NCBI GenBank assembly: GCA_017408395.1
Contig: JAFQUQ010000035.1
Coordinates: 1-41,098, forward strand
DNA length: 41,098 nucleotides
Direction: 5' to 3'
Source of the DNA: Oscillospiraceae bacterium
Lineage (GTDB): Bacteria > Bacillota > Clostridia > Oscillospirales > Ruminococcaceae
Each line of letters starts with the position of its first letter. The first letter of the stretch is position 1. The notes beneath the pieces are model-generated. The model worked only from the letters and a program-made list of their open reading frames with translations. It was not told the DNA's origin and made no database searches. Positions 1-41,098 of the stretch are shown piece after piece. Both the position numbers and the translations under genes were made by a program.

Positions 1-159
1 CGTTGATGCCGCTGTTACCGTTTCGGCTGCGGTTGAAGTTGACTCCGCAATTGTTGTTTCACTTTCCAGCTGCACGGATATTTCTTCCTTTCCGCATCCC
101 GAAAGCACCGCTGCACAAAGTACAATCGCCATTATTCCATTTATTATTTTTCTGAACAT
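1..159 (-). CDS. Putative lipoprotein, N-terminus only (cut by window edge)
   Basis: The reading frame runs from an ATG at 159 to the window edge (53 codons), so only the N-terminus is visible. It has a charged start (MFRK), a hydrophobic stretch, and a lipobox LSGC with the modified cysteine at residue 22. A Ser/Thr/Glu/Ala-rich stretch follows, typical of the flexible tether of a surface lipoprotein. An AGGG-type ribosome site precedes the ATG, and a TTGACA-17-TAAAAT promoter lies further upstream. The mature domain is outside the window, so no function can be given. Confidence 0.75.
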   Translation of the reverse strand, partial: MFRKIINGIMAIVLCAAVLSGCGKEEISVQLESETTIAESTSTAAETVTAAST

Positions 160-194
160 AATCGTCACCCTTTCTGTTTATGCTGTATAACAAT

Positions 195-223
195 ATTTTA
201 ATGCATTATTCCATAATTGTCAA
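195..223 (-). promoter_or_regulatory. Sigma-A promoter of the lipoprotein gene
   Basis: Read on the minus strand: TTGACA (complement of 218-223), 17-nt spacer, TAAAAT (complement of 195-200), about 35 nt before the lipoprotein ATG. Confidence 0.7.
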
Positions 224-243
224 TATTTTACCCCGATAAAAAC

Positions 244-273
244 AAAAAGGTCAGCACACGCCAACCTTTTTTA
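244..273 (-). terminator. Rho-independent terminator after the DUF368 gene
   Basis: On the minus strand AAAAGGT and ACCTTTT flank a short wobble-paired stem and a GTGT loop, followed by a T-rich tail. It lies just past the stop codon of the DUF368 gene. Confidence 0.75.
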
Positions 274-281
274 CACTCATA

Positions 282-1166
282 TTATTTTTTACCGTCCGCA
301 AGCTTTTTCATAAACTGCATACCAACAATCACCGCACCGCCTATAAGGAAAAATACAATGCTGAATGTGTCAAAGGTCATTGCAGGCTGAGGGGTATCAA
401 GAGTTGCAGGACCCATTACGATAGAATAAATCGACCCCAGCATAAGACCGATAATAAGGTAAATCATACCGCCCCTGAACTTTTTAAGCGCCATACGGAT
501 AAGCTTTATAGTCGAGACCGCACCCGTTATTACACCCAGACCAAATGCAACAAGTACGGGGAAAGCGTGGAAATCTAAGTGCAGGAAATCCTTTATGCCT
601 GTTATGATAGGCAGGTATAATCCGAAAATAAGCAGCAGAGTCGAGCCTGAAATTCCGGGGAGTACCATTGCGCAAATTGCAATCGCTCCTGCCGCAAAAA
701 TGTACAGGTACATAAGCAGGCTTGGGTCATTTAAATCCATTGAATTTCCGCCGCCGACAGGGTTAAAGTAAGTTATCAGCGAAACCACCGCCGCACCTAT
801 CAGCGTCATAAAGCAGAATTTCCACTTTTCCTTAAGGCACTGCTTTTCTTCCATAATCACGACGGGTATCGCAAAAATTATAAATCCCATAAAAAGCGAC
901 GATACGCTGTAAATATGCTTCTCAAACAGGTTTGCAAGTATCACCACCGCAAGTCCGAAGCTTATTACCCAGCCTATACCGAGGTTTACAAGGTAGAAAA
1001 ACGCTTTCTTGCGCTCATCCTTTGTGCCTGAGATAAGGTCGTTTATTGAGTTTATAAAGTCGTCGTAAAAGCCCATAAGGAACGCAACCGTTCCGCCCGA
1101 AACTCCGGGCACGCTGTCGGCAAGCGCCATACAGAAGCCGTTTATAAAAGTCATTATTTTTTTCAT
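282..1166 (-). CDS. DUF368 domain-containing polytopic membrane protein
   Basis: 294 residues, the usual length for DUF368 proteins, with about eight or nine hydrophobic segments. The family signature is visible: an N-terminal ADSVPGVSGGT motif at about residues 16-26 and a second, related LPGISGST motif at about 169-176. Such paired P-G-x-S-G motifs indicate an internally duplicated transporter fold. DUF368 proteins have been linked to undecaprenyl-phosphate recycling in Gram-positive bacteria (PopT/UptA-related work, general family knowledge); whether this protein does that is inference. The start is supported by GGGAG before the ATG. A MITE-like repeat begins about 30 nt upstream, so its promoter must lie in or beside that repeat. 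Confidence 0.88.
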   Translation of the reverse strand: MKKIMTFINGFCMALADSVPGVSGGTVAFLMGFYDDFINSINDLISGTKDERKKAFFYLVNLGIGWVISFGLAVVILANLFEKHIYSVSSLFMGFIIFAIPVVIMEEKQCLKEKWKFCFMTLIGAAVVSLITYFNPVGGGNSMDLNDPSLLMYLYIFAAGAIAICAMVLPGISGSTLLLIFGLYLPIITGIKDFLHLDFHAFPVLVAFGLGVITGAVSTIKLIRMALKKFRGGMIYLIIGLMLGSIYSIVMGPATLDTPQPAMTFDTFSIVFFLIGGAVIVGMQFMKKLADGKK

Positions 1167-1194
1167 ATTTTTTCTCCCGAATACAATTATGTTA

Positions 1195-1368
1195 CAGTCT
1201 GTCGAAAAATCCTTTCGACAATGAATAGTGAATATTGAATAATGAATAATTATGGAATTGCCTTCAGCAATAATATCAAAAATGTCCGCAAAGCGGACAC
1301 CTTACCTATTCATTATTCATTATTCTTTTTTCATTTTTCATTAGCCTGTCGAGTTTATCGACAGGCTC
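1195..1368. repeat. MITE-like dispersed repeat, copy 1
   Basis: 174 bp with no coding capacity, closely matching copy 2 at 3104-3285 in the same orientation. Structure from left to right: hairpin TGTCGAAA/TTTCGACA; A/T-rich block of GAATAATGAATAAT type; a GCAATAATAT segment; hairpin GTCCGCAAAGCGGAC; an ATTCATTATTC block complementary to the left A/T-rich block; end hairpin GCCTGTCGA/TCGACAGGC. The whole element can fold into one long hairpin. GTTA sits directly at both edges (1191-1194 and 1369-1372), a possible 4-bp target duplication, although four bases can match by chance. Confidence 0.8.
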
Positions 1369-1443
1369 GTTACTTATTATGCCACACTTTTCCCCATTTT
1401 TCAAGAGGTATCGGATAAGTTTCGGATAAGTTTGCTTTTGGTG

Positions 1444-1472
1444 TTGAAATATTTTTTGATTTGTGTTATAAT
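1444..1472 (+). promoter_or_regulatory. Sigma-A promoter of the two-gene EAL unit
   Basis: TTGAAA at 1444-1449, 17-nt spacer, TATAAT at 1467-1472, with an extended -10 (TG at 1464-1465). About 40 nt before the start of the small membrane protein. Confidence 0.85.
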
Positions 1473-1513
1473 GTATATAAACTAAGATTATTTATGGAAC
1501 GGAGTTGGTTAAA

Positions 1514-1849
1514 TTGCGTAAATATTTCACAGAATTTACTAAATATATACTTGAACAGCTTGAAAACGAAAACGCTGACCTTCCCCTGCTCCGTGAAGAG
1601 CTTCTGCTTAAAATTTCTTTTATGCAGCACGAAAGATTTATCCATCTTATAGTTACCGTGCTGTTTGCAATTCTGCTTTTTCTGAGCCTGATAATTTTCT
1701 TCGTTTCGCAGATCTCAGGCTTTCTGATAGTCTGCCTGCTTATGCTGGCACTTCTTATTCCCTACATTTCACACTATTTCTTCCTTGAAAACGGTGTGCA
1801 GAAGCTGTATTCCGTTTATGACAGGCTAAACTCAATGATGAACAAATAA
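1514..1849 (+). CDS. Small two-helix membrane protein of unknown function
   Basis: About 111 residues from a TTG at 1514. I prefer this to the TTG at 1505 because GGAG at 1501-1504 would touch the earlier start but is well spaced for 1514. The protein has a soluble, acidic N-terminal third, then two adjacent hydrophobic helices (roughly residues 42-65 and 66-92) with almost no loop, and a short C-terminal tail ending NSMMNK. I do not recognise the family. It is the first gene of a two-gene unit, 18 nt before the EAL gene, so it may anchor or partner that protein at the membrane. That role is inference. Confidence 0.75.
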   Translation: MRKYFTEFTKYILEQLENENADLPLLREELLLKISFMQHERFIHLIVTVLFAILLFLSLIIFFVSQISGFLIVCLLMLALLIPYISHYFFLENGVQKLYSVYDRLNSMMNK

Positions 1850-1867
1850 ATTTCAGGAGAACTTGAT

Positions 1868-3073
1868 ATGAATATAACTGCGGACATTGTTCGTGAAGTA
1901 ATAGAAAACGAAAGCATTTTCGTGGAATTTCAGCCTATTATCTCCCTTAATACGAAAAAAATTATCGGTCTGGAGGCTCTCGCAAGAGGCGCTTATCAGG
2001 GCGAAACGGTTTCTCCTTATTTCCTTTTCAGATACGCAGGCGAAAACGGCAGCACCCTTCACGTTGACCGTCTCTGCCGTGAAAAGGCTATGAAGGCTTT
2101 TACCCACGAAACTGCTGCACCTACCCTTTTTGTAAACTTTGAGACATCCGTGCTCAATGATATTGAAGCAGGAAACGGCGAGTTCCTCAGGACTGCCGAG
2201 GAACACAACATCGCCCCGGGAAATATCGTAATCGAGCTTAACGAGTCCTATGTAAAGGACAGCTACAACCTGCTTATGTTCGTAAACTTCTACCGTTCAA
2301 AGGGCTTCCTTATCGCCCTTGATAACGTTGGAAGCGGTCCCGATACCATTAACCGTCTTATGCTCATAAACCCCGACATCATCAAAATCGACAAGGCTAT
2401 CGTTTCAAATATCGAGTCCAACACCTACAACCAGCAGGTGTTCAAGTCGATTATCCAGACAGCACAGAAAATAGGAGCTATGACCATTGCACAGGGCGTT
2501 GAGACCGTTGACGAGGTCGTGACCTGTATGCTTATGGGCGTGGACTATTTCCAGGGCTTCTATTTCTCAAAGCCCGAACAGTTCAATTACATATTCTCAA
2601 ATGATGTACGCCTTAAACTTGAGGACGCTGCAATGCGCCTTAATTTAAGTATGAAGAACAACCCTACCGTTGCAACGGTAAAAATTGAAACCTACAAGCG
2701 TATAATTTACGACCTTGTAAATCATCTGACGGGTGTTTCTCCCGAAAAATACGATGATGAACTCAGCAGATACGTTTCACAGCACAGCGAAATAGAGTGT
2801 GCCTTCCTTATTGACAGCAGGGGCTTTCAGATCACAGACACGGTAACAGGTCCCGACACGGTCATTTCAGAAGGCTACGCACCTGCTCCAAAGGGCGTTA
2901 ACCACGACATAAAAAATTATTTCTATGCCATAAAGGAGCAGATTGAAGACCCCTTCATTTCAGGCTGGTACATTTCCAGCGCAACAGGCAACAACTGCAA
3001 GACTATCTCCTCACATTTCTACAACACCAACAACGAGCTTATCGTTGCCTGCGTTGACCTTAAGAAAAAATAA
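1868..3073 (+). CDS. EAL-domain protein with degenerate active site and C-terminal Cache-like domain
   Basis: 401 residues; AGGAGA precedes the ATG. An EAL domain (about residues 10-245) carries EALAR at 36-40, N90, E123, KID at 174-176 and the QGFYFSKP end motif. Two catalytic positions differ from active c-di-GMP phosphodiesterases: DDFG is D152-N-V-G, and EGVE is Q209-G-V-E, so the usual general-base glutamate is glutamine. A helical linker leads to a C-terminal Cache/PAS-like region (about 295-400) with LIDSRGFQI and a typical DPFISGWYISSATG stretch, an arrangement like Bacillus YkuI. It probably binds c-di-GMP or a ligand rather than hydrolysing c-di-GMP (inference). No signal peptide or membrane helix is seen; the upstream small membrane protein may tether it. 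Confidence 0.9.
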   Translation: MNITADIVREVIENESIFVEFQPIISLNTKKIIGLEALARGAYQGETVSPYFLFRYAGENGSTLHVDRLCREKAMKAFTHETAAPTLFVNFETSVLNDIEAGNGEFLRTAEEHNIAPGNIVIELNESYVKDSYNLLMFVNFYRSKGFLIALDNVGSGPDTINRLMLINPDIIKIDKAIVSNIESNTYNQQVFKSIIQTAQKIGAMTIAQGVETVDEVVTCMLMGVDYFQGFYFSKPEQFNYIFSNDVRLKLEDAAMRLNLSMKNNPTVATVKIETYKRIIYDLVNHLTGVSPEKYDDELSRYVSQHSEIECAFLIDSRGFQITDTVTGPDTVISEGYAPAPKGVNHDIKNYFYAIKEQIEDPFISGWYISSATGNNCKTISSHFYNTNNELIVACVDLKKK

Positions 3074-3080
3074 AAACCGA

Positions 3081-3103
3081 ACGGGCGGATATTATCCGCC
3101 CGT
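3081..3103. repeat. Terminator stem, left duplicate
   Basis: A perfect 23-bp palindrome beginning ACGGGCGG, 7 nt after the EAL stop codon and identical to 3286-3308. It has the shape of a terminator stem but no T-run follows; instead the repeat element starts at 3104. Confidence 0.85.
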
Positions 3104-3285
3104 CAGTCCGTCGAAAAAGTCTTTTCGACAATGAATAGTGAATATTGAATAATGAATAATGAAAAATTATGGAATTGCCTTCGGCAATAATATTAATAAT
3201 GTCCGCAAAGCGGACTCCTTAATTATTCAATATTCATTATTCTTTTTTCATTTTTCATTAGCCTGTCGGGTTCATCGACAGGTTC
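3104..3285. repeat. MITE-like dispersed repeat, copy 2
   Basis: 182 bp, same orientation and order of parts as copy 1: left hairpin GTCGAAA/TTTCGAC, A/T-rich arms, GCCTTCGGC and GTCCGCAAAGCGGAC hairpins, complementary ATTCATTATTC arm, right hairpin CCTGTCG/CGACAGG. It differs from copy 1 mainly by a 9-nt insertion near the end of the left A/T-rich arm and scattered substitutions, some of which preserve pairing. It has no coding capacity. Both edges abut the duplicated 23-bp palindrome. Confidence 0.85.
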
Positions 3286-3320
3286 ACGGGCGGATATTAT
3301 CCGCCCGTTATAATTTTTTT
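3286..3320 (+). terminator. Terminator of the EAL unit, right duplicate with the T-run
   Basis: Second exact copy of the 23-bp palindrome (3286-3308), here followed by TTATAA and seven Ts. The T-run overlaps the last base of the DUF4363 gene on the other strand. Joined directly to the EAL stop this would be a normal terminator, so the ancestral site was probably stem plus T-run before the repeat arrived. Confidence 0.8.
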
Positions 3321-3700
3321 CAGAAAATATTAGCCGCAAGAGGCAGCTCCTCTCTGTACAGGATTTCAAGCTGACGGCGTGCGTTGCTTATTTCAGCTTC
3401 AAGCTCGTCGTTTGCTTCCTCGCTGTAAGGACGTATTTTTGCAATGGTCACATTAAGCTCGTTAAGCTTTTCCTCACGCACCATAAATGACATCCTGCTC
3501 CGATAGCTGAACCACTCCTTTTCAAGCTCCGCCGCCTTTTCTTCCGCAGCTGCCATATCATCATTCTCGCTGTACGCTTTTACCTCATCAAGCAGGGAAA
3601 TAATATACCTGCTCTCATTCCTTATTGTAAGTGCCGCAAATGCTGAATAGGCTAGTATCCCCAGCAGAACTGATACCGCCGCAATAAGACGCTTTATCAT
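3320..3700 (-). CDS. DUF4363 family protein
   Basis: 126 residues with one N-terminal membrane helix (about residues 4-25) and an Ala/Glu-rich helical remainder that likely lies outside the membrane. Length and pattern fit DUF4363, a clostridial family usually encoded beside DUF421 genes. The start is an ATG preceded by GGAGGGAG; its first bases overlap the stop of the DUF421 gene (ATGA junction at 3697-3700), so the two are translationally coupled. Its molecular role is unknown. The pairing with DUF421 and the nearby germination operon suggest a spore or cell-envelope role, which is inference. Confidence 0.85.
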   Translation of the reverse strand: MIKRLIAAVSVLLGILAYSAFAALTIRNESRYIISLLDEVKAYSENDDMAAAEEKAAELEKEWFSYRSRMSFMVREEKLNELNVTIAKIRPYSEEANDELEAEISNARRQLEILYREELPLAANIF

Positions 3701-4386
3701 TTTTTCTCCCTCCTGCTCCGTTCCTTTCTTACAACCGAATATGTCCCCTCCGAATCCATTGTCATAAGGAAAATGTCCTTTGCAATGGTTTTTTCTTTTT
3801 TAAGAATGTCGTTTACCCTGCTCATATCAATGCCTGTACGCTTTAAATTTTCTTCAATAACAGAGCCGTCCTCTATGATAATTTCGGGCGGGTCAATGCT
3901 TTTTCCGTGAAGCCTCATATCCTTGTTGGTAACGTTTCGGTACTCGTATTTCTGATAGATTGAAATTGTACCCGTGGTTTCAACAACTGCGTACTGCACC
4001 TCGCTTATGTCAAAAATGCTTAAGCTGTGCATTGCTTCAATAAGGTCATCCACCGTAAACCGCAGGTCACGCATTTTCTTCTGGTCTATCCTGCCGTTGC
4101 TTACGATAACCACGGGCTTTCCTCCCGTTAGATTACGCACCGTCCTTGATTTTACGCCTATGCAGGACATAACTACATCAAGGCAGGCAAGGGTCAGCAC
4201 AGGAATTATCCCCGTAAACAGCGGCATACCCGTATCCTCAACAGGCAGAGTCGCAATGTTTGAAATAAGTATCGTCACCGCAAGCTCTGAAGGCTGAAGC
4301 TCCCCTATCTGATGCTTGCCCATAAATCTTACCGCCGCAAGCAGCAGCAGATACAATATAACCGCCCTTATAAAAACCACTGTCAT
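3697..4386 (-). CDS. DUF421 (YetF-like) membrane protein
   Basis: 229 residues. About three hydrophobic segments occupy residues 1-80, with the family hallmark RFMGKHQIGELQPSELAVTI at about 21-40; the soluble DUF421 domain follows (GGKPVVIVSNGRI near 108-121 and ALHS-like AMHSLSIFDISEVQYAVVE). The ATG is preceded by CGGAGGAAAC. YetF-type proteins of Bacillus spores ('2Duf' and relatives) affect inner-membrane resistance and germination; the same role here is inference, supported by the divergent gerA-type operon. It heads a two-gene unit with DUF4363, and a possible sigma-G-like promoter lies in the divergent gap. Confidence 0.88.
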   Translation of the reverse strand: MTVVFIRAVILYLLLLAAVRFMGKHQIGELQPSELAVTILISNIATLPVEDTGMPLFTGIIPVLTLACLDVVMSCIGVKSRTVRNLTGGKPVVIVSNGRIDQKKMRDLRFTVDDLIEAMHSLSIFDISEVQYAVVETTGTISIYQKYEYRNVTNKDMRLHGKSIDPPEIIIEDGSVIEENLKRTGIDMSRVNDILKKEKTIAKDIFLMTMDSEGTYSVVRKERSRREKK

Positions 4387-4415
4387 AAAAGTTTCCTCCG
4401 TTTTTTATCTGCTTC

Positions 4416-4445
4416 TATTTTGCTGCATAAATCTTTGGTTATTCC
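4416..4445 (-). promoter_or_regulatory. Possible sigma-G/F-type promoter for the DUF421 unit
   Basis: On the minus strand GGAATA (complement of 4440-4445), 17-nt spacer, CAAAATA (complement of 4416-4422). Compared with the forespore consensus TGAATA/CATACTA each box has one or two mismatches, so this is suggestive only. No good sigma-A promoter is visible in the same place. Confidence 0.3.
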
Positions 4446-4446
4446 T

Positions 4447-4477
4447 TGAATTAAATTAAAATTCCCTGTGCATAATA
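4447..4477 (+). promoter_or_regulatory. Probable sigma-G-type forespore promoter of the gerA operon
   Basis: TGAATT at 4447-4452, 18-nt spacer, CATAATA at 4471-4477. Each box has one mismatch to the Bacillus sigma-G consensus (TGAATA, CATACTA). It ends about 28 nt before the GTG start, and gerA-type operons are classically sigma-G-dependent. Confidence 0.6.
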
Positions 4478-4505
4478 TCAGCAGTAAACAAAAAGGAGGG
4501 CTACT

Positions 4506-6005
4506 GTGACGCCTGACGGTTATAATTATAAAAATCTGCCCCTTTCTCAATCCCTTGATGAGAACATTTTAAACATACGCCGTATTTTAAACAATACCTC
4601 TGACCTTCGTGTCAACGACTTTGAAGTTTCGGGAATAAAATGCAGCCTGCTCTGCCTTGAAGGTATGGTTTCCACCGATGTTATCTCCAAGCTTATCCTT
4701 AATCCTCTTACTGCTGTAAAGCTTCCCGATGATGTAACTCCTCCACAGCTGTTCAAGCATTTCAACAGCCGTATGCTTCTTGGAATAGACCGTCCTGTTC
4801 TGATTTTTTACGGCGACCTTATCCAGCGGCTTATGAGCGGATTTGCGCTTATTCTTGTGGACGGGATGGATTCTGCTCTGGGAATGGGCGTTCAGGGCTA
4901 CGCTTCAAGAGGGGTGCAGGAGCCTTCAAGTGAAGGAAATATCTACGGCTCACACGACGGCTTTGTTGAAATAGTAAGGTCAAATATGTCCCTTGTAAGA
5001 CGGCGCATAAAATCCCCTTTTATGCGTTTCAGCCTTTTCTCCGTAACCAAAATCAGCAGCGTTGACGTGGTAGTCGCATATATGGCGGACAGAGTGCCGA
5101 AAAGCTTCGTTGAAAAGGTCAGACGCAAGCTTAAGGATATGGATATTGAAGCCATCCTTTCAAGCGGTTATGTTGAGCCTTTTCTCAACGACACCAAGCT
5201 TTCGTTTTTTTCGGGCGTTTCCGTAACGGAGCGTCCCGACGTATTCTGTGCAAAAATCCTTGAAGGAAGGGTAGGCGTGCTTATTGACGGCACACCCTTT
5301 GCGCTTGTACTGCCTGCACTTTTTATAGAGAATTTCCAGACCCTTGATGATTACGCCTTCCGTCCTTATTACACGACCTTTGTACGCTGGATACGATACC
5401 TTGCATTTTTTGCGGCGGTGTTCCTGCCTGCCTTTTACGTTTCAACGGTAACATTTCATCCCGAACTTTTCAATCACACTCTCCTTGTTACCCTTGCGGA
5501 AGCAGAGGAGCTGACTCCCCTTCCGCTGGTGCTTGAAGCTCTGTTTGTGCTTGTGTTTTACGAGATAATCCGTGAAGCGGGGGTACGTCTGCCTAAAAGC
5601 GTGGGCGGTGCGGTTTCCATAGTGGGCGGCCTTATTATCGGCGACGCTGCTGTTGCGGCAGGTATTATTTCAAACCCTATGCTGCTTGTGTGCGCAATTT
5701 CCGTTACAGCGTCCTTTGTTGTGCCGTCCCTTAATCAGCCTGTGACTGTACTGCGGTTTATTACGGTAATAACGGGCGGTCTGCTTGGACTTTACGGCGT
5801 TGCTCTGACTGCGGCTGTTATGCTTGTAAACATCTGCTCGCTTGAAAGCAGCGGTGCGCCTGTCACATCGCCCCTGTCACCCTTTACACCACGTTCAATG
5901 CGTGACGTTCTGACACGTACAGGCTTTAAACAGATGGGCGGCAAGCCCGCATGGATAGAAAGACTTACGGGCGTTCACATTTCCCATGAGGAGGATCGAG
6001 CTTGA
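4506..6005 (+). CDS. GerA-type spore germination protein, A subunit (GerAA/GerKA family)
   Basis: 499 residues, normal for the family. The start is a GTG behind a strong AAAGGAGGG site. A soluble N-terminal half (about 1-285) contains the family motif RGVQEPSSEGNIYGSHDGF at about 135-153; residues about 290-460 form several membrane helices, and a short C-terminal tail contains TPRSMRDVL. With GerB and GerC it forms the nutrient germinant receptor of the spore inner membrane; recent work on the family proposes that the A subunits form oligomeric ion channels. It is the first gene of a three-gene operon, and its stop overlaps the gerB start (TTGA at 6002-6005). The germinant cannot be predicted from sequence. 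Confidence 0.95.
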   Translation: MTPDGYNYKNLPLSQSLDENILNIRRILNNTSDLRVNDFEVSGIKCSLLCLEGMVSTDVISKLILNPLTAVKLPDDVTPPQLFKHFNSRMLLGIDRPVLIFYGDLIQRLMSGFALILVDGMDSALGMGVQGYASRGVQEPSSEGNIYGSHDGFVEIVRSNMSLVRRRIKSPFMRFSLFSVTKISSVDVVVAYMADRVPKSFVEKVRRKLKDMDIEAILSSGYVEPFLNDTKLSFFSGVSVTERPDVFCAKILEGRVGVLIDGTPFALVLPALFIENFQTLDDYAFRPYYTTFVRWIRYLAFFAAVFLPAFYVSTVTFHPELFNHTLLVTLAEAEELTPLPLVLEALFVLVFYEIIREAGVRLPKSVGGAVSIVGGLIIGDAAVAAGIISNPMLLVCAISVTASFVVPSLNQPVTVLRFITVITGGLLGLYGVALTAAVMLVNICSLESSGAPVTSPLSPFTPRSMRDVLTRTGFKQMGGKPAWIERLTGVHISHEEDRA

Positions 6006-7066
6006 CTGCAAAAATAAGCTGTAAACAGTTTCTTATACTGCTTCTTATATGCCGTATCTTTACGCTGATGACCTTTGTTCCCCTTGCTTCGGAGGGGTAT
6101 GCATTCACGTCACAGATAACGGCGATGCTGATTTCAACGGCAATTCAGGCGGTGCTTGTTATACCTGTAATTCTGTTCAGCAGGCTTTGCCCCGACACTA
6201 CCGTCACCGCCGCAATTAAGGATAAAAACAAGGCGGCAGGTATCATTGCCGCCGCTTTATATCTGATATTCTTCCTTGCACATTCCGTAAACTGCACAAT
6301 ACACTTTATGGAGTTTTTAAGGAGCAGATTTTTTTACGGTGCAGGTGCGGCAGTAATGCTTGCGGTATTTGCGGCGGCGTGTGTTTACTGTGCCTACTGC
6401 GGCATTGAGGGGCTTGCAAGAAGCGGTGCGTTTGTGCTGATATTCTTTGTGCTTACCATAATTTTAATGACGGCGGCGTCCTTCGGAAATTTCAGCACCC
6501 TTAATTTTTATTCCGATAGCCCTGACAACAGCCTGTGGAAAGCGGTAACGGACGACCTTGCACGGAACTGTGAGATTACTGCGGCGGCATTTCTCATTAA
6601 AAATACCGATAAGCCCTGCCGTAAGGGATTGTACGGTCTGCTTGCGGCAAAGCTTGTTCTTACAGCGCTGATAATGTCGCTTGTTACGGGTATTCTGGGG
6701 GGATATGCTCAGCTGACGGACTATCCTTTTATGGAGGTCGGCTCTTACAGCGAAACACGGCTTTTCCAGCGGAACGACTCACTTTATCTTATTCTGTGGA
6801 CCCTTGCGGCGGTAATAAGCGTGTCGCTTTTTATCCGCATAACCGCAGGACTTGCCTGCGAAATTGCACCGAAGCTTAAATTTGCAAGCCCTGTTGCAGG
6901 GGCGGCTGTGTTTCTGATCTCGGCACTGTCAATTTATGCGGATTACGATTTTGCAAGACTTGCAGGCTATATCTGCGGCGGCTTTGCCGTGACGGTTTTT
7001 ACGGGACTCATTCCCCTTGCGGCTTATCTTATTTTACGAAAAAAAGGAGGCGGTGCAGTTGATTAA
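6002..7066 (+). CDS. GerB-type spore germination protein, transporter-like subunit
   Basis: 354 residues, almost entirely hydrophobic, with about ten predicted membrane helices in the APC-superfamily (GerAB/ArcD/ProY) pattern. It starts with TTG at 6002, overlapping the previous stop as TTGA, with GAGGAGG close upstream. In this receptor family the B subunit carries the germinant-binding pocket. The last residues (GGGAVD) are encoded by the bases that also form the ribosome site and start of gerC, so the three genes are tightly coupled. Confidence 0.93.
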   Translation: MTAKISCKQFLILLLICRIFTLMTFVPLASEGYAFTSQITAMLISTAIQAVLVIPVILFSRLCPDTTVTAAIKDKNKAAGIIAAALYLIFFLAHSVNCTIHFMEFLRSRFFYGAGAAVMLAVFAAACVYCAYCGIEGLARSGAFVLIFFVLTIILMTAASFGNFSTLNFYSDSPDNSLWKAVTDDLARNCEITAAAFLIKNTDKPCRKGLYGLLAAKLVLTALIMSLVTGILGGYAQLTDYPFMEVGSYSETRLFQRNDSLYLILWTLAAVISVSLFIRITAGLACEIAPKLKFASPVAGAAVFLISALSIYADYDFARLAGYICGGFAVTVFTGLIPLAAYLILRKKGGGAVD

Positions 7067-8132
7067 AAAGCTGACGGCGGCTTTGATTTTTACGCTTTTT
7101 CTGGGCGGCTGTTCCGTGGGCGAGGAAGTAAACAAAAGGGCTTTCGTGCAGGTCATAGGCATTGAAAAAACGGCTGACAACTACAACGTAAGCTTACAGT
7201 TCTACAAGCCCGAAAGCAGCGACGGCAACCCCGATATTTCCAAGGCAAACTCCGACTCAGCAAACGGCAGGGGTACTACCGTTACGGAAGCTCTTTCCGA
7301 CGCTGAGCTTAAAACAGGAAAATCCCTTTTCACAGGCCACACCAAGCTACTTGTTCTCGGCGGCGGTCTTGACGACCCTTCCGACGAGCTTGCCGTACTT
7401 TACAGCAACTCATCCTTCGGAAGCGTTTCACCGTCCTGCCCCGTGGTTTACAGCGACACCCCTTCCGCTGTCACCGACACCTTTATGACCGAGGGACTCT
7501 TCTCCGCAGACAGGCTTATCAGCATTATGGACTCCGCCGTAAACAGCGGCAAAGCCTTTTACACCTCCGTTGCCTCGGTTGCGGAAAGCACGGGTCTTGC
7601 AGGCTGTGCCGCCGTCCTGCCCACAGTTTATGCGGAAAAGGAAAATGTTTATTTCAGCGGCGGAATTTTTACCGACAGATACGGTACCCACGGCACCATC
7701 CCCGAAAGCGAGCTTTACGGAATGATCATCCTTAAGGACATATTCCCGGATGACACCGAAATCACCGTTCCTGTCAGCATAAACGGCAGTCCTGCCGCCG
7801 CTTCCGTTACAGCTTCGGACTGTAAAAAGACCGCTTCCTTAAATAACGGCAGGCTTGAAATAAACGCTGTCATCCACGCCGACATACGTATCACCGAAAA
7901 CAGCCGCCGTCTTGACGAGGAACGGCTCATCAGAAAGGTCTGCGAAAATATCAAGGATGCGGTGATAAGCGCCTACTCAACGGCGGTATGGTACAACAAC
8001 TGCGATGTTTACGACATAAACAAAGTCGTCCGCCGTGACTGTCCCGAAATTTATGATGAGCTTCTCTCCGAGGACAGCTCCCTTTTAAGGGACAGCGTTC
8101 TCAATGTCAAAATCCTTGCACGGAAGGTTTAA
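7059..8132 (+). CDS. Ger(x)C family spore germination lipoprotein
   Basis: 357 residues from a TTG at 7059. This start is chosen because AAAAAGGAGG at 7041-7050 is well placed and because it gives a clean lipoprotein signal: IKK, a hydrophobic run, and lipobox LGGC with Cys18. A longer frame from 7017 lacks a ribosome site. The family pattern NKRAFVQVIGIEK follows the lipobox, and the C-terminal domain ends with a hydrophobic/charged pattern (LLRDSVLNVKI). It overlaps gerB by 8 nt. The C subunit is a lipid-anchored outer part of the germinant receptor. I see no strong terminator after it before the lepA promoter. Confidence 0.93.
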   Translation: MIKKLTAALIFTLFLGGCSVGEEVNKRAFVQVIGIEKTADNYNVSLQFYKPESSDGNPDISKANSDSANGRGTTVTEALSDAELKTGKSLFTGHTKLLVLGGGLDDPSDELAVLYSNSSFGSVSPSCPVVYSDTPSAVTDTFMTEGLFSADRLISIMDSAVNSGKAFYTSVASVAESTGLAGCAAVLPTVYAEKENVYFSGGIFTDRYGTHGTIPESELYGMIILKDIFPDDTEITVPVSINGSPAAASVTASDCKKTASLNNGRLEINAVIHADIRITENSRRLDEERLIRKVCENIKDAVISAYSTAVWYNNCDVYDINKVVRRDCPEIYDELLSEDSSLLRDSVLNVKILARKV

Positions 8133-8166
8133 GACAGAATACACCTTTATTTCTCGCAAAAAAATA

Positions 8167-8195
8167 TTTACAAATCACAGCAGATGTGGTATAAT
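8167..8195 (+). promoter_or_regulatory. Sigma-A promoter of lepA
   Basis: TTTACA at 8167-8172, 17-nt spacer, TATAAT at 8190-8195, about 35 nt before the TTG start. Confidence 0.8.
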
Positions 8196-8230
8196 ATTTA
8201 GGATTATTGAGTTTTAAAGGATGTGTTTTC

Positions 8231-10039
8231 TTGTCATACAATCAGGATAATATCAGAAATTTCTGCATTATTGCCCACATTGACCACGGTAAATCCACGC
8301 TGGCAGACCGTATTTTAGAGCTTACCTCCACCGTTGCAAAGCGTGATATGGAAGAACAGCTTCTGGATAATATGGACATTGAGCGTGAAAGAGGCATTAC
8401 CATAAAAGCACGTGCGGTACGTCTTAATTATACCGCAACGGACGGTAAGGACTACGTTTTCAACCTTATCGACACCCCCGGCCACGTTGACTTCAACTAC
8501 GAAGTTTCACGTTCACTTGTTGCCTGTGAGGGTGCTATCCTTATCGTTGACGCTTCACAGGGTATCGAGGCACAGACCCTTGCAAACACCTACCTTGCAA
8601 TCGAAAACGACCTTGAAGTTATGCCCGTAATCAACAAAATCGACCTGCCCTCCGCCGACCCTGAAAGAGTTGCTGACGAGGTTGAAAATATAATCGGCAT
8701 CCCTGCAATGGACTCTCCACGTATCTCCGCTAAAATGGGTACAAACATTGCAGAGGTACTTGAACGTGTTGTAACGGATATTCCTGCTCCTCACGGTGAT
8801 ATTGACGCTCCTCTGAAGGCGCTTATCTTCGACTGCTTCTACGACAGCTACAAGGGCGTTATTATTTACGTAAGAGTCATTGACGGCGAAATCAGGATCG
8901 GTCAGAAAATCCGTCTTATGGCAACGGGTGCTGAATTTGACGTTGTTGAAACAGGCTATATGGGCGCTACCGACCTTGTAAACGCAGGCGTGCTCAAGGC
9001 AGGCGAGGTTGGCTACATTACAGCTTCAATCAAATCCATCGGCGACACCAAAGTCGGCGATACCGTTACTGACGCTGAAAATCCCTGCGACAACGCTCTA
9101 CCCGGCTACCGTGAAGTAAACCCGATGGTATTCAGCGGCGTTTATCCTGCTGACGGTGCAAAATACGGCGACCTCCGTGACGCACTTGACAAGCTTCAGC
9201 TTAACGACGCTTCACTTTCATTCCAGCCTGAAACCTCCGTTGCTCTCGGCTTCGGCTTCCGCTGCGGCTTCCTCGGTCTTCTCCATATGGAAATTATTCA
9301 GGAGCGTCTTGAACGTGAATATAACCTTGACCTTATCACAACTGCACCGTCTGTAATTTATAAAGTAAAGCTTACAAACGGCGAAACTGTTTTCATTGAT
9401 AACCCTACAAACTATCCTGACCCTGCTGTTATCGCTTCTGCGGAAGAGCCTATGGTTAAAGCTTCTATCCTTGCGCCTACCGATTTTACAGGAAACATTA
9501 TGGAGCTGTGTCAGGAAAGACGAGGCATTTTCAAGGATATGAAGTACCTCGACGCTTCAAGAGTTGAGCTTCACTACGAGCTCCCACTCAACGAAATCGT
9601 CTACGACTTCTTTGACGCTTTAAAATCACGCACCAAGGGTTACGCTTCCTTTGACTACGAAATGATGGGCTACGTTCCCTCAAAGCTTGTCAAGCTTGAC
9701 ATTCTCCTTAACGGTGACGTTGTGGACGCACTTTCCTTTATCGTTCACGCCGACAACGCTTATAAGCGTGCAAGACGTATTGCGGAAAAGCTTAAGGACA
9801 ACATCCCCCGTCAGCTGTTTGAAATTCCTATCCAGGCTGCTGTGGGCGGCAAGGTCATCGCAAGAGAAACCGTAAAGGCTATGCGTAAGGACGTACTTGC
9901 CAAGTGCTACGGCGGTGACATTACCCGTAAGAAAAAGCTGCTTGAAAAGCAGAAAGAAGGTAAGAAACGTATGCGTCAGCTTGGTACGGTTGAAGTGCCT
10001 CAGGAAGCATTTATGGCTGTGCTTAAGCTTGATGAATAA
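8231..10039 (+). CDS. lepA: Elongation factor 4 (LepA), ribosome-associated GTPase
   Basis: 602 residues from a TTG at 8231, matching the usual ~600. An upstream in-frame TTG at 8207 is rejected: AAAGG at 8216-8220 is placed for 8231, and family members start just before NIRNF. The GTPase motifs are AHIDHGKST (residues 15-23), DTPGHVDF and NKIDLP, followed by the LepA-specific C-terminal domain with [15 protein letters not shown]. LepA acts on translating 70S ribosomes and is implicated in translation under stress and in ribosome assembly. It stands in the classic lepA-hemW gene order, but hrcA-grpE-dnaK does not follow here. A terminator and a new promoter separate it from hemW. Confidence 0.97.
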
Positions 10040-10055
10040 TCAATGCATAAATTTT

Positions 10056-10084
10056 ATGCCGTTCTCTATGAGGACGGCATTTTT
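10056..10084 (+). terminator. Terminator after lepA
   Basis: Stem ATGCCGT/ACGGCAT (10056-10080) with a loop of about 11 nt, then TTTT. It lies 16 nt after the lepA stop. Confidence 0.8.
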
Positions 10085-10085
10085 G

Positions 10086-10114
10086 TTGACTTGATGATTT
10101 TACAATGATATAAT
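10086..10114 (+). promoter_or_regulatory. Sigma-A promoter of hemW
   Basis: TTGACT at 10086-10091, 17-nt spacer, TATAAT at 10109-10114. The -35 box starts right after the lepA terminator tail. Confidence 0.8.
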
Positions 10115-10125
10115 TATACCGTAAT

Positions 10126-10158
10126 AATTACGCATTACGAATTAAGAATTACGAATTA
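10126..10158. repeat. ATTACGAATTA-type short repeat in the hemW leader
   Basis: Repeated, partly palindromic units (AATTACG, CATTACGAATTA, GAATTACGAATTA) directly before the hemW ribosome site. Such A/T-rich strings are common in intergenic DNA of this group and can fold into weak hairpins. A role in hemW translation is possible but not shown. Confidence 0.5.
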
Positions 10159-10170
10159 TACGGAGGTATT

Positions 10171-11244
10171 ATGATACCCAAAGGCTTATACATCCACGTC
10201 CCTTTCTGCGTGAGAAAATGCCCTTACTGCGATTTTTACTCGGAAACGGATCTGACCCTTACACAGCCCTACACGGAAGCTGTCATACGCAACATTAATC
10301 AACGCAATTGTTACGCTGATACCGTATATTTCGGCGGCGGCACACCCTCTCTGCTTACAGCAAAACAAATCGAAAATATACTTTCTGCTGTAAAAATTGC
10401 AGATGGTGCGGAAATTACAATGGAATGCAATCCAAACACCGTCACGGAAAAATATCTCCGTGATATTCTTTCAGCAGGGGTAAACCGTATTTCTTTCGGC
10501 ATACAGTCCCTTGACGACGGTGAGCTTAAAATGCTGGGACGTATCCACGATTCACAGACCGCTGTAAATGCCGTTCAACTTGCTTATGAAGCAGGCTTCC
10601 GCAATATTTCCGCAGACCTTATGCTCTGTACAGCAAATCAGACTATGTATTCCCTGGGAAATACCCTTGAAAAGCTGGTCAAACTGCCACTTACCCACGT
10701 TTCCGCTTATATGCTCAAAATCGAGCCTGATACCCCTTACGGCAGAAACGACAGCATTCTTCCGCTTCTTCCCGATGAGGACGAAACCGCTGATATGTAC
10801 CTTTTTGCTGTAAAAAAGCTTGCAGAAAACGGCTTTGAACAGTATGAAATCTCAAACTTTGCAAAGGACGGCTTTGAGTCACGGCATAATCTGAAATACT
10901 GGCGCTGTGAGGAGTATTACGGCATAGGTCCATCCGCACATTCATTTATTGACGGTGTAAGACGTGCCTGCCCGAAAAATTTACAGCAGTTCATTTCACA
11001 GGAAACCCAGACGGAGCTTGTTACGGAAGAAAACGGAGGAGATTACGAGGAGCAGACTATGCTTTCCCTTCGTCTTACAAAAGAGGGACTTGACCTTGAT
11101 AAAATCAGCGGCGGCGATGAAATTTCAAACCGTGCAAAACCGCTTATTAATGCAGGACTTATGAAGCGTGACGGCAGCCGTCTTATGCTTACGGCGGAGG
11201 GATGTCTTGTTTCAAACGAAATTATCTGTCGGCTGATAGTTTAG
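10171..11244 (+). CDS. hemW: Radical SAM heme chaperone HemW
   Basis: 357 residues; CGGAGG precedes the ATG. The radical SAM cluster motif C13-x3-C17-x2-C20 (FCVRKCPYCDF) uses the HemW form, followed by GGGTPSLL. Older databases call such proteins oxygen-independent coproporphyrinogen III oxidase (HemN-like), but the shorter length and neighbourhood with lepA fit HemW, a heme-binding chaperone. HemN proper is over 450 residues. It is a single-gene unit with its own promoter and a shared terminator downstream. Confidence 0.92.
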   Translation: MIPKGLYIHVPFCVRKCPYCDFYSETDLTLTQPYTEAVIRNINQRNCYADTVYFGGGTPSLLTAKQIENILSAVKIADGAEITMECNPNTVTEKYLRDILSAGVNRISFGIQSLDDGELKMLGRIHDSQTAVNAVQLAYEAGFRNISADLMLCTANQTMYSLGNTLEKLVKLPLTHVSAYMLKIEPDTPYGRNDSILPLLPDEDETADMYLFAVKKLAENGFEQYEISNFAKDGFESRHNLKYWRCEEYYGIGPSAHSFIDGVRRACPKNLQQFISQETQTELVTEENGGDYEEQTMLSLRLTKEGLDLDKISGGDEISNRAKPLINAGLMKRDGSRLMLTAEGCLVSNEIICRLIV

Positions 11245-11262
11245 TGTATCGGAAAATAACGC

Positions 11263-11292
11263 AAAAAATCCGCAGAAATTCTGCGGATTTTT
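11263..11292. terminator. Bidirectional terminator between hemW and the HD-GYP gene
   Basis: Stem AAAAATCCGCAGAA/TTCTGCGGATTTTT, symmetrical, so A/T runs flank it on both strands. It serves hemW on the plus strand and overlaps the stop codon of the convergent HD-GYP gene. Confidence 0.85.
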
Positions 11293-12388
11293 ACATATTG
11301 ATAAGTCGCATATTGTCCTTGTTTTCAAGAAGTCCCGTGATTACAATGTTATGATATGTGGTGTCCATATAAAGATTATAGCACTTGGCTGAGTCAGTAA
11401 CCGAAACCATGGGACGAAGCGGTGCGTCGGGGTAATTTTTAAGCACGGTGGCATTCTCTCCGTTGGAAAGCTTGACCTTTGCACCCACAGGAAACGGCGC
11501 AACCTTACGCAGAAACGCTCTGATTATCTGCTCGTCAAAATGCGTTTCATTGCCTGCCATAATAAACTCAATCGCTTCATTCGGCGGATTTGGGATACGA
11601 TAGGGTCGGTTTGACGTAAGTGCGTCGTAAACATCGGCAACCGCAAGAATTCTTGCATACGGATGTATCTGCTTGCCCGAAAGCTTGTAGGGATAGCCTG
11701 TACCGTCCATTTTTTCGTGGTGCTGAATGATACCCTTGAAAATATTGTCGTTGACAAGATTGCGCTCCTTAAGATGCTGTGCGGCATAAACGGGGTGCAT
11801 TCTTACCACTTCAAACTCTTCCTTTGTAAGACGACCCGGCTTTGTGATTATTTCAATCGGCACGGAAACCTTTCCGACGTCGTGAAGAAGTCCCGCAACT
11901 CCCAGCTCATTAAGCATATTATTGGGGAAACCAAGCTCAATGCCTATTGCAAGCGCCATTATGGCAACGCTTAAGCTGTGATGATAGGTGTAGTCGTCGT
12001 ACATTTTAATATCGGCAATATTTACAAGGATATCCTTATGTGAGGAAAGGCTGTCAATAAGGTTCTGTGCGGTATTGCTTATGCTTTCAACGTCGCCCTT
12101 CTGTACACCCTTTTCGCTGTTCATAAAGTTATCCGCAAGGCTGTGGATACCGCTGATCGCCTCGGAGCGTATCTGCTGGTTGATGGAAGAAATCATTCTG
12201 ACTTCACTTTTTACGGTATCAACATAAACACCGTCCACATTTGAGGTTCTCAGCTGTGTTATTGCAACATCCGTCAGCTTTCGTCCTGCTTCAAAGGTCT
12301 GTGCGGTTTTGTTTGAGCTGTCATAAAAGTTGATATTTCTTGCAATGCACATACCTGCCGCCAGGTCCTCGGTTTTTACGAATACCAT
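11291..12388 (-). CDS. HD-GYP domain c-di-GMP phosphodiesterase
   Basis: 365 residues; GGGGAGA precedes the ATG. Residues 1-60 form a DUF3391-like N-terminal domain, about 60-125 a helical linker, and about 126-310 the HD-GYP domain: HH at 136-137, LLHDVGK at 167-173, HHEKMDGTGYP at 223-233, and ADVYDAL. All metal ligands of an active HD-GYP enzyme seem present, so it probably hydrolyses c-di-GMP. A small C-terminal domain (about 310-365) with VKLSNGENATVL follows. No membrane helix is seen, so it is cytoplasmic. It lies downstream of the AbrB-family gene with a terminator between them; I find no convincing promoter of its own. Confidence 0.93.
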   Translation of the reverse strand: MVFVKTEDLAAGMCIARNINFYDSSNKTAQTFEAGRKLTDVAITQLRTSNVDGVYVDTVKSEVRMISSINQQIRSEAISGIHSLADNFMNSEKGVQKGDVESISNTAQNLIDSLSSHKDILVNIADIKMYDDYTYHHSLSVAIMALAIGIELGFPNNMLNELGVAGLLHDVGKVSVPIEIITKPGRLTKEEFEVVRMHPVYAAQHLKERNLVNDNIFKGIIQHHEKMDGTGYPYKLSGKQIHPYARILAVADVYDALTSNRPYRIPNPPNEAIEFIMAGNETHFDEQIIRAFLRKVAPFPVGAKVKLSNGENATVLKNYPDAPLRPMVSVTDSAKCYNLYMDTTYHNIVITGLLENKDNMRLINM

Positions 12389-12410
12389 TCACCATCTCCC
12401 CTTTCCAAAC

Positions 12411-12444
12411 AAAATTTAGTCCCTTGCAGAAAACGCAAGGGACT
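12411..12444 (-). terminator. Terminator after the AbrB-family gene
   Basis: Minus strand: AGTCCCTTGC/GCAAGGGACT stem with a short loop, followed by an A/T-rich TAAATTTTG tail. It stands about 80 nt past the abrB-like stop and just before the HD-GYP gene. The tail is weak, so read-through into HD-GYP is plausible. Confidence 0.6.
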
Positions 12445-12485
12445 TAATCAAGCTGAAATATTAAAAAAGTCCGATACATCAGCAT

Positions 12486-12509
12486 ATATATGACAATACT
12501 GCCATATAT
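12486..12509. promoter_or_regulatory. Imperfect dyad, possible operator
   Basis: 24-bp imperfect palindrome with arms ATATATG..CA and TG..CATATAT, between the abrB-like stop and its terminator. It has operator-like symmetry, no T-run, and unknown function. Confidence 0.35.
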
Positions 12510-12524
12510 TATGTAATATAAAAA

Positions 12525-12764
12525 TTACTTCTTGAGCTGTGCAATGCAGTCAGCACATACATACTTGCTCTTGAATTCGATGATGTTTTCGTCGTTTCCG
12601 CAGAATGCGCAGGACTGCTTGTACTTCTTAAGAATGATCTTTTCGTCCTCTACATAAATTTCGAGAGCGTCCTTTTCACCGATGTCAAGGCCGCGGCGAA
12701 GTTCGATAGGGAGAACGATTCTGCCGAGTTCGTCAATCTTTCTTGTAATACCTGTTGCTTTCAT
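12525..12764 (-). CDS. AbrB/SpoVT-family transcriptional regulator with C-terminal CxxC/CxxC finger
   Basis: 79 residues. The N-terminal swapped-hairpin DNA-binding domain is clear: TGITRKIDELGRIVLPIELR at about 4-23, then DALEIYVEDEKIILKKY. The C-terminal part has two CxxC pairs (C52/C55 and C70/C73), a likely zinc knuckle often found in clostridial members and absent from Bacillus AbrB. It probably acts as a homomultimeric transition-state-type regulator; targets are unknown. A TTGACA-18-TATAAT promoter precedes it, and spmA is divergently transcribed. Confidence 0.92.
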   Translation of the reverse strand: MKATGITRKIDELGRIVLPIELRRGLDIGEKDALEIYVEDEKIILKKYKQSCAFCGNDENIIEFKSKYVCADCIAQLKK

Positions 12765-12797
12765 TTCTCATAACCTCCATAGGATTTATTTTAGCTT

Positions 12798-12827
12798 ATT
12801 ATATCATATCCTGTATTTATTTGTCAA
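12798..12827 (-). promoter_or_regulatory. Sigma-A promoter of the AbrB-family gene
   Basis: Minus strand: TTGACA (complement of 12822-12827), 18-nt spacer, TATAAT (complement of 12798-12803), about 33 nt before the ATG. Confidence 0.8.
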
Positions 12828-13059
12828 GGGAGTTTATGAAGTTTTTGTGTTTTTTTGTAAAATTTAGTGTGTAAATTGCCGATTTAAAGGGTTAAACGTT
12901 TACTTGAAATGCGGTCAAATTTGCCTTAAAGGTTGCAATTCGTGTTATTCACAGTAATTTACTGCCATATAAAGAATTTAATGTAAGACTGCATTTGTAA
13001 ACTGTTTACAGATACAGTTGACAATTCAGTTCATTATTTCATAAGGAGACTGCCATTTT
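12828..13059. other. Divergent intergenic region before spmA with two GTTTAC dyads
   Basis: About 230 bp of A/T-rich noncoding DNA. It holds two similar palindromes: GTTAAACGTTTAC at 12891-12903 and TGTAAACTGTTTACA at 12996-13010. They could be binding sites for a regulator of the abrB-like gene or spmA. I could not place a confident sporulation (sigma-E or sigma-G) promoter for spmA here. ATAAGGAG at 13041-13048 is the spmA ribosome site. Confidence 0.45.
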
Positions 13060-13671
13060 ATGATGAATAAATTTTTTGCCGCTGCCGTGATAATTTCCGT
13101 GATCTGCGGAATTGTCACGGGGAACATTTCTGCCGTAGCGGAGGCGGCACTGAACTCCTGCGTTGAAGCGGTAGAGCTTTTCATTTACCTCATAGGCGGA
13201 ATGTGTATGTGGGGAGGAATAATGCAGATTGCCGAAAAATCGGGTGTCACCGAAAAGGTTGCTGTTATCTTCCGACCTGCGGCAAAGCTTCTTTTTAAAA
13301 ATCTTGACCTTGACGGCACAGCCTTCCACGCTGTCTGCCTTAACGTTACGGCAAACATTCTGGGGCTTGGAAATGCCGCAACTCCCCTCGGAATTGAAGC
13401 GATGCGCGCTCTTGAAAGGGAAGAAAAAGCAAACGGCATCATTACTGACAATATGATAATCTTTATCCTGCTGAACACCTCGTCCCTTACGCTTATACCG
13501 TCAACTGCCGCTTCTCTGCGGCTTAAGCACGGGGCACAGTTTCCGATGGACATTCTCACCTGTGTGCTTGTAACATCGGTGCTGGCTCTTTTGTCGGGAC
13601 TTATTGCCGCAAAGGCGCTGAACTGCACCTCTGCTTTAAGCTGCGGCAAACTGAAAGAGGTGACGGATTGA
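13060..13671 (+). CDS. spmA: Spore maturation protein A (nucleoside-recognition 'Gate' domain)
   Basis: 203 residues with several membrane helices. Family features include the GGMCMWGGIMQIAEKSG region (about 47-63) and the NVTANILGLGNAATPLG stretch (about 99-115), which is diagnostic for SpmA. SpmA and SpmB act together in spore core dehydration and heat resistance. The ATG at 13060 (another at 13063) follows ATAAGGAGAC. The stop overlaps the spmB start. Confidence 0.95.
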   Translation: MMNKFFAAAVIISVICGIVTGNISAVAEAALNSCVEAVELFIYLIGGMCMWGGIMQIAEKSGVTEKVAVIFRPAAKLLFKNLDLDGTAFHAVCLNVTANILGLGNAATPLGIEAMRALEREEKANGIITDNMIIFILLNTSSLTLIPSTAASLRLKHGAQFPMDILTCVLVTSVLALLSGLIAAKALNCTSALSCGKLKEVTD

Positions 13672-14180
13672 CCGACCTTATCATACCTGTTTTCATTGCT
13701 CTTGTAATTCTTTACGGCTGTTTAAAAAAGGTAAAGGTCTTTGAAGAATTTACGGCAGGGGCAAAAAGCAACCTCAGAACCGGGATCGAGATACTCCCCA
13801 CCCTCATTGCAATGCTTACTGCAATAGGAATGTTCAAGGCGTCGGGGGCAATGGACATCATCGCAGATTTCCTGTCGCCGATAACGGATTTTCTGGGATT
13901 TCCCGATGAATGTCTTCCTCTTGCGGTAATACGTCCCGTTTCGGGAAGCGGTGCTCTTGCGGTGTTTGAAAGCATCCTTGAAGACGTTCATCCCGACAGC
14001 TTTGCAGGACGTGTTGCAAGCGTAATTCTCGGCTCAACCGAAACCACTTTTTACACAATCGCCCTTTACTGCGGTGCGACAAACATCAGGAAAACACGTC
14101 ATACCCTTGTTCCTGCGCTTACTGCCGATTTTGCGGGATTTATTTTCAGCGTGCTCACTGTGCGGCTGTTCTTTTCATAA
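13668..14180 (+). CDS. spmB: Spore maturation protein B
   Basis: 170 residues, normal for SpmB. It starts with TTG at 13668 overlapping the spmA stop (TTGA), with GAGGTG upstream. Family landmarks are VFEEFTAGAKSNL (about 23-35), RPVSGSGAL and ILGSTETTFYTIALY near the C-terminus. It is a polytopic membrane protein and partner of SpmA. The pair forms a two-gene operon ending at a strong bidirectional terminator. Confidence 0.95.
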   Translation: MTDLIIPVFIALVILYGCLKKVKVFEEFTAGAKSNLRTGIEILPTLIAMLTAIGMFKASGAMDIIADFLSPITDFLGFPDECLPLAVIRPVSGSGALAVFESILEDVHPDSFAGRVASVILGSTETTFYTIALYCGATNIRKTRHTLVPALTADFAGFIFSVLTVRLFFS

Positions 14181-14185
14181 AAATC

Positions 14186-14220
14186 AGGTCGGGTCATTTC
14201 AGAATGACCCGACCTTTAAA
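14186..14220. terminator. Bidirectional terminator between spmB and the V-ATPase operon
   Basis: 13-bp perfect stem AGGTCGGGTCATT/AATGACCCGACCT with a 4-nt loop. A/T-rich flanks on both sides let it stop spmAB and the convergent ATPase transcript. Confidence 0.85.
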
Positions 14221-14231
14221 TTTGACATCCG

Positions 14232-14864
14232 TCATCGTTTAATCCGATACTTTTTATTTGTCTTCTGTGCCTTGATGACCTTCATTCGTGAGAATTCTTC
14301 ACGCTCCTTCTCTTCAAGGCTGTCCGAAATAAATTTTACTATGCCCTCATATCTGGGAATTACAATATTCTTAAGCGCATTCGCTCTGGTCTGGGTCTTG
14401 CGTATAGCATTGGTAAGACGGTACACGTTGTTTTCAACCTCCGCCAGCTTGACCGTCATACGCTTTACCTTTTCAAAGCTTATATATGCCTTGTCAATGT
14501 TTATGTCAGTGTGTTTGAAGCCGTAATCAAGCTTAAGCTTCTTTTCGGGCATTGCAAGCTTCGGAAGCTCACACCCCATTACGCTTCTGTACGAAACGGT
14601 GATACCCTCTTCAACGGGCATACCGTCTGCAATATTTTCAACAAGACCGTGGGTAATATTCGCCCTCTGCAACGCCTGATACGCTTCGGCATAGGTGCTG
14701 TCGATAGTTCCTCTCAGCTCCTTTGCCTTATCCACCATTCCCATAAGTTCCCTTATGAGAATGTTGCGCTTTTTATCAAGAAGCTCATACCCAAGCCGTG
14801 CAAGCGCAAGGGACTTCTGTGCATTAAGCAGGTTGCCCTTGGTAGGAAAAACCTGTTCAGCCAT
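14232..14864 (-). CDS. atpD: V/A-type ATP synthase subunit D (central stalk)
   Basis: 210 residues, the usual size. It opens with the family signature FPTKGNLLNAQKSLALARLG and is almost wholly alpha-helical: two long helices (about 1-75 and 125-195) form the rotating coiled coil inside the A3B3 head. It ends in a basic tail (KKYRIKR). The start ATG follows AAGGGGG and lies 15 nt after the subunit B stop. It is the last gene of the ATPase operon, before a strong terminator. Confidence 0.95.
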   Translation of the reverse strand: MAEQVFPTKGNLLNAQKSLALARLGYELLDKKRNILIRELMGMVDKAKELRGTIDSTYAEAYQALQRANITHGLVENIADGMPVEEGITVSYRSVMGCELPKLAMPEKKLKLDYGFKHTDINIDKAYISFEKVKRMTVKLAEVENNVYRLTNAIRKTQTRANALKNIVIPRYEGIVKFISDSLEEKEREEFSRMKVIKAQKTNKKYRIKR

Positions 14865-14879
14865 AAAAACGCCCCCTTA

Positions 14880-16274
14880 TCACTCAAACAGCTCCGCTGC
14901 GGATGGATTGTACTTCTCTTTAAGCAGCTGCTCGTCAACACGTTCAAGTGCAGATTCAGGCAGCAGCGAAAGCAGATTCCAGCCGAGGTCAAGGGTTTCC
15001 TCAATGCGTCGGTTGTCGTCATCCCTCTGCGCAACAAAATATTTCTCAAACATTCTTCCGAAGTGCATATAGCTCTTATCAAGCTCGGAAAGTTCATCTT
15101 CGCCGATAACCGACGCAAGTGCTCTTGCGTCAATAACCTTTGCATAGGAAGCAAACAGCTGGTTTGAAACTGCGGAGTGGTCTGCTCTTGTATAACCTTC
15201 GCCGATACCGTCCTTCATAAGTCGTGAAAGGGACGGCAGAACAGAAACAGGCGGATATACTCCCGACTGCTCCAGTCCTCTGTCAAGAACTATCTGACCC
15301 TCTGTAATATAACCCGTAAGGTCAGGTACAGGGTGGGTAATATCGTCGTTAGGCATTGTTAAAATCGGTATCTGTGTAATTGAGCCCTGTGCATCGTTTA
15401 TGATGCCTGCTCTTTCATAAATTGAAGCAAGGTCGGAGTAAAGATAGCCCGGATAGCCTTTTCTGCCCGGGATTTCACCCTTTGAGGATGAAAACTCTCG
15501 CACCGCTTCCGCATAAGCTGTCATATCCGTAAGGATAACAAGGATATGCATATTCTTTTCAAATGCAAGGTACTCCGCCGCCGTAAGTGCACATCTCGGA
15601 GTAAGAATTCTCTCGATTATAGGGTCGTTTGAAAGATTAAGAAACATTACGACCCTTTGCAGAACACCGCTTTCCTCAAAGCTTCTGCGGAAATAATCGG
15701 CAACGTCATTCTTTACGCCCATTGCCGCAAACACTACCGCAAAGCCCTGTCCGTTGTCCTCGGCAATTTTAGCCTGACGTACTATCTGAACGGCAAGCTT
15801 GTTATGGGAAAGACCCGAGCCTGAAAAAATCGGAAGCTTCTGACCCCTGATAAGCGTAGCCAGAGCGTCGATTGAGGAAATACCCGTGTTGATATAGTTT
15901 CTCGGATATGTTCTTGAAACAGGGTTAAGAGGCTGACCGTTTATGTCGGCATACTTTTCAGGGAAAATCTCACCCAGTCCGTCAACAGGTCGGCCTGCAC
16001 CATTGAAAACACGTCCCAGCAGCTCCGTTGACAGGGGCATTTCCATAGGCTTGCCAAGAAAACGTGTGCGTGTATTTTTAAGGGACAGACCTTTCGTGCC
16101 CTCGAAAACCTGGAGCACAACACGCTTGCCCGATATTTCAACAACACGGCCTATTCTTGTACCGCCGTTGTCAAGTCTTATCTCAACTACCTCGTCGTAA
16201 GCCGCATCTTCAACGTTGTCAAGCACAACAAGAGGTCCGTTTATTTCCTTTAATCCTACATACTGTAAGCTCAT
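14880..16274 (-). CDS. atpB: V/A-type ATP synthase subunit B (regulatory nucleotide-binding subunit)
   Basis: 464 residues, standard length. It contains the beta-barrel start ([14 protein letters not shown]), the [16 protein letters not shown] region where catalytic subunits have a P-loop, and the [12 protein letters not shown] signature. As in other B subunits, there is no intact Walker A motif. It alternates with subunit A in the cytoplasmic A3B3 ring. The ATG sits 1 nt past the subunit A stop, behind GGGAGGTAACG. Confidence 0.97.
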
Positions 16275-16275
16275 T

Positions 16276-18033
16276 TTACGTTACCTCCCGTATGGTTTTC
16301 TTTATGCCCTCTTCAACCTCTTTGTCAAGCTGCTTGAACATTTCAAGGCAGTCGTTGGGGATGTCATATTTGATCTTTATCACCTTTTCAAAAAGTCCCG
16401 TTTCAAGCAGGGCAGCCGTGCTTACACCTGCCGCAACAGCCTTTTTGCAGTTCTCGTAAAGATTAAGGATAGACCCCATCATAAGATGCTGTTTTTCAAG
16501 GGGAACATAGGTATCGTCCTTATGGTAGGCATTCTGCTGAAGGAAGCCTACACGCACCGTTCTTGCAATTTCAATGATAAGCTTCTGGTCTTCGGGAAGA
16601 ACGTCGGAGCCGATAAGCTTTACGATCTCCATAAGCTTGTTTTCCTCGTGGAGAATTTTTGTAATTTCAAGACGGTATTTAAGGAAATCCTCATCGACAT
16701 TTTCAGTATAATAATCGGAAAGATCCTCCGTATATTCGGAGTAGCTGTCGTTCCAGTTTATAGCAGGGTAATGTCTTGCGTATGCAAGCGCCTTGTCAAG
16801 CGCCCAGAAGCAGCGTACAAAACGCTTTGTATTCTGTGTTACAGGCTCGGAGAAGTCCGAACCCTGAGGTGATACCGCACCGATTATCGAAACAGAGCCT
16901 TCCGCACCGTTTAAGCTTTCAACATAGCCTGCTCTTTCGTAGAATTCGGAAATTCTCGACGGCAGATATGCAGGGAAGCCTTCCTCCGCAGGCATTTCTT
17001 CAAGACGTCCGCTGATTTCACGGAGCGCTTCCGCCCATCTGGAGGTTGAGTCAGCCATTATTGCAATATGATAACCCATATCACGGTAATATTCAGCAAG
17101 GGTGATACCCGTATAAATTGAAGCCTCTCTTGCCGCAACAGGCATATTTGACGTATTTGCAATAAGCACGGTACGGTCTGTAAGTGCCTTGCCCGTTCTC
17201 GGGTCTACAAGCTCGGAAAATTCTTCAAGAACCTGAGTCATTTCGTTTCCGCGCTCGCCGCAGCCTATATAAACGATAATATCTGCGTCGCACCATTTTG
17301 CAAGCTGGTGCTGGGTCATGGTCTTGCCTGTGCCGAAGCCGCCGGGAACTGCGGCAGTACCGCCCTTTGCAATAGGCAGTATCGTGTCGATTACACGCTG
17401 TCCCGTAATAAGGGGCTTTTCAATGGGCAGACGCTTTTTAAAGGGACGTGCCTGCTTGATAGGCCACTTCTGACAGAGAGTAAGCTCCTCAACTGTGCCG
17501 TCAGCCTTTTTAAGCTTCACAACAGTATCGTTTACCCTGTAGCTGCCGTTTTCAGCCGTCCATATAACCTCGCCCTTAAGGTCGGGGTGCACCATACATC
17601 TGTGCTCGATAACAGGAGTTTCGGGGCAGACAGCATAAATATCGCCGCCCTCAAGCATATCCCCTGTTTTTACTTTTATTGTAACATCAAACTTTTTTTC
17701 CATATCAAGGTGCGGAACTTCACTTCCCACGGAAATAAACGCACCGCTTGCCTCCTCCAGCTTTTTAAGGGGACGCTCAATTCCGTCGAAAATATTTGAA
17801 AGTATTCCGGGGCCTAAAGTCGCCGATACGGGCATACCGCTTCCCGTTACAGACTCGCCCGGTTTAAGGCCTGTTGTGGATTCGTAGACCTGAATGGTGG
17901 TTTCCTCGGCTGTGATGGAGATAACCTCGCCTACAAGCCTGTTTTCACCTGCATAAACCATTTCAAGCATACTGAAATCATCGGTATCCCTTACCTTTAC
18001 AACAGGACCGTTAATTGAATATATAGTGTTCAA
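16276..18033 (-). CDS. atpA: V/A-type ATP synthase catalytic subunit A
   Basis: 585 residues from a TTG (complement of 18031-18033). This start is chosen because AGGAGG lies 8 nt before it and the protein then opens [14 protein letters not shown] like its homologues. A longer frame to 18111 would run through the subunit E gene. The P-loop GGFGTGKT is at residues 231-238; the bulge domain typical of A subunits lies before it, and [20 protein letters not shown] follows. It is the catalytic ATPase subunit of the A3B3 head, in a coupled operon with B and E. Confidence 0.97.
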
Positions 18034-18052
18034 ATCAGTTTCCTCCTGCGTA

Positions 18053-18634
18053 TCACGCAAAGGCGTTAGCGGCAACGAATGCCTGTCTTTGTTCTTCAAT
18101 TGCAAGGTCAAAGGTCTTGTCGATTATCATACCCTTATCCTTACAGTAAACCGCAAGTCCGCCCAGCTTTATTGATTCATCTGCACAGAAAACCGTATCA
18201 GGCGATTTTACAACTTTTTTAAGAGCGTCGGCATACTTCATATCATCTGGTGAAAGACGCACCTCCGCACTGCCGTTTACATTAAGCAGAAGCAGTGTTT
18301 TGATAAGGCTGTCGGCGTAAGCATTGGTTTTTCTGTATTCCGCAAGACGCTCCTTCACCTGCTGAAAAATGCTGTCCGAAAGCTTGTCACGGTGAATGAG
18401 AATTTTTCTTTTCATATCAAGCTCAGCCGCAGAAATTTCCTTTACAAAGCCCGTACCGTTCTTTTTGCTTTTCTCGTTAAAATATTTTTCCGCCTTAAGC
18501 TCGGCCTCTGTTTCCGCTTCGGAAATTATCCTGCTCTTTTCTTCCTCCGCTTCTGCAAGCATAGCGGCAATTTTTTCGTCTACATCTTCATTTACCGCAG
18601 AAATAAACTTCTGCAGCTTTTTATCACTGAACAT
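18053..18634 (-). CDS. atpE: V/A-type ATP synthase subunit E (peripheral stalk)
   Basis: 193 residues. A long charged N-terminal helix (about 10-65, rich in Glu, Lys and Ala) is followed by a globular C-terminal domain with IKLGGLAVYCKDKGMIIDKTF, the typical subunit E ending that caps the A3B3 head. AAAGGAG precedes the ATG. With the G/H subunit it builds the stator stalk. Confidence 0.9.
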   Translation of the reverse strand: MFSDKKLQKFISAVNEDVDEKIAAMLAEAEEEKSRIISEAETEAELKAEKYFNEKSKKNGTGFVKEISAAELDMKRKILIHRDKLSDSIFQQVKERLAEYRKTNAYADSLIKTLLLLNVNGSAEVRLSPDDMKYADALKKVVKSPDTVFCADESIKLGGLAVYCKDKGMIIDKTFDLAIEEQRQAFVAANAFA

Positions 18635-18652
18635 TCTGACTGCTCCTTTTCA

Positions 18653-18961
18653 TCAGAGTTTAAGCCCGATGGCCGACTCAATATAGCGTGAAATATTTTC
18701 GGTAATATCCGAAGTCGAGTGACGGTCGGGTATTTCAAGAATAAGCGGTGATTTTCTGTTGAGTTTAAGGTCGTGCACCGTTTCACTGCACATATTCACA
18801 AGCTTTTCCGTAATAAGTATAACGGCATTGTTCTTATCCTCCATAGCCTCAAGAAGCTTTTCCTTTACTTCCTCACGCTCGTGAACGACTACGCCGTCAA
18901 TTCCCGCAAGACGCATTCCGATCCGTGTGTCAACATTGTCGCTTATCAGATAGAAACGCAT
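18653..18961 (-). CDS. atpF: V/A-type ATP synthase subunit F (central stalk)
   Basis: 102 residues with a Rossmann-like pattern beginning RFYLISDNVDTRIGMRLAGI and continuing with NNAVILITEKL, the hallmark of subunit F. It sits on subunit D in the rotor. A weak GAGAGGTG ribosome site precedes the ATG. The position between K and E fits the usual operon order. Confidence 0.92.
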   Translation of the reverse strand: MRFYLISDNVDTRIGMRLAGIDGVVVHEREEVKEKLLEAMEDKNNAVILITEKLVNMCSETVHDLKLNRKSPLILEIPDRHSTSDITENISRYIESAIGLKL

Positions 18962-18974
18962 ACCTACACCTCTC

Positions 18975-19412
18975 TTAAATAAATATCATAAGCAGTGCAA
19001 CGATAAATCCGTAAAGTGCACAGCCTTCTCCAAGAGCAACGAAGATAAGAGCCTTTGAGAAGGACTTGGGGTCCTCGCTTACAGCACCGATAGCGGCAGG
19101 TGCGGCAGCTGCTACGGCAATACCGCCGCCGATTGAGCCAAGACCTACTGCAAGTGCTGCTGCAAGATAAGCCATACCGTTATCTGATGCAGCTTCTTCA
19201 GCTTCAGCCGTTGCAGCGGCAGGTGCAGCTGCTTCAGCATAAGCGTCCATTGCAAAAGGAGCCGCTACCGTACACATTACCATTACACCGAGAAATGTGC
19301 ACACATTTCCGATAATAGCTCTCTTAAACGACTTCTTTTTCTTTATTGCGTAAACCACAGGAAGTGCAAGAAGTCCTACAATCAGCACGGGAAGTAAAAA
19401 AACATACAGCAT
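18975..19412 (-). CDS. atpK: V/A-type ATP synthase subunit K (c-ring proteolipid) with extra N-terminal helices
   Basis: 145 residues from the ATG at 19412, preceded by TGGAGG. An upstream TTG at 19427 is rejected because it overlaps that ribosome site. Two hydrophobic segments (about 2-23 and 32-52) and an Ala/Glu-rich linker (53-80) come first. The c-subunit hairpin then follows: helix 80-110 with GLGSIGGGIAV and helix 119-145 with the ion-binding glutamate E129 in ALGEGCALYGF. The Gln and Thr that accompany sodium binding in Enterococcus NtpK are not apparent, so protons are the likelier ion (inference). Similar long K subunits occur in Clostridia. Confidence 0.9.
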   Translation of the reverse strand: MLYVFLLPVLIVGLLALPVVYAIKKKKSFKRAIIGNVCTFLGVMVMCTVAAPFAMDAYAEAAAPAAATAEAEEAASDNGMAYLAAALAVGLGSIGGGIAVAAAAPAAIGAVSEDPKSFSKALIFVALGEGCALYGFIVALLMIFI

Positions 19413-19430
19413 AACATATTCCTCCAAAAA

Positions 19431-21368
19431 TCATTCTATGTTTTCATCATAGTTTATCTTAACAGGTGTAAACGGTCTTCCGTCGCCTGAATAGAAGCGT
19501 GAGAAAATCTCGTAGAATTCAAGTCTCAGCGTCTGTATTCCAACCAGCAGACCCTCTATGCCCATTACAAAAATATTGCCTATAACAATTACTATCGGTA
19601 CAGCTGCGGCAGATACCTGCTCAGCCAGAGCCATTACAACCAGCATCATTGAAGCGTGGGAAAGTACGAAACCGCCTATTCTTACAAAGGAGAGCGTGTT
19701 TGTAGCATAACCCAGCAGGAACTCAAACACCTCAAAGAAGTTTGAAGCGATAAAGTCAACTATGCCGCCCTCGGCTTCGTATTTTTTTCCTCTCACCCAG
19801 TTTGCAAGCGGCTCACGCAGGAACATCATTATCAGCGGCAGAATTATAAACACCGCCACATAAACCGGCGAGAATATCTTCATTCCCAGCAGAGTTCCCA
19901 CAGCACCGAAAAGTATCGAGCCGAAGAACATAAGCCCTGCAATACCGTTGTTTCCGAAAAGAGCTTCGGCATAGTGCTTGTTCTTTATGCCCATAACAAT
20001 GTTTATCATAATCGAGATAAGCATTATCAGCACACCTATCGCAATCGCTGCAACCAGTATCGGTGCAACGTTGTGCATAATCTTAAACGGCAGGAAGGTT
20101 ATTCCCAGCGACTCGTACACAGGGTCAAGCAGCTCTTCATATCCGAACACGCTTCCGTAAAGCAGTCCGAACACCGCACCCGAAATGCCCACTCTTGTCA
20201 GAATAGGACCAAGCGCAATCTTTTTAAACTTCCACAGCAGCGCTCCCGCTATTGCAAGAACAAGTCCCTGTCCCACGTCGCCGAACATTATTCCGAACAG
20301 CAGAGTATACGTCACCGCAACAAAAGCCGTAGGGTTTATGCCGTTATAGGACGGCAGACCGTACATCTCAACAAACATCGAGAACGGCTGTGTGAATTTG
20401 TTGTTCTTAAGCTTGACGGGAGGCTGAAGCTTTCCGTTTGCGTCCGCAGGCTGCATAAGCACCGACACGCTTTCCATTTCGTCAAACAAATCCATAAACC
20501 GCTCCGATTCACTTTTCGGAACAAAGCCGATTATGTGGAATTTATCCTCCATCACGGCAACCATTCTTCTCAGGTCAAAGGTATCGTGCTGTGATTTATA
20601 GAGGGAGAAAAGCTTGTCAAGGAACGGCTTTTCCTTTTCCACGACGCTGTTTATTTCTTGGATATAATTTTCAAAATTCGCCCTGTTTTCATCTATCATC
20701 GCCGACAGCTCCGTAAGAGCGTCCTCGGTGTTGCCGTGAACAAAATCCGCAATCCTCATTCTCTCAAAGTACAGCGAATCGAAAATCTCATCCGTTTCAG
20801 CCGCACAGGACACGGGGGTAAAGAAAAATCCCCAGTAATACTCTTCTTCCTGTGTAAAGGGAGTAAAATAAAACAGCTTATCCTCATAGTAAGGCAGTTT
20901 TTCGTAGCTGTCAGCAGGCAGTCTTCCGAAGCGTACCTTTATATATTCACAGGAAAAAATCTTCTGCATATCAATATCAAGACCCGTCAGGTGATTGACC
21001 TGCTCCAGTGCCTTTTCGTAAGCCTTGAGCTTCTCCTCAGCAGCCTTTCTGTCTGCAATAAGACCGTTGAGCCTGTTCTTTAAAGCATTAAGATGTCTTT
21101 CGTGCTTACGCATATCTGTATTTTCAATATCGCTGTAATCCGCACCCTCGTATTTTATCTTTGCCGCAGAGGATATTTCACCAAGCAGTCTCAGTATGGA
21201 AACGTATGGATTTTCCTCTTTAAGGGTACCGTAGCCGCCGTCGGAGCTGCTGTGATTTGAGGCAGGCTCCATATGGAAACAGCCGCACTCGCTGAGTATG
21301 TCCAGCACGGGGTCAAGCTCCGATGTCAGTCCCGCAATGTTGACAAACTCCATTTTTTCTATTGACAT
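19431..21368 (-). CDS. atpI: V/A-type ATP synthase subunit I (membrane stator, a-type)
   Basis: 645 residues. The N-terminal half (about 1-345) is cytoplasmic, with coiled-coil regions. The C-terminal half has about seven or eight membrane helices, including FGIMFGDVGQGL and the NTLSFVRIGGFVLSHASM stretch, whose arginine is the conserved residue facing the c-ring glutamate. It forms the ion half-channels and links to the peripheral stalks. The start ATG opens MSIEKMEFVNIAG as in homologues. It stands 18 nt before subunit K and after subunit C. Confidence 0.95.
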   Translation of the reverse strand: MSIEKMEFVNIAGLTSELDPVLDILSECGCFHMEPASNHSSSDGGYGTLKEENPYVSILRLLGEISSAAKIKYEGADYSDIENTDMRKHERHLNALKNRLNGLIADRKAAEEKLKAYEKALEQVNHLTGLDIDMQKIFSCEYIKVRFGRLPADSYEKLPYYEDKLFYFTPFTQEEEYYWGFFFTPVSCAAETDEIFDSLYFERMRIADFVHGNTEDALTELSAMIDENRANFENYIQEINSVVEKEKPFLDKLFSLYKSQHDTFDLRRMVAVMEDKFHIIGFVPKSESERFMDLFDEMESVSVLMQPADANGKLQPPVKLKNNKFTQPFSMFVEMYGLPSYNGINPTAFVAVTYTLLFGIMFGDVGQGLVLAIAGALLWKFKKIALGPILTRVGISGAVFGLLYGSVFGYEELLDPVYESLGITFLPFKIMHNVAPILVAAIAIGVLIMLISIMINIVMGIKNKHYAEALFGNNGIAGLMFFGSILFGAVGTLLGMKIFSPVYVAVFIILPLIMMFLREPLANWVRGKKYEAEGGIVDFIASNFFEVFEFLLGYATNTLSFVRIGGFVLSHASMMLVVMALAEQVSAAAVPIVIVIGNIFVMGIEGLLVGIQTLRLEFYEIFSRFYSGDGRPFTPVKINYDENIE

Positions 21369-21386
21369 TCCTGTACGTCACCCCTT

Positions 21387-22430
21387 TTATATGACAAGTA
21401 ATTCTTCTATCTCTTTTGAAGGCACACCGTAGCGTACCCCCTCGATTATGCTTATGATATTTCTGAGCTCTATCCCTCTCAGATACATAAACGAATAAAC
21501 GCTCACCGCCGCACTTGACGAGGTTTTAAGCGCAAGCTTCGCATATTTAAGACGGAGCAGGTTTGCATTTCTTTCAAGGTCGTTCATATTACAGCCCATT
21601 TCTTCAACAAGCCTGCCGTAGTAGGTTTTTGAGAAACGTCTGATAAACTCCGCTTCATCGGGAGCACTGTAAATCTCCCTTTGCTTTGCCGCAGAAAGTC
21701 TTCCGCTGAAGGGGAGCATTATTTTTTCGATTTCCTCTTCATTTTCACCGAAAAACGCCGTCATACGGTAGGCATTTATAACGTTGATAAGGTCAACGTC
21801 GGTGAGTATCATAGAGTTTATGCTGTCAGCCTCTTTTCTGCCGTAGCCCGAAACCGCCTTCTCAATTCTTCCGATAAGGTATGTCCTCAGCTTGATTTCG
21901 CACACCGAAAAATCAACTCTGCCGTTTGCGTCGGCACGCTCATCCTTAAGCACGTCATAATACGGCGTCTTTTTAAGAAACACAAGCAGCTCATCAAATG
22001 AGCGTATCTTTGCAATTTCGATAAGGTCAAATGAAGCGTATCTGTTTATATAAATCGGCAGCTCGGTTATCTGCGAATCAGACTTTGCATTTATATAGCG
22101 AAGGCAGCTTAAAATCACGTCTACCTCCGCCTCTATTATCATATGATTGTAAAACTCGGTACGCCCGATATTTTCAAAATCGGTTATCCTGAAATAGGTT
22201 TCAAAATTATGCCTTCTCAGCAGGCTCTCCAGCAGACCTCTGTGAATCATCACCGTATCCACCGACGCAAGCGTCTTTCCGTAATGGGTATTTTTCTTAA
22301 GATACTCCGCAATTTCGGAAACGCTGTCATAGGAGGCAAGCTGAGCGTAATCCTCCGCCGAAAGCCTTTTGCCGTACATAGCCCTTATCTTTGCAACGGT
22401 GGCATTATGTCTGCGGTTGTTTATTCTCAT
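21387..22430 (-). CDS. atpC: V/A-type ATP synthase subunit C (rotor connector)
   Basis: 347 residues from ATG at 22430; AAAGGGAC is well spaced for it, whereas the upstream in-frame GTG at 22436 is not needed. It is all helical, with a repeated three-part pattern, and ends with MYLRGIELRNIISIIEGVRYG, the signature of the V-ATPase C/AC39 family. It joins the central stalk to the c-ring. Confidence 0.93.
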   Translation of the reverse strand: MRINNRRHNATVAKIRAMYGKRLSAEDYAQLASYDSVSEIAEYLKKNTHYGKTLASVDTVMIHRGLLESLLRRHNFETYFRITDFENIGRTEFYNHMIIEAEVDVILSCLRYINAKSDSQITELPIYINRYASFDLIEIAKIRSFDELLVFLKKTPYYDVLKDERADANGRVDFSVCEIKLRTYLIGRIEKAVSGYGRKEADSINSMILTDVDLINVINAYRMTAFFGENEEEIEKIMLPFSGRLSAAKQREIYSAPDEAEFIRRFSKTYYGRLVEEMGCNMNDLERNANLLRLKYAKLALKTSSSAAVSVYSFMYLRGIELRNIISIIEGVRYGVPSKEIEELLVI

Positions 22431-22443
22431 AGGCACCGTCCCT

Positions 22444-22755
22444 TTAGCCGCTTATTACAGCGTTGAAAATTTTATCTTCCCATTCCTTGTGTCTGCTGTT
22501 GTAGATCTCGTCAAGCCTTCCGATACCCTCATCGCACTTCTTATTGATTTCGGCAAACCTTTCATCCGCAAGACGGCGTTCATCATCAGCCATCTTCTTA
22601 AGACGCTCATCAGCTTCCTTCATTTTGCCTTCAATAAGATTTTTTCTCTCGGCAGCAGCGTCGTCAACGATTTTTTTCTTCTGTTTTTCCGCTTCTGCAA
22701 TCTTTTCCTTTGCACTGCGGTCAATTTCGATAATGCTGCTGATAATATCGTCCAT
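22444..22755 (-). CDS. V/A-type ATP synthase subunit G/H-like peripheral stalk protein
   Basis: 103 residues from ATG at 22755, preceded by AAAGGGG. A longer frame to 22827 has no ribosome site. Nearly the entire protein is a charged coiled coil (residues about 10-95; EKIAEAEKQKKKIVDDAAAE), as in the G/H subunit (NtpF in Enterococcus) that pairs with subunit E. It is the first gene of the ATPase operon. The 87-nt gap before it contains a weak stem without a T-run, so transcription may continue from the PFL gene. Confidence 0.85.
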   Translation of the reverse strand: MDDIISSIIEIDRSAKEKIAEAEKQKKKIVDDAAAERKNLIEGKMKEADERLKKMADDERRLADERFAEINKKCDEGIGRLDEIYNSRHKEWEDKIFNAVISG

Positions 22756-22842
22756 GACTATGACCCCTTTGTAAAATTCATTTATATGTGACGAATACCC
22801 GTACACTTTCATCAAGTGCACAGGCATTCGGTACCATCTTTA

Positions 22843-24198
22843 TCAGTTCTTTAAGCTGTGAAGAGGCGCAGGAATCTGACCGCCCCTGTTGATAAACTTG
22901 GACGGTGAATATTTGTTGATATTCATAACGGGACCCTTGCCGAAAAGACCGCCCCAATCAAGGAATTCGCCTTCCTTCATACCGATTGCGGGGATAACTC
23001 TTACAGCGGTAGTCTTGCTGTTTACCATACCGATAGCAGCTTCGTCTGCAATAAGACCTGAAATAACATCAGCAGGTGTATCGCCCGGAACAACGATCAT
23101 ATCAAGACCAACGGAGCATACTGCTGTCATTGCTTCAAGCTTTTCAATGCTCAGTGAGCCGCATACAGCTGCGTCGATCATACCTGCGTCCTCGGAAACA
23201 GGGATAAACGCACCCGAAAGACCGCCTATTCTTGAGCATGCCATTACGCCGCCCTTCTTTACTGCGTCGTTGAGAAGAGCAAGTGTTGCAGTTGTACCGC
23301 AGGCACCGCAGCTCTCAAGTCCGATCTCTTCAAGGATGTGTGCAACGCTGTCGCCTACTGCAGGAGTAGGAGCAAGTGAAAGGTCAACTATTCCGAAAGG
23401 AACGCCCAGTCTCTTTGAAGCTGTAACGCCTACGAGCTGACCTACTCTTGTGATCTTGTATGCAGTCTTCTTGATAATATCGGAAATCTGTGTAATATCA
23501 GCGTCAGGGTACTTTGAAAGTGCGGAACGCACAACGCCCGGACCAGATACGCCTACGTTTATGATACAGTCAGTTTCGCCGACGCCGTGGAAAGCGCCTG
23601 CCATAAACGGATTATCGTCAACCGCATTGCAGAATACAACAAGCTTTGCCGCACCGAAGCACTTGTCGTCAACAGTTCTTTCAGCGCACTCTCTTACAAT
23701 ACCGCCCATAAGCTTACAAGCGTCAAGGTTGATGCCTGTCTTTGTTGAGCCGATGTTTACGGAAGAACAAACGCAGGTAGTTGATGCAAGAGCCTCAGGG
23801 ATTGAACGGATAAGTCTTTCGTCGCCTGCGGAAAAGCCCTTCTGAACAAGAGCGGAGTAACCGCCGATAAGGTTTACGCCGACAGCCTTTGCAGCCTTTT
23901 CCATCGTAAGAGCAAACTTAACGGGGCTTGCATTGCAGGCAGCGGAAACGATAGCAATAGGCGTTACGGAAAGACGCTTATTGATAATCGGAATACCGTA
24001 TTCTTTTTCGATGTCCTCGCCTACTCTTACAAGGTTCTGCGCACAGCGTGTGATCTTGTCATAAACCTTTTCACAGGCCTTGTCAATGTCGCTGTCGATG
24101 CAGTCAAGCAGGGAGACACCCATTGTAATTGTTCTGATGTCAAGACACTCGTCCTGAATCATTCGTATGGTTTCAAGTATATCATGTACGTTAAGCAT
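22843..24198 (-). CDS. PFL family protein (UPF0210)
   Basis: 451 residues from ATG at 24198, chosen because TAGGAG lies just before it; an upstream TTG at 24204 overlaps that site. The family is known for distant similarity to pyruvate formate-lyase-type glycyl-radical folds, and its function is unknown. Conserved-looking stretches include [16 protein letters not shown] near the start, [19 protein letters not shown], and the cysteine-containing [27 protein letters not shown]0210 genes are nearly always next to a UPF0237 ACT gene, as here. It is cytoplasmic; no membrane helix is visible. Confidence 0.93.
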
Positions 24199-24235
24199 AA
24201 GCAACTCCTAAAGTGTATTTTTTGCCGAATCTTAG

Positions 24236-24505
24236 TCATACGCTGTGCATTGTGTTGAAAATTTCCTCATGCATAGTGTGAATTTTAAGACCGAGTTCAT
24301 CGCCAAGCTGGGACATTCTGTCAGTAAGCTCTGTGAAATTCTTGTTGAGCTTGGAAATATCAACAAGCATTATCATAGCGAACATATCCTGAAGAACGCT
24401 CTGTGTAACCTCGATTACGTTTGCGTTGTATTCTGTGCAGATACCGCTTACCTTTGTAAGAATTCCAACGGTATCCTTGCCGATAACAGTAATAACAGCT
24501 CTCAT
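24236..24505 (-). CDS. ACT domain-containing protein (UPF0237)
   Basis: 89 residues forming one ACT domain: VITVIGKDTVGILTKVSGI at about 4-22, then NVIEVTQSVLQDMFAMIMLVD. ACT domains bind small ligands, usually amino acids, so this may be the ligand-sensing partner of the UPF0210 protein encoded 37 nt downstream. AAAGGTAGG precedes the ATG. The leader before it can form two competing hairpins, one shaped like a terminator. Confidence 0.93.
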   Translation of the reverse strand: MRAVITVIGKDTVGILTKVSGICTEYNANVIEVTQSVLQDMFAMIMLVDISKLNKNFTELTDRMSQLGDELGLKIHTMHEEIFNTMHSV

Positions 24506-24611
24506 TTGAATGACCTACCTTTCCTGATTTGGCTTTTACGCCGAAAAAAACTGCGTATACAGCCAAACCACGCAGAAAAATCTGCACCGTAATATACATA
24601 TTAAAATACAT
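24506..24611 (-). promoter_or_regulatory. Leader of the ACT gene with possible attenuator
   Basis: Read on the minus strand: CTGCGT (from 24575) pairs with ACGCAG (to 24551), followed by seven Ts (24550-24544), a terminator shape upstream of the ACT gene. Its loop contains TTTGGCT (24567-24561), which can instead pair with AGCCAAA (24534-24528) beyond the T-run, giving an alternative fold. A small GCAGA/TCTGC hairpin lies earlier. No short leader peptide rich in one amino acid is seen. No known riboswitch class is recognised. Confidence 0.45.
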
Positions 24612-24616
24612 CGTTA

Positions 24617-24645
24617 ATTATATCACACATTGCCAAAAAATAAAA
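24617..24645 (-). promoter_or_regulatory. Probable promoter of the ACT-PFL(-ATPase) unit
   Basis: Minus strand: extended -10 TGATATAAT (TATAAT is the complement of 24617-24622); the -35 region is poor (TTTTAT). Transcription would start about 100 nt before the ACT ATG. Confidence 0.5.
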
Positions 24646-24687
24646 GGCATAAATCAAACAAATTTGTGCTGTTTTTTATGAATTATT

Positions 24688-24717
24688 ATGACATTTTTCA
24701 GTAAAATGTGATATAAT
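24688..24717 (+). promoter_or_regulatory. Sigma-A promoter of the PHP gene
   Basis: ATGACA at 24688-24693, 18-nt spacer, TATAAT at 24712-24717 with a TG extension, about 30 nt before the ATG. Confidence 0.7.
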
Positions 24718-24747
24718 GTATTTATCACGAAATTAAGGAGCTTCAAT

Positions 24748-25599
24748 ATGAATCTTATGGACTGCCATACACACACTCAATTCTCCGTTGACTCGGAGGC
24801 AGATATAAATGAAATGCTTGAAAAAGCCTGTGCAACGGGACTTGCGGCATACGCCGTGACCGACCACGCCGAATGTAACCGCTGGTATTCTGCCGAGCAT
24901 TACGCCGACGACCCTACCTACCCCTACTACAACTTCGGGGACGACTTTGAAAACTCCGTTTCTTCCGTAACAAAGCTTAAAGAAAAGTACGAGGGCAGGC
25001 TTAATTTAATCTGCGGTACGGAAATGGGACAGGCTACCCACAATTTTGAAATTGCCGAAAAAATCATCTCGGACAGCCGTCTGGACTTTGTTATCGGCTC
25101 AATGCACCAGCTTCCACGCACGGAGGATTTTGCTTTTCTTGATTATGGTGCAATGTCAGAGGATGAAATATACGCCCTTGCGGAAAGATATTTTCTCGAA
25201 ATACACAAGCTCTGCCAGTGGGGAAAATTCGACGTTCTCGGACACCTCACCTATAATCTGCGCTACATAAAAGGCAACGCAGGCATTGACCTTGACATCA
25301 CACGCTTTGACGAAGTAATCGCTGAAAGCTTACGTCTGCTTGCCGAAAAAGGCAGAGGCATTGAAATAAACACCTCGGGCTACCGTCAGAAATACGGCGA
25401 CTCCTTCCCTTCCCTCAAATATGTAAAGCTGTTCCGTGACCTGGGCGGCGAAATCATTTCAGTAGGCTCCGACGCTCACACCGTTGAGGATCTGGGCAAA
25501 AACGTAAAGGACGGCGCCGAAACCGCACTTGCGGCAGGCTTTAGGCACCTGTGTTATTTTAAGGAGAGAAAACCGCAGTTTATTAAAATTGACGGGTAA
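24748..25599 (+). CDS. PHP-domain phosphatase, HisJ (histidinol-phosphatase) family
   Basis: 283 residues. PHP metal motifs are present: DCHTHTQFS at 5-13, VTDHAE at about 38-43, an internal GTEMG, GSMHQ, GHLTYNLRY, and SVGSDAHT near the C-terminus. Length and motif order fit HisJ-type histidinol-phosphate phosphatases (last-but-one step of histidine synthesis), but related PHP proteins have other substrates, so the substrate is inferred. AAGGAG precedes the ATG. No his operon surrounds it; an unlinked HisA gene lies 10 kb away. Confidence 0.85.
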   Translation: MNLMDCHTHTQFSVDSEADINEMLEKACATGLAAYAVTDHAECNRWYSAEHYADDPTYPYYNFGDDFENSVSSVTKLKEKYEGRLNLICGTEMGQATHNFEIAEKIISDSRLDFVIGSMHQLPRTEDFAFLDYGAMSEDEIYALAERYFLEIHKLCQWGKFDVLGHLTYNLRYIKGNAGIDLDITRFDEVIAESLRLLAEKGRGIEINTSGYRQKYGDSFPSLKYVKLFRDLGGEIISVGSDAHTVEDLGKNVKDGAETALAAGFRHLCYFKERKPQFIKIDG

Positions 25600-25617
25600 A
25601 TAAAATTCATTTTGCTA

Positions 25618-25646
25618 TGGACTTTTCCGAATAAATGTGGTATACT
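25618..25646 (+). promoter_or_regulatory. Promoter of the Lrp/aminotransferase unit
   Basis: TGGACT at 25618-25623, 17-nt spacer, TATACT at 25641-25646 with an extended -10 TG. About 65 nt before the Lrp-family start. Confidence 0.6.
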
Positions 25647-25713
25647 GTTTGTTAATATTGCAAGGTTTAAAGATAAATCCTGCAAAATCTATAAAGTAAG
25701 GATGGGTATAACT

Positions 25714-26193
25714 ATGGATACTATTTTAAAGCTTCTCAAGCAGAACGCCAGACTTTCCTGCAAGGAACTCGCCGCCATGACAGGCATGACCGAGGCGGAG
25801 GTTGAAGCAAAAATCAGAGAATACGAACAGAACGGCGTCATCAAGGGTTATTCAGCCATTCTTAATGAGGACCTTGCCGACAAGGACAGGGTGACTGCCT
25901 TCATCGAGCTTAAGGTTACGCCCAAGGCGGACTGCGGCTTTGACGATATTGCAAAGACAATTATGATGTACGACGAGGTTGAAAGCCTTACCCTTATGTC
26001 AGGCGCATTTGACCTTGCTGTTACAATAAGCGGCACAAACTACAAGGAAATCGCACTTTTTGTTGCTCAGAGACTTTCCACCATAGATGGTATTGTTTCT
26101 ACTTCTACCCACTTCTTCCTTAAGCGCTTCAAGGAAAAGGGTATCTTTATCGACAACGAGGAGTCGGACGAAAGGAGTTTAGTTTCCCCATGA
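25714..26193 (+). CDS. Lrp/AsnC family transcriptional regulator
   Basis: 159 residues from ATG at 25714 (AAGGATGGG upstream). A longer frame from 25612 covers the promoter and is rejected. The N-terminal helix-turn-helix (MDTILKLLKQNARLSCKELA, EVEAKIREYEQNGVIKGYSA) is followed by the ligand-binding RAM domain (about 65-145; IELKVTPKADCGF, LMSGAFDLAVTISG). Its stop overlaps the aminotransferase start (ATGA), so it likely senses an amino acid related to that enzyme. Confidence 0.92.
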   Translation: MDTILKLLKQNARLSCKELAAMTGMTEAEVEAKIREYEQNGVIKGYSAILNEDLADKDRVTAFIELKVTPKADCGFDDIAKTIMMYDEVESLTLMSGAFDLAVTISGTNYKEIALFVAQRLSTIDGIVSTSTHFFLKRFKEKGIFIDNEESDERSLVSP

Positions 26194-27362
26194 TAGATTA
26201 CGATAAAATTCTTTCGGATAAGTGCAAAAGCATGAAGCCGTCGGGGATAAGAAAATTTTTTGATATAGCAGCTACAATGGATGACGTTATCTCTCTCGGT
26301 GTTGGCGAGCCTGACTTCCAGACCCCTTGGGCTATCCGCCGTACCGCAATAAAGACTCTTGAAAAGGGTAAAACTGTTTACACCGCAAACGCAGGTCTTA
26401 TCGAGCTTCGCCGTTCAATCTGCAAATACCTCAAAAGACGCTGTAATCTTGAATATACCCCTGAAAAGGATATAATCATTACGGTAGGCGGCTCAGAAGC
26501 TATCGACCTCGCTATAAGAGCCCTTGTCAACCCCGGTGATGAGGTTCTCGTTGTTGAGCCAAGCTTCGTCTGCTACAAGCCTATTATCGAACTTATGCAC
26601 GGCATCCCCGTCATTATCGAAACAAAGATAGACAACAACTTCAAGCTTACCGCTGAGGCTCTCAAAGCTAAAATCACCGACAAGACAAAGCTTCTTATAC
26701 TGCCCTTCCCGAACAACCCTACGGGTGCTGTAATGACCCGTGACGAGCTGGAGGAAATCGCCGCTGTTTTAAGAGGTACCGACTTTATGATCCTCTCGGA
26801 CGAAATCTACTCCGAGCTGACTTACTGCGGAAAACACACTTCAATCGCTCAGCTTGAAGGTATGAAGGAGCGTACTCTTGTTGTAAACGGCTTCTCCAAG
26901 GCTTACGCAATGACAGGCTGGCGTCTGGGCTATATTGCGGGTCCCGAGCCTATCGTAAAGCAGATGCTTAAAATTCACCAGTTCGCAATTATGAGCTCCC
27001 CTACCGTTTCACAGTATGCCGCAATTGAAGCTATGGAAAACTGCGACAAGGAAGTGGAAAAGATGGTGAATGAGTACAACATCCGCCGCCGCTGGCTTGT
27101 AAACGCATTTAACGAAATTGGTCTGGAATGCTTTGAGCCGATGGGTGCTTTCTACGTTTTCCCAAGCATAAAATCAACAGGTATGACCAGTCAGCAGTTC
27201 TGTGAAGACCTGCTTATGAAGCATAAGGTTGCGGTAGTACCGGGTGACGCTTTCGGCGACTGCGGCGAAGGGCACATCAGAGTTTCCTACGCTTACTCAT
27301 TAAAGCACCTTATGACGGCTGTTGAAAGAATCAAGGACTACCTTGACGAATTAAAAAAATAA
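26190..27362 (+). CDS. PLP-dependent class I/II aminotransferase
   Basis: 390 residues. Fold type I motifs are PNNPTGA at 174-180, SDEIYSEL at about 203-210 and the PLP lysine K237 in GFSKAYAMTGWRLGY; the substrate-carboxylate arginine lies in GHIRVSYAYS near the C-terminus. The closest named groups are aspartate/aromatic aminotransferases (AspC/PatA-like); the exact amino donor is not readable. AAAGGAG at 26171-26177 is 12 nt before the ATG. Lrp-AsnC plus aminotransferase is a recurrent gene pair. Confidence 0.9.
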   Translation: MIDYDKILSDKCKSMKPSGIRKFFDIAATMDDVISLGVGEPDFQTPWAIRRTAIKTLEKGKTVYTANAGLIELRRSICKYLKRRCNLEYTPEKDIIITVGGSEAIDLAIRALVNPGDEVLVVEPSFVCYKPIIELMHGIPVIIETKIDNNFKLTAEALKAKITDKTKLLILPFPNNPTGAVMTRDELEEIAAVLRGTDFMILSDEIYSELTYCGKHTSIAQLEGMKERTLVVNGFSKAYAMTGWRLGYIAGPEPIVKQMLKIHQFAIMSSPTVSQYAAIEAMENCDKEVEKMVNEYNIRRRWLVNAFNEIGLECFEPMGAFYVFPSIKSTGMTSQQFCEDLLMKHKVAVVPGDAFGDCGEGHIRVSYAYSLKHLMTAVERIKDYLDELKK

Positions 27363-27376
27363 CGGAGGATACCGCT

Positions 27377-28243
27377 TTGACTGATAAAATCACGGTTAAA
27401 GCCCCTGCCAAAATCAATCTTACTCTGCATATCACAGGTAAACGTCCTGACGGCTACCATACGCTGAAAAGCGTTATGCAGAGTATTTCTTTATACGATA
27501 ATGTAACCGTAGGTCTGAACGGAAAAGCAGGTTCAATTGAAATTTCCTGCACCGAGCCTTCCATCCCCTGCGACAGCAGAAATATCGTATACAAGGCGAC
27601 AGAGGCTTTTTACGCTGAAACAGGACTTCCCAACAACGGAATAAACATTCACATAGAAAAAAATATACCCTCCGAAGCAGGTCTGGGAGGAGGAAGTGCA
27701 GACGGTGCGGCTGTTTTTTACGCTCTGAACATTATTCACGGCAAGCCTCTTTCAGAGGACGAACTTTGCAAAATTTCAGCCCGTGTCGGTGCAGACATTC
27801 CCTTCTGCATAAAGGGCGGAACGGTGCTTTGCGAAGGTATCGGTGAAATAATGACTCCCCTTAAACCGCTTCCTGATTGTTACATTGTCATCGGCAAGGG
27901 CACGGAGGGCATTTCAACCAAGGAAGCCTACGCTGAAATCGACCGCCGTGCTGAAAGTCTGAACTGCGATTTTGATGTTTCGATTTTCGATTACGGCATA
28001 GAAAAAATCGCTTCACACTGCTCAAATGCCTTTGAAAAGGTGTCCCCCCTTGACGAAGTACGCCGCATAAAGGGTCTTATGATAGGCAGCGGTGCTCTTT
28101 GCTCCGTAATGAGCGGCAGCGGCTCTGCCGTTTACGGTATTTTCAGGGACAGGGAAACCGCAGAGGAAATCTGCACCATTCTCTCCGAGGACGGTTACTT
28201 TTCAGCCTTATGCACTCCCGAAAGAACGGGCGTTACAGTTTAA
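27377..28243 (+). CDS. ispE: 4-diphosphocytidyl-2-C-methyl-D-erythritol kinase
   Basis: 288 residues, normal length. It opens VKAPAKINLTLHITGKRPDGYH, typical of IspE, and has the GHMP-kinase ATP loop PSEAGLGGGSADGA at 98-111 and GADIPFCIKGG; the C-terminal GSGSAVYGIF motif is also present. It phosphorylates CDP-ME in the non-mevalonate (MEP) isoprenoid pathway. It starts with TTG at 27377 behind CGGAGGAT, 14 nt after the aminotransferase stop, so it is probably the third gene of that operon. Confidence 0.96.
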   Translation: MTDKITVKAPAKINLTLHITGKRPDGYHTLKSVMQSISLYDNVTVGLNGKAGSIEISCTEPSIPCDSRNIVYKATEAFYAETGLPNNGINIHIEKNIPSEAGLGGGSADGAAVFYALNIIHGKPLSEDELCKISARVGADIPFCIKGGTVLCEGIGEIMTPLKPLPDCYIVIGKGTEGISTKEAYAEIDRRAESLNCDFDVSIFDYGIEKIASHCSNAFEKVSPLDEVRRIKGLMIGSGALCSVMSGSGSAVYGIFRDRETAEEICTILSEDGYFSALCTPERTGVTV

Positions 28244-28244
28244 T

Positions 28245-28290
28245 AAAAAACAAGGATTGCTGTATTTTATTTTTACAGCAATCCTTTTAA
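28245..28290. terminator. Bidirectional terminator between ispE and the GGDEF gene
   Basis: 13-bp stem AAGGATTGCTGTA/TACAGCAATCCTT with A-rich left and T-rich right flanks. It overlaps the stop codon of the convergent diguanylate cyclase gene. Confidence 0.85.
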
Positions 28291-29336
28291 TTTTCAGATA
28301 TAACACAGTTTTTACCGCTTGTTTTCCCACGATAAAGCCTTTCGTCCGCAATGGTGATGGTGTGCTCCAGAGTTTTACCCTCGGAAAAATCCGCAACACC
28401 TACCGTAATCGTGCAATGAATGGTCCTTTCCTCAAAAATAAGCTCGCTTCGCTCGATTTTCTTTCTGATACGCTCTGCAATAAGCGCCGCAGACGAAACC
28501 TCGGAATTGTTTATGAGAATAAGTATCTCCTCACCGCCCCAGCGGCTTACCTTATCCTTGTCACGCAGACAGCTGTTTATGGAGGACGCAACCTCTTTAA
28601 GCACAATATCGCCGCAGTCGTGACCGTAGGTGTCGTTAATCTTTTTAAAGTCGTCAATATCGCACATAATTACTGAGAAATTCTCCTTTGAGCCTATCGC
28701 CCTGCTGAACTCCGCAGACATACTTCTTCTGTTAAGCAGACCCGTCAGTGCGTCAATGCTTGCCATTCTGTTTAGAGTTTCATTTTTAAGTATCATACTG
28801 ATATGTGACGAACGTATCTCCAGCATAAACATTACCGAGAAAAGCGTCAGCATAATAAATGTGCAGAGGGAATTGAAAACGTAGAGCGCCGTGCTGACAG
28901 AACTGTCTATTGCAAAGAACGGCTCGTTGAAATGTGCGTAGATACGGCAGAAAACGAATGCCGCCGCCTGATAGATACCTATCATATAGGTCCGCTTTAT
29001 TTCAAGGGTCTTTTCCATATTGAACTGCATATAAAGTGTTACGGGAACAAAGGCGATTATGTACATCGCAAAGCCACACTCCCACCCTACATTTACCGAT
29101 GCAAGGATGGTATGCGCCGTAATTTCAATGCAGGTGTAAAAGAACGCAGGCTCGTATTTTTCCTTCTTCAGACCGTGGCTGCAGACGACATATCCGACAA
29201 CGCTGAAAATATTGAACGCCGCCATTCCGTAAACCTTAAGCAGGATAAACGCTACGCAAAGCAAGGCATGAACTATAATACATCCAAGGCACACAAAGGT
29301 ATATTTAAGCTTGTGGTCAACCTCACCCTTACCCAT
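28287..29336 (-). CDS. Membrane diguanylate cyclase (GGDEF domain)
   Basis: 349 residues. About five or six membrane helices span residues 10-172, then a short linker and a GGDEF domain (about 188-349). It has DALTGLLNRR at 195-204, MCDIDDFKKINDTYGHD, the inhibitory I-site RDKD at 258-261, and an active-site GGEEI at 267-271 (a tolerated variant of GG[DE]EF). It should make c-di-GMP with product inhibition. The annotated ATG has no good ribosome site; GGGGAGG lies about 40 nt upstream, and the frame stays open back to a TGA with ATT/ATC codons in between, so the true start is uncertain. Confidence 0.9.
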   Translation of the reverse strand: MGKGEVDHKLKYTFVCLGCIIVHALLCVAFILLKVYGMAAFNIFSVVGYVVCSHGLKKEKYEPAFFYTCIEITAHTILASVNVGWECGFAMYIIAFVPVTLYMQFNMEKTLEIKRTYMIGIYQAAAFVFCRIYAHFNEPFFAIDSSVSTALYVFNSLCTFIMLTLFSVMFMLEIRSSHISMILKNETLNRMASIDALTGLLNRRSMSAEFSRAIGSKENFSVIMCDIDDFKKINDTYGHDCGDIVLKEVASSINSCLRDKDKVSRWGGEEILILINNSEVSSAALIAERIRKKIERSELIFEERTIHCTITVGVADFSEGKTLEHTITIADERLYRGKTSGKNCVISEN

Positions 29337-29517
29337 AAAAACGCTGATAAGCTCTTTAATGGTATTGATATTTCATGCCTCCCCTCATAAAAAGATACAT
29401 TTTATTTTAACACGAAATACAATAAAAAGAAACAATATCAGCGAAGATTTTTACCATAAATTAAAAATTCATAGGTATCTACAAAAAAATCACTTCATTT
29501 TTATAGACATTCACAAC

Positions 29518-29931
29518 CTATTTTCTGTTCTCCGAACCCGACGCTATAATTTCCCAGAAGCAATGAGCAAGGATATTTTCGCAGGAGTAGTCTTTCATCG
29601 TTTTTTCGTCAACATCGCATTCGATGAAATCCATATGGCTTGTTGCTGCAATTGAGCGTGAAATCTTCTTTCCGTTTTTCATTTCATACACGCTCACGTC
29701 AAAATCCACGTCGGGGTTGCTCTGACTGAAGCTTTTAAGCTCATCTCCGTGCATATTGTAGGCTGTGATATAAACATACAATTTTCTTTCGGGATTTTCC
29801 TCAGGCTCCATTATCGACAGCCAGTTATACAAGCTGTGACATTCACGCTTTCGATCGTCACCATAATGATTTACAAACGCATTCTCTATCTCTTTATAAG
29901 AATATTTTTTTAACATTTCCCATATTTTCAT
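29518..29931 (-). CDS. Hypothetical soluble protein
   Basis: 137 residues, no signal peptide or membrane helix. It opens MKIWEMLKKYSYKEIENAFV, contains acidic patches (PDVDFDVSVYEM) and a Cys/His-containing C-terminal helix (CENILAHCFWEII). I do not recognise the family with confidence; the middle part resembles small uncharacterised clostridial DUF proteins. AAAGGACGG precedes the ATG, and a TTGACA-17-CACAAT promoter lies further upstream. It appears to be a single-gene unit. The 181-nt A/T-rich gap to the GGDEF gene shows no clear terminator. Confidence 0.75.
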   Translation of the reverse strand: MKIWEMLKKYSYKEIENAFVNHYGDDRKRECHSLYNWLSIMEPEENPERKLYVYITAYNMHGDELKSFSQSNPDVDFDVSVYEMKNGKKISRSIAATSHMDFIECDVDEKTMKDYSCENILAHCFWEIIASGSENRK

Positions 29932-29965
29932 TCCGCAAGCCGTCCTTTCCTGTTACGCTGTATTA

Positions 29966-29994
29966 ATTGTGCCACATACAGGTCTGTTTGTCAA
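29966..29994 (-). promoter_or_regulatory. Promoter of the 137-residue hypothetical gene
   Basis: Minus strand TTGACA (complement of 29989-29994), 17-nt spacer, CACAAT (complement of 29966-29971). Confidence 0.65.
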
Positions 29995-30004
29995 GTGCAT
30001 ATAA

Positions 30005-30047
30005 ACAAAGAACCTCACAGAAACAAATTCTGTGAGGTTATCTTTGT
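30005..30047. terminator. Second hairpin downstream of the tRNA-Ser genes
   Basis: Stem AACCTCACAGAA/TTCTGTGAGGTT, extended by ACAAAG/CTTTGT. On the minus strand it is followed by a T-rich tail, so it can back up the terminator at 30055-30112. Confidence 0.7.
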
Positions 30048-30054
30048 TATTCAA

Positions 30055-30112
30055 CAAAAAAATCCAAAAACAGTATATCGCTTGATAAGTACGATAATTT
30101 GTTTTTGGATTT
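30055..30112 (-). terminator. Terminator of the tRNA-Ser transcript
   Basis: Minus strand: AAATCCAAAAACA and TGTTTTTGGATTT arms (30100-30112 and 30060-30072) around a 27-nt loop, then a T-run at 30060-30055. It starts 4 nt after the CCA end of tRNA-Ser(GCU). Confidence 0.75.
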
Positions 30113-30115
30113 AGT

Positions 30116-30205
30116 TGGCGCGGAACAAGGGATTTGAACCCTCGCGCCGGTTACCCGACCTACTCCCTTAGCAGGGGAGCCCCTTAACCACTTGGGTAAT
30201 TCCGC
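30116..30205 (-). tRNA. tRNA-Ser (anticodon GCU)
   Basis: 90 nt including an encoded CCA end. Acceptor arms are GCGGAAT and GTTCCGC; anticodon stem CTCCC/GGGAG around loop CTGCTAA gives anticodon GCU; a long variable arm marks a class II tRNA; the T-loop is GGTTCAAATCC. It reads AGU/AGC. Confidence 0.95.
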
Positions 30206-30228
30206 AGGTTAATTATATAAAATATAAT

Positions 30229-30317
<89 letters not shown>

Positions 30318-30352
30318 ATATATATTAAGCCGCTGTTTCCAACGACTTAATT

Positions 30353-30381
30353 ATTATATCACGTTAATTACGCTTTGTCAA
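30353..30381 (-). promoter_or_regulatory. Strong sigma-A promoter of the tRNA-Ser pair
   Basis: Minus strand TTGACA (complement of 30376-30381), 17-nt spacer, TATAAT (complement of 30353-30358): a perfect consensus promoter, as expected for stable RNA. Confidence 0.9.
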
Positions 30382-30405
30382 GCCTTTTTGTAAAAATTAT
30401 TCCTT

Positions 30406-30443
30406 TTTATCAAAATCAAAGGCAGAGGTTGCCCCCTGCCTTT
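30406..30443 (-). terminator. Terminator of the dynamin operon
   Basis: Minus strand stem AAAGGCAG..GG / CC..CTGCCTTT (30443-30418) followed by a T-rich GATTTTGAT tail, 5 nt after the stop of the second dynamin gene. Confidence 0.8.
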
Positions 30444-30447
30444 ATCA

Positions 30448-32205
30448 TCAACCGTACTTTTTAAGGATCTTCATTGCGTCATCCAGTACCGTTACTGCAT
30501 TTCCGAGATGCTGCTTCATTGCTTCGCTGTTTGCATACTCAGCCATTTCCTGCGCCTGATTAAGCACGTCACGGCTTGTATCAACCTGCATCTGATAAAT
30601 GCTGTCAAGAGTCTGGATTGCATTTTCTTCCATAACCTTATACGCCTTCTTGAGGTCCTTGACGGTATTGTTTCTGATGTCGTCGTAATTTTCAAGAACC
30701 GTGTCGATAATATCGGTTGTACGCTTACGCTTGAGGATTTTCTTGAATGAAGACATAGCTTCTGACGGGAAGCTGTCGCCCTCGCCTGCGCCTGCCGCAT
30801 TCATTACCGACTGTGTTACAAGCATATTAAGGCTGTCGAAAGCGTTCTCGTCAGTACCCGCAGCAGCAGCAGCGTCATCTGCAAGTGCCGAGATACCAAG
30901 CTTATGAGAAAGCTCCTTACCCATTTTGATTATCATTTCATCAAGAGCTTCGGCGTGAATGTCAAGACACTTCTTATACGCCATACCAACCTTATCCACA
31001 AGATACGGATAGAAATATTTTTCTATATCCTCAGGGGAAGCGGTATTTCTTGACTCGTAAATGTCCTCACGGAGCTTTGAGAAGAAGCCGTACATCCACT
31101 GTTCAGCCTGCTGCTGCATTTCAACAACGCTTAAAAGTATCTTGGGACGCTGACGCTCCAGCGCATCCGCTACTGTTTCACACTCGCTGTTTACCTGCTC
31201 AGAAAGGTCCTGAAGCTTTTTCTTGTCCATTGCGATCATATCGTAGATCATATGAATTCTCGCAGCTGTATCATTAAGCATCAAATTAAGCATTGTAAGT
31301 ACACGCTGTGTTCTGATAAGGTCCTTCTGAAGAATGATCTCTCTCTTAAGGGACATCTCAAATTTAAGGAACTCGTTTTCGTAATATTCCTGGAAGCCCT
31401 TGATGTCGGGACGGTTCAGACCGATTTTACGTCTGTATTCGTCGATGCCGCTTACGCCGTAAACAAACGCCTGAGGGCATATCATTTCACAGCGCTCGCT
31501 TACACGGTTAAGTATCTTTTCAACGTCCTCCTCGGAATTCATAGCGTCTATCATATTTACAAGCACGTAAAGCTTGCTGAAGCTCATAGGTCTGATATGG
31601 CTTGCAAGGAACAGCTGCTCCGATTCGGAGAAGGGCGAAAGTGCAGACGCAACATAAATAATAGCGTCAGCGTTTACAAGATAATCCTGAACCTGTTTAT
31701 CAAGACAGTCAAGGTCGCTAAGACCAGGAGTGTCAACGATACGGATTTCTTTAAGAAGCTCCGCATTGTCCTTTATGTCAATATAATCCAGCGAATCAGG
31801 GAAAGCACGCATAAGCTTTTCAAGCTTTTCACGCACAAGGTCATCGGCTGTAAGAGTAATTCTCTGACCGTTTTTGAGCACCGCCTCAGCCAGCGGATTT
31901 TCACCGTAGCTGATTGAGTTTATGGTAAATGTTTCAGGTGCCACGTTTACGGGAGCAATGGATTTGCCGAGAATTGCGTTGATTATCGTACTCTTGCCGC
32001 GTTTGAAGTCACCCAGCACAACAAGTGAAAACGGCTCGGTACGGCGTTTCATAATGGCTTTGTCCCATTCCTTGAGGTGGTCGATGAATTCTTCGCCAAG
32101 GATACGGCATACTGCGCTGTTTGCCAGGAGCGCTCTCATTGAAGTCTGTATATACTCAATATCAGGCTCGGCAGCAGCGTAATTAAGGCTAACATCTTCC
32201 ATCAT
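30448..32205 (-). CDS. Dynamin-like GTPase, soluble paralogue (third gene of the dynamin operon)
   Basis: 585 residues. GTPase motifs: P-loop GDFKRGKST at 65-73, DTPGLSD at 158-164 and VNMIDAM, all in the bacterial dynamin-like order. It then has long helical, coiled-coil regions (about 285-585) as in dynamin stalks. Unlike its upstream paralogue it shows no hydrophobic paddle. GGAGGTG precedes the ATG, whose A is the last base of the previous gene's TGA stop (TGATG), so expression is coupled to the M48-like protein. It probably works with the other dynamin in membrane remodelling or defence; that is inference from paired bacterial dynamins such as the Leo and DynA/B systems. Confidence 0.92.
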   Translation of the reverse strand: MMEDVSLNYAAAEPDIEYIQTSMRALLANSAVCRILGEEFIDHLKEWDKAIMKRRTEPFSLVVLGDFKRGKSTIINAILGKSIAPVNVAPETFTINSISYGENPLAEAVLKNGQRITLTADDLVREKLEKLMRAFPDSLDYIDIKDNAELLKEIRIVDTPGLSDLDCLDKQVQDYLVNADAIIYVASALSPFSESEQLFLASHIRPMSFSKLYVLVNMIDAMNSEEDVEKILNRVSERCEMICPQAFVYGVSGIDEYRRKIGLNRPDIKGFQEYYENEFLKFEMSLKREIILQKDLIRTQRVLTMLNLMLNDTAARIHMIYDMIAMDKKKLQDLSEQVNSECETVADALERQRPKILLSVVEMQQQAEQWMYGFFSKLREDIYESRNTASPEDIEKYFYPYLVDKVGMAYKKCLDIHAEALDEMIIKMGKELSHKLGISALADDAAAAAGTDENAFDSLNMLVTQSVMNAAGAGEGDSFPSEAMSSFKKILKRKRTTDIIDTVLENYDDIRNNTVKDLKKAYKVMEENAIQTLDSIYQMQVDTSRDVLNQAQEMAEYANSEAMKQHLGNAVTVLDDAMKILKKYG

Positions 32206-33197
32206 CAGACACCTCCCTTTTTGTTGCTGTCAGCGCCTACGATGATCTCGCATCGTACTTCAAGCGCCTGCTTTGTAACTGTGTGAACGTCAACCTTGTC
32301 GATGTCGGTTCTCCAGTTGAAAAGCACTTCACAATTAAGGAATTCCATACCTGCGAAAACTCTCTTTTCAAGCTTGCTCCAGGATGAATCAAGGTTAATG
32401 CTTCTTGCAGGGGTAACGTGAAGAGTTTCAAACATCTTTGCTACCCTTTCGCTGTCGTATCCGCAGCCTGTACGGCTGTAAATATCGTTGAGCCCCTTAC
32501 TGTGTACGCTTGCCATAATTTCAGCGTAATTCTTCGGATTATCGCAGCAGATGATACCTGCTCTGTCGGCTGTTACGTCTGAAAGGGTTATCCAGTCAAA
32601 CATTGCCGCTGACATTTTACCTGCCGATTCATCGGCAACGGGGTTGATAATGTCATTATCCATAACAAGTCCGAAGCTTGGAGCCGCCATATAGTAAATA
32701 CAGTGGTTGTTCTGGATATGACCGCACTCACGGCCTATAAGGAAGCGTAATTCTTCCTTTGTGCAGGCTTCACAGAGCGCTGTTGTAAGCACTACCGCAG
32801 GGTCGGTATTTTCTGCGGAAAGTGTGTAAATTTCAAGCTTTGCCGAGTTTCTTACGAAAACCGCAGGCATATTTATTTTAAGACGCTCGGAGCAGTCCTT
32901 TGCAGCCTTATAAACATCGGGGTACTGTGTAGCACCTGCCTGGCTTGCGGTCTGGAAGACACGCTTGAACTTATTTGGAATCTCGTTTGTGACAAGATTT
33001 TTATAGATTTTATTCCAGCCCGAATGGGTGTTGAATTTCTGACGAAGTGAGAAATCCGCATCAAATGCATAGTCTATTCTGCCGCCGATAATGTGATCCT
33101 TGAAGGTTCTTGTTCGTGCGGAGAGGTATGCGGCAAAGCCCGTATCAATTTCGAGCAGCGGATTTTGTCCTGCGTATGAATCAAGTACGCTGTTCAT
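32205..33197 (-). CDS. M48-metallopeptidase-like protein with altered zinc site
   Basis: 330 residues, GGAGG before the ATG, no signal peptide and no clear membrane helix. The middle resembles the M48 core: EELRFLIGRECGHIQNNH at about 148-165 stands where M48 enzymes have [IV]-G-H-E-x-x-H, and LSDVTADRAGI at about 205-215 stands where they have the E-x-x-A-D-R-x-G ligand motif. Here the first histidine is R156 (RECGH) and the third ligand is D207 instead of Glu. Two of three expected ligands thus differ, so it may be a pseudoprotease with a scaffold or sensor role. It is encoded between two dynamins, 34 nt after the first and overlapping the second. An M48 fold is inferred from motifs only. 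Confidence 0.75.
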   Translation of the reverse strand: MNSVLDSYAGQNPLLEIDTGFAAYLSARTRTFKDHIIGGRIDYAFDADFSLRQKFNTHSGWNKIYKNLVTNEIPNKFKRVFQTASQAGATQYPDVYKAAKDCSERLKINMPAVFVRNSAKLEIYTLSAENTDPAVVLTTALCEACTKEELRFLIGRECGHIQNNHCIYYMAAPSFGLVMDNDIINPVADESAGKMSAAMFDWITLSDVTADRAGIICCDNPKNYAEIMASVHSKGLNDIYSRTGCGYDSERVAKMFETLHVTPARSINLDSSWSKLEKRVFAGMEFLNCEVLFNWRTDIDKVDVHTVTKQALEVRCEIIVGADSNKKGGV

Positions 33198-33231
33198 ATG
33201 TTACTACCTCCTTAAACATTATGCAGACCGC

Positions 33232-35283
33232 TTATTCTGCGTTATCCGTAAGCTTCTGATGCAGATTGTAGGTTTCTGCAAGCAGAGCGCCCGTGTACTC
33301 GGCAATGTTATGGAGCTTTTCCTTTTCATTGTCGGACATGGATTTCTTTTCAGCCTTAAGCTGATTAAGGCTGTCGAGGGTCTGCTGTGTATCAAGAAGG
33401 ATAATTTCTGTTTCCTGTTCAATCTTCTTCTTAAGTCCTTCGAATGAAGCAAATACCTGCTGACGTACTGTTTCGGAGAAGTCGCTGGAAATCTTCATTT
33501 CGTGGAACTGCTTCTGAACGGAGCTCTTGAAGCCTGCCTTGTACTTGTCGATACGCTCCTGAACCAGAAGCTTATCTACGGAGAATTTACCCGTAAATGT
33601 ACCTGCAAGGCCTGCAATTGCCATAAGGCACAGTGTAACAGGACCTGCGGCTGTAACGCCCAGGACGCCTGCAAGGTAAACTGCGGCATAGAAGGTTGCG
33701 TAGAAGCCTGCAAAGCCTGCCGCACCGCCGAGAAGTGCACCCTTTATGCCTGCTTCTCTGAAGCCGATGAAAAGACCGCCTGTACCTACGCTGCCGATAG
33801 CAACACCGATGATCTGGTCAACAACACCGCCGTTACGTGTGTGCTTGGCAGGTACGGCAAACATTTCCTGAATTCTTGCAACGGAAGCAAAGAACTCGTC
33901 TTCAAAGGACTGGAGTCTTGCAGCTTCGTCGCTGAGGGCAATGTTGATCTCATTCTGGATCTGCTCACAGATAAGCTGAGCCTTATTTTCAATGTTTTCC
34001 TTGATTTTTTCCGTAAGCTTGGAGTAAACGATTTTAAGCTTATCTCTCTTGAGGTCGTCGGCAGACATAGGATAATCGTCGATAACCTGCATAGCGGTCT
34101 CTTCGATCTGTGTCCAATAGCCGTCAAGGATAGGCTGTAAGCTTTCAAATACGTTGTTTGCGGCATCGTTGATACGAACGAACTCAGCACGCTTCTTTGT
34201 ACGGATCTCGTCGATTTCTTCGATAGCTGCGGTATATTTATCCATAAACTCATCGGTTTCCATCATAAGAGCGTTCTCTCTGATAACGATGGAGTTGATG
34301 ATCTCGGAGCCTGAGCTGATGATTTTGTTTGCAAGAATCTGGAGAGTGATAGCGCCTCGTTCCTGAGTAAGCATAGTTTCAAGCACGGACTCAAACTTAG
34401 GGAAATTACTTTCCTCAAGCATAGCCATATCGCCGCTTTCCTTGGCCATAAGCGCTTTCTTTGCGTAAACGCCGATAACCTTCGGCTTGCCTATCTTACG
34501 CTTGTAAACGGCAAATTCCTTTGAGTTCTCACCCATTACCGCCTTTGCCTTTTCCATAACGTAGCTGCCGATACGCTTTTCTACCGTTTCAACAATTCTG
34601 TCTTCGTCCTCCTTTGAGAAGGTACCGAAGCAGTTTACGGCAAAAATAATACGTCCCAGGTCGCTTGTAAGCATTTTCTTTTCAAGGAATTCCTTTTCAA
34701 ACTGTGAGAAAGGAGAGTTTGCGCTGATAACAAAAACAGCAGCGTCGATTTCAGGAAGAATGGAGAGTGTAACGTTGGTCATCTGCTCGTCATCATTAAG
34801 ACCCGGAGTGTCGATGATGTCAACGTTGTTCTTACAGAAATCGGTAGCGTAGTAAACGGTAGCCTGCTTTACGGTTTCAGCTCTCATTTCCGATTCAAAG
34901 GAAAGCTTTGTAACGTAATCGGCAAGCTTGTCGATGTCAACTCTTTCGCTTGCACCGTTCTTGTACTCAACCTCAACGTAAGGGTTGTCGCTGTATGTAA
35001 CACGGTTGAGCGTAGCAGTCGCAGGGAGAACGTCGGCAGGAAGCACCTCCTCGCCGAGAAGTGCGTTGATGAGGGTACTCTTGCCTCGTTTGAATTCGCC
35101 GACAATAGCAACCTCAAAGTGCTCATTGGCAACTTTTTCAATAGTATCCGCAATTGATTTTGCGGCATTGTTAAGATCAAGATCTTCGCTGTATTCCTTA
35201 AGCTGGTACAGACAATCGGTAAGCTCGCCGACCGTCTGTTTAAATGCGGCGTAACTGCCGTAATTCAGACCTTGCTGTTCCAT
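33232..35283 (-). CDS. Dynamin-like GTPase with hydrophobic paddle (first gene of the dynamin operon)
   Basis: 683 residues from ATG at 35283, chosen because AAGGAGGAG lies directly upstream; the open frame extends 26 codons further but without a ribosome site. GTPase motifs are GEFKRGKST at 62-70, DTPGLND at 158-164 and VNCFGT. The helical stalk is interrupted by a Gly/Ala-rich hydrophobic region at about 487-564, the likely membrane-inserting paddle, as in bacterial dynamin-like proteins and mitofusins. It likely tubulates or fuses membranes in a GTP-dependent way. A TTGACT-18-TATAAT promoter lies upstream, divergent from hisA. Confidence 0.92.
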   Translation of the reverse strand: MEQQGLNYGSYAAFKQTVGELTDCLYQLKEYSEDLDLNNAAKSIADTIEKVANEHFEVAIVGEFKRGKSTLINALLGEEVLPADVLPATATLNRVTYSDNPYVEVEYKNGASERVDIDKLADYVTKLSFESEMRAETVKQATVYYATDFCKNNVDIIDTPGLNDDEQMTNVTLSILPEIDAAVFVISANSPFSQFEKEFLEKKMLTSDLGRIIFAVNCFGTFSKEDEDRIVETVEKRIGSYVMEKAKAVMGENSKEFAVYKRKIGKPKVIGVYAKKALMAKESGDMAMLEESNFPKFESVLETMLTQERGAITLQILANKIISSGSEIINSIVIRENALMMETDEFMDKYTAAIEEIDEIRTKKRAEFVRINDAANNVFESLQPILDGYWTQIEETAMQVIDDYPMSADDLKRDKLKIVYSKLTEKIKENIENKAQLICEQIQNEINIALSDEAARLQSFEDEFFASVARIQEMFAVPAKHTRNGGVVDQIIGVAIGSVGTGGLFIGFREAGIKGALLGGAAGFAGFYATFYAAVYLAGVLGVTAAGPVTLCLMAIAGLAGTFTGKFSVDKLLVQERIDKYKAGFKSSVQKQFHEMKISSDFSETVRQQVFASFEGLKKKIEQETEIILLDTQQTLDSLNQLKAEKKSMSDNEKEKLHNIAEYTGALLAETYNLHQKLTDNAE

Positions 35284-35366
35284 AAAACTCCTCCTTGTGT
35301 CTATATAATCAAAAACAAAATGTAATATACGTTCAAAGTACACAATTTGCTCAATATACATATTAA

Positions 35367-35396
35367 ATTATAACACCTTCTTATACAAAAAGTCAA
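35367..35396 (-). promoter_or_regulatory. Sigma-A promoter of the dynamin operon
   Basis: Minus strand TTGACT (complement of 35391-35396), 18-nt spacer, TATAAT (complement of 35367-35372), giving a leader of about 75 nt. Confidence 0.75.
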
Positions 35397-35411
35397 TATT
35401 TAAAAGAAGAT

Positions 35412-35440
35412 TTGCAAAATTTCTAATAAAAGTGTATAAT
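35412..35440 (+). promoter_or_regulatory. Sigma-A promoter of hisA
   Basis: TTGCAA at 35412-35417, 17-nt spacer, TATAAT at 35435-35440 with an extended -10. A run of eight Ts at 35451-35458 follows in the leader. Confidence 0.75.
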
Positions 35441-35493
35441 TAAACAGGTGTTTTTTTTACAAATTGAATATTTTATGAACGGAGAATCCTAAA

Positions 35494-36267
35494 ATGAACT
35501 TCAGACCTTGCATTGACATACACAACGGAAAGGTTAAACAGATAGTGGGCGGCAGTCTTGCAGACGCAGGAAACGCCGCTGACGAGAACTTTGTTTCCGA
35601 ATACGACGCAGGCTTTTACGCCGAGCTTTACAAAAGCCGCAATTTAAAGGGCGGTCACATTATCATCCTCAACGCCGCAGGCTCCGAATTTTACGAGGCT
35701 GACCGTCAGCAGGCGTTCAGGGCGCTTTCCGCATACAGCGGCGGCCTTCAGGTAGGCGGCGGCATAAACGCAGACAACGCCGCAGATTACCTCAACGCAG
35801 GCGCTTCACACGTTATCGTCACATCCTACGTTTTCAAGGACGGTGCCGTAAACTTCGACAATCTTAAAAAGCTTACCGACGCTGTGGGCAAGGATAAGCT
35901 TGTTCTTGACCTGTCCTGCCGAAAAAAAGAGGACGGCTACTATATTGTAACCGACCGCTGGCAGAAGTTTACAGATGTCAAGCTTAACGAGGATACTCTC
36001 GATATGTTTTCATCCTACTGCGACGAATTTCTTATTCACGCCGTAGATGTCGAAGGCAAGGCACGGGGCATCGAAAAGGGTCTTGCCGAAATGCTGGGCG
36101 GATGGGGTAAAATCACCCTTACCTATGCAGGCGGCATCGGCTCATACGCTGACCTTGACATACTCAATGAGCTTGGCAGAGGAAAAATCAATTTTACCGT
36201 AGGAAGTGCCCTTGACATTTTCGGCGGCACACTTGATTTTGAGAAAATTGCCGCTTACGGCAGATAA
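35494..36267 (+). CDS. hisA: ProFAR isomerase HisA, eukaryotic (HIS6) type
   Basis: 257 residues, a TIM-barrel isomerase of histidine synthesis. It opens FRPCIDIHNGKVKQIVGG, the form seen in fungal and plant HIS6, instead of the bacterial PAIDL start. Likely catalytic aspartates are D8 and D139 (LVLDLSCRKK); phosphate-binding glycines lie in QVGGGI (about 86-91) and YAGGIGS (211-217). It converts ProFAR to PRFAR. It stands alone, far from any his operon, with its own promoter; ACGGAGAAT precedes the ATG. Some Clostridia and a few other bacteria carry this eukaryote-like form, pointing to old lateral transfer (inference). Confidence 0.92.
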   Translation: MNFRPCIDIHNGKVKQIVGGSLADAGNAADENFVSEYDAGFYAELYKSRNLKGGHIIILNAAGSEFYEADRQQAFRALSAYSGGLQVGGGINADNAADYLNAGASHVIVTSYVFKDGAVNFDNLKKLTDAVGKDKLVLDLSCRKKEDGYYIVTDRWQKFTDVKLNEDTLDMFSSYCDEFLIHAVDVEGKARGIEKGLAEMLGGWGKITLTYAGGIGSYADLDILNELGRGKINFTVGSALDIFGGTLDFEKIAAYGR

Positions 36268-36299
36268 ACAAAAAGGGCTGTTTCAGGACAGTACTTTCA

Positions 36300-36332
36300 G
36301 CCTGTCGAGTTTATCGACAGGCCTTTTGTTTT
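36300..36332 (+). terminator. Terminator of hisA, identical to the right end of repeat copy 1
   Basis: GCCTGTCGA/TCGACAGGC hairpin at 36300-36322 followed by CTTTTGTTTT. The 23 bases match the end hairpin of the repeat at 1346-1368 exactly, so this may be a repeat remnant used as a terminator. Confidence 0.75.
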
Positions 36333-36334
36333 CC

Positions 36335-37117
36335 CTAACAGACCTCCTCCATCCTGTACTTTTTATAGACCTTATAAGCAATAAAGCACAGCACAGCCGC
36401 ACATATCAGGTCCGTATAGAATATACCCACAACAACCATATTCGATATATGCGCAATAAAATTGGACGCAGTATGAAGCCCCACAGCCGCAAGAAGCAGC
36501 TTTCTGCTGTCATCGTAATGCACAGCCGCCATTACAATCACCGACAATGAAATATGCGTAACCATTCCGCACAAACACATCAGCGCACCAAAAAAGCACA
36601 ATCCCATACCTGAATCATACTCAGCTGCGACCCATTCGGTAATTTCAGCCGCATTCCCCGAATTTTCAGCTATAAAATTTTCCAGTCCCACACGGTTTAT
36701 TTTCATTGCGTCAAACATATCGCCGAAACTGACAATACCTGTTGTAAACGCAATTTCAATTCCGCCGTGACCGATACCATAGGAAAAGGCATCCTCTACT
36801 CTGTAATAATTCGGAATAGCCCATCTGAACACAGCATATCTGCCGACTTCCTCAAGCACTCCCGATATAACCGACAGCACAAAAAAGCCGAATATCATAT
36901 GCCGTGCCATATCCTCATTGATTACCGCACTCCGCACAACTGCTCTTACAACCGAAATAAATGAATACGAAAACACACCTATTATCAGCGGAATGATACG
37001 TGCATACATTTTATATTTTGCGGCTATAAACATTCCTGTCGGAAGCAGAAACGCAACACTTCCCGACAAGGCATACCCTATAATTGTGCTGTCTGTAAAA
37101 ACAAGCTCCGTTTCCAT
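36335..37117 (-). CDS. YhfC-family intramembrane glutamic protease-like protein
   Basis: 260 residues with about seven membrane helices. Family motifs are SGVLEEVGRY at 85-94 (the paired glutamates E89/E90) and SYGIGHGGIE at 112-121, with a later histidine helix (AVGLHTASNFIAH). These resemble the ABI/CAAX and PrsW glutamic intramembrane protease pattern. Substrates are unknown. GGGGGC precedes the ATG. It is downstream of degV but separated by a terminator, and no sharp promoter is visible. Confidence 0.85.
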   Translation of the reverse strand: METELVFTDSTIIGYALSGSVAFLLPTGMFIAAKYKMYARIIPLIIGVFSYSFISVVRAVVRSAVINEDMARHMIFGFFVLSVISGVLEEVGRYAVFRWAIPNYYRVEDAFSYGIGHGGIEIAFTTGIVSFGDMFDAMKINRVGLENFIAENSGNAAEITEWVAAEYDSGMGLCFFGALMCLCGMVTHISLSVIVMAAVHYDDSRKLLLAAVGLHTASNFIAHISNMVVVGIFYTDLICAAVLCFIAYKVYKKYRMEEVC

Positions 37118-37139
37118 TGTTGCCCCCGTTTTATTTAAA

Positions 37140-37176
37140 CAAAAGCCGCTTTTGATATAGCTTCAAAAGCGGCTTG
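37140..37176 (-). terminator. Terminator of the DegV gene
   Basis: 14-bp stem AAGCCGCTTTTGA/TCAAAAGCGGCTT with a short loop, followed on the minus strand by TTTGTTT. Confidence 0.85.
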
Positions 37177-37180
37177 ATTA

Positions 37181-38071
37181 TTATTCGATAGGATTTCTGT
37201 TCTTGCCTACAAATGTAAGAAGAATTGCACCTGCACCTGTATGAGAACCGATTACGGCACCGATATGACCGTATCTGATACGCTTTACGTCAGGCATAAG
37301 GTTCATTACGCAGTTGCCGAGATATTCAGCATCCTCGGAGCAGTCAGCGTCGAAAATAAAGATTTCTTCATTTTCACCCGGGAGATATTTCTGCTTCATA
37401 TGATCTGCCATTGTTTCAAGGGATTTCTTTCTGCCCTTGATTTTATCGTACGAAGCAAGTGAACCTCTGTTTTCAACGTGAAGAAGAGGCTTAACTGAAA
37501 GGATAGTACCCATTACAGCGGAAAGCTTTGAGAGTCTGCCGCCTCTGTGGAGGTGGTTGAGGTTGTCAACTGTAAACAGGTGAACAATGTGACCCTTCAT
37601 TCTTTCAGCATACTTTTCAAGCTCTTCAAGTGAAACGCCTGAGTTGCGTTTTTTAACGCAAAGATGGAGAAGAAGACCTTCACCGCCTGAAGCACAGGTA
37701 GAGTCAACAACCTTGATAGTACATTCAGGGTGCTTTGTCATAATATCTTCGGCAGCGATCTGAGCTGTCTGGTAGGACTGGCTGAGTGCGCTGGAGAATG
37801 CAAGGAAAAATACGTCTTTTCCGTCGTTTACGATTTTTTCAAGTGTGTTTGTTACATCTTCATATGTAATAGGTGTAGATTTAGGCATAACACCGTCACG
37901 GATTTTGGAGTAGAAATTTTCAGTGGTAAGATCGTCGTGAGCATACTGAGTATATGTTTTACTTCCGATAGTATAGTGGAGGCTTACAATCTTGATGTTG
38001 TTAACATCATAATACTGGGGATCCATATCAGTAGTAGAATCGGTAACAATAACATATTCACGGTTTTCCAT
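37181..38071 (-). CDS. DegV family fatty-acid-binding protein (FakB-like)
   Basis: 296 residues. It opens with the DegV signature VIVTDSTTDMD (residues 7-17) and has the YTIGSKTY and STPITYEDV (TSxPs) motifs that line the fatty-acid pocket; the C-terminal domain contains HIGAVIGSHTGAGA, another hallmark. DegV/FakB proteins present fatty acids to the kinase FakA; no fakA gene is in the window. AGGGAGAT precedes the ATG. Single-gene unit with promoter and terminator. Confidence 0.93.
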   Translation of the reverse strand: MENREYVIVTDSTTDMDPQYYDVNNIKIVSLHYTIGSKTYTQYAHDDLTTENFYSKIRDGVMPKSTPITYEDVTNTLEKIVNDGKDVFFLAFSSALSQSYQTAQIAAEDIMTKHPECTIKVVDSTCASGGEGLLLHLCVKKRNSGVSLEELEKYAERMKGHIVHLFTVDNLNHLHRGGRLSKLSAVMGTILSVKPLLHVENRGSLASYDKIKGRKKSLETMADHMKQKYLPGENEEIFIFDADCSEDAEYLGNCVMNLMPDVKRIRYGHIGAVIGSHTGAGAILLTFVGKNRNPIE

Positions 38072-38139
38072 ATTATAATCTCCCTGTTTTTTTATTTTGT
38101 TGTAAAAAAGCTGACTAAGGTCGAATTAGTTCTATTTAG

Positions 38140-38168
38140 ATTGTACCATACATTAATCAAATTGTAAA
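38140..38168 (-). promoter_or_regulatory. Sigma-A promoter of the DegV gene
   Basis: Minus strand TTTACA (complement of 38163-38168), 17-nt spacer, TACAAT (complement of 38140-38145). Confidence 0.7.
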
Positions 38169-38254
38169 GGGGTTTAAAGCAAAAAATAATAAATTTAATG
38201 TTTATTTTTTACACAAAGTCGTGCCTATTATCAGCATTATGCACAAAAAAAGTG

Positions 38255-38294
38255 CAAAAAACGCCTTGACCCACGGTCGGTAAATCAAGGCGTT
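38255..38294 (-). terminator. Terminator of the cysteine synthase-family gene
   Basis: Minus strand stem AACGCCTTGA/TCAAGGCGTT followed by TTTTTGCAC. A further small TGCAC/GTGCA hairpin sits just beyond it. Confidence 0.8.
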
Positions 38295-38305
38295 TCATTT
38301 CAATA

Positions 38306-39316
38306 TTATCTTACTGCACGGAAGCCCAGAAGCTTTATTCCCGCGGAAATGCTGTCAGGCTCGGGAGTAAACTCATTTGAATAGTCGGTGGAGAGATACT
38401 TTTTGTTGTCGTCGGCAAAAACGGTTGTGATAACAGCGTCGTCACCAAGTCTGTCCCCTGCAATTACGGAGCCGAGGAAGTTTGCACCTGAGGAAATACC
38501 GACGCCGAGACCAAGCTCTCTTGAAAGACGCTGTGCCATAATAACGGAGTCGATGTCGTCAACGGAAACCACCTTTCCGCACTGGTCAAGCTTGAGAATA
38601 TCGGGGATAAACTCGTCGGAAATGCCCTGGATACGATGATTGCCGACCTTATAGCCCGTGGAAAGGGTAGGTGAATTAAGTGGCTCAAGGGGGTATATCT
38701 CCACGTTTGCATTATCGTCCTTAAGGCGTCTGCCGATACCCATTACCGTACCGCCTGTGCCCACACCCGCAACAACTGCGTCAGCTTTAAGTCCCATTGA
38801 AGCAAGCTGACGGGAAATTTCATCACCTGTGAGGTAATAGTGAGCGTCGCAGTTGTCCTCGTTGGTAAACTGCTCGGGAAGGAAAACCCCACCCTTTTCC
38901 GCAAGCTTTCTGCAAAGTGCGATAGAGCCTAAAAATCCGCCCTCTTCCCTTGATACAAGACGCACCTCCGCACCGAAGCTCTTCATTAAATTTATACGCT
39001 CCCTGCTCATCCAGTCAGGCATAAAAATCACAGCCTTGTGACCGAGATAGGTGCTTATTGCGGAAAAGGCAATGCCCGTATTGCCGCTTGTAGCCTCGGC
39101 AACGATGTCGCCCTGCTTTATTGCGCCTGTTTCGTAGGCTTTCTTCATTATATAGTAGGCAACCCTGTCCTTTATGCTGCCTGTGTAGTTGAAATATTCA
39201 GCCTTTGCGTAAATTTTTCTCGGCTTATCCTTGTATGTAAAAGAAATTTCAAGCATCGGAGTGTTGCCCGACATATTCTTTAAATTTTCAAATGCAGTAA
39301 CCATCTTGCCGTCCAT
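38306..39316 (-). CDS. Cysteine synthase-family PLP enzyme
   Basis: 336 residues. Fold type II PLP motifs: the lysine K49 in NYTGSIKDRVA, the substrate loop ATSGNTGIAF at about 69-78 and the phosphate-binding GVGTGGTVMG at about 189-198. This matches O-acetylserine sulfhydrylase (CysK) and cystathionine beta-synthase relatives. The C-terminal part differs from typical CysK, so the exact sulfur or amino-acid substrate is uncertain. The start is ATG at 39316 or 39304 (MVTAF); AAGGAGC favours the former. Single-gene unit with TTGCAA-17-TATAAT upstream. Confidence 0.88.
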   Translation of the reverse strand: MDGKMVTAFENLKNMSGNTPMLEISFTYKDKPRKIYAKAEYFNYTGSIKDRVAYYIMKKAYETGAIKQGDIVAEATSGNTGIAFSAISTYLGHKAVIFMPDWMSRERINLMKSFGAEVRLVSREEGGFLGSIALCRKLAEKGGVFLPEQFTNEDNCDAHYYLTGDEISRQLASMGLKADAVVAGVGTGGTVMGIGRRLKDDNANVEIYPLEPLNSPTLSTGYKVGNHRIQGISDEFIPDILKLDQCGKVVSVDDIDSVIMAQRLSRELGLGVGISSGANFLGSVIAGDRLGDDAVITTVFADDNKKYLSTDYSNEFTPEPDSISAGIKLLGFRAVR

Positions 39317-39357
39317 AAATTAGCTCCTTAAACAGTAAAATTTGCGAATACTTTTTT

Positions 39358-39386
39358 ATTATACTACATTTTATGTGCAATTGCAA
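39358..39386 (-). promoter_or_regulatory. Promoter of the cysteine synthase-family gene
   Basis: Minus strand TTGCAA (39386-39381), 17-nt spacer, TATAAT (complement of 39358-39363). Confidence 0.7.
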
Positions 39387-39417
39387 GAAAAATTGAAAGT
39401 TTTCTTACGGCAGTTTA

Positions 39418-39446
39418 TTGACCCGCCTTAAAGTTTATGCTAAAAT
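39418..39446 (+). promoter_or_regulatory. Promoter of the pentapeptide-repeat gene
   Basis: TTGACC at 39418-39423, 17-nt spacer, TAAAAT at 39441-39446, about 30 nt before the ATG. Confidence 0.7.
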
Positions 39447-39475
39447 AAGCTTGAAAACGAAAAAAGGAGAATTTT

Positions 39476-40078
39476 ATGCTTGAAGATAAAATAAACGAGG
39501 CTGTCAGCGGCGAATTCACCCTTTCGGGGCTGACGGCGGAAAACGAGGATGTGTGCTCTTTAAGCTGTGCAAAAACCGATTTTGAGAGTTTAAAGCTGAC
39601 CAAATGCCGCTTCACCGACTGCGACTTCACGGGCGCATATTTCGCTGACTGCACCTTTGAAAACTGCAGTTTTTCGGGCTGCCGCTTCGAGAAGAGCTAT
39701 TTTAAAAATGTCACGCTACGCTACTGCAAGCTGGACGGCAGTATTTTCAGGCAGAGCACCCTGCGGAAGCTTACGGCATCGGGCAGTTCCTTCAATTACT
39801 GCGATTTTTCCGAGGCACTCCTTGACGAAATAAAGCTTACCGAGTGTGAAATGCGTGAAGCCTTTCTTTCACAGTGCAGGTTCAAAAAGCCGCTTTTTTC
39901 AGAGGTAAACTTCACCCGTGCGGACTTTTTCGGCACCTCTCTCAAAGGGATAAACCTCTCCGAGTGCACCATCGACGGCATTATGCTTTCCGACAGTTTT
40001 TCCGAGCTTAAAGGTGCAAAGGTAAGCCCTTTGCAGGCGGCAGACCTTGCGTTGCTGCTGGGAGTTGTTATCGTTTAA
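39476..40078 (+). CDS. Cysteine-rich pentapeptide-repeat protein
   Basis: 200 residues; AAAAAGGAGA precedes the ATG. From about residue 30 to 170 the A(D/N)LXX-type five-residue periodicity is clear (CRFTDCDFTGAYFADCTFEN; later VNFTRADFFGTSLKGINLSE), which builds a right-handed four-sided beta helix. Many stacked positions are Cys and Phe instead of Ala and Leu. It ends with a hydrophobic helix (PLQAADLALLLGVVIV). Some such proteins (Qnr, MfpA) mimic DNA and protect gyrase, but most are uncharacterised, and nothing here shows that function. Single gene followed by a strong terminator. Confidence 0.92.
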   Translation: MLEDKINEAVSGEFTLSGLTAENEDVCSLSCAKTDFESLKLTKCRFTDCDFTGAYFADCTFENCSFSGCRFEKSYFKNVTLRYCKLDGSIFRQSTLRKLTASGSSFNYCDFSEALLDEIKLTECEMREAFLSQCRFKKPLFSEVNFTRADFFGTSLKGINLSECTIDGIMLSDSFSELKGAKVSPLQAADLALLLGVVIV

Positions 40079-40122
40079 TTCATCAAGCTGTTTCTTAAAT
40101 CACGAAAGAATTTATTTCATTG

Positions 40123-40161
40123 AAAAAGCACCTGTCTGCTCAAAACAGACAGGTGCTTTTT
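40123..40161. terminator. Bidirectional terminator after the pentapeptide-repeat gene
   Basis: 16-bp perfect stem AAAAAGCACCTGTCTG/CAGACAGGTGCTTTTT with a 7-nt loop. Confidence 0.9.
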
Positions 40162-40187
40162 CTGAAGTACACTGACAATAATGATAC

Positions 40188-40248
40188 GGTTTCATATGGT
40201 TTCAAAAGGTTTCACTTGAAAAAGAAGCTATAGCACGGAAAGTGAAAC
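40188..40248. repeat. Three GGTTTCA repeats at exact 10-bp spacing plus an inverted copy
   Basis: GGTTTCA occurs at 40188-40194, 40198-40204 and 40208-40214, each starting 10 bp after the last. GTTTCACTT (40209-40217) is repeated inverted as AAGTGAAAC at 40240-40248. The array lies between the pentapeptide terminator and the end of the Rid-family gene. Confidence 0.7.
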
Positions 40249-40293
40249 TATAAACAGTTAGACAAATTGGAATTTGCAATAACTATTAGTTAT

Positions 40294-40656
40294 TTATTTT
40301 TTACAATACGCAACACCGTCAACCTGGAATTGCAGACCATCGTTTCCGCCTTTATGTGCAAATTCGGTCTGGATGGATTTGCGTACAGGATACCTACCGT
40401 TGAACCGCTCTTTGATAACCTTTTCCATGACGGGGATGTTCCAAACATCTCTAAACAGGCAATCCATCTGCACCACATTGTCCAGAGTAAGCCCGGCAAG
40501 TGCCAGTTTTCTCTCCATATCGTCAAATGCACCGTTGATTTGTTCTTCAACCGTACCGCCTACATTTCCGACACAGTAGCCAAGGAAACAGAAATCCCCC
40601 GCCTTGATGATACCCGTATGTGCCCAATCTTCGTTAACATCGTATCGTTCAATCAT
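40294..40656 (-). CDS. Rid-family (RidA/YjgF-like) protein
   Basis: 120 residues from ATG at 40656, chosen for AGGAGG 9 nt upstream over an in-frame start 18 nt earlier. The Rid fold pattern is visible (VEEQINGAFDDMERKLALAG; LDNVVQMDCLFRDV), with an arginine in RYPVRKSI at the position used by RidA for imine hydrolysis. The usual C-terminal glutamate motif (IEIEAIA) is replaced by LQFQVDGVAY, so deaminase activity is uncertain. Own promoter; no clear terminator. Confidence 0.85.
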   Translation of the reverse strand: MIERYDVNEDWAHTGIIKAGDFCFLGYCVGNVGGTVEEQINGAFDDMERKLALAGLTLDNVVQMDCLFRDVWNIPVMEKVIKERFNGRYPVRKSIQTEFAHKGGNDGLQFQVDGVAYCKK

Positions 40657-40690
40657 GTTTATATCCTCCTGCATTATTTAGAATAACACA

Positions 40691-40719
40691 ATTATAACAC
40701 AAACGTTCGAAAAAGTCAA
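40691..40719 (-). promoter_or_regulatory. Sigma-A promoter of the Rid-family gene
   Basis: Minus strand TTGACT (complement of 40714-40719), 17-nt spacer, TATAAT (complement of 40691-40696). Confidence 0.8.
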
Positions 40720-40774
40720 ATTCAAGTTTATTTAGCTAATTATATCACGGGTAAGTGGAGATTCAATATTCAAA

Positions 40775-40826
40775 AATAAAAGACCGACCATTCAGATACT
40801 TCTTGTATCAAAATGATCGGTCTTAT
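40775..40826 (-). terminator. Terminator of tRNA-Leu
   Basis: Minus strand stem AAGACCGATCATT/AATGGTCGGTCTT (one mismatch) with an inner GATAC/GTATC pair, followed by TTTATTTTT. It begins just after the CCA end. Confidence 0.8.
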
Positions 40827-40827
40827 T

Positions 40828-40910
40828 TGGTGCGGATGACAGGACTTGAACCTGCACGCGTTGGCATCAGATCCTAAGTCTGACGTGTCTGCCAATTCCA
40901 CCACATCCGC
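40828..40910 (-). tRNA. tRNA-Leu (anticodon UAG)
   Basis: 83 nt with encoded CCA. Acceptor arms are GCGGATG and CATCCGC; anticodon stem TCAGA/TCTGA around CTTAGGA gives UAG; long variable arm; T-loop GGTTCAAGTCC. It reads CUN leucine codons. Confidence 0.95.
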
Positions 40911-40925
40911 ATATTTAACTTTAAC

Positions 40926-40954
40926 ATTATATCACAGACTTTCGGAAATGTCAA
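40926..40954 (-). promoter_or_regulatory. Consensus sigma-A promoter of tRNA-Leu
   Basis: Minus strand TTGACA (complement of 40949-40954), 17-nt spacer, TATAAT (complement of 40926-40931): a perfect match. Confidence 0.9.
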
Positions 40955-40983
40955 ATAAAAAATGCCGTACAATAAGCACGGCA
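40955..40983 (-). terminator. Terminator of a minus-strand unit beyond the window
   Basis: Minus strand stem ATGCCGTGC/GTACGGCAT followed by TTTTTT, directly before the tRNA-Leu promoter. The transcript it ends must start past the window edge. Confidence 0.75.
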
Positions 40984-40985
40984 TA

Positions 40986-41001
40986 CAGTCTGTCGAAAAA
41001 G
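40986..41001. repeat. Left-end fragment of the MITE-like repeat
   Basis: CAGTCTGTCGAAAAAG matches the first 15-16 bases of repeat copies 1 and 2; the rest of the element is absent here. Confidence 0.6.
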
Positions 41002-41033
41002 ATATAGCTATATGTAATAATGCACAAACTTTA

Positions 41034-41093
41034 GGGGACGCCCTCTCTTGCAGGGCGTCCCCTCTTCAAAAACAGTCCACTGGACTGTTTTTG
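41034..41093. other. Two perfect hairpins at the window end
   Basis: GGGGACGCCCT/AGGGCGTCCCC (41034-41062), then AAAAACAGTCC/GGACTGTTTTT (41068-41092). The second ends in Ts and looks like a terminator on both strands. No gene is seen in 40984-41098. Confidence 0.65.
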
Positions 41094-41098
41094 AATTC

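Follow-up and report, generated by a model that had tools for sequence, protein, structure and literature searches.

Two dynamin genes enclosing a protease-like gene: what looks like a variant of paired bacterial dynamins, with a non-cutting partner, in gut bacteria related to Ruminococcus

We know of few regulators of bacterial dynamins and of no M48 partner of the Nostoc dynamin BDLP1. Among mitochondrial proteases, OMA1 is a member of the M48 peptidases. Under stress, mitochondria use the protease Oma1 to cut the dynamin Opa1 (PMC11885689, available in part). The available part of a study on Campylobacter describes paired dynamins that form a 2:2 complex, bind lipids and are proposed to act as a membrane tether (PMC6104087), and the corresponding part of a study on Bacillus subtilis reports that its DynA delays phage lysis (PMC8844932). 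Here, we have analyzed a window of 41,098 nucleotides from an Oscillospiraceae bacterium (contig JAFQUQ010000035.1, assembly GCA_017408395.1), in which two dynamin genes enclose a gene for an M48-fold protein. No description of this trio was found in the open-access papers searched.

The three genes are located on the reverse strand in the order dynA (positions 33232..35283, 683 aa, with AGGAGG upstream), middle gene (32205..33197, 330 aa, encoding an M48-fold protein with a broken zinc site) and dynB (30448..32205, 585 aa, encoding a dynamin without a hydrophobic paddle). An earlier note on this DNA had claimed the gene trio, a gap of 34 nt between dynA and the middle gene and a 1-nt overlap (TGATG) between the middle gene and dynB, all of which agreed with the ORF coordinates. 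It had also placed one promoter and one terminator around the set, and we could indeed find a promoter-like site upstream of dynA (35396-35367, that is 35367..35396 on the reverse strand; TTGACT-18-TATAAT, 11 of 12 consensus positions) and a terminator-like hairpin directly 3' of dynB (30444-30417, that is 30417..30444 on the reverse strand; 12 pairs followed by a T-rich tail). It should be noted that a scan of positions 30200-35700 gave 12 promoter-like and 8 terminator-like sites, which compares with shuffled means of 8.3 and 5.5, respectively, so the counts by themselves are weak support for the two signals.

Both flanking proteins matched the Pfam family Dynamin_N (108.2 bits for DynA and 79.7 bits for DynB, against a cut-off of 27) and could be aligned with each other (E = 6e-28, 33% across 230 residues). 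The motifs and the single paddle named in the earlier note were all present. The P-loop is GEFKRGKST in DynA (35074..35100, reverse strand; all nine residues identical across the 28 aligned rows) and GDFKRGKST in DynB (31987..32013, reverse strand), DTPGL occupies residues 158-162 in both proteins, and the G1 and G3 motifs are intact in both. The hydrophobicity profile revealed a paddle-like stretch in DynA at residues 533-563 (33595..33687, reverse strand), the place expected for a paddle, where the 19-residue mean reaches 1.89, whereas nothing in DynB exceeded the threshold used for DynA (maximum 1.13). Nostoc BDLP was the best solved sequence match of DynA (2j68, E = 7.6e-29) and also of DynB, and the predicted model of DynB, which is of moderate quality (pLDDT 71.6, pTM 0.52) and mostly of very low confidence at residues 437-496, follows the dynamin fold of this protein (2j68/2j69) along its length in the VIA-align lists used for structure comparison. 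The G4 motif of DynB (NMID) is intact, and its Asp is retained in 61 of 61 rows. The G4 motif of DynA is NCFG (34624..34635, reverse strand), in which the guanine-reading Asp is absent; the same NCFG was observed in 58 of 58 readable rows from operons whose middle protein, like that of the window, has a broken zinc site (inactive type), the motif being unreadable in two further dynA genes (L043 and L051). This change suggests that base recognition may be altered in DynA and that DynB may be the main GTPase.

A GTDB scan with the middle protein yielded 54 loci, labelled as Oscillospiraceae, Ruminococcus or unclassified Clostridia bins. In 54 of 54 the middle gene adjoins dynA or dynB in the order dynA-middle-dynB, and absent partners fall at contig ends. 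Across the 247 family genomes, the profile of the middle gene matched 43, six of them only weakly and in long ORFs. The two sets overlap, at least 15 of the 54 loci being genes from the family genomes. The 37 genomes with a strong match all had a strong dynB and 36 of them a strong dynA. All three genes were adjacent and in order on one contig in 35 of these 37 carriers. The trio of G239 is spread across contigs, and G070 has a truncated 202-aa M48 piece (HECGH and Glu present) with dynB and without dynA, the roughly 2 kb of contig before the piece being occupied by an unrelated ORF; the gap in G163 and the gap in L037 are one locus. As to whether dynamin pairs usually lack the middle gene, no strong DynA and DynB pair without it was found among the 247 family genomes, and 36 of 36 genomes with a strong pair have it. 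Of eight places with weak M48 hits, the four that were opened (G124, G254, G087 and G185:C12) all lacked a dynA or dynB profile match beside them and were rejected. All 13 genomes of a related genus carry the middle gene, as do four of five other genomes of the window's own genus, the one missing it being 79% complete. Outside the family, a class search of 391 genomes gave 13 matches, of which 10 were opened (all but G314, G379 and G592); two of these were the operon, and one (L131) has an M48 gene beside an Eleos pair. A phylum search with dynB (299 genomes, E up to 1e-40) returned only the window and, in another part of the phylum, a more distant dynamin pair without an M48 gene (G878). Tree distances, compared for the 43 of 54 loci holding three full genes, were correlated among the trio (0.935-0.967), which is expected for genes inherited together and proves nothing. 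The operon is real and conserved, with a narrow range, but fixed where it has been sampled in depth.

An anti-phage role, either as a module of the Eleos type (LeoA and LeoBC) or through a delay of lysis as described above for B. subtilis DynA, was considered, and both dynamins did match the PADLOC models for LeoA and LeoBC, if weakly (67.5 and 65.9 bits for DynA; 50.8 and 33.9 bits for DynB). However, the genuine Eleos pair of L131, used as a control, reached 338 and 375 bits in PADLOC, and the window proteins scored only 34.8 and 23.6 bits against the NCBIfam LeoA/HP0731 model (NF041922), whose cut-off is 325, so Eleos membership was rejected. The B. subtilis DynA type was also rejected (NF052648, 58.1 and 42.4 bits against 1600), the window having two separate genes rather than a fused double dynamin. 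PADLOC found no match in the three window neighbors examined, a result that does not extend to a defence island further away. No plasmid record matched more than 80% of the query protein, and a gene carried by all 13 genomes of a genus does not behave like a defence gene that varies between strains. No match was seen on a viral contig, apart from an ambiguous 8.8-kb record named 'Bacteriophage sp.', unannotated and unverified, which carries the trio and would favor a phage connection; this scaffold may be bacterial and border an integrated element. On balance, we consider an anti-phage function improbable. Vesicle release or secretion, as has been proposed for LeoABC, appeared about equally improbable, because the listed clusters of flanking genes included no secreted cargo gene and no segment of the middle protein exceeded the hydrophobicity threshold.

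The middle protein matched Peptidase_M48 of Pfam (33.1 bits against a cut-off of 20.3), in line with the M48-like assignment made before, and its predicted structure is an M48 peptidase fold. What remains of HExxH is RECGH at residues 156-160 (32718..32732, reverse strand), and what remains of the third-ligand motif ExxAD is DVTAD at residues 207-211 (32565..32579, reverse strand). The broken zinc site (R-E-C-G-H at HExxH) does not appear in the earlier note. Among 60 inactive-type rows (59 distinct), used for both the zinc-site count and the tree below, the first His was retained in none, the second His in 24 and the third-ligand Glu in none; the first His was likewise found in none of a second set of 54 rows, which included L059 and L062. 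Conserved residues of the protein include N163, H165, R212, R296 and R315. The protein could have kept an enzymatic activity through a rearranged metal or cysteine site, as Glu157, His165 and Asp211 are each conserved in 59 of 60 rows, Cys102 and Cys217 in 60 of 60, and a Cys occupies position 156 in 38 of 60. We regard this as quite improbable, since the two His and the Glu that would bind zinc are either lost or vary between rows, Glu157 is gone as well in row L104, and Cys102 and Cys217 are also present in three active M48 forms. The middle gene is under purifying selection (16 sequence pairs chosen by us; in the pair L012/L013, two genes had a dS too high to be computed). That it only rides along in the dynamin transcript as a passenger is very improbable: it does evolve faster (mean column identity 59% versus 66% and 76% for the dynamins), but it is under this selection and no strong match lying away from dynB was found in the 37 family carriers. 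In our view, the middle gene derives from an M48 protease.

Three other genomes, G079 (family f1), G627 (f42) and G288 (f41), have an operon with this gene order and an intact M48 gene (active type), and the truncated copy in G070 is a piece of such an operon. In the tree, a branch with 100/100 support separates the 60 inactive rows from the rest, and the nearest sequences beyond it are the three active M48 proteins flanked by dynamins; the tree is midpoint-rooted for drawing only, and the branch of the inactive group is long (1.66), the program warning of long-branch joins. The tree did not include L019 (whose middle gene is split in two), L059 (cut by the end of its contig), L096 or L097, and L062 was absent from its output, probably because it was shadowed by another ORF. 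As far as these sequences go, the inactive middle proteins are one group. The DynA G4 motifs of the three active-type operons are NRID, NKID and TGID, with the Asp retained in all three. The loss of the zinc site and the change in the DynA G4 motif are one event each on one branch, and their coincidence is a sample of one.

Downstream (3') of dynB and on the same strand, one blastp cluster occurred in 10 of 54 loci and a second in 9 of 54, and the members of these clusters in L016 belong to the Pfam families YceG_bac and TelA. The function of YceG and TelA is poorly understood; we take the B. subtilis YceH to be a TelA protein. A short form of YceG (ORFs of 518-567 aa, with one 441-aa copy cut by a contig end) was found in 15 of 37 operon carriers and in none of the 210 other family genomes (Fisher 2.4e-14), or in 6 of 17 versus 0 of 109 by genus (2.5e-6), figures that are indicative given that the genomes are related. 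The division into short and long forms was set after the lengths had been seen, and a 376-aa frame in the non-carrier G149 was counted as long; otherwise, the comparison would be 15 of 37 versus 1 of 210. The short form was absent from 22 of 37 carriers, and neither YceG nor TelA was found in the window genome, which is 71% complete. TelA adjoins YceG in all seven opened loci with the short form. TelA was rejected as a specific partner, since 116 of the 247 genomes have it, among them 19 of the 37 carriers and 97 of the 210 others, and the long YceG showed no link to the operon (4 of 37 carriers versus 16 of 210 others). Thus, because TelA is widespread, only the short YceG is specific to operon carriers. 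In B. subtilis, according to the available part of the report, yceG and yceH are part of an operon assigned to SigW, SigB and SigM (PMC3498285).

The reading that we prefer, and to which we give an even chance, is a clade-core operon for maintenance of the membrane or envelope, in which a heterotypic dynamin pair is joined by a non-catalytic, protease-derived regulator, probably in envelope stress. DynA, which has the paddle, and DynB, which lacks it and has intact GTPase motifs, would form a heterotypic complex on the cytoplasmic membrane, comparable to DLP1/DLP2 of Campylobacter, DynA inserting into the membrane and DynB hydrolyzing GTP. The middle protein would descend from an M48 metallopeptidase of the same operon that lost its zinc site, and would most probably now bind, but not cut, one of the dynamins and so determine the time or place of assembly of the pair. 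The module would probably act under envelope stress, with YceG and TelA as companions in several genera. The earlier proposal that the middle protein regulates or anchors the pair fits an M48 fold without a catalytic site that is under purifying selection; the role itself is one that we infer. As for the membrane-stress or defence module suggested at the same time, the link to YceG and TelA lends indirect support to stress, although 22 of 37 carriers lack the short YceG, whereas the Eleos scores and the genus-wide presence speak against defence. The active-type operons could represent a bacterial counterpart of Oma1/Opa1, and the window type its non-cutting descendant. A bolder version is possible yet doubtful: the M48 peptidase may once have cleaved the dynamin pair and, in one gut Clostridia clade, have become a non-cutting clamp while DynA lost its guanine-reading Asp, the result being a rewired machine for envelope stress that includes YceG and TelA. 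A protease-derived partner fixed between dynamin genes, together with relatives that retain the zinc site, offers a direct test of dynamin control and provides a bacterial case comparable with the protease-controlled dynamins of mitochondria. It also connects YceG and TelA with a dynamin pair.

With regard to known systems, the yceCDEFGH operon of B. subtilis shares the YceG_bac and TelA families, which occur with our operon in related genomes, but dynamins are not in that operon as far as the available part of its description goes (PMC3498285). The M48 peptidases BepA, HtpX and ZMPSTE24 have the fold and Pfam family of the middle protein, which differs from them in having neither a zinc site nor a hydrophobic segment above threshold. 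The mitochondrial OMA1-OPA1 system also pairs a protease with a dynamin, but as an analogy only, the protease site of the window being dead. Eleos/LeoABC resembles the operon in its tandem dynamins and weak profile matches, whereas the window scores are far lower and no M48-fold gene is described with leoABC in the part of the source available. Nostoc BDLP1 (2j68/2j69) is similar in sequence to both dynamins and in fold to DynB, but represents a single-protein deposit. Finally, the DLP1/DLP2 chains of Campylobacter jejuni (5owv, 5oxf; E = 1e-15 and 8.9e-15 with DynA), with which no M48 gene is named in the available part of that report, are likewise two unequal dynamins encoded as a pair, and the trio described here looks like a variant of such paired dynamins, found in gut bacteria related to Ruminococcus and accompanied by a non-cutting relative of a protease.

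Adjoining the operon in the window, in divergent orientation, is a hisA-like gene with a His_biosynth match (35494-36267), and a blastp cluster whose start resembles this gene by eye was present upstream of the operon in 7 of the 54 loci matching the middle protein. Just downstream are two tRNA-Ser genes (30116-30317), which are preceded by a promoter-like site with a perfect 12/12 match (30381-30353). The window also contains V-type ATPase genes (14880-21368) and, elsewhere, genes for GerA and LepA; therefore, the chromosomal setting is an ordinary one. The trio was also observed on a scaffold filed as phage (L146, MT836781.1; positions 175-8678), where opposite-strand genes following the trio resemble an integrase, an excisionase and a PemK-type toxin, as judged by eye only.

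Several variants of the operon were identified in other genomes. Two active-type operons, which have the same gene order and an intact M48 gene, carry upstream extras, namely an additional dynamin gene and zinc-ribbon genes (L095:5234-8189 and L130:2460-4809). In one locus (L037, the same locus as G163), a 189-aa ORF (8305-8874) separates the middle gene from dynB; a Pfam search with this ORF gave no match. A 428-base gap lies between the same two genes in genome G150. The middle gene appears split into two pieces in L019 (3316-4302), as does dynA in L049 (4767-6901), and for both splits assembly error and decay are indistinguishable. In genome G070 (L096:1-4462), a 202-aa M48 piece that keeps the zinc site was found beside dynB, with an unrelated 625-aa ORF upstream and dynA absent; either the operon has decayed or been rearranged at this locus, or the assembly is faulty there.

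M48-like genes were also detected next to other P-loop genes. In L134 (6143-12674) and L136 (4907-10381), they occur in runs adjoining P-loop genes, one copy with an intact HExxH being followed by degenerate copies, and one P-loop gene beside the run in L134 matches DO-GTPase2. These two loci are a second instance of dead M48 proteins adjoining GTPases. With regard to known systems, L131 (5553-10736) holds a genuine Eleos pair (profile scores of 338 bits for LeoBC and 375 bits for LeoA), and an M48 gene with an intact site lies upstream of this pair at a distance of 257 bp. Because a related M48 gene in another genome of the same genus (L133) has no adjacent dynamin profile match, this M48-Eleos adjacency may be a chance neighbourhood.

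Follow-up and report, generated by a model that had tools for sequence, protein, structure and literature searches.

A three-gene set conserved in Ruminococcus-type gut bacteria places a likely M48-fold pseudoprotease between two dynamin-like GTPases

Most bacterial dynamin genes lie in operons as pairs (PMC6104087), and what they do is still poorly understood. The window analyzed here, a 41,098-nt stretch of contig JAFQUQ010000035.1 from an Oscillospiraceae bacterium, contains such a pair with a third gene, resembling M48 peptidases, between its two members. The three genes, which we call DynA, M48L and DynB, run in that order and in one direction on the minus strand, from 35283 to 30448, in both the open reading frame (ORF) listing and the sequence (Table 1). 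A first-pass annotation of this DNA had described these reading frames, a 34-nt gap between DynA and M48L and a one-base overlap (TGATG) between M48L and DynB, all of which are borne out by the ORF listing and the sequence. We read the start of DynA as the ATG at 35283, preceded by AAGGAGG 6 nt upstream, where the ORF listing places it at 35361 instead (709 aa); a Shine-Dalgarno-like sequence stands before each of the three starts. The annotation had also bounded the set with one promoter and one terminator. Candidates for both lie at the expected places, but the scans gave no clear excess over shuffled sequence, with 12 promoter-like sites against 7.9 (sd 3.1) and 8 hairpins against 6.2 (sd 2.3), so this single transcription unit is best described as plausible.

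Table 1. Features of the three-gene operon, in window positions
Feature	Position	Strand	Size and basis
DynA, BDLP/mitofusin-like dynamin GTPase with hydrophobic paddle region	33232..35283	-	683 aa; Pfam, motifs, BDLP alignment
M48L, soluble M48-fold protein, most likely a pseudoprotease	32205..33197	-	330 aa; Pfam, motif, structure matches
DynB, dynamin GTPase without paddle	30448..32205	-	585 aa; Pfam, motifs, fold model
Promoter-like site TTGACT-18-TATAAT, TG before -10, upstream of DynA	35367..35396	-	consensus match only, 11/12
Terminator-like hairpin directly past DynB	30417..30444	-	12 pairs; consensus match only

Upstream, a HisA-like gene (PF00977; 35494-36267, plus strand) diverges from the operon; a homologue occupies this side in 11 of the 102 cassette loci considered below and belongs to one of the two commonest neighbor families. 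Close by lies one more gene of protease type, a member of the YhfC intramembrane metalloprotease family (PF10086; 36335-37117, minus strand). On the downstream side of the operon are two tRNA-Ser genes, with a perfect sigma-70-like consensus (12/12, TG before -10) just upstream of them at 30353-30381 on the minus strand. Farther away, at 4506-10039 on the plus strand, genes that match the GerXA and Ger(x)C models of spore germination proteins below cut-off precede lepA, and V-type ATP synthase genes including subunits B, A and I occupy 14880-21368 on the minus strand.

Both outer proteins match Pfam Dynamin_N, DynA with 108.2 bits and DynB with 79.7 bits against a cut-off of 27. Their G1 and G3 motifs (GEFKRGKST and DTPGLN in DynA, GDFKRGKST and DTPGLS in DynB) and the positions of these motifs (P-loop at residue 62 in one protein and 65 in the other, DTPG at 158 in both) agree with the annotation's description of two paralogs with matching P-loops and DTPGL motifs at near-identical positions. 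Each gene of the neighboring pair thus has a GTPase domain with G1 and G3, and it is at G4 that DynA departs: DynB carries NMID, completing a canonical GTP-binding set, whereas the DynA position reads NCFG, with no aspartate, in 84 of 87 sequences. That one dynamin has a paddle and the other has none also holds, hydrophobic stretches falling within residues ~486-569 of DynA, the paddle region, and no stretch in DynB exceeding the threshold used. DynA aligns with Nostoc BDLP1 (2j68, 2j69, 2w6d) over residues 46-667, paddle region included (E 7.6e-29), and the model of DynB has the same general fold; together these predict a helical trunk, with a membrane-binding tip in one partner of the pair. 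Unlike Nostoc BDLP1, the dynamins here form a pair with M48L between them, and DynA lacks the G4 aspartate.

The "M48-like" label given to the middle gene stands as far as profile and fold are concerned. M48L scores 33.1 bits against Pfam Peptidase_M48 (cut-off 20.3), and structural comparison matches it to the M48 fold, although Foldseek alone returned nothing below E 0.001, its best matches nonetheless being M48 enzymes. What M48L does not share with M48 peptidases is their zinc-binding motif. The window protein has RECGH where HExxH is expected and Asp where the third-ligand Glu is expected, leaving two of the three zinc ligands missing, with Arg at the first ligand position, and on this ground we set aside the reading of the window protein as a working M48 protease. 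No membrane segment, and no hydrophobic stretch above the threshold used, was found in it. In both respects it differs from HtpX, BepA, Ste24 and OMA1, the M48 peptidases that it resembles in profile and fold.

These changes extend well beyond the window. The zinc ligands are intact in only 3 of 88 alignable M48L loci and in 120 of 120 sister-family proteins among the matches listed, while the catalytic Glu is present in 87 of the 88. Ligand-less forms make up one clade in a tree that keeps the ligand columns and is rooted at its midpoint, a choice of root that makes the reading of "loss" depend on the intact distant rows. Of 51 otherwise fixed columns 15 are mostly lost, a number that exceeds the ligands, so M48L has changed widely; 27 of the 51 are retained, and many residues outside the metal site are fixed. 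Two loci go further, L042 being strongly degenerate, with even the catalytic Glu gone, and L104 having a split M48L. Because the M48 fold is kept, the zinc ligands are gone and the ligand-less forms are a single clade, M48L is in all likelihood a pseudoprotease whose ancestor was a functional M48 protease like that still encoded between two dynamins in loci L043, L177 and L178. The persistence of the catalytic Glu and of the retained columns beside a lost metal site is the pattern that a binding-only pseudoenzyme would show, and M48L should accordingly bind rather than cut.

The three-gene set is real and conserved in Ruminococcus-type gut bacteria. We collected 102 loci from the genome-collection set, from other genomes and from the window, of which 89 are distinct; in 81 of these M48L has a dynamin immediately on each side, a dynamin cut at a contig end being counted as present. 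Of the other eight, five lack one dynamin at a contig end, two have a spacer or an extra frame before DynB and one is split. The genome-collection scan confirmed 198 relatives, and the best 80 of these 198, which include Ruminococcus albus 8 and R. bicirculans 80/3, comprise 72 complete triplets, seven cut by contig ends and one (L104) with the split M48L. As the order is kept across the clade, the arrangement lies far beyond chance.

In a sample of 148 genomes of the family, 22 match M48L. Nineteen have DynA-M48L-DynB; G042 has M48-DynB only, the start of its M48 gene missing and a glycosyl hydrolase gene upstream; and G059 and G096, both weak matches, encode other M48 proteins with no dynamin nearby by the DynA and DynB profiles. 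A DynB match with E < 1e-200 occurs in 20 of the 148 genomes, exactly the 20 with true M48L, and four others (G028, G055, G096, G135) have weaker dynamin matches only. All five genomes with a strong DynB match in the class sample (391 genomes) likewise have M48L; 11 further class genomes have distant dynamins (E 1e-20 to 1e-33), none with an M48 match. The three genes thus make up a fixed module, and the case that the annotation named as counting against its reading, dynamin pairs that usually lack the middle gene, is not what we find (20 of 20 strong-DynB genomes in the family and 5 of 5 in the class have it).

The set is nevertheless accessory, present in 20 of 148 family genomes, and its flanks are not conserved across loci. 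When genomes are ranked by how similar their LepA is to that of the window, those with the set are interspersed with those that lack it. DynA identity is still correlated with LepA identity (Spearman 0.65, p 0.009, n = 15; G042, G049, G051 and G103, four of the 19 other carriers, being left out). This pattern suits an accessory module passed down by descent, often lost and perhaps at times transferred. A mobile or phage module was considered and rejected: the sole DynB match in the phage collection, locus L258 (MT836781.1), is an unannotated 8.8 kb scaffold from human feces, deposited as Bacteriophage sp. (UNVERIFIED). It has all three genes, its M48L carrying CECGR, and is more likely a bacterial fragment. 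A search of viral contigs with P0107 found no relative. Another locus, L191, has three consecutive dynamin-like genes (6745-12626) and no M48 gene with them.

Which dynamin M48L would act with is suggested by divergence. M48L diverges fastest of the three (median distances are 0.98 for M48L, 0.70 for DynB and 0.39 for DynA). Over 69 cassettes, with incomplete, duplicate and five odd cassettes removed beforehand, M48L and DynB distances correlate at 0.715 after removal of DynA (bootstrap 0.61 to 0.80) and M48L and DynA distances at -0.267 after removal of DynB (bootstrap -0.43 to -0.09), a difference that may partly reflect slow DynA divergence and shared ancestry. The near-overlap of the two genes and this correlated divergence both point to DynB as the partner, with which M48L probably works.

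Dynamins are also associated with M48 proteins that by motif appear to be intact enzymes, and these belong to lineages other than the ligand-less clade. Loci L043, L177 and L178 have the order DynA-M48-DynB with HECGH and ExxxD, an intact protease motif, L043 belonging to the window's own family (Oscillospiraceae bacterium MB08-C2-2 by record name) and the other two to other families of the class. Two of these cassettes have an extra dynamin gene upstream (2460-4178 in L177, 1234-3036 in L043). Further genomes of these carriers' genus or family yielded no additional cassette, and a plasmid search with the intact M48 of L043 gave nine records, none with 80% coverage, of which the three examined show no annotated dynamin nearby in an incomplete gene table. 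We discarded the idea that the intact cassettes are simple parents of the dead ones, given that LepA of G051 is 81% identical to that of the window, as in other family members, and its DynA just 40%.

Among 12 non-cassette matches in the phylum sample, four have an HExxH M48 gene directly adjoining a dynamin. The M48 gene leads in L240, L246 and L248 and comes last in L247; the chance value for four of 12 is 8e-8 if 4 dynamins per 2,200 genes are assumed and the class and family misses are left out. An order search added L249, with a dynamin two genes from M48. In the regions of 11 of the 12 weaker M48 matches of the class sample, the DynA and DynB profiles found no dynamin, G364 and the second place of G472 falling outside this check. 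The link thus recurs, since four of the 12 phylum matches adjoin dynamins, and is not universal, since the 11 class regions do not; together with G059 and G096 these rule out a universal link. Loci L182 (a 4-kb region, 6143-8614) and L184 (6907-9362) each have three tandem M48-like genes, with an ExxxDRA-type motif found in one only; they may be a further case of intact M48 proteins accompanied by altered ones, in this case with no dynamins.

The closest described arrangement is that of Campylobacter jejuni DLP1/DLP2 (5owv, 5oxf; PMC6104087), where two distinct dynamin-like proteins from adjacent genes form a 2:2 tetramer that tethers liposomes and an HcpA-like gene is putatively part of the operon. 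The additional C. jejuni gene is not M48 and does not lie between the dynamins, as the pseudoprotease gene does here. By analogy with these membrane-tethering tetramers (PMC6104087), DynA and DynB would be expected to behave as heterotypic dynamins of other bacteria do. Bacillus subtilis DynA is likewise a Bacillota dynamin of the cell membrane, which clusters there, serves membrane surveillance and delays lysis (PMC8844932). It differs from the present pair in being two dynamins fused in one chain (PMC6104087), and the NCBIfam model DynmDynABac (1187 positions), whose cut-off is 1600, gives 58.1 and 42.4 bits here. An open-licence literature search showed, among the papers listed, no account of an M48-dynamin link, which fits the annotation's description of the module as undescribed. 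A parallel exists in mitochondria, where the M48 peptidase OMA1 cuts the dynamin OPA1. An arrangement of that kind would call for an M48 enzyme with an intact active-site motif; the motif is disrupted in the window protein and intact in L043, L177 and L178.

Our preferred reading, to which we give a probability of about 0.5, is that DynA and DynB are a heterotypic pair of BDLP/mitofusin-like dynamins and M48L a dedicated third subunit that would control assembly of the pair at the membrane, preferentially through DynB. This is a claim by association: the binding of M48L to the dynamins, the DynB preference, the control of assembly and a role in membrane stress are inferred, and any function of the module beyond membrane remodelling is hypothetical. 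DynA would be the membrane-paddle partner and DynB the paddle-less partner with canonical GTP-binding motifs. M48L, a cytosolic pseudoprotease that binds rather than cuts, would have DynB as its target and serve in regulation or assembly, either keeping the pair inactive or steering how it assembles until membrane damage occurs, whereupon the pair would cluster and then tether or seal the membrane. The annotation had given M48L the part of regulator or anchor; "regulates" would fit, on the basis of synteny and correlated divergence, and an anchor is unlikely because M48L has no membrane segment.

A different function for the same module, as an anti-phage system that is LeoABC-like or acts like B. 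subtilis DynA, with M48L sensing infection, is unlikely, if less so than the other alternatives. DynA matches the greater part of the PADLOC profiles LeoA and LeoBC (E 3.1e-19 and 9.4e-19) and DynB matches them in part (E 3.6e-14 and 4.7e-9), with a further weak match of LeoC to DynB (E 0.046), and the patchy distribution and changing flanks are in keeping with such a role. These matches are, however, explicable by shared dynamin ancestry, M48L matches no PADLOC family, and LeoABC is not known to include an M48 component; the defence role suggested by the annotation therefore has no direct support. The delay of lysis after phage infection by B. subtilis DynA (PMC8844932) is a further point in favor of an anti-phage function.

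The other alternatives are less credible still. Metal binding through altered ligands, which would make M48L a modified protease or else a sensor of metal or redox state, we regard as improbable: 73 of the 107 proteins in the comparison set have Cys, Glu and His with Asp as third residue, a possible Cys-His-Asp site, and the catalytic Glu is nearly always kept, yet the Arg at the first position in the window and the replacement of the second His by Arg, Lys or Cys in 61 of 88 loci argue against a metal site conserved throughout the clade. Slightly less probable again is that M48L is a decaying passenger, an ex-protease carried along between two useful genes. Its rapid divergence and the degenerate and split copies of L042 and L104 would suit decay, but there is one split frame in 89 loci, numerous residues are fixed away from the metal site, and none of the 20 DynB genomes in the family sample lacks M48L. 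Least probable of all, and very doubtful, is that the genes share only an operon, for instance as one stress regulon, and that their proteins do not act together. Adjacency cannot show contact, and the promoter is a consensus match only; against this, the order is constant despite changing flanks, the genes nearly overlap, and M48 adjoins a dynamin in other gene orders in the phylum sample.

Loss of the metal site coincides with the NCFG change in DynA. One could imagine, tentatively and with considerable doubt, that in the Bacillota an intact M48 protein between or beside dynamins clips its partner under stress, and that in the Ruminococcus lineage it became a non-cutting pseudoprotease that holds the dynamin, with a rewired G4 (NCFG) in the paddle dynamin. 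Should the intact form prove to cut its dynamin, control of dynamins by a protease would no longer be confined to mitochondria. The two coinciding changes name concrete residues to probe, and among the carriers are R. albus 8 and R. bicirculans 80/3, both of them named isolates. More broadly, our findings suggest a third partner for bacterial dynamin pairs, and a conserved protease-fold protein that keeps its metal site in some lineages and has lost it elsewhere may offer a handle on how such pairs are controlled.
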